A stretch of 64,000 bases of DNA from Parvibaculum sp. (GTDB lineage Bacteria; Pseudomonadota; Alphaproteobacteria; Parvibaculales; Parvibaculaceae): assembly GCA_019635975.1 (NCBI GenBank), contig JAHBYM010000001.1, positions 1-64,000 on the forward strand, read 5' to 3'. Under the pieces are notes generated by a model, which was not told the DNA's origin, ran no database searches, and worked only from the letters and a program-made list of their open reading frames with translations. Position 1 is the stretch's first letter. Each line of letters starts with the position of its first letter. Shown piece by piece: positions 1 through 64,000 of this stretch. The position numbers and the translations under genes are program-made.

Positions 1-1121
1 CGCCGCTGTTGCTGGTGCGCTTGTTGTGGCGGCTGCCTCCGCTCTTGCGTCTCTCTTTGGCGATGCTGCGGCTGCGTCTGTTGCGGCCGCCGTTGCTGTT
101 CGTGCAATTGCCGCTGGCGCTGTTGCTGGTGTGCCTGTTGCGGTGGTTGCCTCCGTTCTTGCATCTCTCTCTGGCGATGCGGCGGTTGTGCCTGCTGCTG
201 TCGCCTTTGTTCGTGCCATTGCCGCTGGCGCTGTTGATCGCTCGTTTGTCGCTGGTTCTCCTGCCGTCCGTTCCATTGCGGGTCGCGTTGCCCGCCCACA
301 CGTCCGTCAGTTCGCCGCTCGGGCACAGCGTGACGCGCACCGTCATGCCGGCTAGCTTGCCGGTCGCCGTGCCAGTCGTTGCGGTGCGGCGTTCCAGCCC
401 GACGGTCGTTGCGCTGCCAATGCTCCGGCCGCGCATGAACGCGGTCGATCTTGTAGCGGCTGCCGCGCTCGACAAATCCGCGATCGAAGCCGCGATGTTC
501 AACACGATTGTATTTGTTGCGCGGCGGTGCCCAGTGACGGGTGTTTTGATAGATTGTCTTGTAGTTATTGACGACGATGATGTGTTGATGAACGACCGGC
601 GCGCCGAAATGATGGCGATGGACATAGCTCCATCCGCCATAGTTCCAGCCCGGATTGTAGGACCAGTAGCTCACGCCGAAGCCGATGGGCGCCCAGCCGA
701 CATAGCTGTCGCTGTAGCGCCATGTCACCCAGGCCGGCGCCCACACGCGTCCCGGCACCCACATCCATCCGAAGGCCGCGTCCCACACCCAGTTGCCGTA
801 GTGAAACGGCGCCCAGCCCCAGGCGAAGCCCGACGCCCAGGTCCAGCCATAGCCGTCGTCCCACACCCAGCGGCCATGCGTATAGGGCCGCCAGCCATGC
901 GCCATGCCGCGCGGATACCACACCGCACCATAGCTCGCGTGATGGGTCCAGGTGCCGTAAGGCGCGAGCGAGTCGTAGTAATAGGCGGCGTCGGAATGCG
1001 CCGGCGGATAGTAGCCGGCCTTTGCAGGCGGCGCGGCGAACACCCACATGGCCAGCGCCGCCAGCAAGGCAAGCGTCATCGCGGTGCGCGGATGCATCCG
1101 GCGGAGGGAAAGGGCATACAT
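1..1121 (-). CDS. Secreted DUF6600-like protein with Q/R-rich repeat tail (C-terminus beyond left edge)
   Basis: The frame opens at the ATG at 1121 and runs to the left edge without a stop, so the protein exceeds 373 residues and its C-terminus is missing. Residues 1-35 look like a Sec signal peptide (hydrophobic TLALLAALAMWVFA, then PPAKA before G36). Residues 36-150 are full of Trp, Tyr and Gly in repeated YGxW/GWxW/GNWVWD units, typical of the DUF6600 / YXXWP-repeat family of secreted proteins of unknown role. A His- and Arg-rich stretch follows. From about residue 255 the chain is almost only Gln, Arg, Glu, His and Pro, with imperfect 37-38-residue repeats. An in-frame ATG at 1097 is an alternative start. 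The tail is predicted disordered. Family call fairly secure; function unknown. Confidence 0.7.
   Translation of the reverse strand, partial: MYALSLRRMHPRTAMTLALLAALAMWVFAAPPAKAGYYPPAHSDAAYYYDSLAPYGTWTHHASYGAVWYPRGMAHGWRPYTHGRWVWDDGYGWTWASGFAWGWAPFHYGNWVWDAAFGWMWVPGRVWAPAWVTWRYSDSYVGWAPIGFGVSYWSYNPGWNYGGWSYVHRHHFGAPVVHQHIIVVNNYKTIYQNTRHWAPPRNKYNRVEHRGFDRGFVERGSRYKIDRVHARPEHWQRNDRRAGTPHRNDWHGDRQASRHDGARHAVPERRTDGRVGGQRDPQWNGRQENQRQTSDQQRQRQWHEQRRQQQAQPPHRQREMQERRQPPQQAHQQQRQRQLHEQQRRPQQTQPQHRQRETQERRQPPQQAHQQQR
6..240. repeat. Imperfect tandem repeat, period 111-114 bp, in the tail of the DUF6600-like gene
   Basis: The sequence starting ctgttgctgg at 6 recurs at 120, and its first bases recur again at 231. 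The periods are 114 and 111 nt, both multiples of three, so the coding frame is kept and length changes would be tolerated. The encoded unit on the minus strand contains QERRQPPQQAHQQQR. The array is cut by the window edge, so its copy number is unknown. Confidence 0.65.
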
Positions 1122-1409
1122 GGAGACAGGGCCTCATCGACGATGACCGTCTGCCCGAAGGCGGCAAGGAGAGCCTCAATGGCTTTGTCTCTTTGCTTTT
1201 CTCAAGCCGCATCGCCTTCACTCTGGCGGTCCGGCCCGGACGATCTCTGACGTACCCCGTAAGAAACAGTTAACTGCATTTCCGCTGGATTGTCACTGCT
1301 TTTTGGCACCGATCGCGCCGCTTCTTGTGGCTTTTACGCGCCGCCTTTGGGAGAATGAACGGCCGGAATCGCTCCACAAATTCAAGGCATTCCTGAAAAA
1401 AAGGTCCCG

Positions 1410-1994
1410 ATGTCCCCCAGCAAGGAAAAACCGAAACCGGACGGACGCCGCCTGCGCAGCGAGGCCAGCCGGCAGCGTATCGTCGAGGCCATGCGCGACC
1501 TAATTCGCGAGGGTCAAGTCGCCCCCCGCGCCGAGGACGTCGCCGCCCGCGCCAATGTCGGACTGCGTAGTGTCTTCCGTCATTTCGACGACATGGAAAC
1601 CCTCTATCGCGAAATCGCGGCCTTGATGCGCACCGAGCTGGCTCCGCTCCTCGCCGAACAGCTGCCGCCGGCCGACGCGCCGGACCTCCTGGAACAGCTC
1701 GTCGCGCGCCGCGCGAAACTGTTCGAAAAGGTCATGCCGTTGCGTCTTGCCGCCGATGTGCACAGCCACACATCGCCGTTTCTGCGCGAGGACCGGCACT
1801 GGATGAACGAAAGCCTCCGCGCAATCCTGCGTGCCTCGCTCCCCGCGGCGCTGACGAAAGACCGGACATTGCTGGATGCGTTCGACGCGGTAATGAGTTT
1901 CGAATTCTGGCGCCGCCTGCGCGAGGATCAGGGGCTCTCGGTCGCGCAGGCCCGGCGCGTCGTCGAGCGGGTGGCCGAAGCACTAGCGAAATAG
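1410..1994 (+). CDS. TetR-family transcriptional regulator
   Basis: A 194-residue protein with an N-terminal TetR helix-turn-helix at about residues 19-66 (RQRIVEAMRDLI ... AEDVAARANVGLRSVFRHF), followed by a variable all-helical ligand domain. Length is normal for the family. A weak aaaaaagg precedes the ATG at 1410. Its last 12 bases overlap the end of the convergent glutathione S-transferase gene, so the two transcripts are antisense over their 3' ends. By position it could control the DUF2855-GST operon, but no operator could be tied to it. The inducer is unknown. Confidence 0.85.
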   Translation: MSPSKEKPKPDGRRLRSEASRQRIVEAMRDLIREGQVAPRAEDVAARANVGLRSVFRHFDDMETLYREIAALMRTELAPLLAEQLPPADAPDLLEQLVARRAKLFEKVMPLRLAADVHSHTSPFLREDRHWMNESLRAILRASLPAALTKDRTLLDAFDAVMSFEFWRRLREDQGLSVAQARRVVERVAEALAK

Positions 1995-3011
1995 CGCCTC
2001 GACACCGGTTCCCGCCAGCACGTCGTCCACCGTCTTGCGGTCGGCGGGTGCCAGCGCCTCACGCTTTTCGCGCAGCCATTGCAGGCACTTGCCCTGATAG
2101 GGGAAGGGCTGCTGCACCCAGGGCTTGCCGTCGATCTCGGTCTCGACCTTCTCGGCGCCCGCCGTCAGCGCCTTGGCATTGGCGATCAGCGCCGGCACAT
2201 AAACGCGCCCGACTTCTGTCAGCAGCCCGCGCATCGTATCGGGCACGGCGTCGCGTTTCATCCAGTCGCCATCGGTAGGCTCAAGTCCCGACAGATCTTC
2301 CATGATGTCGACCCAGGCGAAAACCCGCGGGCTCCGTGCGAGCGTTTCGTCCATCGGCGTCGGATCGAAATGCGTAAGCTGCGTCAACTGGCCAAACACG
2401 CCGAAGTCGCTGCCGCCCGGCCGCCCGCCCATCAGGAAGGGTTGCCTCTTGAGATGCGCCGTCATCGCGTCGAGAAAGCGTTGATAGCTCGCCTCGATGA
2501 CCGGCGCGGTTGTCTCGTTCGAGCCGACGACATAGAGACGCGAAATCTGCCGTTCGGAAAAGAGCTTGCTCATCTGCGCCAGCGTCTCGTCCGATGCGCT
2601 GATGTCGCGCCACAGCGGCAGGATCGCCGCCGCCCGGTCGATATCCGCTCGGTAATGCCAGCGATAGTGAAACATCGCCTTGGTCAGCCACTCGTCGGCA
2701 TAGTCCTCAAGCAGATAGTCAATGAACTCGATCACCGGATCGGCAGGCACGACATTGCGCCCGTCGAACGCTTTCTCGAAGCGCCGGATCAGCGGCGTGG
2801 AGTCGACCGCCGCTTCGTAAGCACCGTCGCCTTCCTTCAGATAGAAGGTCGGCAGCAGCGCCACCTTCGGCTTCGGCAGGCTGTCCGGTACATTGTGCCC
2901 GGTCAACAGGAAGCGATAGGGGATGTGGCGATAGCGCAGCACCGCGAGCATCTTGCGCGTATACGGTGAGCCCGGTGCGCCGCTCAACAGCAGCGGTGTC
3001 GCCAGCGTCAT
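1983..3011 (-). CDS. Glutathione S-transferase family protein
   Basis: A 342-residue protein. The N-terminal 85 residues read as a thioredoxin-like GST domain (SGAPGSPYTRKMLAVLRYR, then the IPYRFLL strand). The rest is helical, with GGRPGGSDFGVFGQLTQL marking the GST C-terminal domain. It is longer than a classical 200-220-residue GST because of an insertion and a C-terminal extension. Ser/Tyr of SPYTR are candidate glutathione contacts. A strong ribosome site (aggaggcatatc) precedes the ATG at 3011. It lies 27 bases downstream of the DUF2855 gene on the same strand, so the two are probably co-transcribed. The substrate is unknown; conjugation of an electrophilic xenobiotic or lipid product is plausible. 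Confidence 0.8.
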   Translation of the reverse strand: MTLATPLLLSGAPGSPYTRKMLAVLRYRHIPYRFLLTGHNVPDSLPKPKVALLPTFYLKEGDGAYEAAVDSTPLIRRFEKAFDGRNVVPADPVIEFIDYLLEDYADEWLTKAMFHYRWHYRADIDRAAAILPLWRDISASDETLAQMSKLFSERQISRLYVVGSNETTAPVIEASYQRFLDAMTAHLKRQPFLMGGRPGGSDFGVFGQLTQLTHFDPTPMDETLARSPRVFAWVDIMEDLSGLEPTDGDWMKRDAVPDTMRGLLTEVGRVYVPALIANAKALTAGAEKVETEIDGKPWVQQPFPYQGKCLQWLREKREALAPADRKTVDDVLAGTGVEALFR

Positions 3012-3038
3012 GATATGCCTCCTGTCCCCGTTTGTTTG

Positions 3039-4133
3039 CTAGAGCGCGAGAATGTGCGCCTCGGCCGGATCGACTTTCCCGGCCAGCATTTCCGAATAGA
3101 CCTTGCCGATCGCTTCCGGCCCCTTGCCACGTTCGAGATTGACCCATGTCTGGGCCATGGCGGCGAAGGCGCGCCAGCTTTCGCCGAGCTTCGCGTCGAA
3201 CTCGGCCTTGCCCCATTCTTCCATCCGCTTGCGCGCCTGGTCGGGCGCGAAGAAGAGATGCGGCTTGGCGCCCGGCAAGGCGCCGGACACGCGCGGCGCA
3301 TCCCAATGCGAGAGCCCCACCTGAGTGCTTTCGACCAGATTGTTACCGAAATGATTGTGAACGGCGGCCAGCACCTCGCCGTTGCCCGCAAAATCGACGA
3401 CCAGCGCCGGCTTGCTTGCATCGAGCGTCGAAATCTTGTCGTAGGTCAGCGCGCGGTCATAACAGCCGAGGCTCTCGACAAAGGCGAGGTTGCCGGCAGA
3501 TGTTAGTCCGACGACTTCCGGCCCCTGCGGCCGCCGCAGCGACAGGTTGAACGCAAGTCCGAACCCGGTCTTCGACGAGGCGCTCAGCAGCACCGCCTGT
3601 TTCGCGCCGAAGAAATCATTGTCGGCCAGCCAGTCGTCGATCAGGAACGACGTCGTGTAGAGCGGGTTGAGGATCGGCCTGAGGTCGTCCAGCGCCGGCG
3701 GCGAGGCCTTGTCGGTCTTCAACCGTGTATAGGTGTTGTAGACCGGATGCAGTTCGCGCCGCTGCTTGTAGAGGTCGAGCAGCGATCCCGGCGTCACGTT
3801 TTCCGGCTGCATCACGAGATGCGACGACATCGGAAAATAGCCGTAAAGCCGCTCGCCTTCGGCAATCTCTTTCGACCGCGAACGCACCACCGTCGCATAG
3901 CCCCACACCGGAATGCGGCCCCAGCCGGCCTCGGCCGGAAAGAACGACCAGTAGTTCAGCATGTCGCCGGCGACCGCATAAGTGATGTTGTTGGCGGTGA
4001 AGGCGAACTTCTCGATCTCGGCCAGCACTTGGCCTTCGTCGAGCGCGACGTCCTCGGGCGCCGGTCCACTCACCCATTTGCACTTGGAGAGGTCGGCGCG
4101 GTTGACGATGAAATCCTGTGTGGCGGCCGTCAT
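3039..4133 (-). CDS. DUF2855 family protein
   Basis: Matches the DUF2855 family by its N-terminal pattern (KFAFTANNITYAVAGDMLNY, WGRIPVWGYATV, GERLYGYFPMSSHLV). The layout resembles medium-chain reductases: a GroES-like N-terminal half, then a possible nucleotide-binding half around SASSKTGFGLAF and VVGLTSAGN. The zinc ligands of true alcohol dehydrogenases are not evident. I chose the ATG at 4133 because aaaggaaaagc precedes it; an upstream in-frame ATG at 4172 lacks a comparable site. That gives 364 residues. First gene of the operon with the GST. An oxidoreductase role is inference from fold; no activity is established that I know of. Confidence 0.75.
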   Translation of the reverse strand: MTAATQDFIVNRADLSKCKWVSGPAPEDVALDEGQVLAEIEKFAFTANNITYAVAGDMLNYWSFFPAEAGWGRIPVWGYATVVRSRSKEIAEGERLYGYFPMSSHLVMQPENVTPGSLLDLYKQRRELHPVYNTYTRLKTDKASPPALDDLRPILNPLYTTSFLIDDWLADNDFFGAKQAVLLSASSKTGFGLAFNLSLRRPQGPEVVGLTSAGNLAFVESLGCYDRALTYDKISTLDASKPALVVDFAGNGEVLAAVHNHFGNNLVESTQVGLSHWDAPRVSGALPGAKPHLFFAPDQARKRMEEWGKAEFDAKLGESWRAFAAMAQTWVNLERGKGPEAIGKVYSEMLAGKVDPAEAHILAL

Positions 4134-4265
4134 TGCTTTTCCTTTCGGCGTCGAACTGGCGATGCCGCGCATGATGTCACCTGCGTGGCGCCGGACCTAG
4201 CGCCGTTCGCGCACATATGGTTGTGCAGGATCGGCCATGCGGTATTGGCTGTCGCATGGATAGAG

Positions 4266-4296
4266 CATATATTGGCAACGAGCATGTCAATATATG
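4266..4296 (-). promoter_or_regulatory. Inverted repeat and possible promoter upstream of DUF2855-GST operon
   Basis: The 9-bp arms catatattg (4266-4274) and caatatatg (4288-4296) form a perfect inverted repeat with a 13-bp spacer, 130-160 bp upstream of the DUF2855 start. Read on the minus strand, a TTGACA hexamer (4290-4285) overlaps the right arm and a TATGCT (4269-4264) lies in the left arm, though the spacing of 15 is short. An operator over a promoter is plausible; the regulator is unknown. Confidence 0.4.
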
Positions 4297-4419
4297 GCGG
4301 ACGGCCGTCGCGGTCAATGCGCCGGCCAGGAACGAAGGGAGCCGAAAAATGAGGTTACAGAACGGCTTTTAGCCACCGGCCAGCTCGACGTCGGCGCGCG
4401 GCGGCTGAACGGAGCAGAT

Positions 4420-5496
4420 CTATTTCCGGAGGATCGAATTGAGCCGCCGAGCCACGGTCGCAACGGCGCGGGCGGCGCGCACATGAGGCATCCCTCGCAT
4501 CGCCGCCTGTTGCTCCTCTGCCAGTTTGACGATCATTCTTGCCGCATCCCCGAGCGTCAACTCTTCTCGGGCGGTCTCTTCGCCGGTCAACAACAGCTCC
4601 GGCGCAAATTTGTTCCCGCAAAAGAAAAACTCGCGAAACAGTTTTTCGTTGGATGGCCGGAAGAAATCGAGGATGACGCGGCGATCCGCCGTCGACAGCA
4701 GCCTTGCCGCGGGGCGTCCGTGTTCGAATCGTTGCTGCATCAACCTGAGGGCAACCCGCCGGCCTTCGAGGTCGTCGCACTGAGTTTTGAAAAGACGTGT
4801 CAGCTCGGTCGCCTCAAGCGAGGGGCTCTTGTTGAAGTCCGTGCTCACCTTGAACTTGCCCATCATCGGGGCAAGTGCCGGGCCCTCCGTGCGCCGCTCG
4901 TCGATGCACCGCAGAAAATCCTCAGGGACGCTGATCTTCCGGTCATAGAGCCGCGCCGCCACGTTTTCCTTGCCGAAGACCCGCGCCCAGTTGGATGCAT
5001 GCTGATATATGTCGAGGTCGCGGCTCATACTGATAGGGTGGTCGAGATGGGTGTGGATCGGCTGCGCATAGCGGTTGCGCGGGCTCTTCGCCCGCTGCGT
5101 ATATGTCGACACATATCCCTCGTCTTGCCGCCGTGCGTAAAACACGATGACCGTTGAAAAATCGTGCAACTGTTCGTGCAGGAAATGGATTTCGGGCGCG
5201 GGCGTCACAAAAAAAGTCTCGCTCGAAATGATCGCCGCATCTGCGCCGGACGATTTTATTTCCTTGATGATCGGACCGATCTCGGTCTCTCGAGATGGCA
5301 CTTGCCGATCGTCCGGATCGAGCTTTAGCTGGACCGCATATGCGAGGCGATGTTGCGCGCGGTGTTCGTCCAGATGCGCGGTTGGATAGCAGACGCCTGC
5401 TTTCAGCAGCGCGCGACGATTGCCGTAGAGAAATTGCTGTAGCGACGACGTGCCCGTCTTGTGCGGACCGATATGAATGAACAACTTTTGACGCAT
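4420..5496 (-). CDS. Sulfotransferase-like protein (second of tandem pair)
   Basis: The N-terminal KLFIHIGPHKTGTSSLQQFL matches the 5'-phosphosulfate-binding loop of PAPS-dependent sulfotransferases. VIVFYARRQDEGYVSTYTQ resembles the second, 3'-phosphate-binding region. The ATG at 5496 gives 358 residues with the loop starting near residue 10, usual for the family. It lies 68 bp downstream of a paralogue on the same strand. The two share the HIGxxKTGxSxxQ core but little else by eye, so this is an old duplication or two related recruits. The acceptor cannot be predicted; capsule, glycan and lipid acceptors are all possible. Confidence 0.65.
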   Translation of the reverse strand: MRQKLFIHIGPHKTGTSSLQQFLYGNRRALLKAGVCYPTAHLDEHRAQHRLAYAVQLKLDPDDRQVPSRETEIGPIIKEIKSSGADAAIISSETFFVTPAPEIHFLHEQLHDFSTVIVFYARRQDEGYVSTYTQRAKSPRNRYAQPIHTHLDHPISMSRDLDIYQHASNWARVFGKENVAARLYDRKISVPEDFLRCIDERRTEGPALAPMMGKFKVSTDFNKSPSLEATELTRLFKTQCDDLEGRRVALRLMQQRFEHGRPAARLLSTADRRVILDFFRPSNEKLFREFFFCGNKFAPELLLTGEETAREELTLGDAARMIVKLAEEQQAAMRGMPHVRAARAVATVARRLNSILRK

Positions 5497-5564
5497 CGTG
5501 TGTTTCTCGGGGGGTGACGGTTGCTTCGCGGTATTTACGTTTGCGATGGCCGGCCGCAAGTGAG

Positions 5565-6584
5565 TCAGCCTTCTTTCTTTCCGCGTTTCTTCTTCGGCTC
5601 TTTTCGCCAGCGGTACAATCCGAAGACGATGGAGACGATGAACGACAATTGCCGCTGCATCGTCGTCTTCGTGTCGGGCTGAACATAGTCGTCGTCATGG
5701 ATCGGTCTGAACAGACCGTCCGTCTTGTCCGGGAAGTAAACCCGTTGCACCCAGAGATTGGAGGCGGCGTATCTCGCGACGATTGCGCGGCGTTGCGCCG
5801 ACGTCAGCATTGATTCCCGGCTGTTCTTGACGTATCGGTCGCCGGTTACATCGTTCACGAAATCCTGAAACCGGTTATCGTGGGCGTCCCTGAAAATGCG
5901 CCGGTTGCCCTTGACCAGATCCATGATCGCGTCGGCAAAACTCGGATTGGCTTCCTTTTCGGGACGGGCAAATGCCTCCAACGGTTTCGACAAGCCAAGA
6001 AGCTTGAAAAAATCGGCGATCACATCGCCGCCCTCAAGCTGCTGCCGGTCGAAAATCCTGACCTTTATCTTGTCGCGCGGAATGACCTTTTCCCAATTCG
6101 TCAGGTAGATGTGCCAGTTGCCCAGCGAGCCGACAACGGCAATGAGCCATGCCAGAAGGTCGTCCTGCACCTTGGCGTTCCACTGCTGCCAGGCCGATAG
6201 CACGAACTCGTCCTGCCGCCGGATATAGAGGATCGCCTCGACATCATGGTCCTTTGCCAGCCCTTCAAAGAGCGACGGTCCGGCGGCGTATGACGCCAGG
6301 TTCTCCGCGCTGAGAAGGATTGTTGTTGCGTCCGTTGCGGCGTCGCAGATCGTCTTTATTGCCGCCTCCAGCGCCGCGCGCCCTTCGGCCGGGGTCGCGA
6401 CCAGATCCTTCATCATGCGAACGTGGTTGCCGCAAGCGCCGCCGCCTAGGCCGAGATCGTTGGTTGGCACCACGATCCCTTCCTTGCGCAGCGCATCGAC
6501 GTTGAGATCGAGGAAGCTTTGTATGGCGGAACTGCCGGTTTTGCCGGCGCCGATGTGAACAATGATTTTCCGTCGTTCGCTCAA
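5565..6584 (-). CDS. Sulfotransferase-like protein (first of tandem pair)
   Basis: A 339-residue protein starting with IIVHIGAGKTGSSAIQSFL, a P-loop-like 5'-phosphosulfate-binding motif, followed by a helical body and the AILYIRRQDEFVLSAWQQW region that fits the 3'-phosphate-binding segment. The basic C-terminus (KKKRGKKEG) is not membrane-spanning. The start is a TTG at 6584, about six bases after ggggtg; no ATG is close and the P-loop begins at residue 8, so a later start would destroy it. It is divergent from phaC across a 243-bp gap and probably co-transcribed with the next sulfotransferase-like gene. Confidence 0.65.
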   Translation of the reverse strand: MSERRKIIVHIGAGKTGSSAIQSFLDLNVDALRKEGIVVPTNDLGLGGGACGNHVRMMKDLVATPAEGRAALEAAIKTICDAATDATTILLSAENLASYAAGPSLFEGLAKDHDVEAILYIRRQDEFVLSAWQQWNAKVQDDLLAWLIAVVGSLGNWHIYLTNWEKVIPRDKIKVRIFDRQQLEGGDVIADFFKLLGLSKPLEAFARPEKEANPSFADAIMDLVKGNRRIFRDAHDNRFQDFVNDVTGDRYVKNSRESMLTSAQRRAIVARYAASNLWVQRVYFPDKTDGLFRPIHDDDYVQPDTKTTMQRQLSFIVSIVFGLYRWRKEPKKKRGKKEG

Positions 6585-6827
6585 AACGCACCCCGAAATT
6601 GCCCGTTGTGCACGCGCGGGCTTCCACTCCGCGGGCCGCGTCGGGCAAACACTGCCGAATCCACCAAATCGGACGTCCGGCAGCCCCCATCTGGCCCTTG
6701 CCGCGCCCCCTTCGGCGGCGCATCATATAGGCCTGTTGCGCAGGCGCAACGGCAATGCCCGCCCGGCAATCGCCTTCCGGGGAGGGAAGGCGGGTGGGCA
6801 AGAAACGCAAAACGGGGAGGAGGACGC

Positions 6828-8519
6828 ATGTCGAAGCGTCGCGACGATATTGGTGCGGGTATCGGTGAGGAAGCGGCCGAAACGCCGAATGTGCTGAGCC
6901 CGATTGTCGGCATCAGCCGCGAGGATGTGCTCTCGGCCATCGGTTCCATCGTGGGGGGCGCGGCGCGCCAGCCCTTCACCTTCATGCAGCATATCGGCTC
7001 CTTCGGCCGCGAGATGGTCGACATTGTCGCCGGCGGGGACAAGTTCGCCCCCCAGCCCAAGGATCGCCGCTTTGTCGATCAGGCGTGGCAGAAGAGCCCG
7101 GTCTATCGCCGGCTGATGCAGGGCTGGCTCGCCTTCCAGAGCGAGGTCCATGGCTTCATCCGCTCTCTCGATCTCGATCCGGTCGAACATGGTCGCGCCA
7201 TGCTGGTCGCCGACATCATGATCGACGCCGTCGCGCCGACGAACACGCTGGTCGGCAATCCCTCCGCCGTGAAGCTCGCGCTCGACACCGGCGGCTCGTC
7301 GCTGGTTCAGGGTTTCCGCAATGCCATCGACGATCTGCGCAACAATCACGGAATGCCTTCGCAAGTCGACAAGACGCCCTTCAAGGTCGGCGGCAATCTG
7401 GCCACCACCGAAGGCGCGGTCGTCTATCGCACGGAAATGCTCGAGCTGCTGCAATACACGCCGAAGTCCGAAACCGTGCACAAGGTGCCGCTGCTCTTCG
7501 TGCCGCCGCAGATCAACAAATATTATGTACTCGATCTGACGCCCGAGAAGAGCATGTCGCAATATCTGGTGCATCAGGGCCATCAAGTTTTCGTCGTCAG
7601 CTGGCGCAATCCGGGCCCGGAACATCGGGATTGGGGCCTTGCCGATTATGTTGCGGCGCTTGTGGACGTCATCGGCGTTGTCTGCTCGATCACGGGCAGC
7701 GAAAAGCTCAACATCTCGGGTGGTTGCTCGGGTGGCATCACCACCGCGACGCTTTTGAGCCACCTTGCGGCCAAAGGCGACGACCGCATCAACTCGGTCA
7801 CCTTCTGGGTTTGCGTTCTCGATCCGCGCATGGAGGACAGCGATGTCGGCGTGCTGGTCACGAAGCGCGGCATCGAGATGGCGCGACAGAGATCGGCAAA
7901 GAAAGGCGTGCTGGCGGGGTCCGATTTGTCGCGCGTCTTCGCCTGGCTGCGCCCCAACGATCTGATCTGGAACTACGTCGTCAACAACTATCTCCACGGA
8001 CAGAAGCCGCCGGCTTTCGACGTGCTCTTCTGGAACAACGACTCGACCAATCTTACCGCGGCGCTTCATTCGGACTATCTGTCGCTCTACGAAACGCAGC
8101 CCTTCGCCAATCCGGGCAAGGAAGAAATTCTCGGCACGCCGATCGATCTCGGCAAAGTCACGGTCGATGCCTTCATCGTCGGCGGCGTCACCGATCACAT
8201 CACGCCCTGGAAAGCCTGCTACCGCACCACGCAGATGCTCGGCGGCAAGCGGGAATTTGTGTTGTCGAACAGCGGCCACATTCAGGCGATTCTCAATCCG
8301 CCCGGCAACCCGAAGGCAAAATATTTCGTTAACGACAATCTTCCCGCCACCGCCGACGAATGGGCGGCCGGTGCCTCCGAAGTCATGGGTTCATGGTGGG
8401 AACGCTGGGAAAAATGGCTGAGCGCACGTTCCGGCGAGAAGATTCCGGCGCCGAAAAAACTCGGTAACCGCAAATATAAGGCTATGGATGCCGCGCCGGG
8501 TACTTATGTATTAGGCTAG
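6828..8519 (+). CDS. phaC: Class I poly(3-hydroxyalkanoate) synthase PhaC
   Basis: Polymerises (R)-3-hydroxyacyl-CoA into polyhydroxyalkanoate granules in the cytoplasm. The 563-residue length fits single-subunit synthases. The catalytic Cys300 lies in the lipase-like box SGGCSGG; Asp456 (GVTDHITPW) and His484 (SGHIQAILNPPGNPKAKY) complete the triad. The N-terminal region (KSPVYRRLMQGWLAF) matches the PhaC N-terminal domain. The start at 6828 is set by ggggaggagg seven bases upstream; the frame is open further upstream but without family similarity. The depolymerase gene follows 64 bp later on the same strand, so synthesis and mobilisation are probably co-regulated. Substrate chain length cannot be read from sequence. 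Confidence 0.95.
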   Translation: MSKRRDDIGAGIGEEAAETPNVLSPIVGISREDVLSAIGSIVGGAARQPFTFMQHIGSFGREMVDIVAGGDKFAPQPKDRRFVDQAWQKSPVYRRLMQGWLAFQSEVHGFIRSLDLDPVEHGRAMLVADIMIDAVAPTNTLVGNPSAVKLALDTGGSSLVQGFRNAIDDLRNNHGMPSQVDKTPFKVGGNLATTEGAVVYRTEMLELLQYTPKSETVHKVPLLFVPPQINKYYVLDLTPEKSMSQYLVHQGHQVFVVSWRNPGPEHRDWGLADYVAALVDVIGVVCSITGSEKLNISGGCSGGITTATLLSHLAAKGDDRINSVTFWVCVLDPRMEDSDVGVLVTKRGIEMARQRSAKKGVLAGSDLSRVFAWLRPNDLIWNYVVNNYLHGQKPPAFDVLFWNNDSTNLTAALHSDYLSLYETQPFANPGKEEILGTPIDLGKVTVDAFIVGGVTDHITPWKACYRTTQMLGGKREFVLSNSGHIQAILNPPGNPKAKYFVNDNLPATADEWAAGASEVMGSWWERWEKWLSARSGEKIPAPKKLGNRKYKAMDAAPGTYVLG

Positions 8520-8583
8520 ACATTCGTTGTTGAGTCGCCCCGTGGAGCGGGCAACGGGCGCGAGCCCTCCAGCCGGAGTAGTG

Positions 8584-9480
8584 ATGACAGACAGGCAGCC
8601 CCGTTACCGCGACGTCAGAGCGGGTTCGAACATCTTGCGCACCGCCGTCTGGCATGGCGAAAGCAAGGGCAAGGGCAGTGCGAAGGGCCGGCCGTTGCTG
8701 TTCTTCAACGGCATCGGCGCCAACATCGAATTGATCGCGCCGCTCGCCGAAGCGCTGACCGATCGGGACATCATTGCCTTTGACGCCCCCGGCGTCGGTG
8801 GCTCCGCGGCCGCCAGCATTCCCTATCGCCCGTGGAATCTCGCGCGCATGGCGGCAGCCATTCTCGATGAACTCGGCTATCACGGCGAAGTCGATGTGAT
8901 GGGCGTCTCCTGGGGCGGCGCGATGGCGCAGCAATTCGCCTTCCAGTTCGGCTCGCGCGTCCACCGGCTCATTCTCTGTGCGACATCGGCCGGTATGTTA
9001 ATGGTGCCGGGCAATCCGAAGGCGCTGATGAAGCTCGCCCATCCGCGCCGCTACATGGACCCCGCCTATCTGATGCAGCATTTCGAAATGCTCTATGGCG
9101 ACGACGAGGCCGGTGCGCCTGATCATTCGAGCCGCCTGCGCGCGCCGACGATCCGCGGCTACTTCTATCAACTGCTCGCCGGCATCGGCTGGACCAGCGT
9201 GCCCTTCCTTCCCTTCATCAAGCAGCCGACGCTGGTGCTCTCCGGCGACAACGACCAGATCGTGCCGCTGATCAATGGCCGCTTCCTCGCCCAGATCATT
9301 CCGGGCGCTCGCCTCGAAATCGTCTCCGGCGGCCATCTCTTCCTGGTCTCGCGCGCCAATGAGGTGATCCCGCTGATCCGCGACTTCCTCGACGAGGTGG
9401 TCGAAAAGCGCCCTTTCGCCGCCCGTCGCGCTAAGGCCGCGGCATCCGCGGCGCCTTTCACCGTCAAAATGGCCGATTGA
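8584..9480 (+). CDS. phaZ: Intracellular PHA depolymerase, alpha/beta hydrolase (PhaZ-like)
   Basis: A 298-residue alpha/beta hydrolase with oxyanion region FFNGIGANIE, nucleophile elbow GVSWGG (Ser109), a late Asp in SGDNDQIVP and His in SGGHLFLVSRA. The pattern GIGANIELIAPLAEAL and FDAPGVGGS matches the intracellular medium-chain-length PHA depolymerases, and position directly after phaC supports the call. No signal peptide, as expected for a granule-associated cytoplasmic enzyme. The ATG at 8584 follows ccggag. The C-terminal tail is basic and Ala-rich, possibly granule-binding. It could instead be a generic esterase, but the context makes that less likely. Confidence 0.85.
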   Translation: MTDRQPRYRDVRAGSNILRTAVWHGESKGKGSAKGRPLLFFNGIGANIELIAPLAEALTDRDIIAFDAPGVGGSAAASIPYRPWNLARMAAAILDELGYHGEVDVMGVSWGGAMAQQFAFQFGSRVHRLILCATSAGMLMVPGNPKALMKLAHPRRYMDPAYLMQHFEMLYGDDEAGAPDHSSRLRAPTIRGYFYQLLAGIGWTSVPFLPFIKQPTLVLSGDNDQIVPLINGRFLAQIIPGARLEIVSGGHLFLVSRANEVIPLIRDFLDEVVEKRPFAARRAKAAASAAPFTVKMAD

Positions 9481-9607
9481 GGCCTCTCGCGCCGAAATGG
9501 ATGCCGCGGGCCCTTCGGGGCTCGCTTGCCTGCCGCCACCCGCATGGCTATTGTAATGGTCAGCATTAAAAACGTTCCGATCGCGGATCGGAGCAGGGGG
9601 GCGAGAC

Positions 9608-11263
9608 ATGAAAATCGGAAAGCGCGGCATCGGCGTTCTCGCCGGTTTGGTGGTTGTCGTTATCGTCGCGGGCGTCCTGTTCAGCCGCTACTGGATTTAC
9701 ATTCCTGGCCTCATCGACGCCTGGCGCGATCCGGTCGGCCCCAATGTCGAAATCGTCTGGGAAGAGGGCCCGGCCGAAGCGGCGCAATCGCCCGCCGAAC
9801 GCGCACCCAACATCATCGTCATTCTGGTCGACGACATGGGTTTCAACGAACTGACGCTGCATGGCGGCCTTGCCGGCGGCACCGTGCCGACGCCGCACAT
9901 CGACGCCATCGCCAGGAACGGCGTCACCTTCACCAACGGCTATGCTGGCAACGCCACCTGCGCGCCCTCGCGCGCCGCCATCATGACCGGCCGCTTTGCC
10001 ACCCGCTTCGGCTTCGAATTCACGCCGGCCCCCAAGGCCTTCGCCAAAAACATTGCGCGTTTCAATCGCGATGCAGGCGCCATCTACTACGCGGATCGCG
10101 AACCTCTGGTGCCCGAACCCGATCTGATGACACTGCCTGCCGACGAAATCACCATCGCCGAAACCCTGCAGGCGGCCGGCTACCGCACGCTGATGCTCGG
10201 CAAGTGGCATATCGGCGGCACCGAAACGTCACGTCCCGAAAAGCGCGGCTTCGACGAGGCGCTGGGCTTCATGCGTGGCGCCTCGCTTTTTCTGCCGGTC
10301 AACGACCCGAACGTCGTCAACTCGAAGCAGGATTTCGACCCGATCGACCAGTTTCTCTGGGCCAATCTTCCCTTCGCCATCGAGTTCAACGGTTCGCAGC
10401 GCTTCGCACCGTCTCACTACATGACGGATTATCTGACCGACGAAGCGGTCAAGGCGATCCACGCCAACCGCAACCGCCCCTTCTTCATGTATCTCTCCTA
10501 CAATGCGCCGCACACACCGCTTCAGGCACTGAAGTCGGACTATGATGCACTCTCGCATATCGAAAACCACACCGAGCGCGTTTATGCGGCGATGATCGTC
10601 GCGCTCGACCGCGGCGTGCAGAAAGTGACGGAAGCCCTGCGCGCGAACGGTCTGGAAGAAAACACCATCGTCATGTTCACCAGCGACAATGGCGGCGCCC
10701 ATTATGTCGGCCTCCCCGATCTCAACAAACCCTATCGCGGCTGGAAGATCACCTTCTTCGAGGGTGGCATTCACGTACCCTATTTCATGCAATGGCCGGC
10801 CCGCATTCCGGCAGGCACCGTCTATGACGGTCCGGCCGCGCATGTCGACATCTTCACGACCGCGGCGGTTGCCGCCGGCGCCGTGCCGCCTTCCGACCGC
10901 ATCATCGACGGCGTCGATCTTGTGTCGCTGGCGCTCGGCGAAGCGCCGCGCCCCGACCGGCCGCTCTTCTGGCGCTCGGGTCACTACAAGGCGCTTCTGA
11001 GCGACGGCTGGAAACTTCAGGTCGCCGAGCGGCCGGCGCGCAACTGGCTGTTCAATCTCGCGGTCGATCCGACCGAGAAGTACGATCTTTCGGAGGCCGA
11101 ACCCGCCAAGCTCGCCGAAATGATTGCGCTTCTGAACGAAATAGACAGCGAGCAGTCCGATCCGATCTGGCCTGCCCTGCTCGAAGGCCCTGTCATGATC
11201 GACCGTCCGCTGGGCGGTGCGCCGCGCGGACCGGACGATGAATATGTTCTCTGGCCGAACTAG
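9608..11263 (+). CDS. Membrane-anchored type I sulfatase
   Basis: A 551-residue sulfatase of the alkaline phosphatase superfamily, hydrolysing sulfate esters. Residues 8-26 are an uncleaved-looking hydrophobic anchor, so the catalytic domain probably faces the periplasm. NIIVILVDDMGFNELTLHG supplies metal-binding Asp residues, and Cys118 in CAPSRAAIMTGR is the residue converted to formylglycine. GKWHIGG, HTPLQALKSDY and FTSDNGG are the usual downstream motifs. A cleavable signal peptide is absent by eye. It overlaps the next gene, a formylglycine-generating enzyme, so enzyme and activator are probably translationally coupled. The sulfated substrate is unknown; tandem sulfotransferase-like genes lie 3 kb upstream. 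Confidence 0.9.
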   Translation: MKIGKRGIGVLAGLVVVVIVAGVLFSRYWIYIPGLIDAWRDPVGPNVEIVWEEGPAEAAQSPAERAPNIIVILVDDMGFNELTLHGGLAGGTVPTPHIDAIARNGVTFTNGYAGNATCAPSRAAIMTGRFATRFGFEFTPAPKAFAKNIARFNRDAGAIYYADREPLVPEPDLMTLPADEITIAETLQAAGYRTLMLGKWHIGGTETSRPEKRGFDEALGFMRGASLFLPVNDPNVVNSKQDFDPIDQFLWANLPFAIEFNGSQRFAPSHYMTDYLTDEAVKAIHANRNRPFFMYLSYNAPHTPLQALKSDYDALSHIENHTERVYAAMIVALDRGVQKVTEALRANGLEENTIVMFTSDNGGAHYVGLPDLNKPYRGWKITFFEGGIHVPYFMQWPARIPAGTVYDGPAAHVDIFTTAAVAAGAVPPSDRIIDGVDLVSLALGEAPRPDRPLFWRSGHYKALLSDGWKLQVAERPARNWLFNLAVDPTEKYDLSEAEPAKLAEMIALLNEIDSEQSDPIWPALLEGPVMIDRPLGGAPRGPDDEYVLWPN

Positions 11264-12209
11264 AACGATTGCACTCTCGATTGCGGCAGCAGTGCTTCTC
11301 GGCGCCGCCGCGATCGTCGCCGTCTGGACCGTCGGCGGCCGGGAGACGGCGCGGCTTGCAGCGGCTGAGCCGTCACGCTGCCTCGCGGATGGCGACGATC
11401 GCGGCGACGTCTGGGTCCCGCCCGGAACCTTTATGATGGGCGACACCGTCTATCCGGAAGAGGGCCCGCCGCGCCAGGTCTCGGTCGAAGGTTTCTGGAT
11501 GGACCGCACCGAAGTCACCAATCGCGACTTCGCGGCCTTTGTCGCCGCCACCGGCTATGTGACGGTCGCCGAACGTCCGGTCGATGCGGCGCTGCATCCG
11601 CACCTCCCGCCCGAAATGCGGCTGCCCGGCGCGGTCGTCTTCGTGATGCCCAACGATGTCGATGGCATGGGCGACATCTCGCAATGGTGGCAATATGTCC
11701 CTGGCGCGAACTGGCGTCAGCCGGGCGGGCCGAAAACTTCCATCGAGGGCCGCGACGATTTTCCGGTCACCGCCGTCGCGCTCGAGGATGCGCGCGCCTA
11801 TGCGCAATGGAGGGGCAGGGCGCTCCCCACCGAAGCCGAGTGGGAATGGGCGGCCCGAGCCGCCGATCCGGATGCGCCGCCCGCGCGCGAACGTCCGAAA
11901 GAGGCAAACACCTGGCAGGGTCTGTTTCCGGTCGTCAACACCGCCGAGGACGGCTTCGTCGGCATTGCGCCGGTGGGCTGTTTCGAGACCAACGCGCTCG
12001 GACTCCACGACATGCTCGGCAATCTCTGGGAATGGACGGCCGACCCCTATGACGGCCGCCGCGACGCGCATGTCATCAAGGGCGGCTCATATCTTTGCGC
12101 GCCGAACTACTGCTTGCGCTACCGCCCGGCGGCGCGCCAGCCGCAGGAGGTGGATCTTGCCACCACCCATCTCGGATTCCGCACGGTCGCCGCCGCGCCG
12201 GGCCCCTGA
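11238..12209 (+). CDS. Formylglycine-generating enzyme (FGE/SUMF1-like), membrane-anchored
   Basis: Installs Calpha-formylglycine at the CxPSR cysteine of sulfatases. The FGE-sulfatase domain is recognised by VPPGTFMMGDTVYPEEGPPR, GFWMDRTEVTNRDFAAFV, ALPTEAEWEWAAR and HDMLGNLWEWTADP. Cys287 and Cys292 (GGSYLCAPNYCLRYRP) occupy the place of the copper-binding catalytic pair of true FGEs, so this is predicted active rather than a binding-only homologue. An N-terminal hydrophobic segment (about residues 8-25) predicts a membrane anchor with the enzyme outside the cytoplasm. The ATG at 11238 overlaps the sulfatase gene by 26 bases; the ATG at 11244 is also possible. 323 residues. Confidence 0.88.
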   Translation: MNMFSGRTRTIALSIAAAVLLGAAAIVAVWTVGGRETARLAAAEPSRCLADGDDRGDVWVPPGTFMMGDTVYPEEGPPRQVSVEGFWMDRTEVTNRDFAAFVAATGYVTVAERPVDAALHPHLPPEMRLPGAVVFVMPNDVDGMGDISQWWQYVPGANWRQPGGPKTSIEGRDDFPVTAVALEDARAYAQWRGRALPTEAEWEWAARAADPDAPPARERPKEANTWQGLFPVVNTAEDGFVGIAPVGCFETNALGLHDMLGNLWEWTADPYDGRRDAHVIKGGSYLCAPNYCLRYRPAARQPQEVDLATTHLGFRTVAAAPGP

Positions 12210-12295
12210 CCGGCCCCCCGACCGGCCTCTGCCATTCGGCATATCGTCACCCGTTGCCGCCTTTGCTACGGTCGTCGGTAGAGGGGGATTCGACA

Positions 12296-14116
12296 ATGAA
12301 ACCGGAAAGTCAGGCGGCGCCCGTGTCGGCGATCGATCTCAATCCGTTTCTTGGACGGGTATTCGCTGTTGACATCGCCGATCCCGTCGTGCTCCGCACC
12401 TTTGCCGACCGTGTCGATCTGATCTTTCGTCACGCCCGCACGGGCGTTCTTGTCCACATCCTGGTCGTCACGGTGACCGCCTATTCGATGGATGCCGGTT
12501 ACAACACCCGCGACGCCTGGACCTGGGGTGCGGTGATGATTGCGCTCGGGCTCTTGCGCAGTCTCGCCATCGAGCTCTATCTCCGTGGTCATGCGGGCCT
12601 CACAAACCCGGTACGTGCACTGATCGTCTTCTATGCCATCATCGGCATCACCGGCCTTTGCTGGGGCGCGGGCGGGGCCTTCGTGCTGCCGGACGAGTCG
12701 GCGCGGCAGGTCTTTTTCATCATGATGCTGAGCGGCACTGCCGCCGGCACCGTCACGACGCTGGCGCCTTTCTATTCGGCGCAGATTCTGGCGCTGTGCA
12801 CCTCGCTGCTGCCGCTGATGTTGCGCCTGGCCTTCGACGGCAGCAACGAAGAAGCGATCATGGCGGCCGCGCTGGTGCTGTTCATGGCAGCCATGTTTGC
12901 GACCGGCCGCAACACGCATCTCGCGGTGGTGTCGAGCCTCCGGTTGCGCCTCGAGAATGTCGACCTGCTCGACAGCCTGCGCCGCAAGAGCGAGGAACTC
13001 GACGCCACTTCGCGCGCAAAGACACGCTTTCTTGCCGCCGCCAGCCACGATCTCCGCCAGCCGCTTCATGCGCTACGCCTTCAGGCCGAGTCGTTGGGGG
13101 TGAGCGTTGCCGCGGGTACCCGTGCCCGTACCATCATCGACCGTATCGGACTCTCCGTCGATGCGATGGAACGGCTGCTGAACAGCTTGCTCGACATTTC
13201 GAAGCTCGACGCCGGTGTGGTGAAGCCCCAGGTGGTCGAGTTTCGCGTCGACACGCTGCTCGACGCGCTGCGTCAGGAGTTCGGGCCCCAGGCATCGGCC
13301 GCCGGCTGCGACTTGCGGTTTCTGCGGCGTGGCGACTGGCTGGAGAGCGACCCGACATTGATCGAAACGATTCTTCGAAACCTTATCGGAAATGCGATCC
13401 GTCACGCACCGGGCGCGAAAATACTTGTCGGCTGCCGCCGTTTCGGCGATGCCGTCTGCATCCTCGTTGCCGACACCGGTCCGGGCATCGCCCCGGAATA
13501 TCTCGACCGCGTCTTCGAGGAGTTTTTCCAGACGGACAACCCTGAGCGCGACCGCGACAAGGGCCTCGGTCTCGGCCTGTCGATTGTCAGCCGCGTGGCG
13601 ACGCTGCTCGATCTGCGGATGGAGTTCCGCTCGGTCCCGGGCCGCGGCACCCGCTTCATCTTCATTGTCCCGCCGCCGCCCGCCCCGCGGGCGGTGACGC
13701 AACCTTCTGCGCCCATGCCCGCGTCGCGCAGCCTCGCCGGCATCGCAGGCAGTACGGTCTGGATTGTCGATGACGACGAGAGCGGTCGCCTTGCTCTGGC
13801 CGATGTCGTGGCGCAATGGGGCTGCGAGACATCGGCGGCCGCCTCGGCGGCCGAGCTTCTGAGCGCCGGCCTCGCCGCGCCGGATTTCGTCATTGCCGAC
13901 TACCGGCTTCGCGAGCAAACCACCGGCGTCGAGGCAATCCGCGACATCCGCGCCCATTTCGACGATGCCGGCCTGCCGGCGGTCATCGTCACCGGCGACA
14001 CGGCGCCGGAAAGGCTGCGCGAACTCGCAGCTTCCGGCGTCCATGTGCTGCACAAGCCGGTACAGCTCGGCCGTCTGCGCTCGATCATGGCGAACCTGAT
14101 GGCGCGCGCGGAGTGA
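12296..14116 (+). CDS. Hybrid sensor histidine kinase with C-terminal receiver
   Basis: A 606-residue membrane sensor. Residues 40-215 hold about six hydrophobic segments with no large extracytoplasmic domain. A short coiled linker leads to the H-box AASHDLRQPLHALR (His251), then ATPase motifs DTGPGIAPEYLDRVFEEFF and GLGLGLSIV. A receiver domain follows a Pro-rich linker (VWIVDDDESGR, phospho-acceptor Asp535 in IADYRL, VIVTGDT, and Lys in LHKPVQ). The ATG at 12296 follows gaggggg. The signal is unknown; the seven-residue gap to the convergent DUF1329 gene has no terminator that I can see. No response regulator is adjacent on this strand, so phosphate may pass to an unlinked partner. Confidence 0.88.
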   Translation: MKPESQAAPVSAIDLNPFLGRVFAVDIADPVVLRTFADRVDLIFRHARTGVLVHILVVTVTAYSMDAGYNTRDAWTWGAVMIALGLLRSLAIELYLRGHAGLTNPVRALIVFYAIIGITGLCWGAGGAFVLPDESARQVFFIMMLSGTAAGTVTTLAPFYSAQILALCTSLLPLMLRLAFDGSNEEAIMAAALVLFMAAMFATGRNTHLAVVSSLRLRLENVDLLDSLRRKSEELDATSRAKTRFLAAASHDLRQPLHALRLQAESLGVSVAAGTRARTIIDRIGLSVDAMERLLNSLLDISKLDAGVVKPQVVEFRVDTLLDALRQEFGPQASAAGCDLRFLRRGDWLESDPTLIETILRNLIGNAIRHAPGAKILVGCRRFGDAVCILVADTGPGIAPEYLDRVFEEFFQTDNPERDRDKGLGLGLSIVSRVATLLDLRMEFRSVPGRGTRFIFIVPPPPAPRAVTQPSAPMPASRSLAGIAGSTVWIVDDDESGRLALADVVAQWGCETSAAASAAELLSAGLAAPDFVIADYRLREQTTGVEAIRDIRAHFDDAGLPAVIVTGDTAPERLRELAASGVHVLHKPVQLGRLRSIMANLMARAE

Positions 14117-14122
14117 CGCGGC

Positions 14123-15478
14123 CTACCGCACCACGAGCCGCCGGAGCGCGGCCGGCGTGAATTCGTCGTCTTTCAGCGCGTCGGCGTGATAGTCGGGCGC
14201 CGGTTCCTGCGCCTTCAATTGCTGCACATGATAGCGCCCGGTGGCAAAGTCATAGGCGATCTCGGAATCCATCGCGCAAAACGGCACTTCGTAATAGTTG
14301 AGCACATAGGCTTCCTGTGCCCGCGCCACGGCGCCGTCCGCGCCGTAGAGATCGGTCTGCACGACCATCCAGCTGTCTTCGTCGACATAAAGCGTGCGCC
14401 GGTGAAAGGCGTGCCGCGCGCCGTCCTTCAACCGCCCGTCGACCACCCAAACCCGATGCAGCTCGTAGCGCACCGCTTCGGGGTTCAGGTGCCCGCCTTG
14501 CAGTATCTCCGAATAATTGAATTCGCCGGAGCTGAGCTTGTAGGTGTTGTAAGGCGTCAGGATTTCGCGCTTGCCTTCGAGCGTCCAGTCATAAAGGTCA
14601 AGCGCGCCGTTATACATGAACTGCATGTCGCTGAAGCGCAGGTTCTCCGATCCCGGAATGGGGCTGTCATAGGCGCTGCGCGCCGCCGCCACCACGCGCC
14701 GGTTCTGCGGGCTGTACAGCCAGCCGAAGCGTTCCTGTATTTTCTGGTTGATCGTATTGTGAAACAGGAACGCGCTGCCCGCCTGTTGCGCCGGTGCGGT
14801 GTTGATACGGATCCATTTCGATTCGACATTGTTGAGGTCGGAAATGTCGCCAAGCGCCGGATCGGCATAGCTGTTGATGCGACGGTCGGAACTTTGCACC
14901 AGCGTATAGGCACCGCCGCTGGTCGGCGCCGCCGCCACCACCTGCATGGTGCTCTTGTGGCCGCGATAACCGAGAATGTGATTCCAGATGACCTGCTTGG
15001 CGTCCGTCGGAACAGGGAAGGGCGAACTGACCCGCGCACCCTCCACACCGTTTCCGTCGTCGACAAGCCGCGCATTGGCGGCATTGTGCTTCATCGCGTC
15101 GTAGACCGTCTGCGGATAGGCGCAAGCGCGTCGCGTCGGATAGACGTTGAGCTTGTAGGTCGCGTGGGCCTGCATCATCGCCTTCTGGCCCTCGGTCAGA
15201 TTGGCGGCGTACTGGTCCATGTTCGAGGCATCGACTGTGTAGATCACGGCATCGCCCGCGAAGGGATCGACATGCTTTTGACCGGCCACATAACCCGCCG
15301 GCGGCGTCGCGATGCCGCCCGTCCATTCGGGGATGGTGCCGGCCGCGTTGCCGGCGCGCTCGGCGCCCATCGGCGTCAGGTCGGCGCCGAGCCGTGCCGG
15401 ATCGGCCGTCGCGGCTCCCGCCAGCATCGCCGAAAATGTCAGTGTAAGGACGAGACGTGAAGTCACGTTTCTTTTCAT
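14123..15478 (-). CDS. DUF1329 family secreted protein (Sec-type)
   Basis: A 451-residue protein with a Sec signal peptide (hydrophobic LVLTLTFSAMLAGAATA, cleavage near ADP). DUF1329 hallmarks are LTPMGAERAGNAAGTIPEWTGG near the N-terminus and RRVVAAARSAYDSPIPGSENLRF. The family adopts a LolA/LolB-like lipoprotein-carrier fold, so binding of a hydrophobic ligand in the periplasm is the best guess. It is longer and only distantly similar to the two Tat-signalled DUF1329 proteins at 47.1 and 51.5 kb. It is divergent from a NarL-type kinase/regulator pair over a 193-bp gap, which could control it. Ligand unknown. Confidence 0.85.
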   Translation of the reverse strand: MKRNVTSRLVLTLTFSAMLAGAATADPARLGADLTPMGAERAGNAAGTIPEWTGGIATPPAGYVAGQKHVDPFAGDAVIYTVDASNMDQYAANLTEGQKAMMQAHATYKLNVYPTRRACAYPQTVYDAMKHNAANARLVDDGNGVEGARVSSPFPVPTDAKQVIWNHILGYRGHKSTMQVVAAAPTSGGAYTLVQSSDRRINSYADPALGDISDLNNVESKWIRINTAPAQQAGSAFLFHNTINQKIQERFGWLYSPQNRRVVAAARSAYDSPIPGSENLRFSDMQFMYNGALDLYDWTLEGKREILTPYNTYKLSSGEFNYSEILQGGHLNPEAVRYELHRVWVVDGRLKDGARHAFHRRTLYVDEDSWMVVQTDLYGADGAVARAQEAYVLNYYEVPFCAMDSEIAYDFATGRYHVQQLKAQEPAPDYHADALKDDEFTPAALRRLVVR

Positions 15479-15671
15479 TTGTCTTCCTCCCTTTGTCCCG
15501 CCGTCGCGGTTCTTGCGGCGGGTTTTGTGCCGATTGCCTTCAATGACAATTGGTCAGTTGGTGCAAATCCTATCGGCCGCCCCCATTCCCGGCAATCGGA
15601 ACCGGCCGCAAAATGCGGAGTGCGGAGTGCGTCCGCTTGACCGCTCGTCCCGATCGCTGCTCACTAGGCAA

Positions 15672-16889
15672 ATGACAGATCGCGCTACCACAGACATGCC
15701 TGCCGCATTGCCCGATGCGAAAGCGGATCGCACCGCGCTCGCTCATTTGCGCAAGGCCGAGCACCAGATCGTCTGGCTGCGCTGGATCGGCATTGTCGGA
15801 TGGGCGTTGATTCTCTGGCGCGGCGATGCGATGGCCGATGCCGGCTGGGCCTGGGCCGTCTATGCAGGCGGTCTCGCCTATACCGGCTTTGCCCATTGGC
15901 GCGTCGCGGGCAACCGCCCAATCCTCTCCAGCGCCCGCATCACCACGGTCGGCGATCCGCTACTGGTCACGCTGATGTGCATTTTCACCGGAGGTCTCTC
16001 CTCGGTCTTCTTTCCCTTCTATTATTTCACGCTGCTTGCGGCGGTCTTCCGCTTCGGCGTGCCCGAGACATTGGGCCTGCTTGTGTTGACGGCGGCTTTG
16101 ACGGTCCTGCTCTATGTGGCGGCGCCCGGTCCGTCGCCCACCCCCGGCGATTTGTTGATTGTCCTCTTCTATCTGGGTTTTTCCGCGGCGCTGGGCATCA
16201 TGCTGGCGCGCTGGGCGCAGGAAAACATCGACCTCGCGGAATCGAGAGCGCGTGCGCTCGGCATTGCCCGCGACCGCGCCAAGGGGCTCGCCCGCCGTCT
16301 GATCCAGGCTGAGGAGGAGGAGCGCCGCCGCGCCGCCGCCGATATTCACGACCGCATGAGCGGTCACCTGTTCGCGCTGCGCCAGGGCGCCGATCGCGTC
16401 CGCGATGGCGGCCTCAGCGCCGCCGTCGCCGCACTGTCATCCGACGTCCGTACCCTGATGAACGAAATGCACCCGACCGTCCTCGACGATCTCGGCTTCT
16501 CGGTCGCGGTCGAGGAATATGTGGCCGCCCAGCGCGAACACGCACCCTTTTCGATTTCGCTCGATCTCGACCCCGCCTTGCGCAACTGGCATTGCCGTTC
16601 CGACGCCATGCTGTTCCGCATCTTGCAGGAAGCATTGCTGAACGTCCGCAAACATGCCGGTGCAAAAAACGTCTCGATCTCCTTCCGTAGCGACGGCCCC
16701 GGCGCCGCCCGCCTCGAAATCGCCGACGATGGCGCCGGCTTCGATCCGCAAAGTCCGGTCCCCGGTCATTTCGGTGTGCTGACGATGCGCGAGCGCGCCG
16801 GCGCGCTTGGCGGCTCGCTTGAAGTCCTGAGCCGGCCGGGGCAGGGTGCGCGCCTTGTCGTTTGCGTACCGGGAGGGGAAAAGACGTGA
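15672..16889 (+). CDS. NarL/DegS-type sensor histidine kinase
   Basis: A 405-residue membrane kinase. Residues 30-190 contain about five to six hydrophobic helices, then a helical linker, a HisKA_3 dimerisation segment with EEEERRRAAADIHDRMSG (His226), and a HATPase domain (FRILQEALLNVRKHAGAKNV, IADDGAGFDP, GVLTMRERAGALGGSLEV). This is the class that pairs with NarL/FixJ regulators. The start at 15672 follows actaggcaa, a poor site, and is chosen because the conserved membrane region begins soon after. It overlaps the regulator gene by four bases (GTGA), indicating translational coupling. No sensor domain outside the membrane is visible, so the signal may be hydrophobic or intramembrane. Confidence 0.87.
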   Translation: MTDRATTDMPAALPDAKADRTALAHLRKAEHQIVWLRWIGIVGWALILWRGDAMADAGWAWAVYAGGLAYTGFAHWRVAGNRPILSSARITTVGDPLLVTLMCIFTGGLSSVFFPFYYFTLLAAVFRFGVPETLGLLVLTAALTVLLYVAAPGPSPTPGDLLIVLFYLGFSAALGIMLARWAQENIDLAESRARALGIARDRAKGLARRLIQAEEEERRRAAADIHDRMSGHLFALRQGADRVRDGGLSAAVAALSSDVRTLMNEMHPTVLDDLGFSVAVEEYVAAQREHAPFSISLDLDPALRNWHCRSDAMLFRILQEALLNVRKHAGAKNVSISFRSDGPGAARLEIADDGAGFDPQSPVPGHFGVLTMRERAGALGGSLEVLSRPGQGARLVVCVPGGEKT

Positions 16890-17527
16890 GGAAGATTTTG
16901 GTCTATCTGATCGACGACCATCATGTGCTGCGTCAGGCGGTGGTCGAAATGCTCGAGGCGGAAGGCGACATCGCGGTCGCGGGCCAGGCGGGCGATGCGC
17001 GCAGCGGCATCGACGCCGTCGCCGCCGCCCGGCCCGACATCGTCATTCTCGACCTCAAGATGCCCGGCATGAGCGGCCTCGCCGCCATCGGCGAAATCCT
17101 GCGCGCCGCGCCCAAGACCGGCATCATCGTCTTCACCATGTACGACAATCCCGCCTATGTCTGGGAAACGACCAATGCCGGCGCCAGCGGCTATGTTCTG
17201 AAAAGCGCCTCCAAGGACGATCTGCTGCGCGCGGTGCGCGCCGTACATGCCGGCGCGGGCTACCTGCAGGCCGAGGTCACGAAGCCGCTCCTGCGCCGTC
17301 TTGCCCAGGAGGCGCGTTCGGCCGGCCAGAAGGCGTCCCTCACCTCGCGCGAATTGCAGGTGCTCGAATGCCTGGCCGAAGGCCAGAGCAACAAGGTCAT
17401 CGCCGCCAATCTCTCGATCACCGAGGACACGGTGAAAGCCCACCTGAAAAGCCTCTACGACAAGCTCGGCGCCTCCGACCGCGCCCATGCGGTGGCGATT
17501 TCCCTGCGCCAGCAATTGATCGAATAG
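16886..17527 (+). CDS. NarL/LuxR-family response regulator
   Basis: A 213-residue regulator with receiver (VYLIDDHHVLRQAVVEML, phospho-acceptor Asp56 in IVILDLKMPGMSG, Lys in YVLKSASKDDL) and C-terminal LuxR HTH (LTSRELQVLECLAEGQSNKV, ITEDTVKAHLKSLYDKLGA). The GTG at 16886 is preceded by gggagggg and overlaps the kinase stop, so it is preferred over upstream alternatives. Cognate partner of the kinase just upstream. A possible half-site-like sequence, CGTGTAGT, occurs 50 bp downstream of its stop and at two more intergenic sites in the window. Binding to it is only conjecture. Confidence 0.9.
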   Translation: MRKILVYLIDDHHVLRQAVVEMLEAEGDIAVAGQAGDARSGIDAVAAARPDIVILDLKMPGMSGLAAIGEILRAAPKTGIIVFTMYDNPAYVWETTNAGASGYVLKSASKDDLLRAVRAVHAGAGYLQAEVTKPLLRRLAQEARSAGQKASLTSRELQVLECLAEGQSNKVIAANLSITEDTVKAHLKSLYDKLGASDRAHAVAISLRQQLIE

Positions 17528-17576
17528 CCCCGGCGCCCGCCGCCTTCACCCGATCGCGCCAGCCCGCCCCCTCATC

Positions 17577-17584
17577 CGTGTAGT
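17577..17584. promoter_or_regulatory. CGTGTAGT motif upstream of amidohydrolase-SDR operon
   Basis: CCGTGTAGTACCG (17576-17588) lies 72 bp before the amidohydrolase start. The same 8-mer in similar context occurs at 38105-38112 and 44290-44297. The complement TACTACA resembles NarL-type heptamer half-sites. Whether it is bound by a regulator is unknown. Confidence 0.25.
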
Positions 17585-17648
17585 ACCGCGCGCCCGCGCC
17601 CGGGCCGACCCTGTCCGGAATCGAAAAAAGGTAGAGGGAGGCAGGCCC

Positions 17649-19142
17649 ATGTGGCTCACCGACAAGCAGAGAAAACGCGTCGCGCCGGCGGACAAAGACA
17701 CTACCGGCATCCCGCTGCCGACCCGCATTGTCTCCAATGGCGAATACATGCCGATGCCGCAAACGCCGGATCAGGCCCGCGTCGAAAGCGCGATCCTCGC
17801 CGCCGCCGACGAACAAGGCGCCAGGCTCGGGCTGTCGCGCCGCTCTTTCCTGCGGTCCGGTGCGGGCCTCGCCGCCTCCTTCATGGCCATGAACCGCGTC
17901 TTCGGCGGCGATGTCTTCTCGGTCGCCCATGCCGAAACGGTCGACCTTGCCGCCGCCGCCGAAAGGTCGGCGCATTTCGCAAACCAGATGATCTTCGACG
18001 TGCAGCTTCACTTCATCCGCGACGACTACGCATGGGACGGCATCCTCCACCTCGGCGAATACGCCAAACAGTGGAACGCCGACATGGGCGACATCACTTT
18101 CGACACCTTCAAGTTCGACAATTTCGTCAAGGAAGTCTGGTTCGACAGCGACACCAAGATCGGCCTCATCAGCGCCGCGCCGGCCGATCACGGGCCGAAT
18201 GTGATCATGAACAATGACGGCCTCGCTTCCGCGCGCAGCTTCGTCAACAAGGCGTCGGGCTCGCGCCGCCTGCTTTCTCACGCCGTCATCGCGCCCGGCC
18301 AGCCCGGCTGGCTCGACGAGATCGACCGCGCCATCGAGGAATTGAAGCCCGACAGCTGGAAGGGCTACACGCTGGGCGATCCCTTCGACAATTCGCAATA
18401 TCCCTGGCGTCTCGACGACGAGAAGCTGATGTATCCGGCCTATGAGCGGATGATGAAGGCCGGCATCCGCAATGTCTGCATCCACAAGGGCCTGCTGCCG
18501 GAAGACTACGAAAACATCATCACCCATTGGCGTCACGCGATGGTCGACGATGTCGGCAAGGCGGCGAAGGACTGGCCAGACCTCAATTTCATCATCTACC
18601 ATTCGGGCTTCCGTCCGCTGATGACCTCGCCCGACCCGCTGCTGGCGCAGTTCGACAAGACCGGCCGCATCGACTGGGTGAGCGATCTCGCCGACATCCC
18701 GGCCGAATGGGGCGTCTCCAACGTCTATGCCGAACTCGGCACCACCTTCGGCAGTTGCGCGGTCACGCATCCGCGTCTCGCCGCCGCGCTGCTCGGTGTG
18801 CTGATCAAGGGCATGGGCGACGATCATGTCGTCTGGGGCACCGACAGCGTCTGGTACGGCTCGCCGCAATGGCAGATCGAGGCGATGCGCCGCATCGAAA
18901 TACCCGAAGACATGCGCAAGGCGCATGGTTTCGCGGCCCTCGGCGCGGGCGATGGCGAGGTAAAGAACCGCATCTTCTCGCAAACCTCGCTCGGCCTCTA
19001 CGGCATGGAAGATGCCGCTGCGCCGGATGCCGCCTGGCGCACCGACGCGCTCTCCGCCATCAAGGCCAAATATGTCGCCGACGGCCGCGAACCGTCGAAC
19101 GAGTTCCACGGCTTCATCCGCCGCGCCGGGGGAGAAGCCTGA
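17649..19142 (+). CDS. Amidohydrolase-2 family protein with internal Tat-type signal
   Basis: A 497-residue TIM-barrel metal-dependent hydrolase/decarboxylase (amidohydrolase_2). Visible elements are IFDVQLHFI near the start of the barrel, FIIYHSGFRP with a metal-ligand His, and HVVWGTDSVWYGSPQWQIEA near the end with the conserved Asp. A Tat-like motif SRRSFLRSGAGLAASFMAM sits at residues 63-81, after an unusually long n-region; the conserved-looking MWLTDKQRKRVAPADK start and a good site (gagggaggcaggccc) support translation from 17649. The protein is probably exported folded. It is coupled to the following SDR by a one-base TGATG overlap, suggesting consecutive steps on one small organic acid or ketone. 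Substrate unknown. Confidence 0.82.
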   Translation: MWLTDKQRKRVAPADKDTTGIPLPTRIVSNGEYMPMPQTPDQARVESAILAAADEQGARLGLSRRSFLRSGAGLAASFMAMNRVFGGDVFSVAHAETVDLAAAAERSAHFANQMIFDVQLHFIRDDYAWDGILHLGEYAKQWNADMGDITFDTFKFDNFVKEVWFDSDTKIGLISAAPADHGPNVIMNNDGLASARSFVNKASGSRRLLSHAVIAPGQPGWLDEIDRAIEELKPDSWKGYTLGDPFDNSQYPWRLDDEKLMYPAYERMMKAGIRNVCIHKGLLPEDYENIITHWRHAMVDDVGKAAKDWPDLNFIIYHSGFRPLMTSPDPLLAQFDKTGRIDWVSDLADIPAEWGVSNVYAELGTTFGSCAVTHPRLAAALLGVLIKGMGDDHVVWGTDSVWYGSPQWQIEAMRRIEIPEDMRKAHGFAALGAGDGEVKNRIFSQTSLGLYGMEDAAAPDAAWRTDALSAIKAKYVADGREPSNEFHGFIRRAGGEA

Positions 19143-19903
19143 TGCCGGGCATTTTCGACGGCAAGGTCGTGCTGGTCACGGGCGCAGCCGCCGGCATCGG
19201 CCGCGCCATCGCCGAAGCGGCGGCGCGCGAAGGCGCATCGCTGGCGCTCGGCGATGTGGCGAAGGAGGGCGAGGCTGTCGCCGCCGGTCTGCGCAAGGCG
19301 GGCGCGAAAGCGGTCTTCCGCCCCACCGATGTTCGCAAGAAATCCGACATCGACGCGCTGGTCGCCGCCGCGACGAAGGAGCTGGGCGCGTCGCCGCACA
19401 TCGCCTTCGCGAATGCCGGCATCGAGGGAAAAATGGGCGCGCCCTGGGAAACCAAGGAAGACGATTTCACCCGCGTCCTCGACATCAACCTTGCGGGCGC
19501 CTGGCGCACCATGACGGCCGTTCTCCCGGCCATGATCGAACGCGGCGAGGGCGCCATCGTCGCCACCGCCTCCGTTGCCGGCCTTGTCGGCGCGGGCGGC
19601 CTTGCCGCTTATGTCGCCAGTAAGCACGGCATCGTCGGTCTGGTGAAATCGGTCGCCATCGACGTGGCGAAATCCGGCATCCGCGTCAACGCGCTTTGCC
19701 CCGGCATGATCGAAACCGCGATGGTCGATCGTCTGGCGACCGACGTGCCGGGCTTCCGCGAAGCCTTGCTGGCGTTGAAGCCGATGGGCCGCCTCGGCGT
19801 TCCGTCCGAAGCCGCGGAAGCCGCGATTTGGCTCGCATCCCCCGCAGCCAGCTTCATCACCGGCCACGCGCTGGCCGTCGACGGCGGCTACGCGGCGCAG
19901 TAG
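19142..19903 (+). CDS. Short-chain dehydrogenase/reductase (SDR)
   Basis: A 253-residue classical SDR. The cofactor motif TGAAAGIG is at residues 13-20, NAG at 91-93, and the catalytic Ser144, Tyr157 and Lys161 (YVASK). The C-terminal ASFITGHALAVDGGYAAQ is typical. GDVAKEGE after the second strand places Asp at the cofactor ribose, favouring NAD(H). No signal peptide, so it acts in the cytoplasm although the upstream amidohydrolase looks exported. The start overlaps that gene's stop codon. The alcohol or ketone substrate is not predictable. Confidence 0.9.
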   Translation: MPGIFDGKVVLVTGAAAGIGRAIAEAAAREGASLALGDVAKEGEAVAAGLRKAGAKAVFRPTDVRKKSDIDALVAAATKELGASPHIAFANAGIEGKMGAPWETKEDDFTRVLDINLAGAWRTMTAVLPAMIERGEGAIVATASVAGLVGAGGLAAYVASKHGIVGLVKSVAIDVAKSGIRVNALCPGMIETAMVDRLATDVPGFREALLALKPMGRLGVPSEAAEAAIWLASPAASFITGHALAVDGGYAAQ

Positions 19904-19930
19904 TTCGGACCACTTGCTGACGAACGCTCT

Positions 19931-20614
19931 TCAGGTTGCTCTGGCAGCCGCCTTTCCCTCTTGAGCCCGTCTTTCGATTTCTTTGCGGGCGCTGTCAGTG
20001 GCGCGCCACACGGCCAACAGAAAGACGGGTACAAAGACAATAAAGAGGTTGGCGAGGACCCGGTAGAGCAATACGGCCGACGAGAAAAACAGATTGTCGG
20101 GAGAGTGGGTCAGCATCGAAACATTGATTGCAAAAACTTCGATGATGTCAAAGAGCAGTCCCTTGAGTAGTGCCCCGGCGACAAATGACAACGCTTCGAA
20201 AATATTTGGAGTGATCACAGGATCGCCCGTTTGCGCATTGATCACCGCCACGCCGCCCGGCTCGACCCATGTATAGCCCAAAGCAAGCATCATCAACAGA
20301 ACGGTCGGCACCACAATTCCGAGTATGGTCAAGCGGACACTGCCTTGCAGCAGGGCTCTAAACCGTGTGCTGACGATCTCGGCGTCGTTCTTGGCCCTTC
20401 TGCTCCATCCTTTCACCGTCGATGGAAGTCGTCCCGGGCGGGTAGGGTCGAGGGCAGCACTCGGATCCCTCCTGATTTCTTTCAGAGCAAGGTATTCGCG
20501 TAACGCCAGATACAGAGAAACGCTGAGGATCGAGAATCCAGCGCTCAGCGCCAAAACCCTATGTGCATCGTCTGTCAAAAACCACTCGAGAACAACCTGT
20601 CCAAGATCTTCCAT
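19931..20614 (-). CDS. Hypothetical integral membrane protein
   Basis: I do not recognise this 227-residue protein. It shows four hydrophobic stretches (about residues 17-36, 93-115, 140-165 and 185-208) separated by a basic cytoplasmic-looking loop (STVKGWSRRAKNDAEIVSTR) and ends in a charged tail. The ATG at 20614 follows gggggag; an in-frame TTG at 20626 is less likely. It is convergent with the SDR and lies 92 bp downstream of aguB on the same strand. Codon choice looks less GC-biased than in the neighbours, which may mean a more recent arrival. No function is proposed. Confidence 0.6.
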   Translation of the reverse strand: MEDLGQVVLEWFLTDDAHRVLALSAGFSILSVSLYLALREYLALKEIRRDPSAALDPTRPGRLPSTVKGWSRRAKNDAEIVSTRFRALLQGSVRLTILGIVVPTVLLMMLALGYTWVEPGGVAVINAQTGDPVITPNIFEALSFVAGALLKGLLFDIIEVFAINVSMLTHSPDNLFFSSAVLLYRVLANLFIVFVPVFLLAVWRATDSARKEIERRAQEGKAAARAT

Positions 20615-20706
20615 TCGCTCCCCCAACCATCGAGCATGGCCTCCCGAAGCGAATATGCTGCACGAAATTGTGATGAAAATGCAAGCAAGATGCGCAGATG
20701 ACCTAC

Positions 20707-21576
20707 CTACCGCCGTCCGCCATCCAGCGTCAGAATATCCGTATAAAGATCGGTCCGCCGGTCGCGGAACACGCCCCAGTTGAGACGTTGTTCGGCCAGT
20801 GCGTCGAGATCGAATGTTGCCGTCAACACGGCCTCGCTGGTCTCGTCGGCTTCCGCGATCTTGGCGCCGGTGCCGTCGGTTATGAACGACGACCCGTAAA
20901 ACGTGATGCCGCAGCTTTCGCCTTCCTCGCGGCCCACCCGGTTCGACGCGACCACCGGCACCAGATTGGCCGCCGAATGTCCCTGCATCGTGCGTTGCCA
21001 GTGATCGCGCGAATGGATCGTCTCGTCATGCGGCTCCGAGCCGATGGCCGTCGGATAGAGGATCACGTCGGCGCCCTTCACGGCCAGGATGCGCGCGGCT
21101 TCCGGAAACCACTGGTCCCAGCAGATCGCGGCGCCCACGCGGCCGACATGCGTGTTCCAGACATGAAACCCGGTATCGCCGGGGTTGAAATAATACTTCT
21201 CGCGATAGCCGGGCCCGTCGGGAATATGCGACTTGCGGTAAACGCCCAGAATTTCGCCGCTATCGATCATCACCAGCGAATTATACTGGGCATTGTTGGC
21301 GCGCTCGTAGATCGACACCGGAATGACTACCTTGTACGCGGCGGCAAGCGCACGGAAATGATGCACCGCCGGATTGTCGGCGATCGGCATCGCAAGATGC
21401 ATCAGGTCCGGCTCGGTGTCCTTGCAAAAATAAGGTGTCTCGAAAAGCTCCTGCAGCAGGATCACCTGCGCCCCTTTTTCGGCGGCTGCCCGAACCAGCT
21501 TCTCGGCCCGCGCGATGTTCTCGTCGCGGTCGGTTCCGCAGGCCATTTGCGTGGCGGCGACGGTCAGCTCGGTCAT
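20707..21576 (-). CDS. aguB: N-carbamoylputrescine amidase
   Basis: Hydrolyses N-carbamoylputrescine to putrescine, CO2 and ammonia. This 289-residue nitrilase-superfamily protein carries the Glu43-Lys115-Cys152 triad (LLQELFETPYFCK, YRKSHIPDGPGYREKYYFNP, AAICWDQWFPEAARI). The GPGYxEKxYFxPGDTGF segment is characteristic of the AguB clade. ggag precedes the ATG at 21576. It is divergent from a putrescine carbamoyltransferase that acts on the same compound by phosphorolysis. Agmatine deiminase (AguA), normally its partner, is not in the window. Confidence 0.9.
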   Translation of the reverse strand: MTELTVAATQMACGTDRDENIARAEKLVRAAAEKGAQVILLQELFETPYFCKDTEPDLMHLAMPIADNPAVHHFRALAAAYKVVIPVSIYERANNAQYNSLVMIDSGEILGVYRKSHIPDGPGYREKYYFNPGDTGFHVWNTHVGRVGAAICWDQWFPEAARILAVKGADVILYPTAIGSEPHDETIHSRDHWQRTMQGHSAANLVPVVASNRVGREEGESCGITFYGSSFITDGTGAKIAEADETSEAVLTATFDLDALAEQRLNWGVFRDRRTDLYTDILTLDGGRR

Positions 21577-21806
21577 GCGGAAACTCCGGCATTTGTGTCG
21601 TTACGAAGAATGGCGCGCCCCTGGAACGGACAGGTCTGCGTCGCAATGGCGCAATTGAAGAAATTCGCCCGTCTCGCTTCAATTTGTCACTGCCATCGCC
21701 CTTGAACCGGCTCGTCCGGAGGCATTTAATTTAAACAGACGAACCCGATCCGGGCTTGCGCGGATATTCCCGCCGAAAGACGAGCAGGTAAAGGGGGCCA
21801 AAGCCG

Positions 21807-22817
21807 ATGTTGCGTCATTTCGTTCATATTCTCGATTTTTCAAAGGACGAATTGCTTCGGATCATGGAGTTGACGGCCATGCTGAAGCGGGCCGACAAGG
21901 ACGGCGCTTGTCCCCGGCTCCTGTCCGGCGCGTCGCTCGGCATGATTTTCGAGGAACCCTCCACCCGCACCCGCGTCTCCTTTGAGGTCGCGATGACCAA
22001 GCTCGGCGGTCACGCGCTCTATCTCCGTCCCGGCGAGATACATCTCGGTGCCCGTGAGTCGATCGCCGACACGGCCCGCGTCGTCTCGCGCATGGTCGAC
22101 GTCATCGAGGCGCGCACGCTGAAGCACCAGACGGTTCTCGACCTTGCGAAATACGCGACCGTGCCGGTCATCAACGGCCTCACCGATTTCAACCATCCGA
22201 CACAGGTGCTCTGCGACGTCTTCACGATGACGGAGCATGCTCCGAAGGGAAAGAAGCTCGAGGACATCAAGTTAGTCTTTGTCGGCGACGCCACCAATGT
22301 CTGCGTCTCGCTGATGTTCATCTGCGCCCGCATGGGCATGTCGTTCACCCAGGCCGCGCCCGAGAAATACCAGGTGTCGCAGGCGCACCGCGATCTTGTG
22401 CGCGAGGCGGCGGCGGAATCGGGTGCTTCGATCTCCTTTTCCGACGATCCTGCCGCCGCCGTCGCCGATGCCGATTTCATCTACACCGATCTCTGGTGGT
22501 GGATCGGTCAGGAGAGCGAAATTCCCGACCGGCAGGCGGCCTTCATGCCGAAATTCCAGGTCAATGCGGGTCTGATGGCAAAAGCGCCGCCTACCGCGCG
22601 CTTCATGCACTGCCTGCCGGCCTCGCGCGGCGTCGAAGCGACCGACGAAGTCATGGACGGCCCGCAATCCATCATTCTCGACCAGTCCGAAAACCGGCTG
22701 CACACCGAAAAGGCGCTGCTGGTGTGGTTCGTCTATCCGCGCCTGAAAAAACCCTCCGACGCGCTGCTGGCGCGTCACCGGGGTATTGCGGAGGATTTTT
22801 TGTCCGATTTCATGTGA
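21807..22817 (+). CDS. ptcA: Putrescine carbamoyltransferase (ornithine carbamoyltransferase family)
   Basis: Converts N-carbamoylputrescine and phosphate to putrescine and carbamoyl phosphate (or the reverse). The 336-residue protein has the carbamoyl-phosphate motifs STRTR (52-56), HPTQ (130-133) and HCLPA (from 268). I prefer putrescine over ornithine because of the substrate-side sequence (DLWWWIGQESE instead of the ornithine-type DVW-SMG), the ASRGVEATDEVMDG region, and linkage to carbamate kinase, an APC antiporter and aguB. Arginine-pathway OTC remains the alternative. A purine-rich aaaggggg precedes the ATG at 21807. Confidence 0.8.
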   Translation: MLRHFVHILDFSKDELLRIMELTAMLKRADKDGACPRLLSGASLGMIFEEPSTRTRVSFEVAMTKLGGHALYLRPGEIHLGARESIADTARVVSRMVDVIEARTLKHQTVLDLAKYATVPVINGLTDFNHPTQVLCDVFTMTEHAPKGKKLEDIKLVFVGDATNVCVSLMFICARMGMSFTQAAPEKYQVSQAHRDLVREAAAESGASISFSDDPAAAVADADFIYTDLWWWIGQESEIPDRQAAFMPKFQVNAGLMAKAPPTARFMHCLPASRGVEATDEVMDGPQSIILDQSENRLHTEKALLVWFVYPRLKKPSDALLARHRGIAEDFLSDFM

Positions 22818-22885
22818 CCTTGCGTGACGGCGCGGCGCGTCTCTTGCCGTGAGTAACTGGCTTTACTCGATCGGGAGAAACAAAA

Positions 22886-24283
22886 ATGACCGACACGTCC
22901 GCCGCCGCCAATCCGCGCGGCTACAAAAAGGTGATGCGCGGGCTCGACCTGACGCTTTTCACCGTTTGCGCGATCCTCGTCGTCGACCAGCTCGCGGCAT
23001 CCGCGGCCATCGGCCCGCAAGCCGTCTTCTGGTGGATATTCACGATGATCTTCTTCTTCGTGCCCTATGGCCTCATCACCGCCGAACTCGGGAGCACCTA
23101 TCCCGATCAGGGCGGCATCTACGCCTGGGTGCGCCGCGCATACGGTGCGCGCTGGGGCGGCCGCGTGGCGTGGCTCTGGTGGATCAATGTCGCGCTCTGG
23201 CAACCCTCGGTCTTCATCCTCTTCGCCGGCATCTTCGCGGCGCTCTTCATGCCCGATCTCGCGCTCTGGACGCAGATCGCCATTGCCGTCGCGCTGACCT
23301 GGCTGACCGTCTGGATCAATGTCGTTCGCCTCGACATCGGCAAATGGGTGCCCAACCTCGGTGCCGTCTTCAAGGTCGCGATCATGCTGGTCATCGGCAT
23401 TGGCGGCTTCGTCTATGCGAGCAACCATGGCGTCGCCAACGAACTGACCCTCTCCAGCATGGCGCCAAGCTGGGGCGTCACGCTCGCCTTCCTGCCGGTC
23501 ATCGTCTACAACTTCATGGGCTTCGAGCTGATGTCCGGCGCCAGCGCCGAGATGAAAAATCCGGCCCGCGACGTGCCGCTGACGATTGCCGTCTCCGGCA
23601 TCCTGATCGCAGCCTTCTATCTCTTCGCCACTATCGGCATTCTGATCGCGCTGCCGCTCGACGACATCAATCTCGTCAGCGGCATCGTCGACACGCTGCG
23701 CGTATTGCTGGGCGAAGGCGGAATGGCCGGCACGCTCGTCATCCTGCTGGGCCTGATGGCGCTCTATTCCTTCGTCGCCAACATGGTCACATGGACGATG
23801 GGCGCCAACCGTTCGGCCGCCGAAGCCGCGCTCGACGGCAATCTGCCCTCGATGTTCGCGCGTCTTCATCCCGAACACAAAACGCCGGCCAACGCGGCCA
23901 TCGTGACGGGCGTCGTCACAACGGTCGTCATCGTGATCTATGGTCTGCTGGCGGCCGATGCGGAAGACCTTTTCTGGACGCTCTTTGCCTTCTCGTCCAT
24001 CGTCTTTCTGCTGCCTTATCTGTCGATGTTCATGGCCTTCCTGAAACTCCGCCGCATCGACCCCGAAAGGCCGCGCCCCTATCGTGTGCCCGGCGGAAGC
24101 TGCGTGGCGCTTGCGCTCGCGGCGCTCTGCATCGTTTTCATCGTGCAGGCGATCGTCTTCTTCATCTACACGCCGGAGGAGTTCGACATGACCTATGCGG
24201 CCTCCATCGTCACCGGTGTCGCGATCACGGTGCTGATCGGCGAGGTTCTCGTGCGCCGCGCCGGGCGCGTGGCCGGCCGCTGA
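22886..24283 (+). CDS. APC-superfamily amino acid/polyamine transporter, probable agmatine-putrescine antiporter
   Basis: A 465-residue protein with about twelve hydrophobic helices in the amino acid-polyamine-organocation pattern. GLDLTLFTVCAILVVDQLAA starts helix 1, where the family binds the substrate amino group, and FMGFELMSGASAEMKNPARDVP is the conserved helix 6-7 region. It ends in a basic tail (RRAGRVAGR). gggag precedes the ATG at 22886. It sits between putrescine carbamoyltransferase and carbamate kinase, the usual place of the agmatine/putrescine exchanger in agmatine catabolic loci. Substrate by context only. Confidence 0.78.
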   Translation: MTDTSAAANPRGYKKVMRGLDLTLFTVCAILVVDQLAASAAIGPQAVFWWIFTMIFFFVPYGLITAELGSTYPDQGGIYAWVRRAYGARWGGRVAWLWWINVALWQPSVFILFAGIFAALFMPDLALWTQIAIAVALTWLTVWINVVRLDIGKWVPNLGAVFKVAIMLVIGIGGFVYASNHGVANELTLSSMAPSWGVTLAFLPVIVYNFMGFELMSGASAEMKNPARDVPLTIAVSGILIAAFYLFATIGILIALPLDDINLVSGIVDTLRVLLGEGGMAGTLVILLGLMALYSFVANMVTWTMGANRSAAEAALDGNLPSMFARLHPEHKTPANAAIVTGVVTTVVIVIYGLLAADAEDLFWTLFAFSSIVFLLPYLSMFMAFLKLRRIDPERPRPYRVPGGSCVALALAALCIVFIVQAIVFFIYTPEEFDMTYAASIVTGVAITVLIGEVLVRRAGRVAGR

Positions 24284-24290
24284 GGCGCGC

Positions 24291-25202
24291 ATGCGGGTTC
24301 TCGTCGCGATTGGCGGAAACGCGCTGCTGAAGCGCGGCGAGACGCTCGGCATCGGCAACCAGCGCCGCAACATGGGCGATGCGGCGCTGGCGCTCGCCGC
24401 CATTGCAAGCGAGCATCGCACCATTCTCGTACACGGCAATGGCCCGCAGGTCGGCCTCCTCGCGCTGGAGGCGGATGCCTACAAGGACGCCCCGCCTTAT
24501 CCGCTCGATGTGCTGGGTGCGGAATCGCAGGGCATGATCGGCTATGTGATCGAGGAGGCCCTGCGCCGCGTGCTGCCCGGCAGCGAAATCGTGACGCTGT
24601 TGACGCAAACCCTTGTCGACCCGGACGACCCGGCCTTCGCCGCGCCGTCGAAGCCCATCGGACCCCTCTACGACGAAAGGACCGCCAAGGCGCTGGCCGC
24701 CGAACGCGGCTGGTCGGTCGCGCCCGATGGCCCAAATGGAAAAGTCTGGCGCCGCGTCGTCGCCTCGCCCGCGCCGCGCGCCATTGTCGAGATCGAAACG
24801 ATCCGTAGGCTGATGGAAAGCGGCTGTCTGGTCATTTGCGCGGGCGGCGGCGGCATTCCGGTGCGGGCCGGTGCGGATGGCGCGCCCGAAGGCGTCGAGG
24901 CCGTCATCGACAAGGATCTCGCCGCCTGCCTGCTCGCCATCGAACTCGGCGTGGAACGTCTGCTGATCCTCACCGATGTCGAAGGCGTCTATGCCGATTG
25001 GGGAAAGCCGTCGCAGCACCTGCTGAAATCGGTGTCCGCCGGCGATCTCGACCCCGCATCCTTCGCCGCCGGTTCGATGCGGCCGAAGATCGAGGCCGTT
25101 CGGCGCTTCGCCCTGGAGACGGGGCATCCGGCCTTCATCGGACGCCTCGGCGATGCGGCCTCCATCCTGGCCGGCAAGGCCGGGACAAGGGTCTCCCCTT
25201 GA
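24291..25202 (+). CDS. arcC: Carbamate kinase
   Basis: Transfers phosphate from carbamoyl phosphate to ADP, releasing CO2 and ammonia and gaining ATP. The 303-residue protein has the amino acid kinase fold: VLVAIGGNALLKRG at the N-terminus, VHGNGPQVGLLALEADAY, CAGGGGIPV, AVIDKDLAACLLAIELGV and LILTDVEGVY. ATP-site Lys and Asp of the DKDLA region are present. It starts seven bases after the transporter stop, so the three + strand genes form one operon. Energy yield makes sense only if carbamoyl phosphate comes from the adjacent carbamoyltransferase. Confidence 0.93.
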   Translation: MRVLVAIGGNALLKRGETLGIGNQRRNMGDAALALAAIASEHRTILVHGNGPQVGLLALEADAYKDAPPYPLDVLGAESQGMIGYVIEEALRRVLPGSEIVTLLTQTLVDPDDPAFAAPSKPIGPLYDERTAKALAAERGWSVAPDGPNGKVWRRVVASPAPRAIVEIETIRRLMESGCLVICAGGGGIPVRAGADGAPEGVEAVIDKDLAACLLAIELGVERLLILTDVEGVYADWGKPSQHLLKSVSAGDLDPASFAAGSMRPKIEAVRRFALETGHPAFIGRLGDAASILAGKAGTRVSP

Positions 25203-25211
25203 GCTTGCCCG

Positions 25212-25239
25212 TGACAGTTTTTTGACAAAACGGTGACAG
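25212..25239 (-). promoter_or_regulatory. Triple 11-bp-spaced CTGTCA repeat (Pho-box-like), copy 1
   Basis: TGACA units start at 25212, 25223 and 25234, exactly 11 bp apart. Read on the minus strand this is CTGTCA-N5-TGTCA-N6-TGTCA, the geometry of PhoB direct repeats. It lies just after arcC and 113 bp before the TonB-like gene, but points away from the latter. A second copy is at 42088. Confidence 0.45.
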
Positions 25240-25351
25240 CGCCGAACGGCATGTTATGCCTGTCGGTGTCTTGTTATGCTCGCGCGGGCGCTTGTCGCCG
25301 CGCGCGTATCGCGTGTGGGGCGAGAAAAAAGCGCGGAAGTCCGGACCGGAA

Positions 25352-26161
25352 ATGGTTGTAAGCACAGTGAGCACAAGTCCGGTCGGCACGTTCCATGTCG
25401 TACCGCCGCCGCCGCCGCGCCCGGCGCAATGGAGCGAGCTCGTCATCGCGATCGCGCTGGCGCTGCTGTTGAACCTTCTCTTCATCCTGCCGTTTTTATT
25501 GACGAATCCGGCGCCGAACCTGCCCGCCGACCCGCCCGCCATCGCCGTCGAACTGGTTCCTGAAGCCCAGGCCCCCCCGCCGCCACCCCCCGCGCCGCAG
25601 CCAGAGCCCGAGGAAGAGGCTAAGCCATTGCAGGAGCGCAGTTTTACGCGCTCCGGCGGCGAAGCCGTGGCGCCGCCCGGTCCCGAGGCCGAAGAGGAAG
25701 CCGCCGCGCCCGAAGAGGCCCCCGAGGTCGAGCCCGAACCCGAGCCGGAAGAGGCACAACCTGCTGAAAAGCAAGAGGAAATTCAGCCTCAGGACATCCC
25801 GGAATGGGCCCGCACCGTCGAGCCAAGCTATGTCGTTCCGGCCCGGCCCACACCGCCCGGCTCGCGCACCGGCAGCGCCGGCGGCGGTGACCCCTATCTC
25901 AATGCCATGTGGGCGCGCGTGCGCGCCAATCTGGTCTATCCGCGCGAGGCCGGCGGCCGCAGCGGCGTCACCCGCTTCGAGATGGTGCTGCACCGCTCGG
26001 GACAGATTATCTCTTTGAAATTGCTGACCTCTTCGGGCCACGCCGCCCTCGACCGCGCGGCTCGTGAAGCCATCGAACGCAGTTTGCCCTTCGCGCCTTT
26101 CCCGCCGGAAGTCCGCGCTGAAGCCGTCCCCCTGATCGCCAGCATTCCTGTCGCGCCCTGA
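25352..26161 (+). CDS. TonB-family energy transducer
   Basis: A 269-residue TonB-like protein. One membrane anchor (LVIAIALALLLNLLFILPFLL, about residues 29-49) is followed by a long periplasmic Pro/Glu-rich spacer (residues 60-165, with PPPPPPAPQPEPEEE) and a C-terminal TonB domain (ANLVYPREAGGRSGVTRFEM, LLTSSGHAALDRAAREAIE). It would couple the proton motive force to an outer-membrane receptor. I chose the ATG at 25352 (after ccggaccgga); a start at 25256 would add 32 residues. No ExbB/ExbD or receptor gene is adjacent. TolA is the alternative family but the C-terminus fits TonB better. Confidence 0.8.
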   Translation: MVVSTVSTSPVGTFHVVPPPPPRPAQWSELVIAIALALLLNLLFILPFLLTNPAPNLPADPPAIAVELVPEAQAPPPPPPAPQPEPEEEAKPLQERSFTRSGGEAVAPPGPEAEEEAAAPEEAPEVEPEPEPEEAQPAEKQEEIQPQDIPEWARTVEPSYVVPARPTPPGSRTGSAGGGDPYLNAMWARVRANLVYPREAGGRSGVTRFEMVLHRSGQIISLKLLTSSGHAALDRAAREAIERSLPFAPFPPEVRAEAVPLIASIPVAP

Positions 26162-26182
26162 CCCTTTTGTGCCATTCTTTTG

Positions 26183-26204
26183 TACCCACCCTTTCGGGTG
26201 GGTA
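26183..26204 (+). terminator. Stem-loop after the TonB-like gene
   Basis: tacccaccc, loop tttc, gggtgggta: a perfect 9-bp stem with a 4-nt loop, 22 bp after the stop codon. No T-run follows on the + strand; on the minus strand the stem is followed by caaaagaat. It may protect the 3' end or be part of a dispersed palindrome family, since a shorter version with the same tttc loop is at 30213-30228. Confidence 0.45.
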
Positions 26205-26248
26205 TGGGGCGGGCAATCGGGTTCAGCATCCCCGCAGCAACAAGACGG

Positions 26249-26330
26249 CATCGGGGAGGATCAGGTGCTGAAATCCGTAAGCAATTGGTTTCGTGGGAAA
26301 AATCCCGCGCCATCGGGGGAGGATCAGGTG
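26249..26330 (+). repeat. Duplicated ribosome-site/start module before the MDR oxidoreductase gene
   Basis: catcggggaggatcaggtg (26249-26267) recurs as catcgggggaggatcaggtg (26311-26330). Each copy holds a ggggagga ribosome site and a GTG, and both GTGs are in the same frame. Translation could start at either, giving products that differ by 21 residues. Confidence 0.6.
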
Positions 26331-27347
26331 CCGCAAAGCGCCCGTCACTGGTATTTCAACAAGCGTCCGAAGGACGTCATCGAGCACGACACGCTGGTCA
26401 TGCGCACCGAGCCCATGCCCACCCTTGCCGATGGCGAGGTCCTGGTCCGCAGCCTCTACATGTCGCTCGACGCGACCAACCGCGTCTGGCTCAGCGATTG
26501 GGACACCTACATGGAGCCGCTGCCCATCGGCGCGCGCATGCTGGGTTTCATCCTTGGCGAGGTCGTCCAGTCGCGCAACGCGAACCTCCCCGAAGGCACA
26601 TTGATCACCGGCCTCGGCACCTGGTCCGACTGGTTCGTCACCGACGGCGCGGGCTGGTCGCCTTTCCCGCGGCCTGAAGGCGTGCCGCTGGCGGACGCCT
26701 TCGGCATTCTCGCCGTCGCCGGTCCGACCGCCTATGTCGGCCTGCTTGAAATCGGTAAGCCGAAACCGGGCGACACCGTTGTCGTCACGGCTGCCGCCGG
26801 CGCGGTCGGCGCGCTGGTCGGTCAGATAGCGAAGCTGCATGGCTGCCGCGCTGTCGGCATCGCCGGCTCCGACGAAAAATGCAAGTGGCTGACAAAGGAT
26901 CTCGGCTTCGACGCGGCCATCAACTATCGCAAGGAAAATGTGCTGGAGGCTTTGAAGCGCGAAGCGCCCAACGGCATCGACGTGCATTTCGAGAATGTCG
27001 GCGGCGAACAGCTCGATGCCGGCCTGACCTTGATGAACGAGGGCGGCCGCGTCGTCATTTGCGGTTTGATCTCGACCTACAATTCGTCCGAGCCCGTTCC
27101 GGGGCCCTACATGTTCCGCAACGTGATCATGAAACGCCTCGTCATCGAAGGCTTCGTGATCCTCGACTACGCGGCGCATTTCCCTGAATACCACGCGAAG
27201 CTGATCGAATGGATGCGCGGCGGAAAATTGAAATACCGTCTGCACATCGTCGACGGCATCGAGAACGCGTCCGATGCGTTGAAAATGCTCTACACCGGCG
27301 GCAACAATGGAAAGCTGATGGTTCGCATCGCACCCGACGCCGCGTGA
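26328..27347 (+). CDS. NADP-dependent MDR oxidoreductase (prostaglandin/leukotriene reductase-like)
   Basis: A 339-residue zinc-independent medium-chain reductase. The N-terminal YMSLDATNRVWLSD matches the YMSxDPxxR motif of the prostaglandin reductase/CurA group, and TAAAGAVGALVGQIAKLHG is the nucleotide-binding glycine motif. It would reduce activated C=C bonds of enones with NADPH. Two in-frame GTG starts exist (26265 and 26328) in a duplicated module; the downstream one fits family length. It precedes the LAL regulator by 91 bp and may help process unsaturated ketones for the carboxylase operon, which is inference. Confidence 0.85.
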   Translation: MPQSARHWYFNKRPKDVIEHDTLVMRTEPMPTLADGEVLVRSLYMSLDATNRVWLSDWDTYMEPLPIGARMLGFILGEVVQSRNANLPEGTLITGLGTWSDWFVTDGAGWSPFPRPEGVPLADAFGILAVAGPTAYVGLLEIGKPKPGDTVVVTAAAGAVGALVGQIAKLHGCRAVGIAGSDEKCKWLTKDLGFDAAINYRKENVLEALKREAPNGIDVHFENVGGEQLDAGLTLMNEGGRVVICGLISTYNSSEPVPGPYMFRNVIMKRLVIEGFVILDYAAHFPEYHAKLIEWMRGGKLKYRLHIVDGIENASDALKMLYTGGNNGKLMVRIAPDAA

Positions 27348-27438
27348 GAAATGCCGCCTGTTGGCGGACCAAGCCCCGCTCAAGACGGGGTTCAACGGAA
27401 GCCGCAAGGTTTCCCGCCCTTGGAGGAGGGGGGTACCG

Positions 27439-30195
27439 ATGACCGCAACATCGGAAAGAGTTTCCGCCGCCGCGCGTCCGGCCGGCGGCAAGCCGCGTGC
27501 GACGACGTTTGCAAACGCGCTGACGCGCCAGCCCGCATCGAACAATCTCGTCCTGCGCAAGCAGCAGCTCGACCGGCTGAAAAATCATGCCGATGTCCGC
27601 CTGATTGTCGCTCAGGCGCCGGCGGGCTTCGGCAAGACGACATTGCTGCGTCAATATTGCGCCCATCGCGAGGCGCAAGGCAGCCGCATTGCGTGGCTGC
27701 ATCTGGAATCGCACTACGCCGATCCCTCGCGCTTCCTGCGCCTCCTTTGCGAAGCCGTCATCAACGCACTGCCGGAGGACGAACCGCCCGTCGCCATGCC
27801 CGATGGCTCGTCGGCTTCGATCCAGGATTTCCTGCGTTGCGTCCGCGCGATGAAGACGGGCATCACCATCGTCGTCGATAATTTCGAGCAGGCTTCTCAT
27901 CCGGGCATGGAAGCCGTCGTCGCGCAGCTCGTGCGCGTCCTGCCGGCGGGCGTCCAGCTCTGCATCGGAACGCGTGTCATTCCGTCGATCAACCTGCCGC
28001 GCCTCCAGCTTCGCGAACAGGCCGTCGTCGTCAATGTCGAGGGCCTGCGCTTCCGCGCCGCCGAAACGGCTGAATTCTTCCGCGAATTTCGCGATATTTC
28101 CGGGGAAGAAGTCGACAAGTATCAGGCCGCGACCGACGGCTGGCCGGCGGCGCTTCAATGTATCCGTCTGTCGATGCGCGGCCAGAAAGGCCGGACGCGC
28201 GCCCTGCCGGGCTCCGGCGTCACACCCGATCTGATTGATTTTCTCGCCACCGACGTTTTCGAGAACCTTTCCGCCGACATGCAGGCGGCGCTTCTGGAAG
28301 CCTGCATGCCCGAGCGCATTTGCGCCGAATTGCTGGAGCATATGTCCGGCCGCACCGGCGGCGAAAGCCTGCTGAACGAAATCGAACATTCCGGCCTGTT
28401 TCTGACGCCGGTCGACATGGACCATCTCTGGTTCCGCTTTCACGCCGTCTTCCGTCAGGTGCTGCTTACGCGTCTCCGGCGCGAGATGACGGAAGCCGAG
28501 GTGCTGGCGCGGCACAGGAAGATCGCCGAGTGGTACGCGGTGCACGGCTTTGCCGAGGAAGCGATCCTCCACTATCTCGAAGCTTCGGACGAGGCATCCG
28601 CCGCCGGCATTCTCGACACCATCATCGGCCGTCTCGTGACTGAAGAGCGGCTTGATCTGATTGTCCGATATGTCGATCGCCTGTCGCCATCCATTATCCA
28701 GAAATATGAACGCATCCTGACGGCTGCCATCGTCGCCTATGGTTTCCGCCGAGAATTCGCCAAGGCCAACCGCATTGTCGCGCTCCGCCGCGAAATGCTC
28801 GAGGCAGGAGAGGCGTCTCAGGAGGATTGGGGCGTTCACAACTACACGCGCATCTTCGTTCTTGCCGCGCAAGACCAGGTGGTCGAGCTTGGCCGCGCCG
28901 CCGACGATTCGCTCGCGCAGCTCGCCGGCCGCGAAGGCCTCGAATACGGCGTCGGCCTCAATGCCCGCGCCTACTGGCTCTATCTCAACGGCAAGTTCGA
29001 GGAGGCACGCGAGCTTCTGTCTCAAGCCCGCGCGCTGCACGACGAGGCGAACAACCTCTTCGGCCTGTCCTATTGCGAATGGATCTACGGCATCGTGTTG
29101 ACGGCCCAGGGCCGCAACGACGAGGCGCTGAAAAGTCTCAAGCAGGCGCAGATCCACAACGAGGAATGCGGCTCGGCCAGCGTCATCGCGGGCTCGGTCA
29201 TCGCTGCCTTTCTTGCCGAAGCCCTTTATGAGAAAAATTGCATCGCCGAGGCCGAAACGCTGCTTCACGATCATCTGCTGTTGCTCGAACAACAGGCGAT
29301 CGTCGAACCGCTGGCGGTCGCCTTTCTCACCATGGCGCGCATCGCGATGCTGCGCGGCGAGGAGCGCGAGGCGGAAGAAATTCTCGACCGGATGATGTAT
29401 CTCGGCCACCGCCACAATCTGCGCCGCCTCGTCACCTATGCGAAAGCCGAACTCGTTCGTCAGGCGACCCTTGCCGGAGACCTCGAAAAGGCGCGCACGC
29501 GTTTTTCCAACATGGGCGGCTCGGACGGCGAGGGCGAAGACGAACTGCTTTTCCACGCCGGCGAAACCGAAGCCCAGACCGTCACCGAAGCGCGCCTGCT
29601 GATCCTCGCCGGCCGCCATGCCGATGCGCGCGCCCTGTTGCAGCCGGCCGCCCGCAAGGCCCGTGCCCAGCGCCGCCTGCGCCGCTTCATGAAATTGAAC
29701 CTGCTGCTGGCGATCTCGCTCAATGTCGAAGGCCAGGTCAACGCCGCCCGCCGCGCGCTGATCGAGGCCTTGCAGATCGGTGCGCCCGACCAGTTCATCC
29801 GCATGGTTCTCGATGAAGGTCCGCAGGCCGTCCGTCTGTTGCAGGAAGCGCGTCAGGCTCTGCCGAAATTCCCCGATCTGCCGCAAAAGGACAGCGTCTC
29901 GGCCTATCTCGACCGGCTGCTGGGCGAGGCGGGTGAATATGCGCCGGTCATTGTCGAGGACGAGGCTTTCGACGACGAAACCCCGTCGGCCCATCTCTTC
30001 GAGGCGCTGACCGAGCGCGAACGCGAGATTCTGCGCCTTGTCTCCAACGGTTTCTCCAACAAGGCGCTGGCCGACCGCCTCTCGCTCTCGACCAACACGG
30101 TCAAATGGCACCTGCGCAACATCTTCGAGAAACTGCAGATCAGCAACCGCATGCAGGCCGTCTCGGTCGCCCGCCACTTCGGCTTGATCGAATAA
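27439..30195 (+). CDS. Large ATP-binding LuxR-family (LAL/MalT-like) transcriptional regulator
   Basis: A 918-residue LAL-type activator. Walker A is APAGFGKTT (60-68), Walker B is within ITIVVDNFEQ, then a winged-helix region and a long TPR-like helical repeat domain (about 400-800), where inducers usually bind. The C-terminus is a LuxR HTH (LTEREREILRLVSNGFSNKA, LSTNTVKWHLRNIFEKLQIS). The ATG at 27439 is preceded by ggaggaggggggt. It lies directly upstream of, and in line with, the five-gene ketone carboxylase operon, so it is the best candidate for its activator. Alternatively it controls the upstream MDR gene as well. Confidence 0.9.
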   Translation: MTATSERVSAAARPAGGKPRATTFANALTRQPASNNLVLRKQQLDRLKNHADVRLIVAQAPAGFGKTTLLRQYCAHREAQGSRIAWLHLESHYADPSRFLRLLCEAVINALPEDEPPVAMPDGSSASIQDFLRCVRAMKTGITIVVDNFEQASHPGMEAVVAQLVRVLPAGVQLCIGTRVIPSINLPRLQLREQAVVVNVEGLRFRAAETAEFFREFRDISGEEVDKYQAATDGWPAALQCIRLSMRGQKGRTRALPGSGVTPDLIDFLATDVFENLSADMQAALLEACMPERICAELLEHMSGRTGGESLLNEIEHSGLFLTPVDMDHLWFRFHAVFRQVLLTRLRREMTEAEVLARHRKIAEWYAVHGFAEEAILHYLEASDEASAAGILDTIIGRLVTEERLDLIVRYVDRLSPSIIQKYERILTAAIVAYGFRREFAKANRIVALRREMLEAGEASQEDWGVHNYTRIFVLAAQDQVVELGRAADDSLAQLAGREGLEYGVGLNARAYWLYLNGKFEEARELLSQARALHDEANNLFGLSYCEWIYGIVLTAQGRNDEALKSLKQAQIHNEECGSASVIAGSVIAAFLAEALYEKNCIAEAETLLHDHLLLLEQQAIVEPLAVAFLTMARIAMLRGEEREAEEILDRMMYLGHRHNLRRLVTYAKAELVRQATLAGDLEKARTRFSNMGGSDGEGEDELLFHAGETEAQTVTEARLLILAGRHADARALLQPAARKARAQRRLRRFMKLNLLLAISLNVEGQVNAARRALIEALQIGAPDQFIRMVLDEGPQAVRLLQEARQALPKFPDLPQKDSVSAYLDRLLGEAGEYAPVIVEDEAFDDETPSAHLFEALTEREREILRLVSNGFSNKALADRLSLSTNTVKWHLRNIFEKLQISNRMQAVSVARHFGLIE

Positions 30196-30212
30196 TTTCG
30201 CCCCCGTCATTT

Positions 30213-30228
30213 CCATCCTTTCGGGTGG
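30213..30228. repeat. Small palindrome after the LAL regulator
   Basis: ccatcc, loop tttc, gggtgg: a 6-bp stem (one T-G pair), 18 bp after the regulator stop. Same core (ccwycctttcgggtggg) as the stem-loop at 26183-26204. No T-run, so a weak terminator at most. Confidence 0.35.
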
Positions 30229-30321
30229 GGAAGAGGGGTGCGGCCCGGCGCTACCTTCCTCTCATAAACGGTGGCCGTTCTTTCCGGACGACATGCCGAT
30301 AAACAATAGGGGGAGAGGCGC

Positions 30322-32241
30322 GTGGGGCTTCTTGTAAGCATCGACAATGGCGGCACGCTGACGGATGTCTGCGCCACCGATGGCGTCTCGACGATCCATG
30401 CCAAGACGCTGACCACGCCGCACAATCTCACCGAGTGCTTCGTAAAATGTCTCGAAGCGCTTTCGGAGAAGATCGACGGCGAGGTCGACCTTCCGAAACT
30501 GGTCGGCTCGATCGACTACATCCGCTATTCGACGACGCAGGGCACCAACGCCATCGTCCAGCGCAAGGGTCCGCGCATCGGCGTCCTGACCGACGACGAC
30601 AAGCTGGTCGCCGCCGCGATGAACGCCGCTCCCGGCCTCTTTGAAAGCTTCGTCGCCGACCGTGTCCGCATCGTCGCGCCGTCGGCCGCCGAGGCGGCAA
30701 CGAGCGGCCCCGGCGAACTCGTTATGGCGGTCTCGAAGCTGGTCTCGGCCGGCGCCGCGCGTGTCGTTGTCGCGCTGTCGGGCGCCGATGCCGCCGAGCG
30801 CGAGAAGGCCGCCAAGCGCGTCCTCTACCGCGCTTTCCCGCGCCACCTGCTCGGCGCCGTGCCGCTCCTCTTCTCGACCGAACTGACGAAGATCGGCACC
30901 CCCGAGCAGCGCGTCTGGGCGAGCCTCATCAACGCCTTCCTGCATCCGGCGATGGAATCGTTCCTCTACAACGCCGAAAACAAATTGCGCGAACACCGCG
31001 CCCGCAAGCCGCTTCTGATCTTCCGCAACGACGGCAATTCGACCCGCGTCGCCAAGACCGTTGCCATCAAGACCTATTCGTCGGGCCCGCAGGGCGGCGT
31101 CGTCGGCGCCGAGGTGCTGCTTCGGCACTACGGTATCCCGAACGCCGTCTCCATGGACATCGGCGGCACCACCACCGACATCGCGATGTTCGAGGAAGGC
31201 GCGGTCCGCGTCGCCGACACCGGCGAAGTCGAAGGCGCGCCGGTCTCGATCCCGCTTTCCGAGATCGACAGCATCGGCGCCGGCGGCGGCTCGATCCTGC
31301 GCGCCGAGGGCGGCAAAATTCTGGTCGGCCCCGAAAGCGTCGGCTCGGCGCCGGGACCCGCCTGCTTCGCCCGCGGCGGCACGCAAGCCACCATGACCGA
31401 CGCCTTCCTCGCCATGGGCATCCTCGACCCGCTGTCCTATTTCGGCGGCCGCATGCCGCTCGACCGCGAGCGCGCCGAACGCGCCATCATGACCCATATC
31501 GGCGAGCCGCTCGGCCTCGCCTTGCCCGAAGCCGTCGAGGCGATGGCCGACGCCTATCACGGCAAGATCGCCGCCGCGCTCGGCACATGGTCGTCCGCCA
31601 ACAAGGACGGCGTCCTGCTCGCCTTTGGCGGCGCCGGCCCCATGTCGGCTTGCGGCGTCGCCGAGAAGGCCGGCCTCGCAACCGCGCTGATCCCGAAATT
31701 CGCCGCCGTCTTCAGCGCCTACGGCATCGGCTTTTCCGACATCGAACACAGCTACATGGCCGAGATTTCGCGCAGCACCGGCGACGACGCGCTCGGCCGG
31801 GCCCGCGCCGACCTCACCGAGCAAGCCCGCCGCGGTATGCTGGCCGAAGGCTTCGCGCTGTCGGAATGCACACTCGACTATGCGCTCCTGAAGAAGAACG
31901 GTTCGGGCTATGTCCGCTCGGCGCTCAATGGCGCGCTGGACGGCGTCAATGCCGAAGCCTGGATGGAGCTGCGCGTCCGCAAGCCGATCGAAAAGATCGC
32001 CCTGGCAGGCGCGGACTTCGCCGAAAAGCGCAAGGCAAAGCCGGAAGGCACGCGCGGAAATCCCGGCGCCGAGGCGCTGCCGCTCTTCCGCCTCGAAAAT
32101 CTGGCGCCGGGCGACTGGTACGAAGGCCCTAGTCTCGTCGAGGAAGCCTTCTTCACGGCCCATGTGAAGCCGGGCTGGCGCTTTGTCGTCAGCGGCAATG
32201 GCGATCTGTTGCTCAGCCGCGAGAAAGGATCACGGCAATGA
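30322..32241 (+). CDS. HyuA-like ATPase subunit of ketone carboxylase (Apc1-like)
   Basis: A 639-residue hydantoinase A/oxoprolinase-type protein. The first phosphate loop, LVSIDNGGTLTDVC, departs from the usual DIGGTFTD (Asn for Ile, Leu for Phe) while keeping GGTxTD. A second ATPase loop is VSMDIGGTTTDIAMFEEG, followed by IGAGGGSIL, SAPGPACFARGG and LLAFGGAGPMSACGVA. Size and position match the about 70 kDa first subunit of acetophenone carboxylase, which uses ATP to phosphorylate bicarbonate or the enol. The GTG at 30322 follows agggggagag. It overlaps the small zinc subunit by four bases (ATGA). Confidence 0.82.
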   Translation: MGLLVSIDNGGTLTDVCATDGVSTIHAKTLTTPHNLTECFVKCLEALSEKIDGEVDLPKLVGSIDYIRYSTTQGTNAIVQRKGPRIGVLTDDDKLVAAAMNAAPGLFESFVADRVRIVAPSAAEAATSGPGELVMAVSKLVSAGAARVVVALSGADAAEREKAAKRVLYRAFPRHLLGAVPLLFSTELTKIGTPEQRVWASLINAFLHPAMESFLYNAENKLREHRARKPLLIFRNDGNSTRVAKTVAIKTYSSGPQGGVVGAEVLLRHYGIPNAVSMDIGGTTTDIAMFEEGAVRVADTGEVEGAPVSIPLSEIDSIGAGGGSILRAEGGKILVGPESVGSAPGPACFARGGTQATMTDAFLAMGILDPLSYFGGRMPLDRERAERAIMTHIGEPLGLALPEAVEAMADAYHGKIAAALGTWSSANKDGVLLAFGGAGPMSACGVAEKAGLATALIPKFAAVFSAYGIGFSDIEHSYMAEISRSTGDDALGRARADLTEQARRGMLAEGFALSECTLDYALLKKNGSGYVRSALNGALDGVNAEAWMELRVRKPIEKIALAGADFAEKRKAKPEGTRGNPGAEALPLFRLENLAPGDWYEGPSLVEEAFFTAHVKPGWRFVVSGNGDLLLSREKGSRQ

Positions 32242-32633
32242 AAGTCTTTTTCACGGCGGCCCTCACCATCGATCTCGACAAGGAGACATGGGAATGCGCC
32301 GGCTGCGGCCACGAGCTGGGTTCGGCCCGCGACAACTACAAGAAGGGCCTCCTCGTCCGCGACCGCGAGCCGTCGGAAATCCACGCCCCCATCCTCGATG
32401 CCGAACGCTACGACTTCACCTTCGCGCCCGATGGCGACTGGTGCCGCATCCTCGAATATTGCTGCCCCGAATGCGGCCGCCTCGCCGAGGTCGAATATCT
32501 GCCGCCGGGCCACCCGCCGGCTCACGATATCGACCTCGATATCGACGCCCTGAAAACGCAATGGGCCGCGCGCGAACCGCTGAGCGAACCTGCCCTCGGG
32601 CCGGAATTCGTCGCGCCCACCCATTCGCACTGA
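32238..32633 (+). CDS. Small zinc-ribbon subunit of acetone/acetophenone carboxylase (Apc2-like)
   Basis: A 131-residue protein of the acetone carboxylase gamma family. Two cysteine pairs, ECAGCG (about residues 18-22) and CCPECG (about 72-77), form a probable zinc ribbon. LLVRDREPSEIHAPILDAERY and FTFAPDGDWCRILEY lie between them. It is a structural subunit of the carboxylase complex. It is coupled to the HyuA-like gene upstream by an ATGA overlap and followed 16 bp later by the second HyuA-like gene. This gene is what distinguishes the locus from ordinary hydantoinase or 5-oxoprolinase operons. Confidence 0.85.
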   Translation: MKVFFTAALTIDLDKETWECAGCGHELGSARDNYKKGLLVRDREPSEIHAPILDAERYDFTFAPDGDWCRILEYCCPECGRLAEVEYLPPGHPPAHDIDLDIDALKTQWAAREPLSEPALGPEFVAPTHSH

Positions 32634-32649
32634 AACCGGAGACCGCATC

Positions 32650-34785
32650 ATGCGCCGCGTATCTGTCGACATCGGCGGAACCTTCACCGACTGCTCCCTC
32701 GTCTGGGACGACCGCTATGTCGAGGCGAAGTCGCTGACCACGCATCAGAACCTGGCGCTCGGGTTCAACGCCTCGCTGAAAATCGCCTATGAACAACTGG
32801 GCCTGACGCTGGAAGAAGTGATGCGCGAGGTCGACAGCGTGCGCTATGCGACGACGCTCGGCACCAACGCGCTGATCGAGCGCCGCGGCCCCCGCGTCGG
32901 CCTCCTCGTTACCGCCGGCTTCGAAGCGATGGTGCCCTTGAGCCGCGGCCGCGGCTATGGCGAGGGCCTGCCGGACCGTCAGCGCCGCGACCTGCCGATG
33001 GCGCAGCGTCCCGAGCCGCTCGTGCCCGTCCAGATGATCGTCGGCGTCCGCGAACGCGTCGCCGAAACCGGCGAGATCCTGATGCCGGTCGATGCCGAGG
33101 ACGTGCGCGCGCAAGTGCGCAAGCTGGTCGACAACGGCGTCCAGGCGTTTGTCGTCTCGCTGGTCAATGCGGTCGTCCAGCCCGAACATGAATTGCTGAT
33201 CGAGGAAATCATCCGCGAGGAATTCCCCGAACAGCTTCTCGGTTCCGCGCCCATCGTGCTGTCGCATCAGGTCGGCGGCCGCAAGGGCGAATATGCGCGC
33301 ACCTCGTCGGCCATCCTCGACGCCTTCCTGCACAACGCAATGTATCACGGCCTCTCGACGCTGGAGCTGAACCTGCGCGACAACGGCTATCGCAAGCCGA
33401 TGCTGGTCATCCACAATTCGGGCGGCATGGCGCAGTTGAATTCGACCGATGCGCTGCAGACCATTCACTCCGGTCCCGTCGCCGGCATCAACGCGTCGGA
33501 ACATCTGGCCGTCGAAGCCGATCTCGGCAATGTCGTCTGCACCGACATGGGCGGCACCTCTTTCGACATCGGCCTCGTCGTCAAGGGCGGCGTCAAGTTC
33601 TACGACTTCAATCCGGTCATCGGCCGCTGGCTGGTCAACATCCCGATGGTGCATCTGGTGACGCTCGGCGCCGGCGGCGGTTCGATCGCGCGCTTCGACC
33701 GCTTGCGCCGCGCCGTCGCGGTCGGGCCCGAAAGCGCCGGCTCCGATCCCGGCCCCGCCTGCTACAATCGCGGCGGCCGCTATCCCACCGTCACCGACGC
33801 CGACCTCGCGCTCGGCTATCTGCTGGCCGACCGCTACGCCGACGGCTCGATCCCCTTGAACGAACGCCGCGCCACCCGCGCGCTCGAAAAGGAAGTCGGC
33901 GAACCGATGGGCACCGATGCCCTCGGCGCGGCCAAGCTGATCCGCCAGAAGATCGACAACGACATGGCCAACGGCATCGCGCAGGAATTGCGCGTCCGCG
34001 GCTACGAGCCCCGCCATTTCACGATCCTGGCTTACGGCGGCAACGGCCCGCTTCACGCCTGCGGTATCGCCAATGTGCTTGGCGTTTCGCGCGTCATGGT
34101 GCCGCCCTTCAGCTCCATCTTCTCGGCCATCGGCGCCGGCAACATGGACCAGCTCCATTTCCACGAACGCTCGCTCTATCTCTCGCTCTACGATTCCAAC
34201 ACGCGGAAAATCTTCGACGACTTCGACAGCTTCAACGCGCTGGTCGAGGAACTCGAACAAAAGGGCAGGGACGATCTGATGCGTCAGGGCGTGGCGCCCG
34301 CCGCCATCAAGCATCGTCTCGAACTCGACATGCGTTACGGCAACCAGCTCGCGCAAACCGCCGTCGTCGTCTCGAAGAACCGCCTCGAAACCGCCGACGA
34401 TCTGATGGAGGTGCTGGCCGCCTTCTCGAAGGATTATGGCCGCCGCTATGGCGAAGGCAGCCAGGCGCCGGAGGCCGGCATCCGCATCAACACGATCCGC
34501 GTCGCCACTTATTCCTCGATGTCGACATTGAAATTCACCGACATCCTGCCGAAGGAAGCCGACCTCGCGCCGGCCCCCGCCGCCACGCAACATAAAGAGT
34601 GCCACTTCGTCGGCCATGACGGCGCAATGAAGACAGCCTTCCACGATCTCGCCGATCTCTCTTTCGGCTCGGTCGTCGAAGCCCCCGCCGTCGTCATCTC
34701 GCCCTCCACCACCTACCTCGTCGAGCCCGGCTGGCGCCTGAAAATAGGCCGCCACGGCGCCGCCCTCTTCGAGCGCGCAGAGTAG
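32650..34785 (+). CDS. HyuA-like ATPase subunit of ketone carboxylase (Apc3-like)
   Basis: A 711-residue HyuA/acetone carboxylase beta-type subunit with the canonical loop VSVDIGGTFTDCSLVW at the N-terminus, ATTLGTNALIERRGPRVGLL, TDMGGTSFDIGLVVKGG, LGAGGGSIARFD, GSDPGPACYNRGG and AYGGNGPLHACGIAN. About 77 kDa, as expected for the larger ATPase subunit of acetophenone carboxylase. ccggag precedes the ATG at 32650. Unlike the first HyuA-like subunit, its phosphate loops are fully canonical, so this is likely the main ATP-hydrolysing subunit. A 278-bp gap with palindromes separates it from the HyuB-like gene. Confidence 0.85.
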   Translation: MRRVSVDIGGTFTDCSLVWDDRYVEAKSLTTHQNLALGFNASLKIAYEQLGLTLEEVMREVDSVRYATTLGTNALIERRGPRVGLLVTAGFEAMVPLSRGRGYGEGLPDRQRRDLPMAQRPEPLVPVQMIVGVRERVAETGEILMPVDAEDVRAQVRKLVDNGVQAFVVSLVNAVVQPEHELLIEEIIREEFPEQLLGSAPIVLSHQVGGRKGEYARTSSAILDAFLHNAMYHGLSTLELNLRDNGYRKPMLVIHNSGGMAQLNSTDALQTIHSGPVAGINASEHLAVEADLGNVVCTDMGGTSFDIGLVVKGGVKFYDFNPVIGRWLVNIPMVHLVTLGAGGGSIARFDRLRRAVAVGPESAGSDPGPACYNRGGRYPTVTDADLALGYLLADRYADGSIPLNERRATRALEKEVGEPMGTDALGAAKLIRQKIDNDMANGIAQELRVRGYEPRHFTILAYGGNGPLHACGIANVLGVSRVMVPPFSSIFSAIGAGNMDQLHFHERSLYLSLYDSNTRKIFDDFDSFNALVEELEQKGRDDLMRQGVAPAAIKHRLELDMRYGNQLAQTAVVVSKNRLETADDLMEVLAAFSKDYGRRYGEGSQAPEAGIRINTIRVATYSSMSTLKFTDILPKEADLAPAPAATQHKECHFVGHDGAMKTAFHDLADLSFGSVVEAPAVVISPSTTYLVEPGWRLKIGRHGAALFERAE

Positions 34786-34828
34786 GGGGACGGAGATGTT
34801 TCTTGCCTCGCCAACAGGATTGACGACC

Positions 34829-34890
34829 ACCCGCCCCTGGGGGGCGGGTCGAAAAATTCGAGCGCAAGCGATGAATTTTTCGGGGCGGGG
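34829..34890 (+). repeat. 62-nt composite palindrome, copy 1
   Basis: Layout: acccgcccc-tgg-ggggcgggt hairpin (34829-34849), then cgaaaaattc (34850-34859) pairing with gaatttttcg (34873-34882) across 13 nt, then gggcgggg. The first arm can also pair with the final G-rich tract, so two exclusive folds exist. Same layout and length as the inverted copy at 34950-35011. Confidence 0.6.
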
Positions 34891-34949
34891 GAAAGCGTCA
34901 CATCGTGCCGAAACTCTCAATCCGCTGAACCAGCCGTATCTGCCGCATG

Positions 34950-35011
34950 CCCGCCCCGAAATTTGTGCCGCTGACGCGCCCCAAATTTCGACCCTCCCTC
35001 AAGGGGAGGGT
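34950..35011 (-). repeat. 62-nt composite palindrome, copy 2 (inverted)
   Basis: Read on the minus strand: accctccc-cttga-gggagggt hairpin (35011-34991), then cgaaattt (34990-34983) pairing with aaatttcg (34964-34957), then gggcggg. It has the same order of parts and the same 62-nt length as copy 1 but opposite orientation. It ends 41 bp before the ribosome site of the HyuB-like gene. Confidence 0.6.
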
Positions 35012-35063
35012 GGCAGCGCGAACGAAACGCGCAAAACAACCAAACCGCTCCGGAGGAACGAAA

Positions 35064-37316
35064 ATGGGTGACGACATGGACATCACCGGCGCCGCATCGG
35101 GCGCGGTGGACGCCTTCCTGAGCGAGACCAATCTCTATCTCGCGCCCGATCCCGTGATCATGAACAATCACGGGCTCGAACCGCGCACGGCCTATGAAGA
35201 CGAATGCATCGCGAAGGAAAGCGATCCCGTTCGCCTCGAAATCGTCCGCGAACGGATACTCGCCGGCGTCAACGAGAGCTTCGAGATGCTCGAAAACATG
35301 GGCGCGGCGCCGGGCGCCAAATGGGGCGACTGCGTGTCGGCGGTCTACACCGAAAGCGGCGACCTGAGCCTCGCCAGTTCCGGCGGCGTCGTCATCTTCT
35401 GCAACCTCGTGCAGTATCCGATCAAGTTCATCCGCAAATACTGGTCGAAGGACAAGACGGTCGGCATTCGGGAAGGCGATGTCTTCATCGTCAACGATGC
35501 GCGATACGGTCAGGCCCACAACACCGACCAGTCGATGATGATGCCGGTCTTCCACGAAGGAAAGATCGTCGCCTGGGCGGGCGCGACCGTCCACGAAGGT
35601 GAAAACGGCGCCATCGAGCCGGGCGGCATGCCCTCGCTCGCCGAGCAGATCTGGGACGAGGGGCTCAAGATGTCGCCCTTCAAGGTCGCCGAGAATTACA
35701 CGCTGCGGCGCGATCTCGTCACCTTCCTGCAAAATTCGGTGCGCGAGCCGAAGCTGCAATATGCGGACATGAAGGTGAAGATGTATGTCTGCCGCCGCAT
35801 CGAAACCCGCATCCACGAAGCGATTGCCGAATATGGCGTCGAGGCCGTCGTCGCCGCATTGCGCATGAACCTTGAAGACACCGACGCCGAAGTCCGCCGC
35901 CGCCTGAAGGAATGGCCGGACGGCACCGTGCGTCATTCATGGTGGACCGACGGCACCTTGCGCGAAAATGTGCAGATCAAGATCAATCTCGAACTGACCA
36001 AGAAGGGCGACGAGCTGACCTTCGACTATCGCGGCTCCAGCCCCGAATTCACCAACCGCTCCAACAACAGCCTCGACATCACCGTCAAGGGCATGCTGGC
36101 GCAGTTGTTCCTGACCTTCATCTGGCCCGACATCCCGCGCAATCAGGGTGTACTGGCGCCGGTCAATTTCATCTTCGACAACCCCTCGGTCCTGAAGCCC
36201 GGCTTCGGCACACCGAGCGCCCAGTCGATGATGACGGTCTTCACCGCATGGAGCGCCGGTCAGGTCGCGACCATGAAGTTCCTCTATTCGAACCCGCACA
36301 AATACACCCGTGTGCTTGCGCCCTGGTTCAACATGATCAACACCTTCCTGTTCGGCGGGCTGACGCAGCACGGCGAAATGGTCGGCAATGTCTGCGCCGA
36401 CATCAACGGCATGGGCGGCGGCGCACTGGCCGACCGCGATGGCGAACATGGCTGCGCGCCGATCTTCGCCACCATGTCGGACATCGGCGAACAGGAATTC
36501 ATCGAGGAAGAAGTCCCTTTCATCCAGATCGTCTCGAAAAAGATGATGAAGGACAATCAGGGCTTCGGCCGGCAGCGCGGCGGCATGGGCTATCAGATGG
36601 TGCTGGCCATGCGCGACAGCGACGCCTTCGGCTTCATGCTGACGGCGATGGGCGCGAAGTTCCCCAACATTCCGGGCCTCTTCGGCGGCTATGGCTGCCC
36701 GACCTATCCGCTGGCCCGCATCAGGGGCGTCAACGTTTTCGAGATTCTGAAGAAGGACCCGGCCTCCTTCCGTTACTCGATCGAGGAGCTGATGAACGAG
36801 CGTCCCTTCCCGGACGCGCAATACAGCACCCATCCGATGACGCTCGGCTACACGCTGGCGCAGCGCGGCGAGCTCTACATGATCGCGCAAGGCACCGGCG
36901 GCGGCTTCGGCGATCCGCTGGAGCGCGCGCCCGCCGATGTAATGCGCGACATGGACGAGGGCCTGATCTCCGACGATGTCGCCTGGCGCATCTACCGCGT
37001 CGTCTACAACAAGGAAACCTTGCATGTCGACGAGGACGCGACCGCAAAGGCGCGCGACGAGGCCCGCCGCGAGCGCATCGCGAAGAGCAAGCCCTTCGAT
37101 GCCTTCTGCAAGGAATGGGTGAAGGACAAGCCGTCCGGCAAGGTGCCGTATTTCGGCTCGTGGGACGACAAGACGATGGTCCATGCCGGCGATCCCGACA
37201 AGCTCCACCCGGCGGGCCAGGTTGTGCCGCCGGTCGTCATGGCGCATCCCCTGCAGGTGAAGATCGACAAGCTCGAGGCCGAGCTGGCCGAGTGCCGTAA
37301 ATCCGGCAAACGCTGA
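35064..37316 (+). CDS. HyuB-like subunit of ketone carboxylase (Apc4-like)
   Basis: A 750-residue hydantoinase B/acetone carboxylase alpha-type subunit. Recognisable stretches are IVRERILAGVNESFEMLENM, GDVFIVNDARYGQAHNTDQS with candidate metal-binding His and Asp, HEGENGAIEPGGM, FDYRGSSPEFTNRSNNS and GGGFGDPLERAPADVMRD. In ketone carboxylases this subunit holds the metal site where carboxylation happens. The ATG at 35064 follows cggagga. Its stop overlaps the ATG of the next gene by one base. Length is near 83 kDa, within the family range. Confidence 0.87.
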   Translation: MGDDMDITGAASGAVDAFLSETNLYLAPDPVIMNNHGLEPRTAYEDECIAKESDPVRLEIVRERILAGVNESFEMLENMGAAPGAKWGDCVSAVYTESGDLSLASSGGVVIFCNLVQYPIKFIRKYWSKDKTVGIREGDVFIVNDARYGQAHNTDQSMMMPVFHEGKIVAWAGATVHEGENGAIEPGGMPSLAEQIWDEGLKMSPFKVAENYTLRRDLVTFLQNSVREPKLQYADMKVKMYVCRRIETRIHEAIAEYGVEAVVAALRMNLEDTDAEVRRRLKEWPDGTVRHSWWTDGTLRENVQIKINLELTKKGDELTFDYRGSSPEFTNRSNNSLDITVKGMLAQLFLTFIWPDIPRNQGVLAPVNFIFDNPSVLKPGFGTPSAQSMMTVFTAWSAGQVATMKFLYSNPHKYTRVLAPWFNMINTFLFGGLTQHGEMVGNVCADINGMGGGALADRDGEHGCAPIFATMSDIGEQEFIEEEVPFIQIVSKKMMKDNQGFGRQRGGMGYQMVLAMRDSDAFGFMLTAMGAKFPNIPGLFGGYGCPTYPLARIRGVNVFEILKKDPASFRYSIEELMNERPFPDAQYSTHPMTLGYTLAQRGELYMIAQGTGGGFGDPLERAPADVMRDMDEGLISDDVAWRIYRVVYNKETLHVDEDATAKARDEARRERIAKSKPFDAFCKEWVKDKPSGKVPYFGSWDDKTMVHAGDPDKLHPAGQVVPPVVMAHPLQVKIDKLEAELAECRKSGKR

Positions 37317-38065
37317 TGCCGGCCGCCCTGCCGCGCCTCTGGATCGACGGCGCCGCCTTCGGTGCCCGCGTCCTGCGCGGCGGCGACGATCCCTGGGACG
37401 CGCCGGGCGAGCTCGGTCTCTTCCTGCGCGAGCTTTCCGCGCTGCTGGCGCTCGAAATCGTCGACATCGACATCGGCGCCGGCATCGCCGCCTTCGCCCG
37501 CGCGCAAGGTGCGGGCCCGCTCGACGCCGGCGGTATCGAAGACCTGTTGTCCGATGCCGCCTTGCGGGCTCATCTGAAACGCGGCATCGAAACGGCCTCC
37601 GGCGCCCTCTCCGGCAGGCCACTGGCGCTCGCCCTGCCGGGCCCCGGCGCGCTGGCGCAAGTTTTCATGGATGAAGGCGACATCGACGACAACGCGCTCG
37701 ACGACCTCGCCATGGCGCTGGCCGATCTGCTGCGCGCGCTGGTCGCGCCCTCAATCGGCGTCCTCCGCTTCACCGAAGCCGACCCGCGCGCGCTGGAGTT
37801 TTTCGAACCGCTCACCAACATCGCCCGCCACTACGAGCTGCCCGCCGTCCTCGTCATGGCCGGCGAGGCGGGTGAAGCGGCAGGCTTTGACAGAATTTAC
37901 AGCCTGTCCCCGGCCGTCGAGGGAAGAATTCTCGGCCCCGCCTTTTGGGAGGGGGGCGATGTCGCCCTCCAGGGCGATACTCCGGTCTTCACGGAAGTGC
38001 CGTCCGCTCTCGTCCCCGAAACCGCACTTGCGAAAATCCGGGTACTGAACGAAAGCGCTTCCTGA
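37316..38065 (+). CDS. Accessory protein of ketone carboxylase operon (candidate Apc5-like)
   Basis: A 249-residue acidic protein that I do not recognise by motif. RPLALALPGPGALAQVF resembles the barrel strand of uroporphyrinogen-decarboxylase-like proteins, but only weakly. Its place as fifth gene, translationally coupled (TGATG) to the HyuB-like gene and followed by an intrinsic terminator, matches the fifth subunit of acetophenone carboxylase, which is a separate monomeric component. It is shorter than that protein as I remember it (about 34 kDa). No signal peptide or membrane segment. Call by context. Confidence 0.5.
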   Translation: MPAALPRLWIDGAAFGARVLRGGDDPWDAPGELGLFLRELSALLALEIVDIDIGAGIAAFARAQGAGPLDAGGIEDLLSDAALRAHLKRGIETASGALSGRPLALALPGPGALAQVFMDEGDIDDNALDDLAMALADLLRALVAPSIGVLRFTEADPRALEFFEPLTNIARHYELPAVLVMAGEAGEAAGFDRIYSLSPAVEGRILGPAFWEGGDVALQGDTPVFTEVPSALVPETALAKIRVLNESAS

Positions 38066-38196
38066 AGCGGTGTTCCTCCGATCGGTGCGCCGGCGTCACT
38101 CTATCGTGTAGTTTCGCCGCCCCGCCGTTTGCGGAACATTGCGCTGCTCGCACGGGCATACTCCTCGGGAGCGATCCCTCCTCCTCCCGTATCCTT

Positions 38197-38231
38197 GGCT
38201 GCCCCGCAAAAACCGGGGCAGCCCTTTTTCT
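38197..38231 (+). terminator. Intrinsic terminator of the ketone carboxylase operon
   Basis: ggctgccccg (38197-38206) pairs perfectly with cggggcagcc (38214-38223) around a 7-nt A-rich loop and is followed by ctttttcttt. A textbook rho-independent terminator, 131 bp after the fifth gene of the operon. Confidence 0.9.
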
Positions 38232-38392
38232 TTGTCGCATGGGATTCGACAGGCCTGTCCGCCGAAGCGCCGGAGGCGCGTAGGAGGAAAGGGGGAGCGG
38301 CGTCACGCTCCGAATGGCCGTTACTCACATCCCTTCGGCTCGAAGCCGGATCTTCCAGACCATGGGCCTCGCCCACTGGCCGCATGTTCCGC

Positions 38393-38431
38393 TAGAGAAT
38401 TAAAAAAACATTTGTTATAATAAATATGACA
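38393..38431 (+). promoter_or_regulatory. Promoter and shared element upstream of amine oxidase gene
   Basis: A TATAAT (-10) lies at 38416-38421, 17 bp after TAGAGA (38393-38398). The 27-bp element AAAAC-N3-TGTTAT-N-ATA-N2-TATG-N-CA (38405-38431) overlaps the spacer and -10. It matches 20 of 27 positions with the element at 41284-41310 before the tetR gene, at the same offset from the -10. Likely a repressor site. Confidence 0.6.
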
Positions 38432-38454
38432 AGGCAACCGGGAAAGCGACGAAC

Positions 38455-39858
38455 ATGGCTTGGAGCATATTACGGCGCAGGAGCGCGCGACGGGGCGGCC
38501 CCGTTGTGGATGTCGCAATCATCGGCGCGGGCCTGTCAGGCTTGACCTCGGCCCGCGACTTGAAACGCGCCGGAAGCAACTCCTTCATCGTACTCGAAGC
38601 CCGCGACCGCGTCGGCGGTCGGACATGCAATCACGATCTGGGAAACGGCGTCGTCTCCGAAGGCGGCGGGCAATGGATCGGTCCCGGCCAGACGGCCATT
38701 GCCAACCTCGCGCGCGAACTCGGCGTCGAAACGTTCGATAGCTTTCATATCGGCAGGACGGTGTACCTAGCGGGCCACGACAAGTTCGAGCAGGACGAGG
38801 GCGACGGAAGTATGATCGGCGGCGAGGCCGTCGGAACTCTCAATGCGTTGGCGCGCTTTGTTCCCAGCGCTGCACCTTGGACGGCCGCGAACGCCGCCGA
38901 ACTCGATCGTCAATCGCTCGCCGACTGGCTGGCACAGCAGCCGCTCACCGAAGACGAGGCGATCTCCTTTGAACTGACAGCGACGCTGACCTTCGGTGCG
39001 CCGCCCGCAAAACTCGGATTGCTGCACTACCTGTCGGTCATCAATTCATCTGGCTGCGACCTCGGCAGACTCGAGGCGATGAAGGGTGGTGCGCAGGAAA
39101 AACGATTTGTTGGCGGCTCTTTCATTCTGAGCGCGAAAATGGCGGAGGCGGTAACCGGAAATATCCGCTTGTCCTCTCCGGTAAGCAGGATCGCAGGCTG
39201 GGATGGCGACATCGTCGAGCTGCATACCGACCGGGAAATCATCCGGGCGCGGCAGGTCATTGTCGCCATGAGCCCATCGCTTTGTGACAGAATCGCGTTC
39301 GACCCGCCGCTGCCCGCCGGGCGGGCGGAGATGCAAAAGCTGTGGCCGACGAACGGACGTATGCGCAAGACGGTGCATGTCTATACTCGCCCCTTCTGGC
39401 GGGATGCCGGTCTGAACGGTCAGGTCATTCAGATTGGTGGACCGTTACTCTGGTCCGCGGACAATTCGCCCCCGGACGCTTCCTTGGGCGTGCTCACCGC
39501 TTTCGTCAAGGAAGCCGCGTTGCCGGCCGACTCAAAAAAGGCAAGGGACATGCTGTCCGCTATCTATGCCGAGGCGCTTGGCAAGCAGGCCCTGCATCCC
39601 GTGCAGTACCATGAAATCGACTGGAGCGTTCACGACAACTGGAGCCTCTCCTGCACTTCACCTTATCCGCCCGGTTTCCTCACGAAGTGGGGTAGGCACA
39701 TTCATCCTCCGCTTGGACGGTTGATCTGGTCCGGAACGGACACGGCGGAAATCCACGCAAGCTCGATGGATGGTGCCGTACGTGCCGGTCACAGGGCAGC
39801 GTTGCAGGCGCTTCGCTCGCTGACCGAAAAGAAATCGACAAGCTGTGCGGGGGCGTAA
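38455..39858 (+). CDS. Flavin-containing amine oxidase
   Basis: A 467-residue FAD-dependent monoamine oxidase-type enzyme, oxidising an amine to an imine with release of H2O2. VDVAIIGAGLSGLTSARDL holds GAGLSG at 24-29, ARDRVGGRTCNHDLG is the second FAD motif and SEGGGQWIGPGQTAI follows. LIWSGTDTAEIHASSMDGAV is the C-terminal FAD-binding signature. No signal peptide is visible; the basic start (LRRRSARRG) is odd but not Tat-like. The ATG at 38455 follows gggaaagcgac. A RidA-family gene lies convergently downstream, fitting removal of reactive imines. The substrate is unknown. Confidence 0.88.
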   Translation: MAWSILRRRSARRGGPVVDVAIIGAGLSGLTSARDLKRAGSNSFIVLEARDRVGGRTCNHDLGNGVVSEGGGQWIGPGQTAIANLARELGVETFDSFHIGRTVYLAGHDKFEQDEGDGSMIGGEAVGTLNALARFVPSAAPWTAANAAELDRQSLADWLAQQPLTEDEAISFELTATLTFGAPPAKLGLLHYLSVINSSGCDLGRLEAMKGGAQEKRFVGGSFILSAKMAEAVTGNIRLSSPVSRIAGWDGDIVELHTDREIIRARQVIVAMSPSLCDRIAFDPPLPAGRAEMQKLWPTNGRMRKTVHVYTRPFWRDAGLNGQVIQIGGPLLWSADNSPPDASLGVLTAFVKEAALPADSKKARDMLSAIYAEALGKQALHPVQYHEIDWSVHDNWSLSCTSPYPPGFLTKWGRHIHPPLGRLIWSGTDTAEIHASSMDGAVRAGHRAALQALRSLTEKKSTSCAGA

Positions 39859-39967
39859 GCGTCGGATTTCTGTCGATCGCTCGCCGTGGCAAGGTACCGC
39901 AGCTCGCGCCCCACGCGCAACAAGCTCTGGCGCGATGGTTTCCTTGACCGCAGGTCGCGGTAGCCCG

Positions 39968-40384
39968 TCAGGTCGCACCGCAGCCTGCAACTGCGACGGC
40001 TCGGATTTCGATGCAGAACTGAGGCATCGCCAATTGCGTCACGCCGACGGCGGTCCACGATGGATAGCGGTCCGGCAGGAATGCGTCCTTGACCTCCGAA
40101 AAGACTTTCATGTCGCCCCGCAGATCGGTGTGGAAGGTCGTCAGTTCGACAATATCGGCCATCGTGGCACCTGCAGCCTCAAGAATCGTTTTCAGGGACT
40201 GGAATGCAAGGCGTGCCTGCTCTTCCATATCCTTGCCCGGCTTCATTTCGGCATCAAGACCAACCTGACCGGAAACCCAGATCGTGTCTCCCACCCGCGT
40301 CGCCTGCGAAAAGTGATAGGCGTCGTACATCGCCTGCGTGTAGGACGGATTGATCGACTGACGCTTCGGCTTTTGCGAACTCAT
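39968..40384 (-). CDS. RidA/YjgF-family imine deaminase-like protein
   Basis: A 138-residue RidA-fold protein. RidA proteins hydrolyse reactive enamines and imines. VGDTIWVSGQVGLDAEM is the substrate-pocket strand, and GDMKVFSEVKDAFLPDRYPSWTAVGVTQLAMPQFCIEIRAVA covers the C-terminal part. The Arg expected before AxAV at the subunit interface is present (EIRAVA). The start at 40384 follows gagaggg. It lies 14 bp downstream of the PhyH gene and is co-transcribed with it. Next to an imine-producing amine oxidase, a role in hydrolysing that product is likely but not shown. Confidence 0.88.
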   Translation of the reverse strand: MSSQKPKRQSINPSYTQAMYDAYHFSQATRVGDTIWVSGQVGLDAEMKPGKDMEEQARLAFQSLKTILEAAGATMADIVELTTFHTDLRGDMKVFSEVKDAFLPDRYPSWTAVGVTQLAMPQFCIEIRAVAVAGCGAT

Positions 40385-40398
40385 ATTGAAGCCCTCTC

Positions 40399-41223
40399 TC
40401 AAATTACTTTGCGGAAAACCGGCGAACGAAATAGGTCGCCGTCTTTCAACGCCGCCATCTGCTCGGCGAAGAGAAGTCCGCTTTGGGTGAACCGGGAATC
40501 GGGCAGCGAGCGATAGGTCGCATCGTCGCCGAAGAAGCGGAAGACGAAAGTATGTCGATCTGGAAAGTCCGCATCGACCGGCGCGCCGCCGTGAAGGGAG
40601 TGGGGGTGCAGTATGACCACATCGCCGGGTTCCGTCGCCCAGGACAGAATGTCGTAGGCTTGCGGATTCTCCTCGCGTTCCGCCTCTATGTCCGGGAGGC
40701 GCGGCAGCACGTCGCCGCCATGAAGCGGGTCGGTTGGATCGTTCGGATCGCGGAAACTCGTTCCATCATATTGCGTCCCGCGATGCGAACCCTTGATAAT
40801 TTCGAGAGCATTTTTCCTCGGCACGGACTCGAAGGATATCCAGGCGTTGGCCCAATGGCTTCCGGCCCAAGGCAGGTAGGACGTGTCCTGGTGCCAGAGT
40901 GTGCGCGAACCCATGCCGCCGGCTTTGAGGAAGACTTCTTCGGCGAAGTACCACACATTCTCGGAGCCCCAGAGATCGGCGAACATTCGGCCGAGCGGCA
41001 GCGACGCCACAAGATCGTCGAGCCGTGCCTTGGCGTTGGCATTTGCATTGTCGACATGCGACCGCTGCACGGTTCCGTCGAACATGCTGGTGGCATGAGG
41101 GCCGGGATTTTCAACGCACCAGTCATAGACTTCCCGGCACCGGGTCAATTGTTCCTTGTTGAGGCATCCTTTGATGAGGACGGCACCGTCCTCAAAAAAG
41201 CGTTCGCGAAGCGATTCTTGCAT
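40399..41223 (-). CDS. Phytanoyl-CoA dioxygenase (PhyH) family protein
   Basis: A 274-residue Fe(II)/2-oxoglutarate-dependent dioxygenase-like protein. The iron facial triad is His111 and Asp113 (LWHQDTSYLPWAG) and probably His211 (HPHSLHGGAP); an Arg in FVFRFFGDD could bind 2-oxoglutarate. It hydroxylates an unactivated carbon of an unknown substrate; family members act on acyl-CoAs, amino acids, ectoine and amines. No signal peptide. First gene of a two-gene operon with RidA, divergent from the tetR gene over a gap containing the shared operator-like element. Confidence 0.87.
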   Translation of the reverse strand: MQESLRERFFEDGAVLIKGCLNKEQLTRCREVYDWCVENPGPHATSMFDGTVQRSHVDNANANAKARLDDLVASLPLGRMFADLWGSENVWYFAEEVFLKAGGMGSRTLWHQDTSYLPWAGSHWANAWISFESVPRKNALEIIKGSHRGTQYDGTSFRDPNDPTDPLHGGDVLPRLPDIEAEREENPQAYDILSWATEPGDVVILHPHSLHGGAPVDADFPDRHTFVFRFFGDDATYRSLPDSRFTQSGLLFAEQMAALKDGDLFRSPVFRKVI

Positions 41224-41271
41224 GGCGCTTTCTCCCAGAGTTCACGACGGCGAAGTGCACCGTAGCGTGAT

Positions 41272-41310
41272 TTGATATTTTACAAAACGAATGTTATTAT
41301 ATTTATGGCA
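41272..41310 (+). promoter_or_regulatory. Promoter and shared element between phyH and tetR
   Basis: TTGATA (41272-41277), 17 bp, TATTAT (41295-41300) form a good sigma70-like promoter toward tetR. The element at 41284-41310 matches that at 38405-38431 in 20 of 27 positions and covers the -10, so it is well placed for repression. The divergent phyH promoter must lie in the same interval. Confidence 0.65.
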
Positions 41311-41358
41311 GGCGGGTCAACCCGCGTATTCTGCCACCCGAAGCAACCCCGGCCCTTG

Positions 41359-42012
41359 ATGGACATGCCCGCACGCGCACCAAACAGAAACGAATCCCGT
41401 TCGATCGTGCGGCGTGGCCGGCCTGTAGGCGATCGTGAAGCAAAGCGCGCGGATTTGCTGAAGGCGGTGATCTCTGTCATTGCGCAGGAGGGCTATGCGG
41501 GCGCTTCGCTACGCAAGGTGGCGCAGCGCGCAGGATGCACGACCGGTGCGGTCACCTACTATTTCGAAAACAAGGAGGCGATGGTCGCGGCGGTCATCGA
41601 GCATCTGTTCGATCAGTTCGATACATTGCTCGACTTCGCCGACATCAAGGAACGATTCCGAAGATGGCTCGATATGACCGGCGCGGATGCGGACTTGTGG
41701 ATGGCTCAGTTTCAGTTGCTCGCCGTCGCGAGGCATGAACCCACCCTCGCCGTAATCTTCCAGCGACGCTACACGCGCTATCGCCGCGTCCTCGCGTCGA
41801 ATCTTGCCAAAGGGCAAAGCGAGGGGACGATCCGCGACGACATATCCGCCGATCTGCTTGCCGATCAGCTAAGCGCGATGGGCGACGGCTGGATGATGAT
41901 GCTTCCGATAGAACCCGACAGGTTCGGACCGAGGCGAATCCAGGTCCTTCTGGATGCGGTCATTGCCCTGATCGCGCCACCTCGAAGAGCAGCTCGCCGA
42001 CCCCGAGGATAA
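41359..42012 (+). CDS. TetR-family regulator, candidate repressor of the amine/imine module
   Basis: A TetR-type regulator of about 217 residues. The HTH is clear (KRADLLKAVISVIAQEGYAG, ASLRKVAQRAGCTTGAVTYY, then FENKEAMVAAVIEHL). The C-terminal domain ends in PPRRAARRPRG. The start is uncertain: an in-frame ATG at 41305 lies inside the predicted -10/+1 region, so I prefer the ATG at 41359 or 41365. It is divergent from phyH-ridA and shares a promoter element with the amine oxidase gene 3 kb upstream, which makes it the likely local regulator. It resembles BetI-type regulators in its HTH, by eye only. Confidence 0.82.
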   Translation: MDMPARAPNRNESRSIVRRGRPVGDREAKRADLLKAVISVIAQEGYAGASLRKVAQRAGCTTGAVTYYFENKEAMVAAVIEHLFDQFDTLLDFADIKERFRRWLDMTGADADLWMAQFQLLAVARHEPTLAVIFQRRYTRYRRVLASNLAKGQSEGTIRDDISADLLADQLSAMGDGWMMMLPIEPDRFGPRRIQVLLDAVIALIAPPRRAARRPRG

Positions 42013-42035
42013 CATATTTTTCCGTCCCCAACTTT

Positions 42036-42072
42036 GCGGGATAAGGGCGGGGATAAGTACAACTTATCCCGC
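42036..42072. terminator. Inverted repeat between convergent tetR and AACS genes
   Basis: gcgggataag (42036-42045) pairs with cttatcccgc (42063-42072). An inner gggataag (42050-42057) competes for the same right arm with a 5-nt loop. Position between convergent genes suggests a bidirectional terminator, though no long T-run follows on either strand. Confidence 0.45.
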
Positions 42073-42087
42073 ACGAAAATTCGTTTG

Positions 42088-42115
42088 TGACAGTTTTTTG
42101 ACAGTTCGATGACAG
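42088..42115 (-). promoter_or_regulatory. Triple 11-bp-spaced CTGTCA repeat (Pho-box-like), copy 2
   Basis: TGACA units start at 42088, 42099 and 42110, exactly 11 bp apart; on the minus strand each reads (C)TGTCA. It shares the 16-mer TGACAGTTTTTTGACA with copy 1 at 25212. It lies between the convergent ends of tetR and the AACS gene, where no gene start is known. Confidence 0.45.
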
Positions 42116-42154
42116 TCGCGCCTTTTGGGCTGTCGCAAACGCCACTTATCCCCG

Positions 42155-44143
42155 TCAATCGGCCGCCGTGGAATACTCGCGCTGCGTCGCCGCGAACTCG
42201 ACAAAGTAGTCGATGGCATCCGGGTTCGACATCGCATCCCGGCTCGCCGCGTTCTCCGCCGGCGCACCCAGCAGAATCTTCCGTACCGGGACTTCCATCT
42301 TTTTCCCGGTCAGCGTGTAGGGAACGGCTTCGATTTGATAAATACGATCGGGTACATGACGCGGCGAATACTTCTCTTTCAACGCCTTGTTGATCTTCTG
42401 GCACAATGCATCGTCGAGCGTCTGTCCCTTCGACAGCACCACGAAAAGTGGCATGAAAAAATTGCCGCCCGGCAGGTCGAGATTGACGATGATCGAGTCC
42501 TCGATGCCTTCAATCCCCTCGATGGTGCGATAGATCTCCGCGGTGCCGATGCGCACGCCATAGCGATTGAGCGTCGAATCCGAACGCCCGAGAATGAAGC
42601 AGCCGCCGCGCTTGTTGACCTTGAAGTAGTCGCCGTGCCGCCAGTGCCCCGGATAGGTGTCGAAATAGGAATCGCGATAGCGGTGTCCGCCTTCGTCGTT
42701 CCAGAAAAAGAGCGGCATGGAAGGCATCGGCTTGCTGACGACAAGTTCGCCCACCGCATCGACAATTTCGTTTCCGTCGTCGTCGAACGCATGCACATCG
42801 ACACCGAGACAGCGCGTCTGGATCTCGCCGGCATAACCCGGCAGCGTCGGCATGCCGCCGACAAACGCCGAGGCAACGTCGGTGCCGCCGCTCTGCGACG
42901 TCACCCAGATGTCGGAGCGGATATTGTCGTAACACCATTCCATATGTTCCGGCATCACCGGCGAACCGCCGAGCAGGATGCTGTCCATCGCGCCGAGATC
43001 GTAAAGTTTGTTGGGGCGTATGCCTTCCTTCATCTGTCCGTTGAGATAGGTCGGGCTCGCGCCGAACAGCGTCATGCCGGTTTCGGCGGCCAGCGCCCAC
43101 AGCCGATCCGCCTTCGGCGTCACCGGATTGCCGTCGTAAAGCACGACGGCCGAACCGGCGACGAGACCGGAAAGCAATATGTTCCACATCACCCAGCCTG
43201 TGGTGGTGAAGTAGAACATGCAGGACGTGGGTTTGAGGTCGAGGTGGAAATGCGTGAACTTCAGCGCCTCCAGCAGCACCCCGCCATGTCCGTGTACGAA
43301 GGGTTTCGGCAGTCCCGTCGTACCCGACGAATAGACGATCCACAGCGGATGGTCGAAAGCCGTTTCCTCGAAAGCGAAATCGGCGACCTCCGGCCGCGCC
43401 ATCAGCGACGCCCAGGAAATCGCGTCCGGCGAAATCGCGCCACCCGCCGCGCCCGGCACATGCGCCACATGTTCGAGCGAGGGCAGGGCGTCGATCATCG
43501 ATTGCACTTCCGCCCGCCGGTCGAAGGTCTTGCCGCCATAGCGGTAGCTGTCGGTTGCGAACAGCACCTTCGGCGTGATCTGGCTGAACCGGTCGATGAC
43601 GCTCGCCGCGCCGAAATCCGGCGAACAGCTCGACCATACGGCGCCGATGCTGGCGCTGGCAAAAAAGGCGACCGCCGCCTCCGGCACGTTCGGCAGATAG
43701 GACGCCACGCGGTCGCCAGGCATGACGCCAAGTTCGCGCAGCGCCGTCGCCAGCTTGAAGACGCGCGCCTTCAATTCGCACCAGCTGATTCTTTGCGCCG
43801 CGCCTTCCTCGTCCGCCGCCCAGATCGCCGTCTTGTCGCCGTCGCCCTTCGACAGCAACGTCTCGATATAGTTGACGCGCGCACCCGGAAACCACGTCGC
43901 GCCCGGCATCGCCGCATCGCGCAACACGCATTCATAGGGCGTCGGCGATTTCACCTCGAAATAGTTCCACATCGCTTCCCAGAACGCCGCGATGTCGTCG
44001 ACCGACCAGCGCCGCAATTCTTCATAGCTGCGAAAGTCATGTCCGCGCGCATTGAGCCAGGCGGTGAACGTCGTGACGTTCGCCGCTGCAACCCGCTCCG
44101 AGGACGGCGTCCACAGCAGCTCTCCCATGTTGGCCAACGTCAT
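42155..44143 (-). CDS. aacS: Acetoacetyl-CoA synthetase (acetoacetate-CoA ligase)
   Basis: Activates acetoacetate, or a related beta-keto acid, to its CoA thioester with ATP. The 662-residue length fits the family. IVYSSGTTGLPKPFVHGHGG is the AMP-binding loop, LGGSPVMPEHMEW and SQSGGTDVASAFVGG are acetoacetyl-CoA-synthetase-like core motifs, GDYFKVNKRGG and GRSDSTLNRYGVRIG are the hinge, and GKKMEVPVRKI has the catalytic Lys. The ATG at 44143 follows gggaggat. It is close to a ketone carboxylase operon, whose product would be a beta-keto acid needing exactly this step. Benzoylacetate-type substrates are an alternative. Confidence 0.88.
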   Translation of the reverse strand: MTLANMGELLWTPSSERVAAANVTTFTAWLNARGHDFRSYEELRRWSVDDIAAFWEAMWNYFEVKSPTPYECVLRDAAMPGATWFPGARVNYIETLLSKGDGDKTAIWAADEEGAAQRISWCELKARVFKLATALRELGVMPGDRVASYLPNVPEAAVAFFASASIGAVWSSCSPDFGAASVIDRFSQITPKVLFATDSYRYGGKTFDRRAEVQSMIDALPSLEHVAHVPGAAGGAISPDAISWASLMARPEVADFAFEETAFDHPLWIVYSSGTTGLPKPFVHGHGGVLLEALKFTHFHLDLKPTSCMFYFTTTGWVMWNILLSGLVAGSAVVLYDGNPVTPKADRLWALAAETGMTLFGASPTYLNGQMKEGIRPNKLYDLGAMDSILLGGSPVMPEHMEWCYDNIRSDIWVTSQSGGTDVASAFVGGMPTLPGYAGEIQTRCLGVDVHAFDDDGNEIVDAVGELVVSKPMPSMPLFFWNDEGGHRYRDSYFDTYPGHWRHGDYFKVNKRGGCFILGRSDSTLNRYGVRIGTAEIYRTIEGIEGIEDSIIVNLDLPGGNFFMPLFVVLSKGQTLDDALCQKINKALKEKYSPRHVPDRIYQIEAVPYTLTGKKMEVPVRKILLGAPAENAASRDAMSNPDAIDYFVEFAATQREYSTAAD

Positions 44144-44605
44144 ATCCTCCCGGATTTTCTGGCGCGCCGCGGTTAACCCGGGTCGCGAAACCTTGCCTGA
44201 CCGCAAATCCTGGAACGATCGCGCATCTCTCTCCCCACCCGTTCGGGCGGCCTCCCGCGTCCCCGATTGCGTTGCCGCCGCACCCCCTTCGTGTAGTTCC
44301 GGCGCCGCTCTCGATCAGGAATTGTCGAACGGGTGTCCGGCCCACTTCGGCTGGCAAGAAAGCGCGCAACTGCCGCCGGTCGCGGGGGTCGGATGACTGC
44401 CACTCTTTAGGGCGGGGCGTGGAGAGACCCCGTCGCCCACGATCCATAAAACGGACCGGATGTGTCGCTTTTCGGCCATGGGGGCTGGACGGTGCGACCG
44501 GCGCAAATGTCGATAAACAAGAAATAATTTACAAAAATAACAATTTATGAGATGAACTAACCGCCTCGGGGGGAGGAAGCCGGGGGGTTAAGGGGGGAGT
44601 ACCGA
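44144..44605. other. 462-bp divergent control region between AACS and RND transporter genes
   Basis: No coding potential is evident. It contains a CGTGTAGT motif (44290-44297), GC-rich imperfect palindromes around 44230-44250, and an AT-rich block (about 44511-44553, with aaataatttacaaaaataacaatttatgag) about 55 bp before the transporter start that is the likely promoter or operator of the envelope cluster. Confidence 0.6.
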
Positions 44606-47104
44606 GTGGAACGTTTGAGTGTTCGTCTGGCCCGCGCCGTCTTGTCCTACCGGCGGCTGTCGCTGTTCGCGATTGTCGCGGTGACCGCGTTTTTTGCGTT
44701 GGGTCTGAAGAATGTCGAGCTGCGGACGATATTCACCGACCTGCTGCCCAAGAATCATCCTTTCGTTCAGACCTACACGGACCATCCGAATTTCGGCAAT
44801 CCGCTGACCGTGACCATCATGGTCAAGCGCAAGGACGGGGACATCTACAACCCCGAAACGCTTGCCAAGGTTTGGGACTTGACGCGCGACGTCGACCTTG
44901 CGCCCGGCGTCGACCACGACCAAATCCTTTCCGTCGCGACAGAGAAGGCCCGCTACGCCGAGGCAACGCCGGACGGCATCGATTCCCGTCCGCTGATGGA
45001 AGACCACCCGCCGCGCACCGCCGAAGAGATTGCCGAGTTCCGCTCGCGCGTTCTTAAATCACCCAACGTGCGCACCTTTATGGTTTCGGAAGATGAAACC
45101 GCGACACTCATCAACGCAACGTTTATCGAGCGGCTACTCGACTACGGCGAGACCTTCGAGTACCTCGACGATCTCATCGCGAATGCGCGAGACGACAACC
45201 ACGAAGTCTATATGGCCGGCCAACCGGTGCTGACGGGTTGGGTCTATTTCTATCAGCAACAGATGTTCGGCATATTCGCGATCACGGCGATTGCGCTGCT
45301 GCTGGCACTTGTCTTCTACATGCGAAACATTGTGGGCGTCGTCGCGCCGCTGATAACAAGTATTGTCGCCGCCATCTGGGGCTTCGGTTTTGTCGGCTGG
45401 CTCGGTCAGCCGATCGAACCGCTGATCATGGTTGTGCCGCTGTTGCTCGTCGCGCGATCCTTCAGCCACTGTGTTCAGTTCACCGAGCGCTACTACGAGA
45501 TACTTCACCATGTGAAGGACAGACGCCGCGCCGCCGAATTGTCGCTGAGCGTCATGATGGCGCCTGGTGTACTCGGCATCACGACCGACGCGCTCGGCCT
45601 CTTCATCATCGGCGTCGCGCCGATTCCTGCCATGGAGCGGTTTGCGTTGTTCTGCGGTTTCTGGGCGCTGATCCTCATTCCGACCAACGTCTTCCTGACA
45701 CCGCTGCTGATCATGTTGCTGCCGAAGCCGCGCAATGTCGATCGGATGGTCGGCTCGGGCAATCCTGAGAGCGGCTATCGCGGTATCCGGATATTGCTCG
45801 GCCTGATCGGACGCCTGTCCATCGGCAAGATGTCGGTCCTGACGGCAATCGGTGTCGCGACGCTAGCCGTGGTCAGTTTCGGCAAGGTGCTCGACATCAA
45901 AATCGGGAATCCGGTCGAGGGCAGCAACCTGCTCTGGGAAGACTCCGAGTTCAACGTAGCGGTTGCAAACATCAACGCTCATTTTCCGGGACTTAACACT
46001 CTTGAAGTCGTCTTCGAGTCGAAATCTCCGGACACGCTCGACCGGGTGATGCGGAAGGCCGAAACGGTGCTGACGATGCATCGCCTTCAGCATTTGCTCG
46101 AAAGCCAGCCAAATCCGCCGGAAGCGTCCCTTTCATTTGCCGACTATCTGCCGGAAGCCAATCGTCTCTTCAGCGGCGGCAATCCAAAATGGGCGCCGCT
46201 CGACCACAACGACGCAGCCGTCAGCGCGGCGGCGGGCGCGTTGATGGTCGGCACGGGACCGAAAGCCTTCCTGCATGTTGCCGACTTCGAACAGCGCAAT
46301 GGCACGGTTTCTCTCTGGTACAAGGACAACAAGCAGGAGACCGTCGACGAAGCGCTCTTCCAGGCGCGCGCCGCGCTTGAGATCATCGGTACCGAGTTCG
46401 ACGACTTCCGTATCCGCCTCGGTAGCGGAACCATTGCGCTGCAACAGTCGATCAACGACACCGTTGACACCTATCAGTGGGTCATTCTGGCCTTGCTGAA
46501 CGTCGTCATTCTGATCACTTGCAGCTATGCGTATCGGTCGGTGGTGGCCGGTGTTCTGTTGCTGATCCCGGTCAATCTTTCAAACCTGTTGCTCGGCGCG
46601 GTTATGGTCGAAATGGGGATCGGCCTCGACGTCAACACGCTGCCCATCGCCGCGATTGGTGTCGGCGTCGGCATCGACTATGGCATCTATCTGCTGAGCC
46701 GCATCTACGAGGAATATCAGCTCCGCAAGGACATGGCGGCCGCGATCCTGACGGCGGTCACGACCACAGGCAAGGCGATCTTCTTTACAGCAACCATCGT
46801 GCTGATCGGAATCATGCCCTGGTATTTCCTGTCCGAGCTCAAGTTCCTTGCGGACATGGGGCTGCTGCTGGTCATGGTGATGCTGATCAACATGATTATC
46901 GCGCTGATCGTCGTGCCGCTGCTTGTGTGGCTCATCCGGCCACGGTTCATCGATTCCAAGAAATTGCTCGTCAGCGAAGGTATCGACCTTTCGGCCCTGT
47001 CGGCCGAAACCGATGCGAAGGCTGCGGCGCCTCGCGCAAATGCAGCGGAGGCGGCCAGACACCGGGAGATTGATTTGAACGAGATGGCTCTCGCCCGTCC
47101 CTGA
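44606..47104 (+). CDS. RND-superfamily (MMPL/sterol-sensing-domain type) inner-membrane transporter
   Basis: An 832-residue RND permease with the two-fold layout of MMPL/HpnN-like exporters: helix 1 at about 17-36, a periplasmic domain, helices 2-6 (from FGIFAITAIALLLALVFYMR through LFCGFWALILIPTNVFL), then a repeat with helix 7 near 410, a second periplasmic domain and helices 8-12 at 625-790. LNTLPIAAIGVGVGIDYGIYLLSRIYEE has the conserved Gly/Asp of the proton path. No adaptor (membrane fusion) gene is adjacent. The GTG at 44606 follows ggggggag. First gene of the five-gene envelope cluster; the substrate is probably hydrophobic. Confidence 0.88.
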   Translation: MERLSVRLARAVLSYRRLSLFAIVAVTAFFALGLKNVELRTIFTDLLPKNHPFVQTYTDHPNFGNPLTVTIMVKRKDGDIYNPETLAKVWDLTRDVDLAPGVDHDQILSVATEKARYAEATPDGIDSRPLMEDHPPRTAEEIAEFRSRVLKSPNVRTFMVSEDETATLINATFIERLLDYGETFEYLDDLIANARDDNHEVYMAGQPVLTGWVYFYQQQMFGIFAITAIALLLALVFYMRNIVGVVAPLITSIVAAIWGFGFVGWLGQPIEPLIMVVPLLLVARSFSHCVQFTERYYEILHHVKDRRRAAELSLSVMMAPGVLGITTDALGLFIIGVAPIPAMERFALFCGFWALILIPTNVFLTPLLIMLLPKPRNVDRMVGSGNPESGYRGIRILLGLIGRLSIGKMSVLTAIGVATLAVVSFGKVLDIKIGNPVEGSNLLWEDSEFNVAVANINAHFPGLNTLEVVFESKSPDTLDRVMRKAETVLTMHRLQHLLESQPNPPEASLSFADYLPEANRLFSGGNPKWAPLDHNDAAVSAAAGALMVGTGPKAFLHVADFEQRNGTVSLWYKDNKQETVDEALFQARAALEIIGTEFDDFRIRLGSGTIALQQSINDTVDTYQWVILALLNVVILITCSYAYRSVVAGVLLLIPVNLSNLLLGAVMVEMGIGLDVNTLPIAAIGVGVGIDYGIYLLSRIYEEYQLRKDMAAAILTAVTTTGKAIFFTATIVLIGIMPWYFLSELKFLADMGLLLVMVMLINMIIALIVVPLLVWLIRPRFIDSKKLLVSEGIDLSALSAETDAKAAAPRANAAEAARHREIDLNEMALARP

Positions 47105-47140
47105 CCGGGGCCGGCGGGTTCCATTCCTACTGGGAGGAGG

Positions 47141-48526
47141 ATGGAAATGCGAATTCGCAAATACGACCGGGATTTCTCGCGTCGGGTATTCATGGAAAAG
47201 TCCCTGAAGGGGATTGCGGCCGCCGGCGTCCTGTCGCCGCTTTGGCCGGAAATCGCGAAGTCGGGGACGATCGACAAAGCCTATCCCGATGAGCTGCTGT
47301 CGATTGAGCTTTACACCAAGGGACAGGTGAAGCCCGGCGACGTCATCACCGCCGACAATGTCGACGTAGTGAAGGATCTGCTCGATCCGATCGCCTATCG
47401 TCAGGTCAAGGAGATGGGACGGCGCATCAACATCGTCGAAACGACGCGCGATGTGACCAAGCTCTTCCCGCACGAATATCTCGAAGCGACGCTCCGCAAT
47501 GCCGGCCGCGCGCGTTTCGATGCCAATGGCAACGTCGTCACCGACGACGGCAGCCCCTGGATCGGCGGCAATCCGTTTCCGAATGCCCAGACGGGCGAGG
47601 AGGCCTTCTACAATCTGACCCTGTCATGGGGTCGGCACGACGAGTCGGTCTATGCGGTGCGCGACTGGGACATCTCGCCAAACGGCACTTTGTCGTACCA
47701 GTACGATTTCGTCTGGGCCGAGCAGAACACGGTCGGCCTTGTCGCCAAGCCCTCACCCTATCAGGCGGGCGCCGAAGACAAGCTGCGTTATCAGGCGGTC
47801 TGGTTTACATCGCCGACCGACGCACGCGGCACAGCGTTCCTCAATACCTGGTACTACGATCAGCGCAAGTTCCCGGACCTGCTCGGCTATCTGCCGGCCT
47901 TCAAGCGCGTCCGCAACTTCCCGACCAACCAGCGCTTCGAACCGCTGGTCCCCGGCATCACGATCTTCCTGTCCGACGCGTGGGCGGCGGGCGATCCGAT
48001 GCTCACCTGGGGCAACTACAAGGTCGTCGGCACCAAGCCGCATCTTGGCGCCGTGTCGGGCAACTGGACCGGCAAGACCAACGCCAACTGGGAACGCGAA
48101 GTGCATGGCGGTCCGAACGGCCAGACCTTCTTCGAGGACTACAAGGAACTGATCCCGGAAGTGCTGGTGGTCGAGGCGGAGCCGACCGGCTATCCGCGTG
48201 CACCTGTCGGAAAGAAGCGCGTCTATATCGACATGCGCAACATGATGTTCGTGTCGTACCTCACCTATGACCGGCGCGGCGAGATATGGAAATCGTTCGA
48301 GCCGGCCTTCAGCCAGTACAAGGATGGCGACGCCGCCTTCATGGATGGCGGTCACCCGCTCTGGTCGTGGACACATGTGCACAGCCACGATGTGCAGTCG
48401 AACCGCATGAGCCGGTTCGTCCAGGCGAAGCAGATCACCGGCGGATTCGGTCCCGAATACAACATCGGGCCGAGCATCTATGACCGCTACCTGACGGCGC
48501 AGGCGATCCGGCGTTTCGGGACATAG
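47141..48526 (+). CDS. DUF1329 family protein, Tat-signalled (paralogue A)
   Basis: A 461-residue DUF1329 protein. DFSRRVFMEKSLKGIAAAGVL at residues 11-31 is a Tat-type signal, so it is exported folded. Family features are KAYPDELLSIELYTKG, EATLRNAGRARFDANGNV, WIGGNPFPNAQTG, NFPTNQRFEPL and WSWTHVHSHDVQSNRM. The LolA/LolB-like fold of the family suggests a periplasmic carrier of hydrophobic ligands. gggaggagg precedes the ATG at 47141 (47147 also possible). It lies 36 bp after the RND gene and is highly similar to the DUF1329 protein at 51.5 kb. Confidence 0.88.
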   Translation: MEMRIRKYDRDFSRRVFMEKSLKGIAAAGVLSPLWPEIAKSGTIDKAYPDELLSIELYTKGQVKPGDVITADNVDVVKDLLDPIAYRQVKEMGRRINIVETTRDVTKLFPHEYLEATLRNAGRARFDANGNVVTDDGSPWIGGNPFPNAQTGEEAFYNLTLSWGRHDESVYAVRDWDISPNGTLSYQYDFVWAEQNTVGLVAKPSPYQAGAEDKLRYQAVWFTSPTDARGTAFLNTWYYDQRKFPDLLGYLPAFKRVRNFPTNQRFEPLVPGITIFLSDAWAAGDPMLTWGNYKVVGTKPHLGAVSGNWTGKTNANWEREVHGGPNGQTFFEDYKELIPEVLVVEAEPTGYPRAPVGKKRVYIDMRNMMFVSYLTYDRRGEIWKSFEPAFSQYKDGDAAFMDGGHPLWSWTHVHSHDVQSNRMSRFVQAKQITGGFGPEYNIGPSIYDRYLTAQAIRRFGT

Positions 48527-48578
48527 CACCCGTGCGGCGCCGGAGGGTCCGGCGCCGCACACCGCTTTCGGAGAAGGC

Positions 48579-49517
48579 ATGTTGAAAAGAAAACTCTTCG
48601 CGGTTCTCGCTTTCGTTCTGGTGCCGGGCATCGTTGCGGCGGAGGCCGATCCGGCGGTCCGTTACCAGGGCACCTCGCACGATGCGTTGTTCGACATCGC
48701 ATTCGATGGCGCTCGCGGGATTGCCGTCGGCAACCGCGGTGTTGTGCTGGAGAGCGATGACGGCGGAAAGACGTGGGCACATGGTCCCCGGCCGGACACC
48801 GAGCTTGCGCTGCTTGGTGTCTCCACGAACGGCGACCGCAGGTTTGCCGTCGGACAGTCCGGGCAGATATTTCGCGCCACGTCGCGCGCATGGACCCCGG
48901 TTGAGAGCGGTACCGACGAACGTCTCTTCGCCGTCGCCGTCGGCAGCAGGGGAATGGTTGTCGTCGTCGGCGCCTTCGGAACGATCATCGTTTCGCAAAA
49001 TGACGGCGAAAGCTGGTCGCCGGTCGTTCTCGACTGGATGGACATACTTGGCGACTACCTGGAGCCGCATTTCTACGCGGTGCATATCGACGGCGACACC
49101 GTGACCATCGGCGGCGAGTTCGGACTTGTCATTCGTTCGCGTGACCGCGGGACGACGTGGACAGTCGTGCACAAGGGCGAAGCCTCGATTTTCGACTTCT
49201 CATTCAACGGCCGGGGCAAGGGGCTTGCCATCGGTCAAAACGGTCTTGTCGTTCGCACCGACGACGGAGGCGCGAGCTGGCGCAGCGTAGCGCCCTTGGG
49301 AGAAACCAATCTGCTCGGCGTGTGGTTCAACGGCGAGCGTGCCTTGACGGTCGGCATTCGCGGCGCCTTTGCGAGCCGCGACGGCGGGCGTTCATGGACG
49401 GCGGTCACGACAGGCGATGTCGACATCGCCTGGTATCAGGCGGTTGCGTCGCCGGCGGGGCGCGATGCGCCTCTCGCGGTCGGCCATAGCGGCCGGATTC
49501 TGGAGATAAGGGAATAG
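48579..49517 (+). CDS. Secreted YCF48-like beta-propeller protein
   Basis: A 312-residue protein with a Sec signal peptide (KRKLFAVLAFVLVPGIVAA, about residues 3-21). It then has six or so repeats of the BNR/YCF48 type: GIAVGNRGVVLESDDGGKTW, FAVGQSGQIFRATSRAW, GTIIVSQNDGESW, GGEFGLVIRSRDRGTTW, LAIGQNGLVVRTDDGGASW and GAFASRDGGRSW. This matches the YCF48/photosystem II assembly-factor family, found in non-photosynthetic bacteria next to RND and DUF1302/DUF1329 genes. A scaffold or coupling role in the envelope complex is inference. It lies between paralogue A and the DUF1302 gene, 52 and 64 bp away. Confidence 0.87.
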   Translation: MLKRKLFAVLAFVLVPGIVAAEADPAVRYQGTSHDALFDIAFDGARGIAVGNRGVVLESDDGGKTWAHGPRPDTELALLGVSTNGDRRFAVGQSGQIFRATSRAWTPVESGTDERLFAVAVGSRGMVVVVGAFGTIIVSQNDGESWSPVVLDWMDILGDYLEPHFYAVHIDGDTVTIGGEFGLVIRSRDRGTTWTVVHKGEASIFDFSFNGRGKGLAIGQNGLVVRTDDGGASWRSVAPLGETNLLGVWFNGERALTVGIRGAFASRDGGRSWTAVTTGDVDIAWYQAVASPAGRDAPLAVGHSGRILEIRE

Positions 49518-49581
49518 GCCGTCTGACGGCTTGAGGATTTTGGCTCCGACGGGGTTCGGATTATCCAAGGGAGGGGAGAAG

Positions 49582-51369
49582 ATGTCACGTAAACCTATCT
49601 CGGTCGCCGGGCGGCTTCTGGCTTGCACGGCACTCGCACTCGGGGCGATCTCGTTCGCACAGGAAGCAAGCGCGGTCGATTTCAACATTCAGGGCTTCAT
49701 CCGGCAGGAGCCGGCGATCAAGCTGACGGACAAGGAAAATCCGTTTAATCAACGAGGTAACATCTACAATTTTCGTCCGACAGTCCAAGACTCGACCTTG
49801 CTTGGCGGCGCAGTGACGGTAACGAACCGTCCCATCGCAGGCGCGGACAACGACTTCAATCTGATGGCGACGCGTCTGGAAGTCGACTTTCAGGCGAACT
49901 TCAATCAGAACTGGAACGGCTTCGCGCGCCTGCGCGGATATTTTCAGCCGGACATTTTCGACAACTACGGCGATCCCGAGTTCTTTGCCACACCGTTCTG
50001 GGGCGGCGACCGCGCAACGCTGTTCGAGGTCAACGGCAAGAACTACATGATGGATATGCCGGCGTTCTATGCCGACTATTCGGATGGTCCGCTCTGGCTC
50101 CGCTTCGGCAATCAGCAGATCGCCTGGGGTGAGTCGCTGTTCTTCCGTGTTCTCGATGTACCGAACGGCCTCGATCTGCGCCGTCATCTGCTGCTCGACC
50201 TGGTTGCCGAGGAGTTTGCCGACGAACGTGTCTCGTCGCCGGGCGTGCGTGGCTCGTACCGCGTTTCGAATAATCTCGAAATCGAGGCATTCACGCAATT
50301 GTTCAATCCGTCGATCCTCGCAAACCCGGATACACCCTACAACGTGATCCCCTCGCAGTTCACGATCCATCAGAAAGAGGGTTTCAAGGACGCGCGGGGC
50401 GCGATGAATGTCGGTACGCGCGTACAGGCGCAGTTCGGCGACGTCGCCGTTCAGGCGATAGCGGTCAACCGCCGAAATCCGGACGGCGTTTTCCATTGGA
50501 CGGAGTCCGGCGTCAATCGCGACATACCGGGCATCCCCGGCAGCGGATTCGTCCTGATGAATACACCGTTCGAGGTGAGCGACACCGGCGTTTACTCGGC
50601 CGCCGAATGGTTCACCTATGCCGGCATGGCTCGTCTCAACGGTCTGACGGGCTTCAACGCGGCGATCAACGAGTTCCCGGCGACGGCACTTCTGGGTGCG
50701 GTTCCCATGCCCAACCAGACGCTGGCTGCGTCCGAGCTCGATCTGTTTTTCCAGCTGAGCCCGCTTCGCGGGCACATCACGCGCATCTACCCGCGTGAAA
50801 GCATCTTCGGTCTCGGCGCCAACTATATCGTGAAGGCCGGTCCGGAGTCGTTCTTCGATCAGCTGGTGATCCGCAGCGAGTTGACCTACACGCCGAACAA
50901 GAAGTTCACCAGCCCCGATCTGAGCCGATCGCTGATCGAGGAAGACGAATATGTCGCCTCGCTGGTCTTCGAGAAATACCACCGCTTCACGCAGGAATTT
51001 CCGGCAACCTTCATGGTGCTGCAATATCTGCACAAGTCGGAGAGCGATCTGTTCGGCCGTCACCTGAGCGGCATGGGTGCGACTGGCGACCGGACAACAG
51101 GACTGCCGACCGGTGAGAGCTCCTTCAATGCTGTCGCCTTTGCGGTTCAGCAACCTTTTCCGAACCTGATCTGGCGGGCCGATTTCTCGGTCCTCTATGA
51201 CGTCAGGGGCGGTGCGCTGATCCAGCCTGGTCTCAGGTGGAAACCGAACGAGGCGTGGACGGCGGAAGTCTTTGCCAACATCGCACTGAGCGACGGCGGC
51301 AACGACGACATCATCAGCACGATCGACTGGGCAGACGAACTGGCGTTCCGCATTACCTACCAGTTCTAA
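49582..51369 (+). CDS. DUF1302 family outer-membrane beta-barrel protein
   Basis: A 595-residue DUF1302 protein. The signal peptide (SVAGRLLACTALALGAISFA, cleavage after ASA near residue 32) leads to VDFNIQGFIRQEPAI. The body alternates aromatic and polar residues as in outer-membrane barrels (WNGFARLRGYFQPDIFDNYG, PLWLRFGNQQIAWGESLFFR, DLRRHLLLDL) and ends with LAFRITYQF, a C-terminal Phe as recognised by the Bam machinery. The ATG at 49582 follows gggaggggagaag. It is the likely outer-membrane part of the cluster, forming a channel or docking site for the periplasmic DUF1329 proteins. Confidence 0.9.
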   Translation: MSRKPISVAGRLLACTALALGAISFAQEASAVDFNIQGFIRQEPAIKLTDKENPFNQRGNIYNFRPTVQDSTLLGGAVTVTNRPIAGADNDFNLMATRLEVDFQANFNQNWNGFARLRGYFQPDIFDNYGDPEFFATPFWGGDRATLFEVNGKNYMMDMPAFYADYSDGPLWLRFGNQQIAWGESLFFRVLDVPNGLDLRRHLLLDLVAEEFADERVSSPGVRGSYRVSNNLEIEAFTQLFNPSILANPDTPYNVIPSQFTIHQKEGFKDARGAMNVGTRVQAQFGDVAVQAIAVNRRNPDGVFHWTESGVNRDIPGIPGSGFVLMNTPFEVSDTGVYSAAEWFTYAGMARLNGLTGFNAAINEFPATALLGAVPMPNQTLAASELDLFFQLSPLRGHITRIYPRESIFGLGANYIVKAGPESFFDQLVIRSELTYTPNKKFTSPDLSRSLIEEDEYVASLVFEKYHRFTQEFPATFMVLQYLHKSESDLFGRHLSGMGATGDRTTGLPTGESSFNAVAFAVQQPFPNLIWRADFSVLYDVRGGALIQPGLRWKPNEAWTAEVFANIALSDGGNDDIISTIDWADELAFRITYQF

Positions 51370-51510
51370 GGCCGGTCAATCGAAGGCTCCGCCCGGGCCG
51401 TCGGCGCAGGATAGCACGCCTTTTCAGGATGAGGCGCTGTGTCCCCCCAAGGCGTTCCGGCGATCCGGGCGGATGCCGTATCCGTGTGAATGCGCGCGGT
51501 GGAGAAGTGG

Positions 51511-52887
51511 ATGCATTTGCGGCGCTACACGCATGACTATTCTCGCCGCCTGTTTTTGGAGCGGCTGGCGGCGGGCGTCGTCAGCCTCGGCGTGACGGCG
51601 CCGCTCTGGCCGGTTCTGGCCGCGACCGGTGACGCCTCGCGCGCCTATCCCGATGAACTCTTGTCCATTGACGCCTACACGAAGGGCGCCATCTCGACCG
51701 GCGGCCGGATTGACGCCGGCAACGTCGATCTGGTCAAGGAACTGCTCGACCCGATCCGTTACCGGCAGATCAAGGAGATGGGGCGTATCCTCGATGTCGT
51801 TGCACCGACGACGGAGTTAATGGAGCTGAGCCCCTGGGAGTATCTGGAGGCAACTCTGCGCAACAGCGGCAGGGCGCGCTTTGACTCACGTGGCAACGTG
51901 GTGACGGAGGAGGGCGAACCCTGGATCGGCGGCAATCCCTTTCCGAACCCGAAAAGCGCCATCGAGATTTTCGCCGGCCTGACATTGAGTTGGGGCCGTC
52001 ACGACATATCGGTTTACGCGACCAAGGAATTTGATCTCGCGCCGAACGGCGTGGTCGATTACCGCTATGAGAGCGTCTGGGCCGAGCTTGCGCCGGTTGG
52101 CCGGGTTGCCGTCGAGCCGATGCCTTATTGGCCCGAGTTCAAGGACAAGCTGCGCTTTCAGTCGGTGGCCTTCACGTTTCCAAACGAAGAGAAGGGCACT
52201 TCGTTCCTGAACATCTGGCCCTATGACCAGAATGAGTTTCCGGAGCTCTACGGCTATCTGCCGGCTTTCAAGCGCATCCGGCGTTTCCCCACCAATCAGC
52301 GTTTCGAACCGCTGATTGCAGGCTCCACGCTTTATCTCTCGGATGCATGGGCGGCGGGCGATCCGCTGCTGACATGGGGCAACTACCGCCTCGTGCATCA
52401 GGGGCCGGCGCTGGTCGCGCTCTCCGGCGGCTGGGCAGCCGATCATCCGAACTGGGAGCACACGACCCATGGCGGACCGCACGGCGACAGCTTCTGGGAT
52501 ACGAAAGTCCAGCTCGTGCCGGAGGCGCTGGTTGTCGAGGCCGAGCCGGTCATGTTTCCGCGAGCGCCGGTCGGCAAGAAGCAGGTCTGGTTCGATGCGC
52601 GCACACTGCTGCCATTCGTCATGGTGTCTTACGATCGGAAGGGCGAAGTCTTCAGGTCGTTTGACGGCGCATTCTCGCAATACAGGCAGGGCGACGCCGT
52701 TGTGATGGATGGAAAGCACCCATACTGGTCATGGACGCATGTTCACGCGCATAACATCCAGACCAACCGTATCACGCGCCTCGAACAAGTCCGTCAGATC
52801 AGGGGTGGTCACACGATGATGGTCAACGACCAGTCGGCTTATGATCGCTACCTGACCACCCACGCGCTCCGCCGTCTCGGAATGTAG
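51511..52887 (+). CDS. DUF1329 family protein, Tat-signalled (paralogue B)
   Basis: A 458-residue DUF1329 protein with the Tat-type segment DYSRRLFLERLAAGVVSLGV. I chose the ATG at 51511 because MHLRRYTHDYSRR then aligns with MRIRKYDRDFSRR of paralogue A and ggagaag lies just upstream; an ATG at 51490 would add seven residues. Shared stretches include AYPDELLSI, YLEATLRN, GRARFD, WIGGNPFPNP, FPTNQRFEPL and WSWTHVHAHNIQTNR; roughly half or more of all positions match. Two paralogues flanking the barrel gene suggest distinct partners or a heteromeric carrier. Last gene of the cluster; convergent with the sugar dehydrogenase. Confidence 0.88.
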   Translation: MHLRRYTHDYSRRLFLERLAAGVVSLGVTAPLWPVLAATGDASRAYPDELLSIDAYTKGAISTGGRIDAGNVDLVKELLDPIRYRQIKEMGRILDVVAPTTELMELSPWEYLEATLRNSGRARFDSRGNVVTEEGEPWIGGNPFPNPKSAIEIFAGLTLSWGRHDISVYATKEFDLAPNGVVDYRYESVWAELAPVGRVAVEPMPYWPEFKDKLRFQSVAFTFPNEEKGTSFLNIWPYDQNEFPELYGYLPAFKRIRRFPTNQRFEPLIAGSTLYLSDAWAAGDPLLTWGNYRLVHQGPALVALSGGWAADHPNWEHTTHGGPHGDSFWDTKVQLVPEALVVEAEPVMFPRAPVGKKQVWFDARTLLPFVMVSYDRKGEVFRSFDGAFSQYRQGDAVVMDGKHPYWSWTHVHAHNIQTNRITRLEQVRQIRGGHTMMVNDQSAYDRYLTTHALRRLGM

Positions 52888-52893
52888 TGCCTG

Positions 52894-54024
52894 CTATTCG
52901 GCCGGTTCCACACGCAACAGGCTGCCGTTTTCCTTGTCCGTCAACAGATAGAGATAACCGTCGGGGCCCGCCCGCACCTCGCGAATGCGCTGGTCGAGTT
53001 CGCCGAATAACTCTTCCTGCCCGGCGACTTCGCCATTGTCGAGATGAACACGGCGGACATGCTGCCCCGCCAGCGCGCCGGCAAAAAGATCGCCCTGCCA
53101 TTGCGGAAACTTATCGCCGCGATACATCGTGAAGCCCGCCGGTGCGATCGACGGTGTCCAGTGCAGCAGCGGCTGTTCCATCCCTTCATATTCGACGAAC
53201 GGCGAAACGCGCGCGCCGGAATAGTCGATCCCGTGCGTGATCACCGGCCAGCCATAATTCTTTCCCGGTTCGATGACGTTGACTTCGTCGCCGCCTTGCG
53301 CGCCGTGCTCGTGCGCATAAATGCGGCCGGTTTCGTCATCAAAAACAATGCCTTGCACGTTGCGGTGCCCGTAGCTCCATATCTGCGGCAGTGCGCCCTC
53401 GCGCCCGACAAACGGATTGTCCGCCGGGCCGCTGCCGTCGTCGTTGATGCGCAAAATCTTGCCGAGATGGTTATCTAGCATCTGCGCATGCTCGCGATAA
53501 TCGAAACCGTCACCGGTCGTCACCAGCAACGTGCCGTCGGGCAGAAAGAGCAGCCGGCCGCCATAATGGACGGGCGTGTCCTTCAGCGGCTCTGCTTCGA
53601 AAATCACGTCAAGATCGTGCAGCGATGCGCCGTCGAACCGCGCCCGCGCGACGCGCAGCGCATTGGCGTCCGCTGTGCCATGCGCATAGGAAAGATAAAT
53701 GAGGCTGTTGGCTGCGAATTCTGGATGAAGGATGGCGTCGAAGAGGCCGCCCTGGCTACGAAAGAACACGGGCGGGACGCCGGCCACGGGATCGGGCGAC
53801 AGCGCGCCGTCCTTGATCGACCTGATTTGCCCACTCAATTCGACAACCAGCATCGATCCATCGGGCAGGAATGTCATGCTCCATGGGTGGTCTAGACCCT
53901 CGGCAATCTGCACGATGCGGTAGTCAGCGCTCGCCGGTGCCATATCCTGAGCGAGGGCTGTCCCGACAGACGTCATGGAAAGAGAGATCGTCAGCGCAAG
54001 GCCGATCAATGTCCGTTTGCTCAT
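52894..54024 (-). CDS. PQQ-dependent sugar dehydrogenase-like protein (soluble GDH/YliI family)
   Basis: A 376-residue secreted six-bladed propeller of the glucose/sorbosone dehydrogenase family. The signal peptide (LIGLALTISLSMTSVGTALA) ends near AQD. The propeller begins with IAEGLDHPWSMTFLPDGSML, with QGGLFDAILHPEF, GGRLLFLPDGTLLVTTGDG, SYGHRNVQGIVFD and GDEVNVIEPGKNYGWPVITHG, the motifs that carry PQQ- and calcium-binding residues. The ATG at 54024 follows gggaatcgag. Its cofactor would come from PQQ genes elsewhere. It ends six bases from the convergent DUF1329 gene, so is transcribed separately from the envelope cluster. Substrate unknown. Confidence 0.87.
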   Translation of the reverse strand: MSKRTLIGLALTISLSMTSVGTALAQDMAPASADYRIVQIAEGLDHPWSMTFLPDGSMLVVELSGQIRSIKDGALSPDPVAGVPPVFFRSQGGLFDAILHPEFAANSLIYLSYAHGTADANALRVARARFDGASLHDLDVIFEAEPLKDTPVHYGGRLLFLPDGTLLVTTGDGFDYREHAQMLDNHLGKILRINDDGSGPADNPFVGREGALPQIWSYGHRNVQGIVFDDETGRIYAHEHGAQGGDEVNVIEPGKNYGWPVITHGIDYSGARVSPFVEYEGMEQPLLHWTPSIAPAGFTMYRGDKFPQWQGDLFAGALAGQHVRRVHLDNGEVAGQEELFGELDQRIREVRAGPDGYLYLLTDKENGSLLRVEPAE

Positions 54025-54094
54025 TTGCTCGATTCCCGTCCCCTGTGCTTTCATTCTGTGCAATCCTAGCGTGAGATCGCGGCAGAAAGAAATC

Positions 54095-54541
54095 ATGGGG
54101 ATGAATATGTGGGTCTTGAGGGTGGTGCTGGCCTTTGTTCTGGCGGTTGTCGTTGCCACCGTGCTGGGCGCAGTCGCGCATACGCAGTTTGTTCTGGCGC
54201 GCTTGTCCGGCCTCGGCGTCGATATATCTTTCGGCGAGCGACTGTCGATGACGCTGCACGACATTGCCGGCATGGCGCCGCTATTCGGTGCGATCGTCGG
54301 TTCGGGATTTGTCGTCGCAATGGCTGCCGCCGCGCTGGTCTACCGGTTGGCCGGCATCCAGCGCACCCTGATCTACACGGTCGCGGGCGCAGTCTCGCTT
54401 GGCGTGACGCTGCTGGTGATGAATTCGGTCTTCGAGATCACGGCCATTGCCGGAGCGCGCTCGGCGCTCGGTTTCCTCGCCCAGATGGTTGCCGGCGCGA
54501 TCGGCGGTCTGACCTTTGCCAAAGCCTTGCCGGCGCGCTGA
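54095..54541 (+). CDS. Small hypothetical membrane protein
   Basis: A 148-residue protein with four hydrophobic helices (about residues 5-30, 55-80, 88-112 and 120-142) and very short tails. I do not recognise it. Its repeated Gly/Ala-rich helices resemble small four-helix membrane proteins of unknown role. The start at 54095 or 54101 follows agaaagaa. It is divergent from the sugar dehydrogenase and convergent with the response regulator, six bases away, so it is a one-gene unit. Confidence 0.6.
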   Translation: MGMNMWVLRVVLAFVLAVVVATVLGAVAHTQFVLARLSGLGVDISFGERLSMTLHDIAGMAPLFGAIVGSGFVVAMAAAALVYRLAGIQRTLIYTVAGAVSLGVTLLVMNSVFEITAIAGARSALGFLAQMVAGAIGGLTFAKALPAR

Positions 54542-54547
54542 TGCCCC

Positions 54548-55198
54548 TCAGTTGGCGCCCGCATTGTCGACAAAACCAAGTTTGACGCAGATCATCGCCG
54601 CGCGCGTCCGGTTCTGAACGCCCAGCGCCCGGAAAATCGCGCCGAGATGAACCTTCACCGTGCCTTCCATCAGTTTGAGCGCCAGCGCGATTTCCTTGTT
54701 GGAATATCCCTTGCCCACGAGAACCAGCACATCGAGTTGGCGCGGCGTCAGGGCTGCAACCACGCTCTCGCGCGTGTGTTCGGCGCGCCCCATTGTGTTT
54801 ATCGCCTCGATGACTTCCTGCGGAAAATGAATGCCGCCGTTGAACACCGATTCGAGTATCTGGGCGATGCGCGCCCGCGACGTACCTTTCGGCACATACC
54901 CCGAAGCACCTGCTCTCAGCGTATCGAGGATCGTCTCCCGGTCCTCGCGGCCCGAAATAACCACCAGCGGCGTACTCGGCAGCCGCGCGCGCAGCGTCGA
55001 AATACCGTTGAAACCGTCGATGCCCGGCATGCCGAAATCCACAAGCGCGAGATCGATGTCCGATTGACCGTCGATCAGTGCCAACGCTTCGCCGAAGTTT
55101 GTGGCCTCGAATATCCCGCTGCCCGGAAACGTATCCTCGACGATCAGCCGGAGGCCGTCGCGGAACAGCACGTGGTCGTCGGCGATGAGAATTTTCAT
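54548..55198 (-). CDS. NarL/LuxR-family response regulator (orphan)
   Basis: A 216-residue regulator with receiver (ILIADDHVLFRDGLRLIVED, Asp54 in LALVDFGMPGIDG, Lys in YVPKGTSRARI) and LuxR HTH (LTPRQLDVLVLVGKGYSNKEI, MEGTVKVHLGAIFRALGVQN). No kinase is adjacent. It is divergent from the TRAP transporter over a 242-bp gap, making control of substrate uptake plausible. FGMPG in place of the usual LxMPG after the phospho-acceptor is a minor oddity. The HTH is close to that of the NarL-type regulator at 16.9 kb, but the receivers differ. Confidence 0.9.
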   Translation of the reverse strand: MKILIADDHVLFRDGLRLIVEDTFPGSGIFEATNFGEALALIDGQSDIDLALVDFGMPGIDGFNGISTLRARLPSTPLVVISGREDRETILDTLRAGASGYVPKGTSRARIAQILESVFNGGIHFPQEVIEAINTMGRAEHTRESVVAALTPRQLDVLVLVGKGYSNKEIALALKLMEGTVKVHLGAIFRALGVQNRTRAAMICVKLGFVDNAGAN

Positions 55199-55440
55199 GC
55201 AAGCCCTGAAATAGGGTGCCGTCCCACCCCTGAGCCGTCACCTTGGGATTCCACCCTGGAACCGTAGAATGATCCCTTGCGGACCGGCTGTCCGTCAAGA
55301 ATTGGCCTATAACAAAAGATATATGTCTTCCGAGGGGCGACGACGGGGTCGGGTCTGATATGACGACCGCCGCTTCGTCGCCGCGCCTCACCTGAAAATC
55401 TTGCCTCTTTGCGCCAACCCGTGCAGCCTGTGACACGGCT

Positions 55441-56004
55441 ATGCCGCAAGGCCGTGCCGGATGGGGCGTCGCGTCGGTTTGGGGTATCGCATTGCCTGGA
55501 GCGGTAAAAGCCTATGTCAGGTATGTCGAGGCGGTAAACCGGGTGGTCGGGCGCCTGGCGATGTACCTGATCTTCGTAATGATAGGCATCCTTCTCTATT
55601 CCTCCTTTTCCCGGACTTTCTACAACGTACCCATCGTCTGGGTGATGGAGATGGGCCAGTTCCTGCTGGCTGCCTACTATCTGCTGGGTGGCGCCTATGC
55701 CATGCAGATCAACGGTCATGTCCGGATGGACCTCCTCTATGGCCGGTTGTCGCCGCGCAAGAAGGCCTTCACCGACACCATCACGGCCTTCTTCCTGATC
55801 TTCTATCTCGTGGTTTTGCTGATGGGCGGCATATCGAGCACTGAATATGCACTCACCTACGACCAGAAAAACTACACTGCATGGGGCCCGCCGTTGGCGC
55901 CCATCAAGATCATCATGACATTCGGCATCTTTCTGATGCTGCTGCAGGCCGTCGCGATCTTCTTCCGGGACCTTGCGCGCGTTCGCGGTGAGGAACTCGA
56001 ATGA
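55441..56004 (+). CDS. dctQ: TRAP transporter small membrane subunit (DctQ-like)
   Basis: A 187-residue protein with four hydrophobic helices (about residues 38-58, 73-93, 115-135 and 152-172) in the DctQ pattern: NVPIVWVMEMGQFLLAAYYL and YAMQINGHVRMDLLYGRLSP between helices 2 and 3 are typical. It supports the large DctM subunit in the inner membrane. The ATG at 55441 has no good ribosome site; a later TTG (MPGAVKAYVRYVEAVNR...) cannot be excluded. It overlaps dctM by four bases (ATGA). Confidence 0.87.
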   Translation: MPQGRAGWGVASVWGIALPGAVKAYVRYVEAVNRVVGRLAMYLIFVMIGILLYSSFSRTFYNVPIVWVMEMGQFLLAAYYLLGGAYAMQINGHVRMDLLYGRLSPRKKAFTDTITAFFLIFYLVVLLMGGISSTEYALTYDQKNYTAWGPPLAPIKIIMTFGIFLMLLQAVAIFFRDLARVRGEELE

Positions 56005-57323
56005 GCTATGAGTTGATCACGCTGCTGATGTTCTCGTCGCTGATGCTGTTGCTGCTGACCGGTCAGCGTGTCTTCGGTGCGATCGGCTTCGTTGCCGCCG
56101 CCGCCGCGCTTCTGCTCTGGGGCGATGGCGCCTCCGAAATGCCGTTCAACGCCAGCTTCATCGTCCTCAACTGGTATCCGCTGCTCACGCTGCCGCTTTT
56201 TATCTTCATGGGCTACATGCTGTCGGAATCCGGCATCGCCAACGACCTCTACAAGGCATTTCATGTCTGGATGGGTCCGCTCAGCGGCGGCCTCGCCATC
56301 GGCACCATCGGTTTGATGGTCGTGATCTCGGCGATGAACGGCCTCAGCGTCGCGGGCATGGCAATCGGCGCCAGCATCGCCTTGCCGGAGCTGCTGCGCC
56401 GCGGCTACGACAAGGTCATGGTGACCGGCGTCATCCAGGCCGGCAGTTCGCTCGGCATCCTGATCCCGCCCAGCGTCGTCCTCGTGCTCTATGCGATGAT
56501 CGCGCGCCAGCCGGTGCTGCAACTCTGGCTCGCCGGCGTCGTGCCCGGACTGATCATGGCGACTTTTTTTGCTCTCTACATTTACATCCGCTGCCGGCGC
56601 AATCCGGCGCTCGCACCCACCTTGCCCCCCGAGGACCTCGATGTCGGTCTGAAGGAAAAGCTTCTACTGTTGCGCGCCGGCATTGCGCCGCTGGCGATAT
56701 TTTTCGCGATGATGGGTCTCTTCCTGATGGGCGTGACGAGCCTCGTCGAAAGCGCGGCGGTCGGCGCGGCGGCGGCGACCCTCACCGCGCTCGTCAAACG
56801 CCGTCTCACCGGGCATGTGCTCGACGAAACGATGCGCAAGACGCTCAGCATCACCTGCATGTTCATGTGGATCATTCTCGCCGCCCTGTGTTTCGGCGCG
56901 GTTTATGATGGGCTCGGCGCCAAGCGCGCCATCTCGGCGCTGTTTCTCGAGACATGGGATCTCACCCCGTGGGAAATCCTCATTATGATGATGGTTTCCT
57001 TCATCATTCTCGGCATGTTCCTCGACGACACCGCGATGCTGGTCATCGTCGCGCCACTCTATGTGCCGCTGGTCATCAGTCTCGGGTTCAACCCGATCTG
57101 GTTCGGCGTGCTTTACGTGATGACCTGCCAGGTGGCCTACATCACCCCGCCTTTTGGCTATAATCTGTTTTTGATGAGGGCTATGGCGCCCCCGGAGATA
57201 ACGCTTGTCGACATCTACCGGTCAATCGTACCGTTTGTATTCATTATGCTGATCACAATCGGTATCGTGATGGCATTTCCTCAGCTGGCCCTTTGGCTGC
57301 CTGATTTGTACGCAGGAAGATGA
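56001..57323 (+). CDS. dctM: TRAP transporter large membrane subunit (DctM-like)
   Basis: A 440-residue integral membrane protein with about twelve helices, the translocating subunit of a sodium-dependent TRAP transporter. Typical stretches are LPLFIFMGYMLSESGIANDL, GSSLGILIPPSVVLVLYAMI, GMFLDDTAMLVIVAPLYVPL and TPPFGYNLFLMRAM. It is coupled to dctQ by an ATGA overlap; the binding-protein gene follows after 156 bp. The IPPS and TPPFG motifs mark the two inverted halves. The substrate is set by DctP, most likely an organic acid. Confidence 0.93.
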   Translation: MSYELITLLMFSSLMLLLLTGQRVFGAIGFVAAAAALLLWGDGASEMPFNASFIVLNWYPLLTLPLFIFMGYMLSESGIANDLYKAFHVWMGPLSGGLAIGTIGLMVVISAMNGLSVAGMAIGASIALPELLRRGYDKVMVTGVIQAGSSLGILIPPSVVLVLYAMIARQPVLQLWLAGVVPGLIMATFFALYIYIRCRRNPALAPTLPPEDLDVGLKEKLLLLRAGIAPLAIFFAMMGLFLMGVTSLVESAAVGAAAATLTALVKRRLTGHVLDETMRKTLSITCMFMWIILAALCFGAVYDGLGAKRAISALFLETWDLTPWEILIMMMVSFIILGMFLDDTAMLVIVAPLYVPLVISLGFNPIWFGVLYVMTCQVAYITPPFGYNLFLMRAMAPPEITLVDIYRSIVPFVFIMLITIGIVMAFPQLALWLPDLYAGR

Positions 57324-57479
57324 GTGGGACGATCGGCGCCGGATTTGAGCGGTCATCCGGGGCCCGAAAAAAGGGGATCGATGTTAAGACCGCGGACGGA
57401 CTTCTTCATTCGAGCGGATTGGCGCCCGGTGTCCATGGGGCGCAACCCGGAACATTCCAGTGGATAGGGACCAATCGAG

Positions 57480-58547
57480 ATGAACGACCGCACAAAGCTG
57501 AACAAACGCGACTTTCTGAAAAAGGCCGGCGTGGCATCGGTCGCCGCCGTCGGCGCGACAACCCTGGCCGCGCCTTACGTGAAGGCGCAGAGCCCGATCA
57601 AATGGCGCATGCAGACCTATGCAGGCGCCTCGCTTGCCGAACACGTCATCAAACCGTCGATCGACGAGTTCAACAAGGCCGCCAACGGCGAAATGGAAAT
57701 CGAGCTCTTCTATGCCGACCAGTTGGTGCCGCAGGGCGAACTTTTTCGCGCCGTGCAGCGTGGCACCATCGACGCCGCGCAAAGCGATGACGACAGCATG
57801 GCCTCGCCCGTGGACGTGTCGGTCTTTGGCGCCTACTTCCCCTTTGCCTCGCGCTACGGTCTCGACGTGCCGGTGCTGTGGGAGTGGTACGGCCTGCGCG
57901 AACTCTGGGAAGAGGCCTATGCCGAAGTGCCGGGCGTCACCTGGCTCAGCGCTGGCGCATGGGATCCGTGCAACTTCGTCACCAACAAACCGATCCGTTC
58001 GCTCGAAGATCTGAAAGGCCTTCGCGTCTTCACCTTCCCGACAGGCGGTACTTTCCTGCAGCGCTTCGGCGTCGTGCCGGTGACGCTGCCGTGGGAAGAC
58101 ATCGAAGTGGCGATCCAGACCGGCGAGCTCGACGGCGTCGCCTGGTGCGGCGCGACCGAGACCTACACGGTGGGCTGGGCCGACATCACGAAGTACTACC
58201 TCACCAACAACATCTCCGGTGCCTGGGCGGGATCCTACATCGCCAACACGGACAAGTGGGAAGCGCTGCCCGAGCATCTGAAGACGCTCTTCAAGCTCAC
58301 CATGGACAGCTCCCACTACTATCGCCAGCACTGGTACTGGTGGGGCGAGGCGCATTACCGCACGACCGGCGGCAAGCTCGAACTGACAACCATTCCCGAA
58401 GAGGAATGGAAGACGGTCGAGGACGAGGCGCTGAAATTCTGGGATGAGATTGCCCAGACGAGCCCGCGCAACGCCAAGATCGTGCAGATCCTGAAGAACT
58501 ATGCCGACACAATGCGCAAGGCCGGCGCGCCTTACCGCTACGGCTAG
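57480..58547 (+). CDS. dctP: TRAP transporter periplasmic binding protein (DctP-like), Tat-signalled
   Basis: A 355-residue TRAP substrate-binding protein. The Tat-type signal LNKRDFLKKAGVASVAAVGA (residues 7-26) ends near VKAQ. The mature part starts IKWRMQTYAGASLAEHVIKP. DLKGLRVFTFPTGGTFLQRF contains the conserved Arg that binds the substrate carboxylate, and ELDGVAWCGATETYTVGWAD follows. The family binds C4-dicarboxylates, aromatic acids, keto acids or lactate. The many Trp and Tyr in the binding half (WEWYGLRELWEE, HYYRQHWYWWGEAHY) suggest a large or aromatic ligand, which is inference. aggga precedes the ATG at 57480. Confidence 0.9.
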   Translation: MNDRTKLNKRDFLKKAGVASVAAVGATTLAAPYVKAQSPIKWRMQTYAGASLAEHVIKPSIDEFNKAANGEMEIELFYADQLVPQGELFRAVQRGTIDAAQSDDDSMASPVDVSVFGAYFPFASRYGLDVPVLWEWYGLRELWEEAYAEVPGVTWLSAGAWDPCNFVTNKPIRSLEDLKGLRVFTFPTGGTFLQRFGVVPVTLPWEDIEVAIQTGELDGVAWCGATETYTVGWADITKYYLTNNISGAWAGSYIANTDKWEALPEHLKTLFKLTMDSSHYYRQHWYWWGEAHYRTTGGKLELTTIPEEEWKTVEDEALKFWDEIAQTSPRNAKIVQILKNYADTMRKAGAPYRYG

Positions 58548-58571
58548 GCGGCTGCGTCGTCGCGAAACGGG

Positions 58572-58599
58572 TCGGGCTCCGCCGAAAGGCGGGGCCCGA
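58572..58599 (+). terminator. Strong stem-loop after dctP
   Basis: tcgggctccgcc, loop gaaa, ggcggggcccga: a 12-bp stem with one T-G pair and a stable GNRA-type loop, 25 bp after the dctP stop. It is followed by ttgctatctg rather than a T-run, so it may act as a weak or Rho-assisted terminator, or as 3'-end protection. Confidence 0.65.
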
Positions 58600-58641
58600 T
58601 TGCTATCTGACGTCGCGAAACCGGTGTGAATTCCAAACCCT

Positions 58642-58669
58642 TTGACACGTAGTAAATTAATTTTATCAT
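58642..58669 (+). promoter_or_regulatory. Sigma70-like promoter of the Baeyer-Villiger monooxygenase gene
   Basis: TTGACA (58642-58647), 16 bp, TATCAT (58664-58669), in an AT-rich block 44 bp upstream of the start codon. This is the best consensus promoter I see in the window. Confidence 0.6.
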
Positions 58670-58712
58670 TTAACCAAAGAAATCGCGACACGCATGGGAT
58701 GGAGCAGGCCGA

Positions 58713-60515
<1,803 letters not shown>

Positions 60516-60519
60516 AGGG

Positions 60520-61512
60520 TCAGGCGGCCCAGTCTTCGGTGTCGACGGTCGCCTGCATGGCGTCGGGATAGCGCGCCCCGGCGACGGTGCGCTCGTTCAC
60601 CGTCGCCTCGATCTGCGCCATCGTCTCCGTCGAGAGGCGAACATGCAGCGCGCCGGCATTCTCGATCATGTGATCGGGGTTCGACGTGCCGGGGATCGGC
60701 ACGACGTTGGGATCCTTCTGCAGCAGCCAGGCGAGGCAGAGCTGCGCCGGCGTGCAGCCCGCATCCCGCGCGATGGCGCTGAAGGCGTCGAGCAGTTTCA
60801 GGTTGGCGGCCAGCGCCTCGCCGTTGAAGCGCGGCATTGCCTTGCGGAAATCGCCCTTGCCGAATTTCTCGGGCTCGCTCGCACCGCCAGCCAGAAAGCC
60901 GCGCGCCACCGGGCTGAAGGCGACGAACGTCACGCCAAGTTCGCGGCAGGCGTCCAGCACCGCGATTTCCGGATTGCGCGTCCACGGCGAATATTCGGTC
61001 TGCAGCGCGGCGATCGGATGCACCACATGTGCCTTGCGCAGCGTCGCGGCGCCAACTTCCGACAACCCGATGCTGCGGATCTTGCCGGCCGCCACGAGAT
61101 CGGCCAGCGCCCCGACGCTCTCCTCGATCGGTACGCGCTTGTCCCATCGATGCAGATAATAGAGATCGATGACGTCGACGCCGAGCCGCGCCAGGCTTTC
61201 GTCGCAGGTCTGCTTCAGACGTTCGGGCGAGCCGTTGAGATCGCGCTCTTCGCCGCGCGTCATGCCGCATTTGGATGCGAGCACGATCCGGTCGCGAAAG
61301 GGCTTGAGCACGCGCCCGACCAGTCGCTCGTTGTGGCCGAGCCCGTAAACCGCGGCCGTATCGAAAAATGTGTAGCCGGCCTCCACCGCGCCCGTCAGCA
61401 CGCGCTCGGCCTGCGCCTCGGGCGGCGGCGGGCCATAGGCATGAGAAAGGCTCATGCAGCCGAGCCCGATGGCCGAAACGTCGAAGGGACCGATTTTCCG
61501 TGTCTCGGGCAT
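60520..61512 (-). CDS. Aldo/keto reductase
   Basis: A 330-residue AKR (AKR13/YhdN-like) barrel enzyme reducing aldehydes or ketones with NADPH. The catalytic tetrad is visible as Asp and Tyr in FFDTAAVYGLGHNERLVG, Lys in IVLASKCG and His in YYLHRWDK. The C-terminal VVPIPGTSNPDHMIENAGAL binds the cofactor phosphate. ggagatgctcc precedes the ATG at 61512. It is convergent with the BVMO gene and ends four bases after it. Substrate unknown; removal of aldehydes made by other oxidoreductases nearby is possible. Confidence 0.9.
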   Translation of the reverse strand: MPETRKIGPFDVSAIGLGCMSLSHAYGPPPPEAQAERVLTGAVEAGYTFFDTAAVYGLGHNERLVGRVLKPFRDRIVLASKCGMTRGEERDLNGSPERLKQTCDESLARLGVDVIDLYYLHRWDKRVPIEESVGALADLVAAGKIRSIGLSEVGAATLRKAHVVHPIAALQTEYSPWTRNPEIAVLDACRELGVTFVAFSPVARGFLAGGASEPEKFGKGDFRKAMPRFNGEALAANLKLLDAFSAIARDAGCTPAQLCLAWLLQKDPNVVPIPGTSNPDHMIENAGALHVRLSTETMAQIEATVNERTVAGARYPDAMQATVDTEDWAA

Positions 61513-61718
61513 GGAGCATCTCCGCTGATGGCTGTCCGGTTTGTGGAGCAGGACGATAGAAGAACACAAGTATCGTCTGCATTCGTTTCGCATCGCAAGT
61601 CGGCCGTCGAGGTGCCGATCCTGGTCGTGTTCGACGACCGATCTGCTACAGTCCCGATATGCGATGCGTGACCGGCCGGTCTCGTGTTTTTACAACACCG
61701 GAAATATTGGAGCCTCTC

Positions 61719-62726
61719 ATGCCGAACAAACTGGAAATCAGCCGCCGTCACCTGATGATGGGCGCCGGAATCGCGGCGACAGTGTTCGCGGCCGGCGGCG
61801 TTCATGCGCGGGCCGACGAAAATTCAGCCGCACCGGACCTTACCGGCAAGTCGATTCTCATCACCGGCTGTTCGTCGGGTTTTGGCCGTCTCGGCGCCGA
61901 GCACTACGCGCGGCTGGGCGCAAAAGTGTTTGCAACGATGCGCAACCTGCCGCGCCCCGAGGCCGACGAATTGAAGGCGCTCGCGGCGAGCGACGATCTC
62001 GACATCACCGTGATCGAAATCGACGTGACCTCGGACGCGCAGGTCGAGGCAGGTGTTGCCGAGGCGCTCGCGGCGGCGGGTGGCGCGATCGACGTGCTGG
62101 TCAACAATGCCGGCATCGCCCTTTCCGGGCCGATCGAAGTCCAGGATATGGAAGCCACACGGTTGATCTTCGACACCAATGTGTTCGGCGCGCAGCGGAT
62201 GATCCGTGCGGTCCTTCCGGCCATGCGCGCCGCGGGCGCCGGGCAGGTCTTCAATGTCACCTCCCAGCTTGGCCGCCTCATCGTTCCCGGCCTCGCGCAA
62301 TATTCGCCGACCAAGTTCGCGCTCGAGGCGCTCAGCGAGCAGCTCGCCTATGAGACGGTCACGCAGGGCATCGAAGTGACGATCGTCCAGCCCGGCGGCT
62401 ACCCGACGAAGATCTGGGAAAACTCGGTTGCTCTGTCGGCCGCGCTCAAGGCTCGGACGCCGGAGGAATTGCTCGCCGCCTATCCCCAGATGACGGCGTC
62501 CATGGGCGTCGCGAGCGGCGGGGGCGGCGACACGGACCCGATGGATGTTCCGCGGGCGATTGCCGAAATCATCGCGATGCCGGCCGGCGAACGCCCCTTG
62601 CGGCGCCCGGTACACCCGGTCGCGCGCCCGCAAGAACCCATCAACGAGGTATCGGCGCAGCAACAACTGGCAATGCTCGGCGGCTCGCCCTACGGCCCCT
62701 TGGTCAAGGCGGTGCTGACACGCTAG
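61719..62726 (+). CDS. SDR-family oxidoreductase with Tat-type signal
   Basis: A 335-residue SDR preceded by a Tat-like signal (EISRRHLMMGAGIAATVFAAG, residues 6-26). The SDR core shows ILITGCSSGFGRLGAEHYAR (TGxxxGxG), VLVNNAGIALSGPIE, and the catalytic Ser, Tyr and Lys in NVTSQLGRLIVPGLAQYSPTK. ggag precedes the ATG at 61719. Exported SDRs are uncommon because the cofactor must be loaded in the cytoplasm before Tat transport, which the Tat route allows. The C-terminus is longer than usual (RRPVHPVARPQEP ...). The substrate is unknown. A hairpin-rich gap follows. Confidence 0.82.
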   Translation: MPNKLEISRRHLMMGAGIAATVFAAGGVHARADENSAAPDLTGKSILITGCSSGFGRLGAEHYARLGAKVFATMRNLPRPEADELKALAASDDLDITVIEIDVTSDAQVEAGVAEALAAAGGAIDVLVNNAGIALSGPIEVQDMEATRLIFDTNVFGAQRMIRAVLPAMRAAGAGQVFNVTSQLGRLIVPGLAQYSPTKFALEALSEQLAYETVTQGIEVTIVQPGGYPTKIWENSVALSAALKARTPEELLAAYPQMTASMGVASGGGGDTDPMDVPRAIAEIIAMPAGERPLRRPVHPVARPQEPINEVSAQQQLAMLGGSPYGPLVKAVLTR

Positions 62727-63034
62727 GTCGGGGGGACGCAGCCAAAGGAGCGGTCATGCCGAGCCCTCACCCGTTTCACGGCTTGCCCAGCCGAAGCCCG
62801 CTAGGGCGAAGGCTGGCTGGGGGACTAGGACCCCCTCGACCGTCAAAAAAATAAACGGTAACAAAGGCTTAACTTGGCTGTCGTGGCTGTGTAGCACACC
62901 TGTGTGTCACACTCAAAGCCCAATAATGGTCGATTGCATCTCGGTAGACTGTCTGCTCCAAGGCAGACTTTGTCGGCCGCGCGAGCGCTACCGCTCCGCC
63001 CTCGCGCTCGCAGCTGACACTTCAGCGAGGCGAG
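62727..63034. other. 308-bp hairpin-rich gap
   Basis: No gene found. Nested stem: ccagcc (62787-62792) with ggctgg (62811-62816), enclosing gccc-gcta-gggc; then ggggg (62819-62823) with ccccc (62831-62835). Further right are gtctgc/gcagac (62951-62968) and gcgagcgc/gcgctcgc (62981-63011). The first pair may terminate the SDR transcript; the last may serve the minus-strand gene at the edge. The density of stems would also suit an uncharacterised structured RNA. Confidence 0.5.
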
Positions 63035-64000
63035 TTAGCCCCATCCTCCAAGCTCCCCAGCGACCTTGATAAAATAGCTCGGAACTTGGGCGAGCACCTT
63101 GCGCACGAACTCCTCTTGCTGGCATGCGGCGCGAACGCCGACCCGGTCGATGACGTTTCCCCAGGCCTGACCGAGAAGAGTCGCCACATGCCGATCCGCG
63201 AACCCAGCCTCGTGAAATGCAATCGCTGCGCGATCAGTCAGACCATATTTGATCTGCTTTTGCAGCAGGCTGGCACCAGCATACACTGCGTCGTCAAGTT
63301 CCTCGGCGAGATCCGCTATCGATGCGACGATCATCGCAACATCGTAGCCGAAGCCGCTCTCGCACAGCGCAACAGCATCTTCGACGGTGACATGGTCACG
63401 CCCGACCCGAACTTTTGCCTCAGCGAATATGTCGAAGATCACGGCATATGATCCGCCCGCCACCCACTCCTCAAGAGCGCGCGGAATTAATTTCTGATCG
63501 CTAATCGCCTGGATCTCGCGAGAAGTGCTGAAACGGAGTGCCAACGGAGAGATTTCGGTGAATAGCCGGTTCTCCTGCACTGCGGTCTGCAGGGTTTCAA
63601 GATTTTCAGTCAGCCAGGTTTTGAGTTCTGCAACCGCCGCCGGCGGTAGGGGCGACCGTCGAATAAGCGCGCGCTGGTCGCCATCGGTGTTGGCCGTGAT
63701 CGAATCCCCAATCGACCGAAACACTTCGACGAGACGAACCCGCGTCTCCTCGTCAGCGAGGTGATAAGCCAATGTATTAGCCGCAAGTTCACTGATCCGC
63801 TCTGCAACGTCCTCTCCCTCGGCAAAGGTCATATTGGCAACGAGGAAGGCGGCGATATTCTGGACAGCGCGGGCGCGGCCTTCGATGAACCGGCGGAATT
63901 CGCGTTTGCTGATATTGGGTTGCGCCGCGAGCGCCGCGGCCACGACCTCATCGATCCGGGCGGCATCGGCGAAGGCGAGATCGAGCCACTCCGGCGGGAT
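63035..64000 (-). CDS. C-terminal part of a large protein, possibly DEAD/DEAH helicase-related (5' end beyond right edge)
   Basis: The frame is open from the right edge (first visible residues IPPEWLDLAFADAARIDEV) to a stop at 63035, giving 321 residues without a start. The segment is all-helical with no enzyme motif. ANTLAYHLADEETRVRLVEVF, YAVIFDIFAEAKVRVGR and VEDAVALCESGFGYDVAMIV recall, from memory only, the C-terminal helical region of large DEAD/DEAH-box helicases found in accessory regions. I cannot confirm this without the N-terminus. Codon use is less GC-extreme than most neighbours. It could be the end of a defence or mobile region starting to the right. Confidence 0.4.
   Translation of the reverse strand: MPPEWLDLAFADAARIDEVVAAALAAQPNISKREFRRFIEGRARAVQNIAAFLVANMTFAEGEDVAERISELAANTLAYHLADEETRVRLVEVFRSIGDSITANTDGDQRALIRRSPLPPAAVAELKTWLTENLETLQTAVQENRLFTEISPLALRFSTSREIQAISDQKLIPRALEEWVAGGSYAVIFDIFAEAKVRVGRDHVTVEDAVALCESGFGYDVAMIVASIADLAEELDDAVYAGASLLQKQIKYGLTDRAAIAFHEAGFADRHVATLLGQAWGNVIDRVGVRAACQQEEFVRKVLAQVPSYFIKVAGELGGWG

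Follow-up and report, generated by a model that had tools for sequence, protein, structure and literature searches.

A membrane-anchored formylglycine-generating enzyme beside an anchored sulfatase in Parvibaculum: a candidate pair for sulfatase maturation in the periplasm

The DNA analysed here, called the window, comprises 64,000 nucleotides of a Parvibaculum sp. genome (GenBank assembly GCA_019635975.1, contig JAHBYM010000001.1) that is 84% complete and assembled into 337 contigs. Two genes on its forward strand encode a sulfatase (positions 9608 to 11263) and a formylglycine-generating enzyme (FGE; positions 11238 to 12209). With ATG 11238 as the start of the FGE gene, both genes overlap by 26 bases, the first-pass annotation having noticed the overlap as such; a start at ATG 11244 would give a 20-base overlap and a start at GTG 11217 a 47-base overlap. 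Genes for a PHA synthase and a PHA depolymerase lie upstream of the pair, and a gene for a hybrid histidine kinase lies downstream.

The first gene encodes a 551 amino acid long protein that matches the sulfatase family PF00884 (180.5 bits, E=6e-53) and contains a CxPxR motif near its N-terminus, which together place it among the S1-type sulfatases. The motif, GNATCAPSRAAIMTG, includes the CAPSR sequence that had already been noticed, and its Cys118 (positions 9959 to 9961), the predicted formylglycine site, is the only cysteine of the whole protein. The nearest relatives in the PDB are sulfatases, among them carrageenan sulfatases and entries named family S1-19; 6bia belongs to these relatives (E=2.5e-74). 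The protein is thus predicted to be a formylglycine sulfatase of family S1, with formylglycine and sulfatase activity both being predictions from the sequence. Hydrophobicity and charge assign a signal anchor to residues 7 to 26 (positions 9626 to 9685), which is preceded by MKIGKR. The net charge is +4 on the N-terminal side of this anchor, with the amino group counted, and 0 over the next 15 residues.

The second gene encodes a protein of 323 amino acids with a PF03781 domain (228 bits, cut-off 23.3; E=1.8e-67) that covers positions 6 to 254 of the 255 profile positions and is therefore complete. Its catalytic cysteines Cys287 and Cys292 are intact, as previously proposed, and are located in GGSYLCAPNYC with the C-x4-C spacing of the FGE family (CAPNYC, positions 12096 to 12113); they align with the human and Thermomonospora curvata (T. 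curvata) cores. The protein core matches the FGE chains of T. curvata, human and S. coelicolor with E-values of about 1e-51 to 1e-49, and in a nine-row alignment the cysteine pair is common to the window enzyme and the known FGEs, together with 64 invariant positions. An AlphaFold2 model built from 54 sequences reached a mean pLDDT of 86.4 and a pTM of 0.83, with 219 of the 323 residues at or above 90 and low values for anchor and linker. Its top structural match is human FGE (1y1e; Z 34.4, rmsd 1.5, 244 residues), as expected for an FGE fold, and further matches are PvdO (Z 24.6) and PorK (Z 24.1). The scores against the NCBIfam equivalogs PvdO (58.5 of 500 bits), GldK (86.6 of 350 bits) and EgtB (79.9 of 360 bits) remained below the respective cut-offs, for PvdO and GldK by a wide margin. 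By its sequence and predicted fold the window enzyme is a genuine FGE, for which a copper-dependent activity is predicted.

The FGEs of S. coelicolor (2q17) and T. curvata (6s07) share the fold, the catalytic cysteine pair and the core with the window enzyme, at 47-49% identity in structural alignments. They are of the cytosolic type, whereas only the window FGE has an anchor and two additional cysteines; moreover, its catalytic loop reads CAPNYC instead of the CHxSYC of the S. coelicolor and T. curvata type. The anchor follows the N-terminal sequence MNMFSGRTR as a 25-residue hydrophobic run with a peak mean hydropathy of 2.63 at residues 10 to 34 (positions 11265 to 11339), and the model contains a low-confidence helix at residues 8 to 31. 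The earlier claim that both proteins are anchored is thus borne out by the hydrophobic runs. In total, the FGE contains four cysteines: the catalytic pair, Cys48 in the linker that follows the anchor (positions 11379 to 11381), and Cys248 in the sequence PVGCFE (positions 11979 to 11981). Cys48 and Cys248 are proposed below as disulfide partners.

An FGE ortholog was found in all 27 genomes of the genus that were searched, with 62-100% identity over the matched part and with one ortholog cut by a contig end. Among the 24 loci assessed, which all have a readable FGE and include the window, 23 carry the sulfatase gene next to the FGE gene; this count leaves out G005, a fragment with an in-frame stop, as well as G041 and G042. 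The spacing of the two genes across 23 genus loci, again with the window, ranges from the 26-base overlap of the window to genes about 100 bases apart, and most relatives lack the 26-base overlap. The idea that the overlap is a meaningful trait was therefore abandoned, and the conserved part of the locus is the adjacent sulfatase-FGE pair with its anchors. The single exception to adjacency is G010, a genome of 74% completeness, in which the FGE gene directly follows the PHA depolymerase gene and the sulfatase gene between them is absent. Because G010 keeps the FGE without a sulfatase beside it, other clients are suggested, and the same FGE probably acts on other CAPSR sulfatases that the cell exports.

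Every genus FGE ortholog with a readable N-terminus has a hydrophobic run there, although its letters are poorly conserved. Its orientation was assessed by the charge distribution in 26 FGEs, i.e. those of 23 genus loci, two relatives and the window. The mean net charge is +3.0 before the anchor, with the amino group counted, versus +1.0 over the 15 residues that follow, so that the C-terminal side is also mildly positive. The N-terminal side carries the higher charge in 23 of these proteins, three show equal values and none is reversed; the start codons behind these numbers are uncertain, and the start used for L072 falls inside the anchor. This charge bias predicts that the N-terminus stays inside and that the catalytic domain is located outside. 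In addition, a clear lipoprotein signal is seen in some FGE homologues, such as L087, L090, L097 and L248.

The extra cysteines were analysed in an alignment of 112 FGE sequences with catalytic cysteines, drawn by their similarity to the window FGE and labelled as exported (61) or cytosolic (51). The labels follow our own hydrophobicity rule with overrides by eye (L136, L236 and L071 to exported, L142 and L254 to cytosolic) rather than a trained predictor, and they include L151 as a doubtful exported row that is absent from the tree labels. From a scan across phyla, the best 80 of at least 541 confirmed stretches were kept; the genus is represented by the window plus six rows in the alignment and by the window alone in the pair counts. 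In this similarity-drawn sample, the Cys248 position is occupied by a cysteine in 31 of the 61 exported FGEs versus none of the 51 cytosolic ones, and all 31 also carry a cysteine within the 30 residues before the domain. The remaining 30 exported FGEs lack Cys248. The tree places the window FGE among 32 rows that form an exported clade with moderate support (SH-aLRT 94), next to a cytosolic sister clade of 16 rows (SH-aLRT 97). Both extra cysteines are present in 31 of the 32 exported rows, L087 having neither, and the Cys248 equivalent is found in none of the 16 sister rows. The window FGE itself shows both markers of the proposed exported clade, the export segment and the linker cysteine combined with the Cys248 equivalent. 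Judged from these sequences, the Cys48/Cys248 pair is a marker of one exported clade and not of export as such, and it probably arose once, hence as one event. As the two cysteines are kept or lost together and occur only in exported FGEs, they suggest a disulfide that arises in an oxidising environment, and Cys48 and Cys248 probably form such a bond, which would tie the linker to the core.

The genomic neighbourhood of FGEs was used as a second line of comparison. In a search of 385 alphaproteobacterial genomes, 32 contained a match of E<=1e-40, and 31 regions were fetched from these. Together with the cross-phylum scan, the genus and a few near loci, these gave 132 FGE rows, or 109 when the genus was reduced to the window; three rows had been dropped (L230, a fragment; L246, with an unreadable N-terminus; L089, with an unclear start) and the fragment L075 was never included. 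A sulfatase-family gene is located on the same strand within 1000 bases in 47 of the 109 rows. Four of these were left out of the same-strand pairs, namely L093 and L235 as ambiguous, L100 for lack of a CxPxR motif and the dropped L246, and some sulfatase locations were called by eye (L137 and L247 as Sec; L093, L136 and L235 as ambiguous). In this sample, which includes the best 80 of at least 541 stretches, all 22 exported FGEs with a same-strand neighbour adjoin a Sec-exported or anchored sulfatase. The neighbours of the 21 cytosolic FGEs, counted in the same sample, are cytosolic in 13 cases, of the Tat type in five (L085, L243, L255, L258, L259) and of the Sec type in three (L137, L240, L242). 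Within the Alphaproteobacteria, the same-strand neighbours are Sec-type for 12 of 12 exported FGEs, and five Tat plus three Sec for the eight cytosolic FGEs. When both strands are considered, 26 of 26 exported versus 22 of 26 cytosolic FGEs fit the compartment pattern.

A cytosolic FGE beside a Tat sulfatase fits this pattern because a Tat client folds before export, while the three cytosolic FGEs beside Sec sulfatases indicate that modification before export also seems possible. Fisher values for the neighbour counts (2.2e-9 and 0.0036) ignore kinship and are descriptive only. The FGE location changes only twice on the tree, and the counts are therefore not independent: there are two independent pairs, for which no significance is possible, and the p-values were rejected as evidence in their own right. 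A survey of anchored FGEs beside sulfatases had been called for in the first-pass annotation; the counts obtained here show an association whose independence is limited by kinship. On the basis of the charge bias, the clade-confined cysteine pair and the location of the neighbouring sulfatases, the FGE catalytic domain is most likely periplasmic. The periplasm-facing FGE that had been proposed at the outset is hence favoured by these sequence features; what did not hold is that this would be a peculiarity of the locus, since 61 of the 112 aligned catalytic-cysteine FGEs are labelled as exported. In such a similarity-drawn sample, containing the best 80 of at least 541 stretches, the notion that exported FGEs are rare was likewise discarded.

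The cysteine content of the sulfatases is a further point. In all 23 partner sulfatases of the genus, exactly one cysteine is present from the start of the catalytic domain onwards. Among the neighbours outside the genus plus the window, a single cysteine occurs in 21 of 33 Sec-exported or anchored sulfatases versus two of 26 cytosolic or Tat-type ones, a count that assigns L093, L136 and L235 to the latter group and includes the neighbours of dropped FGE rows. A lone target cysteine would be expected if this residue had to remain free under the oxidising conditions of its compartment, although exported proteins are generally poor in cysteine.

The genus contains additional members of both families. 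The genome of the window (G000, 84% complete) encodes three PF03781 and seven PF00884 proteins. Among the three PF03781 proteins, only the window FGE has the catalytic cysteine pair; the other two are a lipoprotein-like protein without the pair (L012:6131-7024) and the EgtB-like L003. Across four near-complete genus genomes, four of 12 PF03781 matches have this catalytic pair, one per genome and all of them orthologs of the window FGE, and the second, lipoprotein-like PF03781 protein without the pair is kept in the genus. A cytosolic FGE with catalytic cysteines was sought in these four genomes and the window's own, and none was found. The radical SAM maturase anSME (AtsB type) also makes formylglycine but belongs to a family unrelated to FGE, and it is independent of oxygen. 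No anSME scored above the cut-off in the 27 genus genomes, with one weak match of 34.9 of 349 bits.

The four near-complete genomes also encode sulfatase-family proteins that have a CxPxR motif and no export segment. One of them, L172, is a homologue of phosphonate monoester hydrolases (closest PDB entries 4uph, 2vqr and 2w8s), and others are L176, L180, L174 and L162. In the five genus genomes, all 17 exported CxPxR sulfatases that were recognised contain CAPSR, whereas none of the 13 recognised cytosolic proteins does; their motifs are CGPSR, CMPAR, CLPSR, CVPAR and CSPTR. Two of the 32 PF00884 matches have no locus and stand outside these readings. PF00884 proteins that lack the motif and resemble LtaS or EptA (L010, L157, L165, L179 and L181, named by eye) were not counted as sulfatases. 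At the level of the motifs, the split between CAPSR and the other sequences is compatible with separate systems. A periplasmic FGE could not reach the cytosolic CxPxR proteins. Since no second catalytic-cysteine FGE was found in the five genomes and no anSME above the cut-off in the 27 genomes, these proteins may be unmodified or matured by another route, or the anchored FGE may act on the cytoplasmic side as well.

Taken together, we consider it likely that a periplasm-facing, anchored FGE matures anchored sulfatases after their translocation. The two genes would then encode a periplasmic sulfatase-maturation pair. As judged by comparison with its relatives, the FGE would be held in the inner membrane by its N-terminal signal anchor with the catalytic domain in the periplasm, and the sulfatase would be inserted in the same way and pass through Sec in an unfolded state. 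At the outer face of the inner membrane, Cys118 of the CAPSR motif would meet the FGE, and Cys287 and Cys292, together with copper and O2, would turn this residue into formylglycine, either while the sulfatase folds or before it does so. The mechanism with a cysteine pair, copper and O2 is known for other FGEs.

Three other explanations have to be weighed against this one. The FGE might modify the sulfatase in the cytoplasm, either with its domain facing inwards or by reaching the nascent chain ahead of anchor insertion. The cytosolic CxPxR proteins of the genus, combined with the lack of a second catalytic-cysteine FGE in the five genomes, and the three cytosolic FGEs that adjoin Sec-exported sulfatases are compatible with such an activity. 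It would also agree with a passage of PMC4505483, which states that FGE in prokaryotes is cytosolic and discusses the S. coelicolor enzyme in this sense. Nevertheless, the charge bias is reversed in none of the 26 anchors, some relatives carry lipoprotein signals and the extra cysteine pair is confined to the exported clade, which makes a cytoplasmic reaction unlikely. A mixed route, in which the FGE is periplasmic but a cytosolic activity of another kind matures the sulfatases partly or mainly and leaves the anchored FGE as a backup, would also account for the cytosolic CxPxR proteins. E. coli can generate formylglycine in foreign sulfatases in the absence of an FGE, which counts in favour of this route. 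We regard it as quite unlikely, however, because the presence of CAPSR in all 17 exported sulfatases and of other motifs in the 13 cytosolic proteins looks as if different systems were at work.

Finally, the FGE could be exported and perform a different periplasmic oxidation, with the sulfatase being matured otherwise. PvdO, which acts in pyoverdine maturation, is a periplasmic protein, and PorK is likewise exported. PvdO (5hha) has an FGE-like fold outside the cytoplasm but is the weaker match to the window FGE, and the FGE-fold lipoproteins GldK/PorK and GldJ are exported but are structural parts of gliding and the T9SS. The fold has thus been reused in exported proteins that are not FGEs, and the genus keeps its second, lipoprotein-like PF03781 protein that lacks the catalytic pair. 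A further case, described in part of PMC5915273, is OCTIN, a periplasmic FGE-fold protein without the catalytic cysteines. The window enzyme, in contrast, has both catalytic cysteines within a core that matches true FGEs, it resembles human FGE more closely than PvdO (Z 34.4 versus 24.6), the sulfatase gene lies next to the FGE gene at 23 of 24 assessed loci, and anSME does not exceed the cut-off in any of the 27 genus genomes. A role outside sulfatase maturation is therefore very unlikely.

In the published genomic studies on sulfatase-bearing bacteria, FGE genes are counted and sulfatase export is predicted (PMC6388578, PMC9723792, PMC10880615, PMC4807772); a discussion of FGE location was not found in the portions of these four articles that were available. 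Among the titles and beginnings of abstracts listed by searches of the open-licence part of PubMed Central, none describes an exported catalytic FGE, which may be published elsewhere. A large periplasmic FGE branch in Gram-negative bacteria would depart from the printed view of a prokaryotic FGE in the reducing cytosol, as far as it is given in the passage of PMC4505483.

Beyond this locus, we lean slightly towards a rule by which the location of an FGE follows the compartment in which its clients fold. Exported FGEs, whether anchored, lipoproteins or secreted, would serve Sec clients, and cytosolic FGEs would serve cytosolic and Tat clients; Gram-negative bacteria would then possess a periplasmic, copper- and oxygen-dependent pathway that resembles that of the eukaryotic endoplasmic reticulum (ER) but is of separate descent. 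Copper and oxygen should both be available in the periplasm. If correct, the rule would explain how Sec-exported sulfatases are matured after crossing the membrane and why many exported sulfatases contain just one cysteine. A further consequence would be that Gram-negative sulfatases and their FGEs are better co-expressed in the periplasm. For the reaction that is defective in multiple sulfatase deficiency, a bacterial system amenable to simple genetics would become available.

The resemblance to the ER that had been suggested from the window alone applies to the arrangement. Human FGE (SUMF1) acts outside the cytosol on sulfatases of the secretory pathway and shares its fold with the window enzyme (Z 34.4). 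Near descent of this arrangement from the exported bacterial clade was not supported after the human and T. curvata cores had been added to the tree, a quick, unrooted tree with SH-aLRT support only. Within this sample, both cores lie in clades other than that of the window FGE, and the human core clusters, far from the window FGE, with a large clade of 36 cytosolic FGEs from bacteria (SH-aLRT 98). On this sequence tree, maturation outside the cytosol would have arisen separately in the window's clade and in animals, or would have been lost in between.

Adjacent cysteines lie close to the N-terminus in 32 of the 35 formylglycine-generating enzymes (FGEs) of the large cytosolic clade, which comprises sequences from among loci L114-L149 together with L251, L254 and L257. 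The same CC pair was found in 4 of 54 exported FGEs and in none of the 16 remaining cytosolic FGEs. In 17 of the 32 cytosolic proteins it takes the form CCxxxR (e.g. SCCTPAR or CCAPQR), and this form resembles CxPxR, the substrate motif of FGE itself. The N-terminal tail may act as a pseudo-substrate or as a metal-binding tail. In human FGE, Cys50 and Cys52 lie in the N-terminal extension (PMC4505483).

Sulfatase-family proteins with a twin-arginine (Tat) signal, assigned by motif and by eye, are encoded near cytosolic FGEs, either on the same strand (L085, L243, L255, L258 and L259) or on the opposite strand (L144, L253 and L135, the last at a distance of about 1.5 kb). This arrangement is consistent with folding and maturation before export.

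The genome from which the window derives encodes a second PF03781 protein (L012:6131-7024, minus strand, contig C57), in which RGGSWTDTPGP replaces the catalytic cysteine pair. It is also present in three further genomes (L191 in G001, L192 in G018 and L193 in G014), and both of the two copies read carry a lipoprotein-like signal.

Immediately upstream of the window sulfatase, positions 6519-9480 encode a PHA synthase, which is near class II but scores below the cut-off (717 versus 855 bits), and a poly(3-hydroxyalkanoate) depolymerase, which scores above its cut-off. In genome G010 (L059), the FGE is retained without an adjoining sulfatase gene and is directly preceded by a PHA depolymerase.

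Sulfatase-family proteins with CxPxR that lack an export segment were observed at L172, L175, L177, L178, L180, L182, L183, L185, L174, L176, L162, L009 and L011. They occur in a genus in which the sole FGE with catalytic cysteines found is predicted to be anchored.

Follow-up and report, generated by a model that had tools for sequence, protein, structure and literature searches.

The window, a 64-kb stretch of Parvibaculum DNA, contains five consecutive same-strand ORFs at 44606-52887, encoding in order an HAE3/MMPL-type RND permease, a DUF1329 protein (DUF1329a), a YCF48-like propeller, a DUF1302 barrel and a second DUF1329 protein (DUF1329b) (Table 1). All five match the Pfam families named in the original prediction. 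The intergenic gaps are 36, 52, 64 and 120 bp when the DUF1302 gene is read from the ATG at 49582. This ATG is preceded by GGAGGGGAGAAG and is probably the true start, the listed TTG at 49531 being probably wrong. Also as predicted, the DUF1302 protein ends in Phe (...ITYQF), both DUF1329 proteins carry twin-arginine motifs at their N-termini (SRRVF and SRRLF), and a domain search found no membrane-fusion (adaptor) protein among the cassette genes and their immediate neighbours, which sets the cassette apart from HAE1 tripartite pumps. The two DUF1329 proteins, described beforehand as highly similar, are 57% identical.

Table 1. Predicted genes and candidate control sites of the cassette and the upstream carboxylase island in the 64-kb window.
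Feature	Coordinates	Strand	Support
MalT/LuxR-type regulator, upstream of carboxylase	27361..30195	+	
Operator-like site TCCATCCTTTCGGGTGGGG, upstream of apcA	30212..30230	+	16-bp core identical in 11/11 genomes
apcA-like ketone carboxylase alpha' subunit	30322..32241	+	5l9w, 5.5e-84
apcB-like gamma subunit	32238..32633	+	5l9w, 1e-33
apcC-like alpha subunit	32650..34785	+	
apcD-like beta subunit	34947..37316	+	5l9w, 4.6e-84, vs acetone carboxylase, 2.3e-45
apcE-position gene, without Pfam match	37316..38065	+	conserved after apcD
Divergent acetoacetate/beta-keto-acid CoA ligase	42155..44206	-	4wd1 acetoacetate-CoA ligase, 9e-209
Second related site, GCCGCCCGAACGGGTGGGG	44233..44251	-	
Operator-like site GCCACTCTTTAGGGCGGGG, between CoA ligase and RND	44399..44417	+	core kept in Parvibaculum orthologous loci
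RND permease, MMPL/HAE3 type, 832 aa	44606..47104	+	Pfam MMPL, 5e-27; TIGR00921 best, below cut-off; TM4/TM10 motifs; orthologue fold
DUF1329a, predicted Tat-exported LolA-like protein, 461 aa, copy adjoining RND gene	47141..48526	+	Pfam DUF1329, 1e-72; Tat motif; tree
YCF48-like propeller, predicted secreted, 312 aa	48579..49517	+	Pfam PSII_BNR/YCF48, 5e-20
DUF1302 outer-membrane barrel, OprD-like fold, C-terminal Phe, 595 aa from ATG	49582..51369	+	Pfam DUF1302, 2e-25; fold model
DUF1329b, predicted Tat-exported LolA-like protein, 465 aa, separate ancient paralogue	51490..52887	+	Pfam DUF1329, 3e-57; tree; fold model

The RND permease and its orthologues share 58-99% identity, while other RNDs of the same genomes reach at most 33% over full length. 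Identity is 25-30% to the RNDs of Ame-type four-gene cassettes, used here as proxies for AmeD. Judged by sequence, the window RND and its orthologues form a distinct RND subfamily, whose cassette is conserved across alpha-, beta- and gammaproteobacteria. The best-scoring HAE3 model is TIGR00921, which stays under its cut-off. With the HpnN models the protein reaches 22-30 bits, where the cut-offs are 752-1100, and so falls outside the HpnN family. The motifs of transmembrane helices 4 and 10 read ARSFSHCVQ and GVGIDYGIY. The TM10 GxGxDY pattern is retained, and by analogy with known RND proteins its Asp-Tyr pair may carry the proton relay; TM4 has A...SHxVQ instead, invariant in nine aligned sequences including Ame-type cassette RNDs. 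The RND proteins of plasmid-borne Ame-type four-gene cassettes in Aromatoleum EbN1, Pseudomonas MPC6 and Azoarcus KH32C also carry TM4 SHxVQ and TM10 GxGxDY. The modelled fold of an orthologue (locus L081) resembles NPC1, PTCH1, MmpL and AcrB-type proteins to a similar degree (Z about 40) and therefore gives no direction of transport.

In a tree of 94 DUF1329 sequences (quick method, SH-aLRT support only, root unreliable), 34 of the 35 copies that follow a DUF1302 gene form one group with 97% support, which spans all three classes and lies apart from the copies that follow an RND gene. The lone exception is an a-type copy after DUF1302 at locus L107, where a single DUF1329 gene was seen. Because the two sets of copies separate across three classes, DUF1329a and DUF1329b are, on this phylogenetic evidence, ancient paralogues from an old duplication that were kept in position, and not the products of a local duplication. 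Only 8 residues are strongly group-specific between the two, and these are conservative or scattered.

The DUF1329b domain model matches LolA3 (9tp6, Z 20.0), 3bk5 (Z 18.6) and the DUF1329 structure 4z48_A (Z 18.6, rmsd 3.1, 235 residues), in agreement with the LolA/LolB-like fold proposed at the outset. Pfam score and modelled LolA-like fold together identify the window protein as a DUF1329 family member. The DUF1302 protein is modelled as a porin barrel nearest the OprD family (Z about 17), with AlgE also similar; Pfam score, predicted beta-barrel and C-terminal aromatic residue are those of its family. Predicted complexes, a further check proposed in the original prediction, lent no support to its ideas that DUF1329 would replace the adaptor and that the propeller would hold the parts together. 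We used fused-chain AlphaFold models, in which the stops between in-frame neighbours were read through and the alignments were partly paired, for DUF1302-DUF1329b of the window and RND-YCF48 of locus L081. The domains are well folded (mean pLDDT 80 and 84), and neither pair has a confident interface, because the pTM of 0.64 in each is similar to the value estimated for unconnected domains, a result that does not prove an interface absent. At locus L111, a single DUF1329a-YCF48 reading frame was rejected as a natural fusion, as the YCF48 signal peptide still lies mid-chain; an indel is probable.

Of 80 loci surveyed, the 60 whose sequence extends 5.6 kb or more beyond the downstream end of the RND gene were used for gene-content counts. 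YCF48 is present in 59, DUF1302 in 58, DUF1329 in 50 and all three partners in 49, so that the families co-occur as one conserved genetic unit. The exact order RND-DUF1329-YCF48-DUF1302-DUF1329 occurs in 31/60 loci. Since the same arrangement recurs in three proteobacterial classes, it is not due to chance. The closest named relatives of the window cassette are in Parvibaculum MAGs; other carriers are Zavarzinia (alpha), Methylibium, on a plasmid (beta), and Solimonas, Hydrocarboniphaga, Nevskia, Zhongshania, Haliea, Luminiphilus and SAR92/Porticoccaceae (gamma).

The genes adjoining the cassette are catabolic. Apc-type genes are found there in 23/80 loci, acyl/acetoacetyl-CoA ligases in 26/80, P450/flavin monooxygenases in 11/80, and a pmoCAB-like particulate monooxygenase with multicopper oxidases in 8/80. 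In Methylibium petroleiphilum PM1, an alkane-type monooxygenase, rubredoxins, a LuxR regulator and an FAD oxidoreductase precede the same five cassette genes, and a second, inverted cassette copy is also present. The MTBE monooxygenase genes of PM1 are listed as Mpe_B0606 to B0597 (PMC4517660); gene content and order suggest that these are the genes before the cassette.

Upstream of the cassette in the window lie five genes in apcABCDE order. Among solved structures they match subunits of acetophenone carboxylase, 5L9W, best, with acetone carboxylase far behind (Table 1). The Apc type is defined by the apcABCD(E) gene order and greater similarity to Apc than to acetone carboxylase (PMC5214803), and on both sequence features the window carboxylase is of this type; both the order of its subunits and their scores speak against a plain acetone carboxylase. 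In Aromatoleum, a CoA ligase from the same operon activates the carboxylase product (PMC4729919). The divergent CoA ligase of the window stands in the place of a benzoylacetate-CoA ligase, which would take the step following ketone carboxylation. Several substrates of the neighbouring pathways are small and membrane-permeant, and their need for a carrier is not obvious, a point that counts against a transport role. In the genus, 13 of 27 genomes have the RND orthologue; 12 have the Apc gamma subunit, and all 12 are among those 13. The carboxylase thus accompanies the cassette in 12/13 genomes and occurs without it in 0/14 (nominal Fisher p 7e-7, which overstates independence given the shared ancestry of the genomes).

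The two gene sets also have a candidate control site in common. The element ATCCTTTCGGGTGGGG upstream of apcA is identical in 11/11 genomes in otherwise variable DNA. A closely related element, CTTTAGGGCGGGG, whose left part is similar, is kept in the Parvibaculum orthologous loci in the gap that separates the CoA ligase gene from the RND gene. With up to 3 mismatches allowed, the site matches in the 64-kb window only at these two places (0.09 expected). Cassette and carboxylase share, on this pattern, a conserved candidate control site, at which the MalT/LuxR-type regulator may act.

We put at roughly 60% the reading that the cassette is a divergent, five-part Ame-type trans-envelope system within a ketone/hydrocarbon catabolic island, handling a hydrophobic substrate or intermediate. 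It draws on the conservation of the cassette, the RND motifs shared with Ame-type cassettes, the modelled folds, the Apc-type carboxylase with its co-occurrence and shared candidate site, the hydrocarbon-oxidation neighbours, and the phenotypes published for AmeABCD and the P. putida set. Its parts differ in strength. That the cassette is an Ame-type envelope-spanning system for hydrophobic compounds is very likely, and its cargo probably belongs to hydrocarbon/ketone catabolism. The proton-driven RND would extract a hydrophobic catabolic substrate or intermediate (a hydrocarbon, ketone or derivative) from the inner membrane or periplasm, with YCF48 seated on the RND or close by. The compound would then be ferried through the periplasm by the LolA-like DUF1329 proteins, and the DUF1302 barrel would let it through the outer membrane. 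We lean slightly towards net outward movement, which would hold a toxic substrate or intermediate under damaging levels.

Inward movement is possible, if less probable, and a small share falls to neither direction. The barrel would then admit a hydrophobic growth substrate, DUF1329 would carry it inward and the RND would load the inner membrane, much as NPC1 does with sterol. Cassettes adjoin first-step oxygenases, the barrel is nearest OprD-type uptake porins, and the RND fold, as near NPC1 and PTCH1 as drug exporters, fits this route as well as the outward one. However, bacterial RND proteins characterised so far are mostly exporters. The deletion of AmeABCD in Castellaniella defragrans, which makes the cells less tolerant of monoterpenes and increases the influx of Nile Red, also argues against uptake, as does an ameB insertion that reduces growth on perillic acid as well (PMC6394551). 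In Pseudomonas putida, PP_0765/PP_0766 and PP_2018/PP_2019 are needed for growth on Tween 20, and a substrate-transport system has been proposed (PMC10866462); this phenotype supports the trans-envelope reading but, being equally compatible with uptake, counts on both sides as to direction.

The original prediction spoke of a lipid or hydrophobic-substrate route, of which the second half fits the catabolic neighbours and the lipid/hopanoid emphasis found no support. HpnN/Lol-like lipid trafficking for outer-membrane upkeep, linked to catabolism as membrane remodelling under solvent stress, would agree with the LolA-like fold of DUF1329 and the MmpL-type fold of the RND, but we consider it improbable: the HpnN scores lie far under their cut-offs, the neighbours are ketone/hydrocarbon genes, and the cassette, missing from about half of the genus, follows the carboxylase and not lipid genes. 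That the five genes are merely linked neighbours in a catabolic island, with no joint function, would accord with the fused-chain models, which also count against the trans-envelope reading, but is very improbable given that 49/60 loci, from three classes, have all three partner families immediately after the RND gene and that joint phenotypes are published for AmeABCD and the P. putida set.

Within the trans-envelope system, the two DUF1329 proteins may divide the labour. Gene position and ancient paralogy are what suggest a two-carrier relay, with DUF1329a docking on RND/YCF48 and DUF1329b on the DUF1302 barrel; we regard it as speculative and rather unlikely, and the fused-chain predictions neither support nor exclude it. 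If true, a hydrophobic compound would be handed over in the periplasm, without a fixed adaptor, between a pair of specialised LolA-like proteins that have been retained from an ancient duplication and are devoted to hydrocarbon/ketone catabolism. For the P. putida set, two complexes have been proposed, DUF1329-DUF1302 and DUF1329-periplasmic protein-RND (PMC10866462).

DUF1329 and DUF1302 have no function assigned in Pfam, and the subfamily described here ties both to defined hydrocarbon/ketone pathways by neighbourhood, co-occurrence and a shared candidate control site. As the same five genes occur in culturable bacteria, including the MTBE degrader M. petroleiphilum PM1, the envelope crossing of oily substrates or toxic intermediates is directly testable, with a bearing on bioremediation and solvent tolerance.

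The original prediction knew of no assigned function for the whole set, yet AmeABCD (PMC6394551) and the P. putida set (PMC10866462) are built from these same four families, and both phenotypes and a proposed role in transport have been published for them. AmeABCD likewise combines DUF1302, DUF1329, YCF48-like and HAE3-type RND proteins in a hydrocarbon-catabolic island. It differs in order, DUF1302-DUF1329-YCF48-RND (A-B-C-D) against D-B-C-A-B' in the window, in having no second, ancient DUF1329 paralogue, and in an RND to whose stand-ins the window protein has the low identity given above. The order also differs among cassettes on plasmids of other bacteria, so it is perhaps not a strict mark of the Ame type. 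In the P. putida set, DUF1302, DUF1329, a periplasmic protein and an efflux-type transporter are jointly needed, but they are encoded at two separate loci with one DUF1329, and the phenotype concerns Tween 20. HpnN and MmpL3 share the HAE3/MMPL-type RND fold, whereas they act without DUF1329, YCF48 or DUF1302 partners and the window RND is far under the family cut-offs. The apcABCDE-bal genes of Aromatoleum aromaticum agree with the window in the order of the five ketone carboxylase genes and in including a beta-keto-acid CoA ligase (PMC5214803, PMC4729919); the window ligase, which adjoins the cassette, is divergent, and the regulator there is of MalT/LuxR type. A search of the literature outside subscription papers turned up neither the five-gene variant nor its pair of ancient DUF1329 paralogues, nor the link to a ketone carboxylase. 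The four-family kit itself is already described, and what this analysis adds is the distinct RND subfamily with its conserved cassette, the ancient DUF1329 pair and the linkage to a ketone carboxylase.

The genes for a flavin monooxygenase, an aldo-keto reductase and a short-chain dehydrogenase lying downstream of the five-gene RND-DUF1329-DUF1302 cassette (Table) may provide additional ketone catabolism. Across the whole genome, DUF1329 and DUF1302 have seven and four matches, respectively.

Table. Features of the window outside the cassette genes
Feature	Window position	Strand	Remark
Sulfatase, then its formylglycine-generating enzyme	9608-12209		
Third DUF1329 gene, canonical (1e-119)	14123-15478	-	Distant from cassette
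Operator-like site, conserved	30212-30230 and 44399-44417		Common to ketone carboxylase operon and cassette promoter region
TRAP transporter	55441-58547		Adjoins the genes in the next row
Flavin monooxygenase (possible Baeyer-Villiger type), aldo-keto reductase, short-chain dehydrogenase	58713-62726		Downstream of cassette

Among loci of other genomes that carry orthologues of the window's RND (L-numbers), a single reading frame in L111 (12401-14851) spans YCF48 and DUF1329a, the DUF1329 copy adjoining the RND gene, with the signal peptide retained mid-frame; this probably reflects an indel, not a genuine gene fusion. Some source labels look doubtful. L131 (CAMATU010000101.1), titled a Klebsiella pneumoniae MAG, contains genes of the acetophenone carboxylase (Apc) type together with an RND of the cassette's orthologous group, and this bin is most likely mislabelled or contaminated. 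Two loci titled Verrucomicrobia (L110 and L145) appear to be comparable cases.

About 15 gammaproteobacterial loci (including L080, L103, L111, L113, L115 and L150) carry an ExbB-ExbD-ExbD-VWA module with a secreted protein of ~750 aa downstream of DUF1302, positioned either between DUF1302 and DUF1329b, the second DUF1329 copy, or immediately 3′ of DUF1302. These loci possibly represent a proton-motor version of the cassette.

Monooxygenase genes adjoin the cassette in other genomes. In Porticoccaceae-type MAGs, a pmoCAB-like particulate monooxygenase operon and two multicopper oxidases are followed directly by the RND gene (L081, L084-L087, L095 and L107). The Methylibium petroleiphilum PM1 plasmid (L154, NC_008826.1) encodes two mutually inverted copies of the five-gene cassette, the second with a shortened DUF1302 gene and an adjoining IS3-like element, and these copies adjoin the alkane-type (MTBE) monooxygenase operon.
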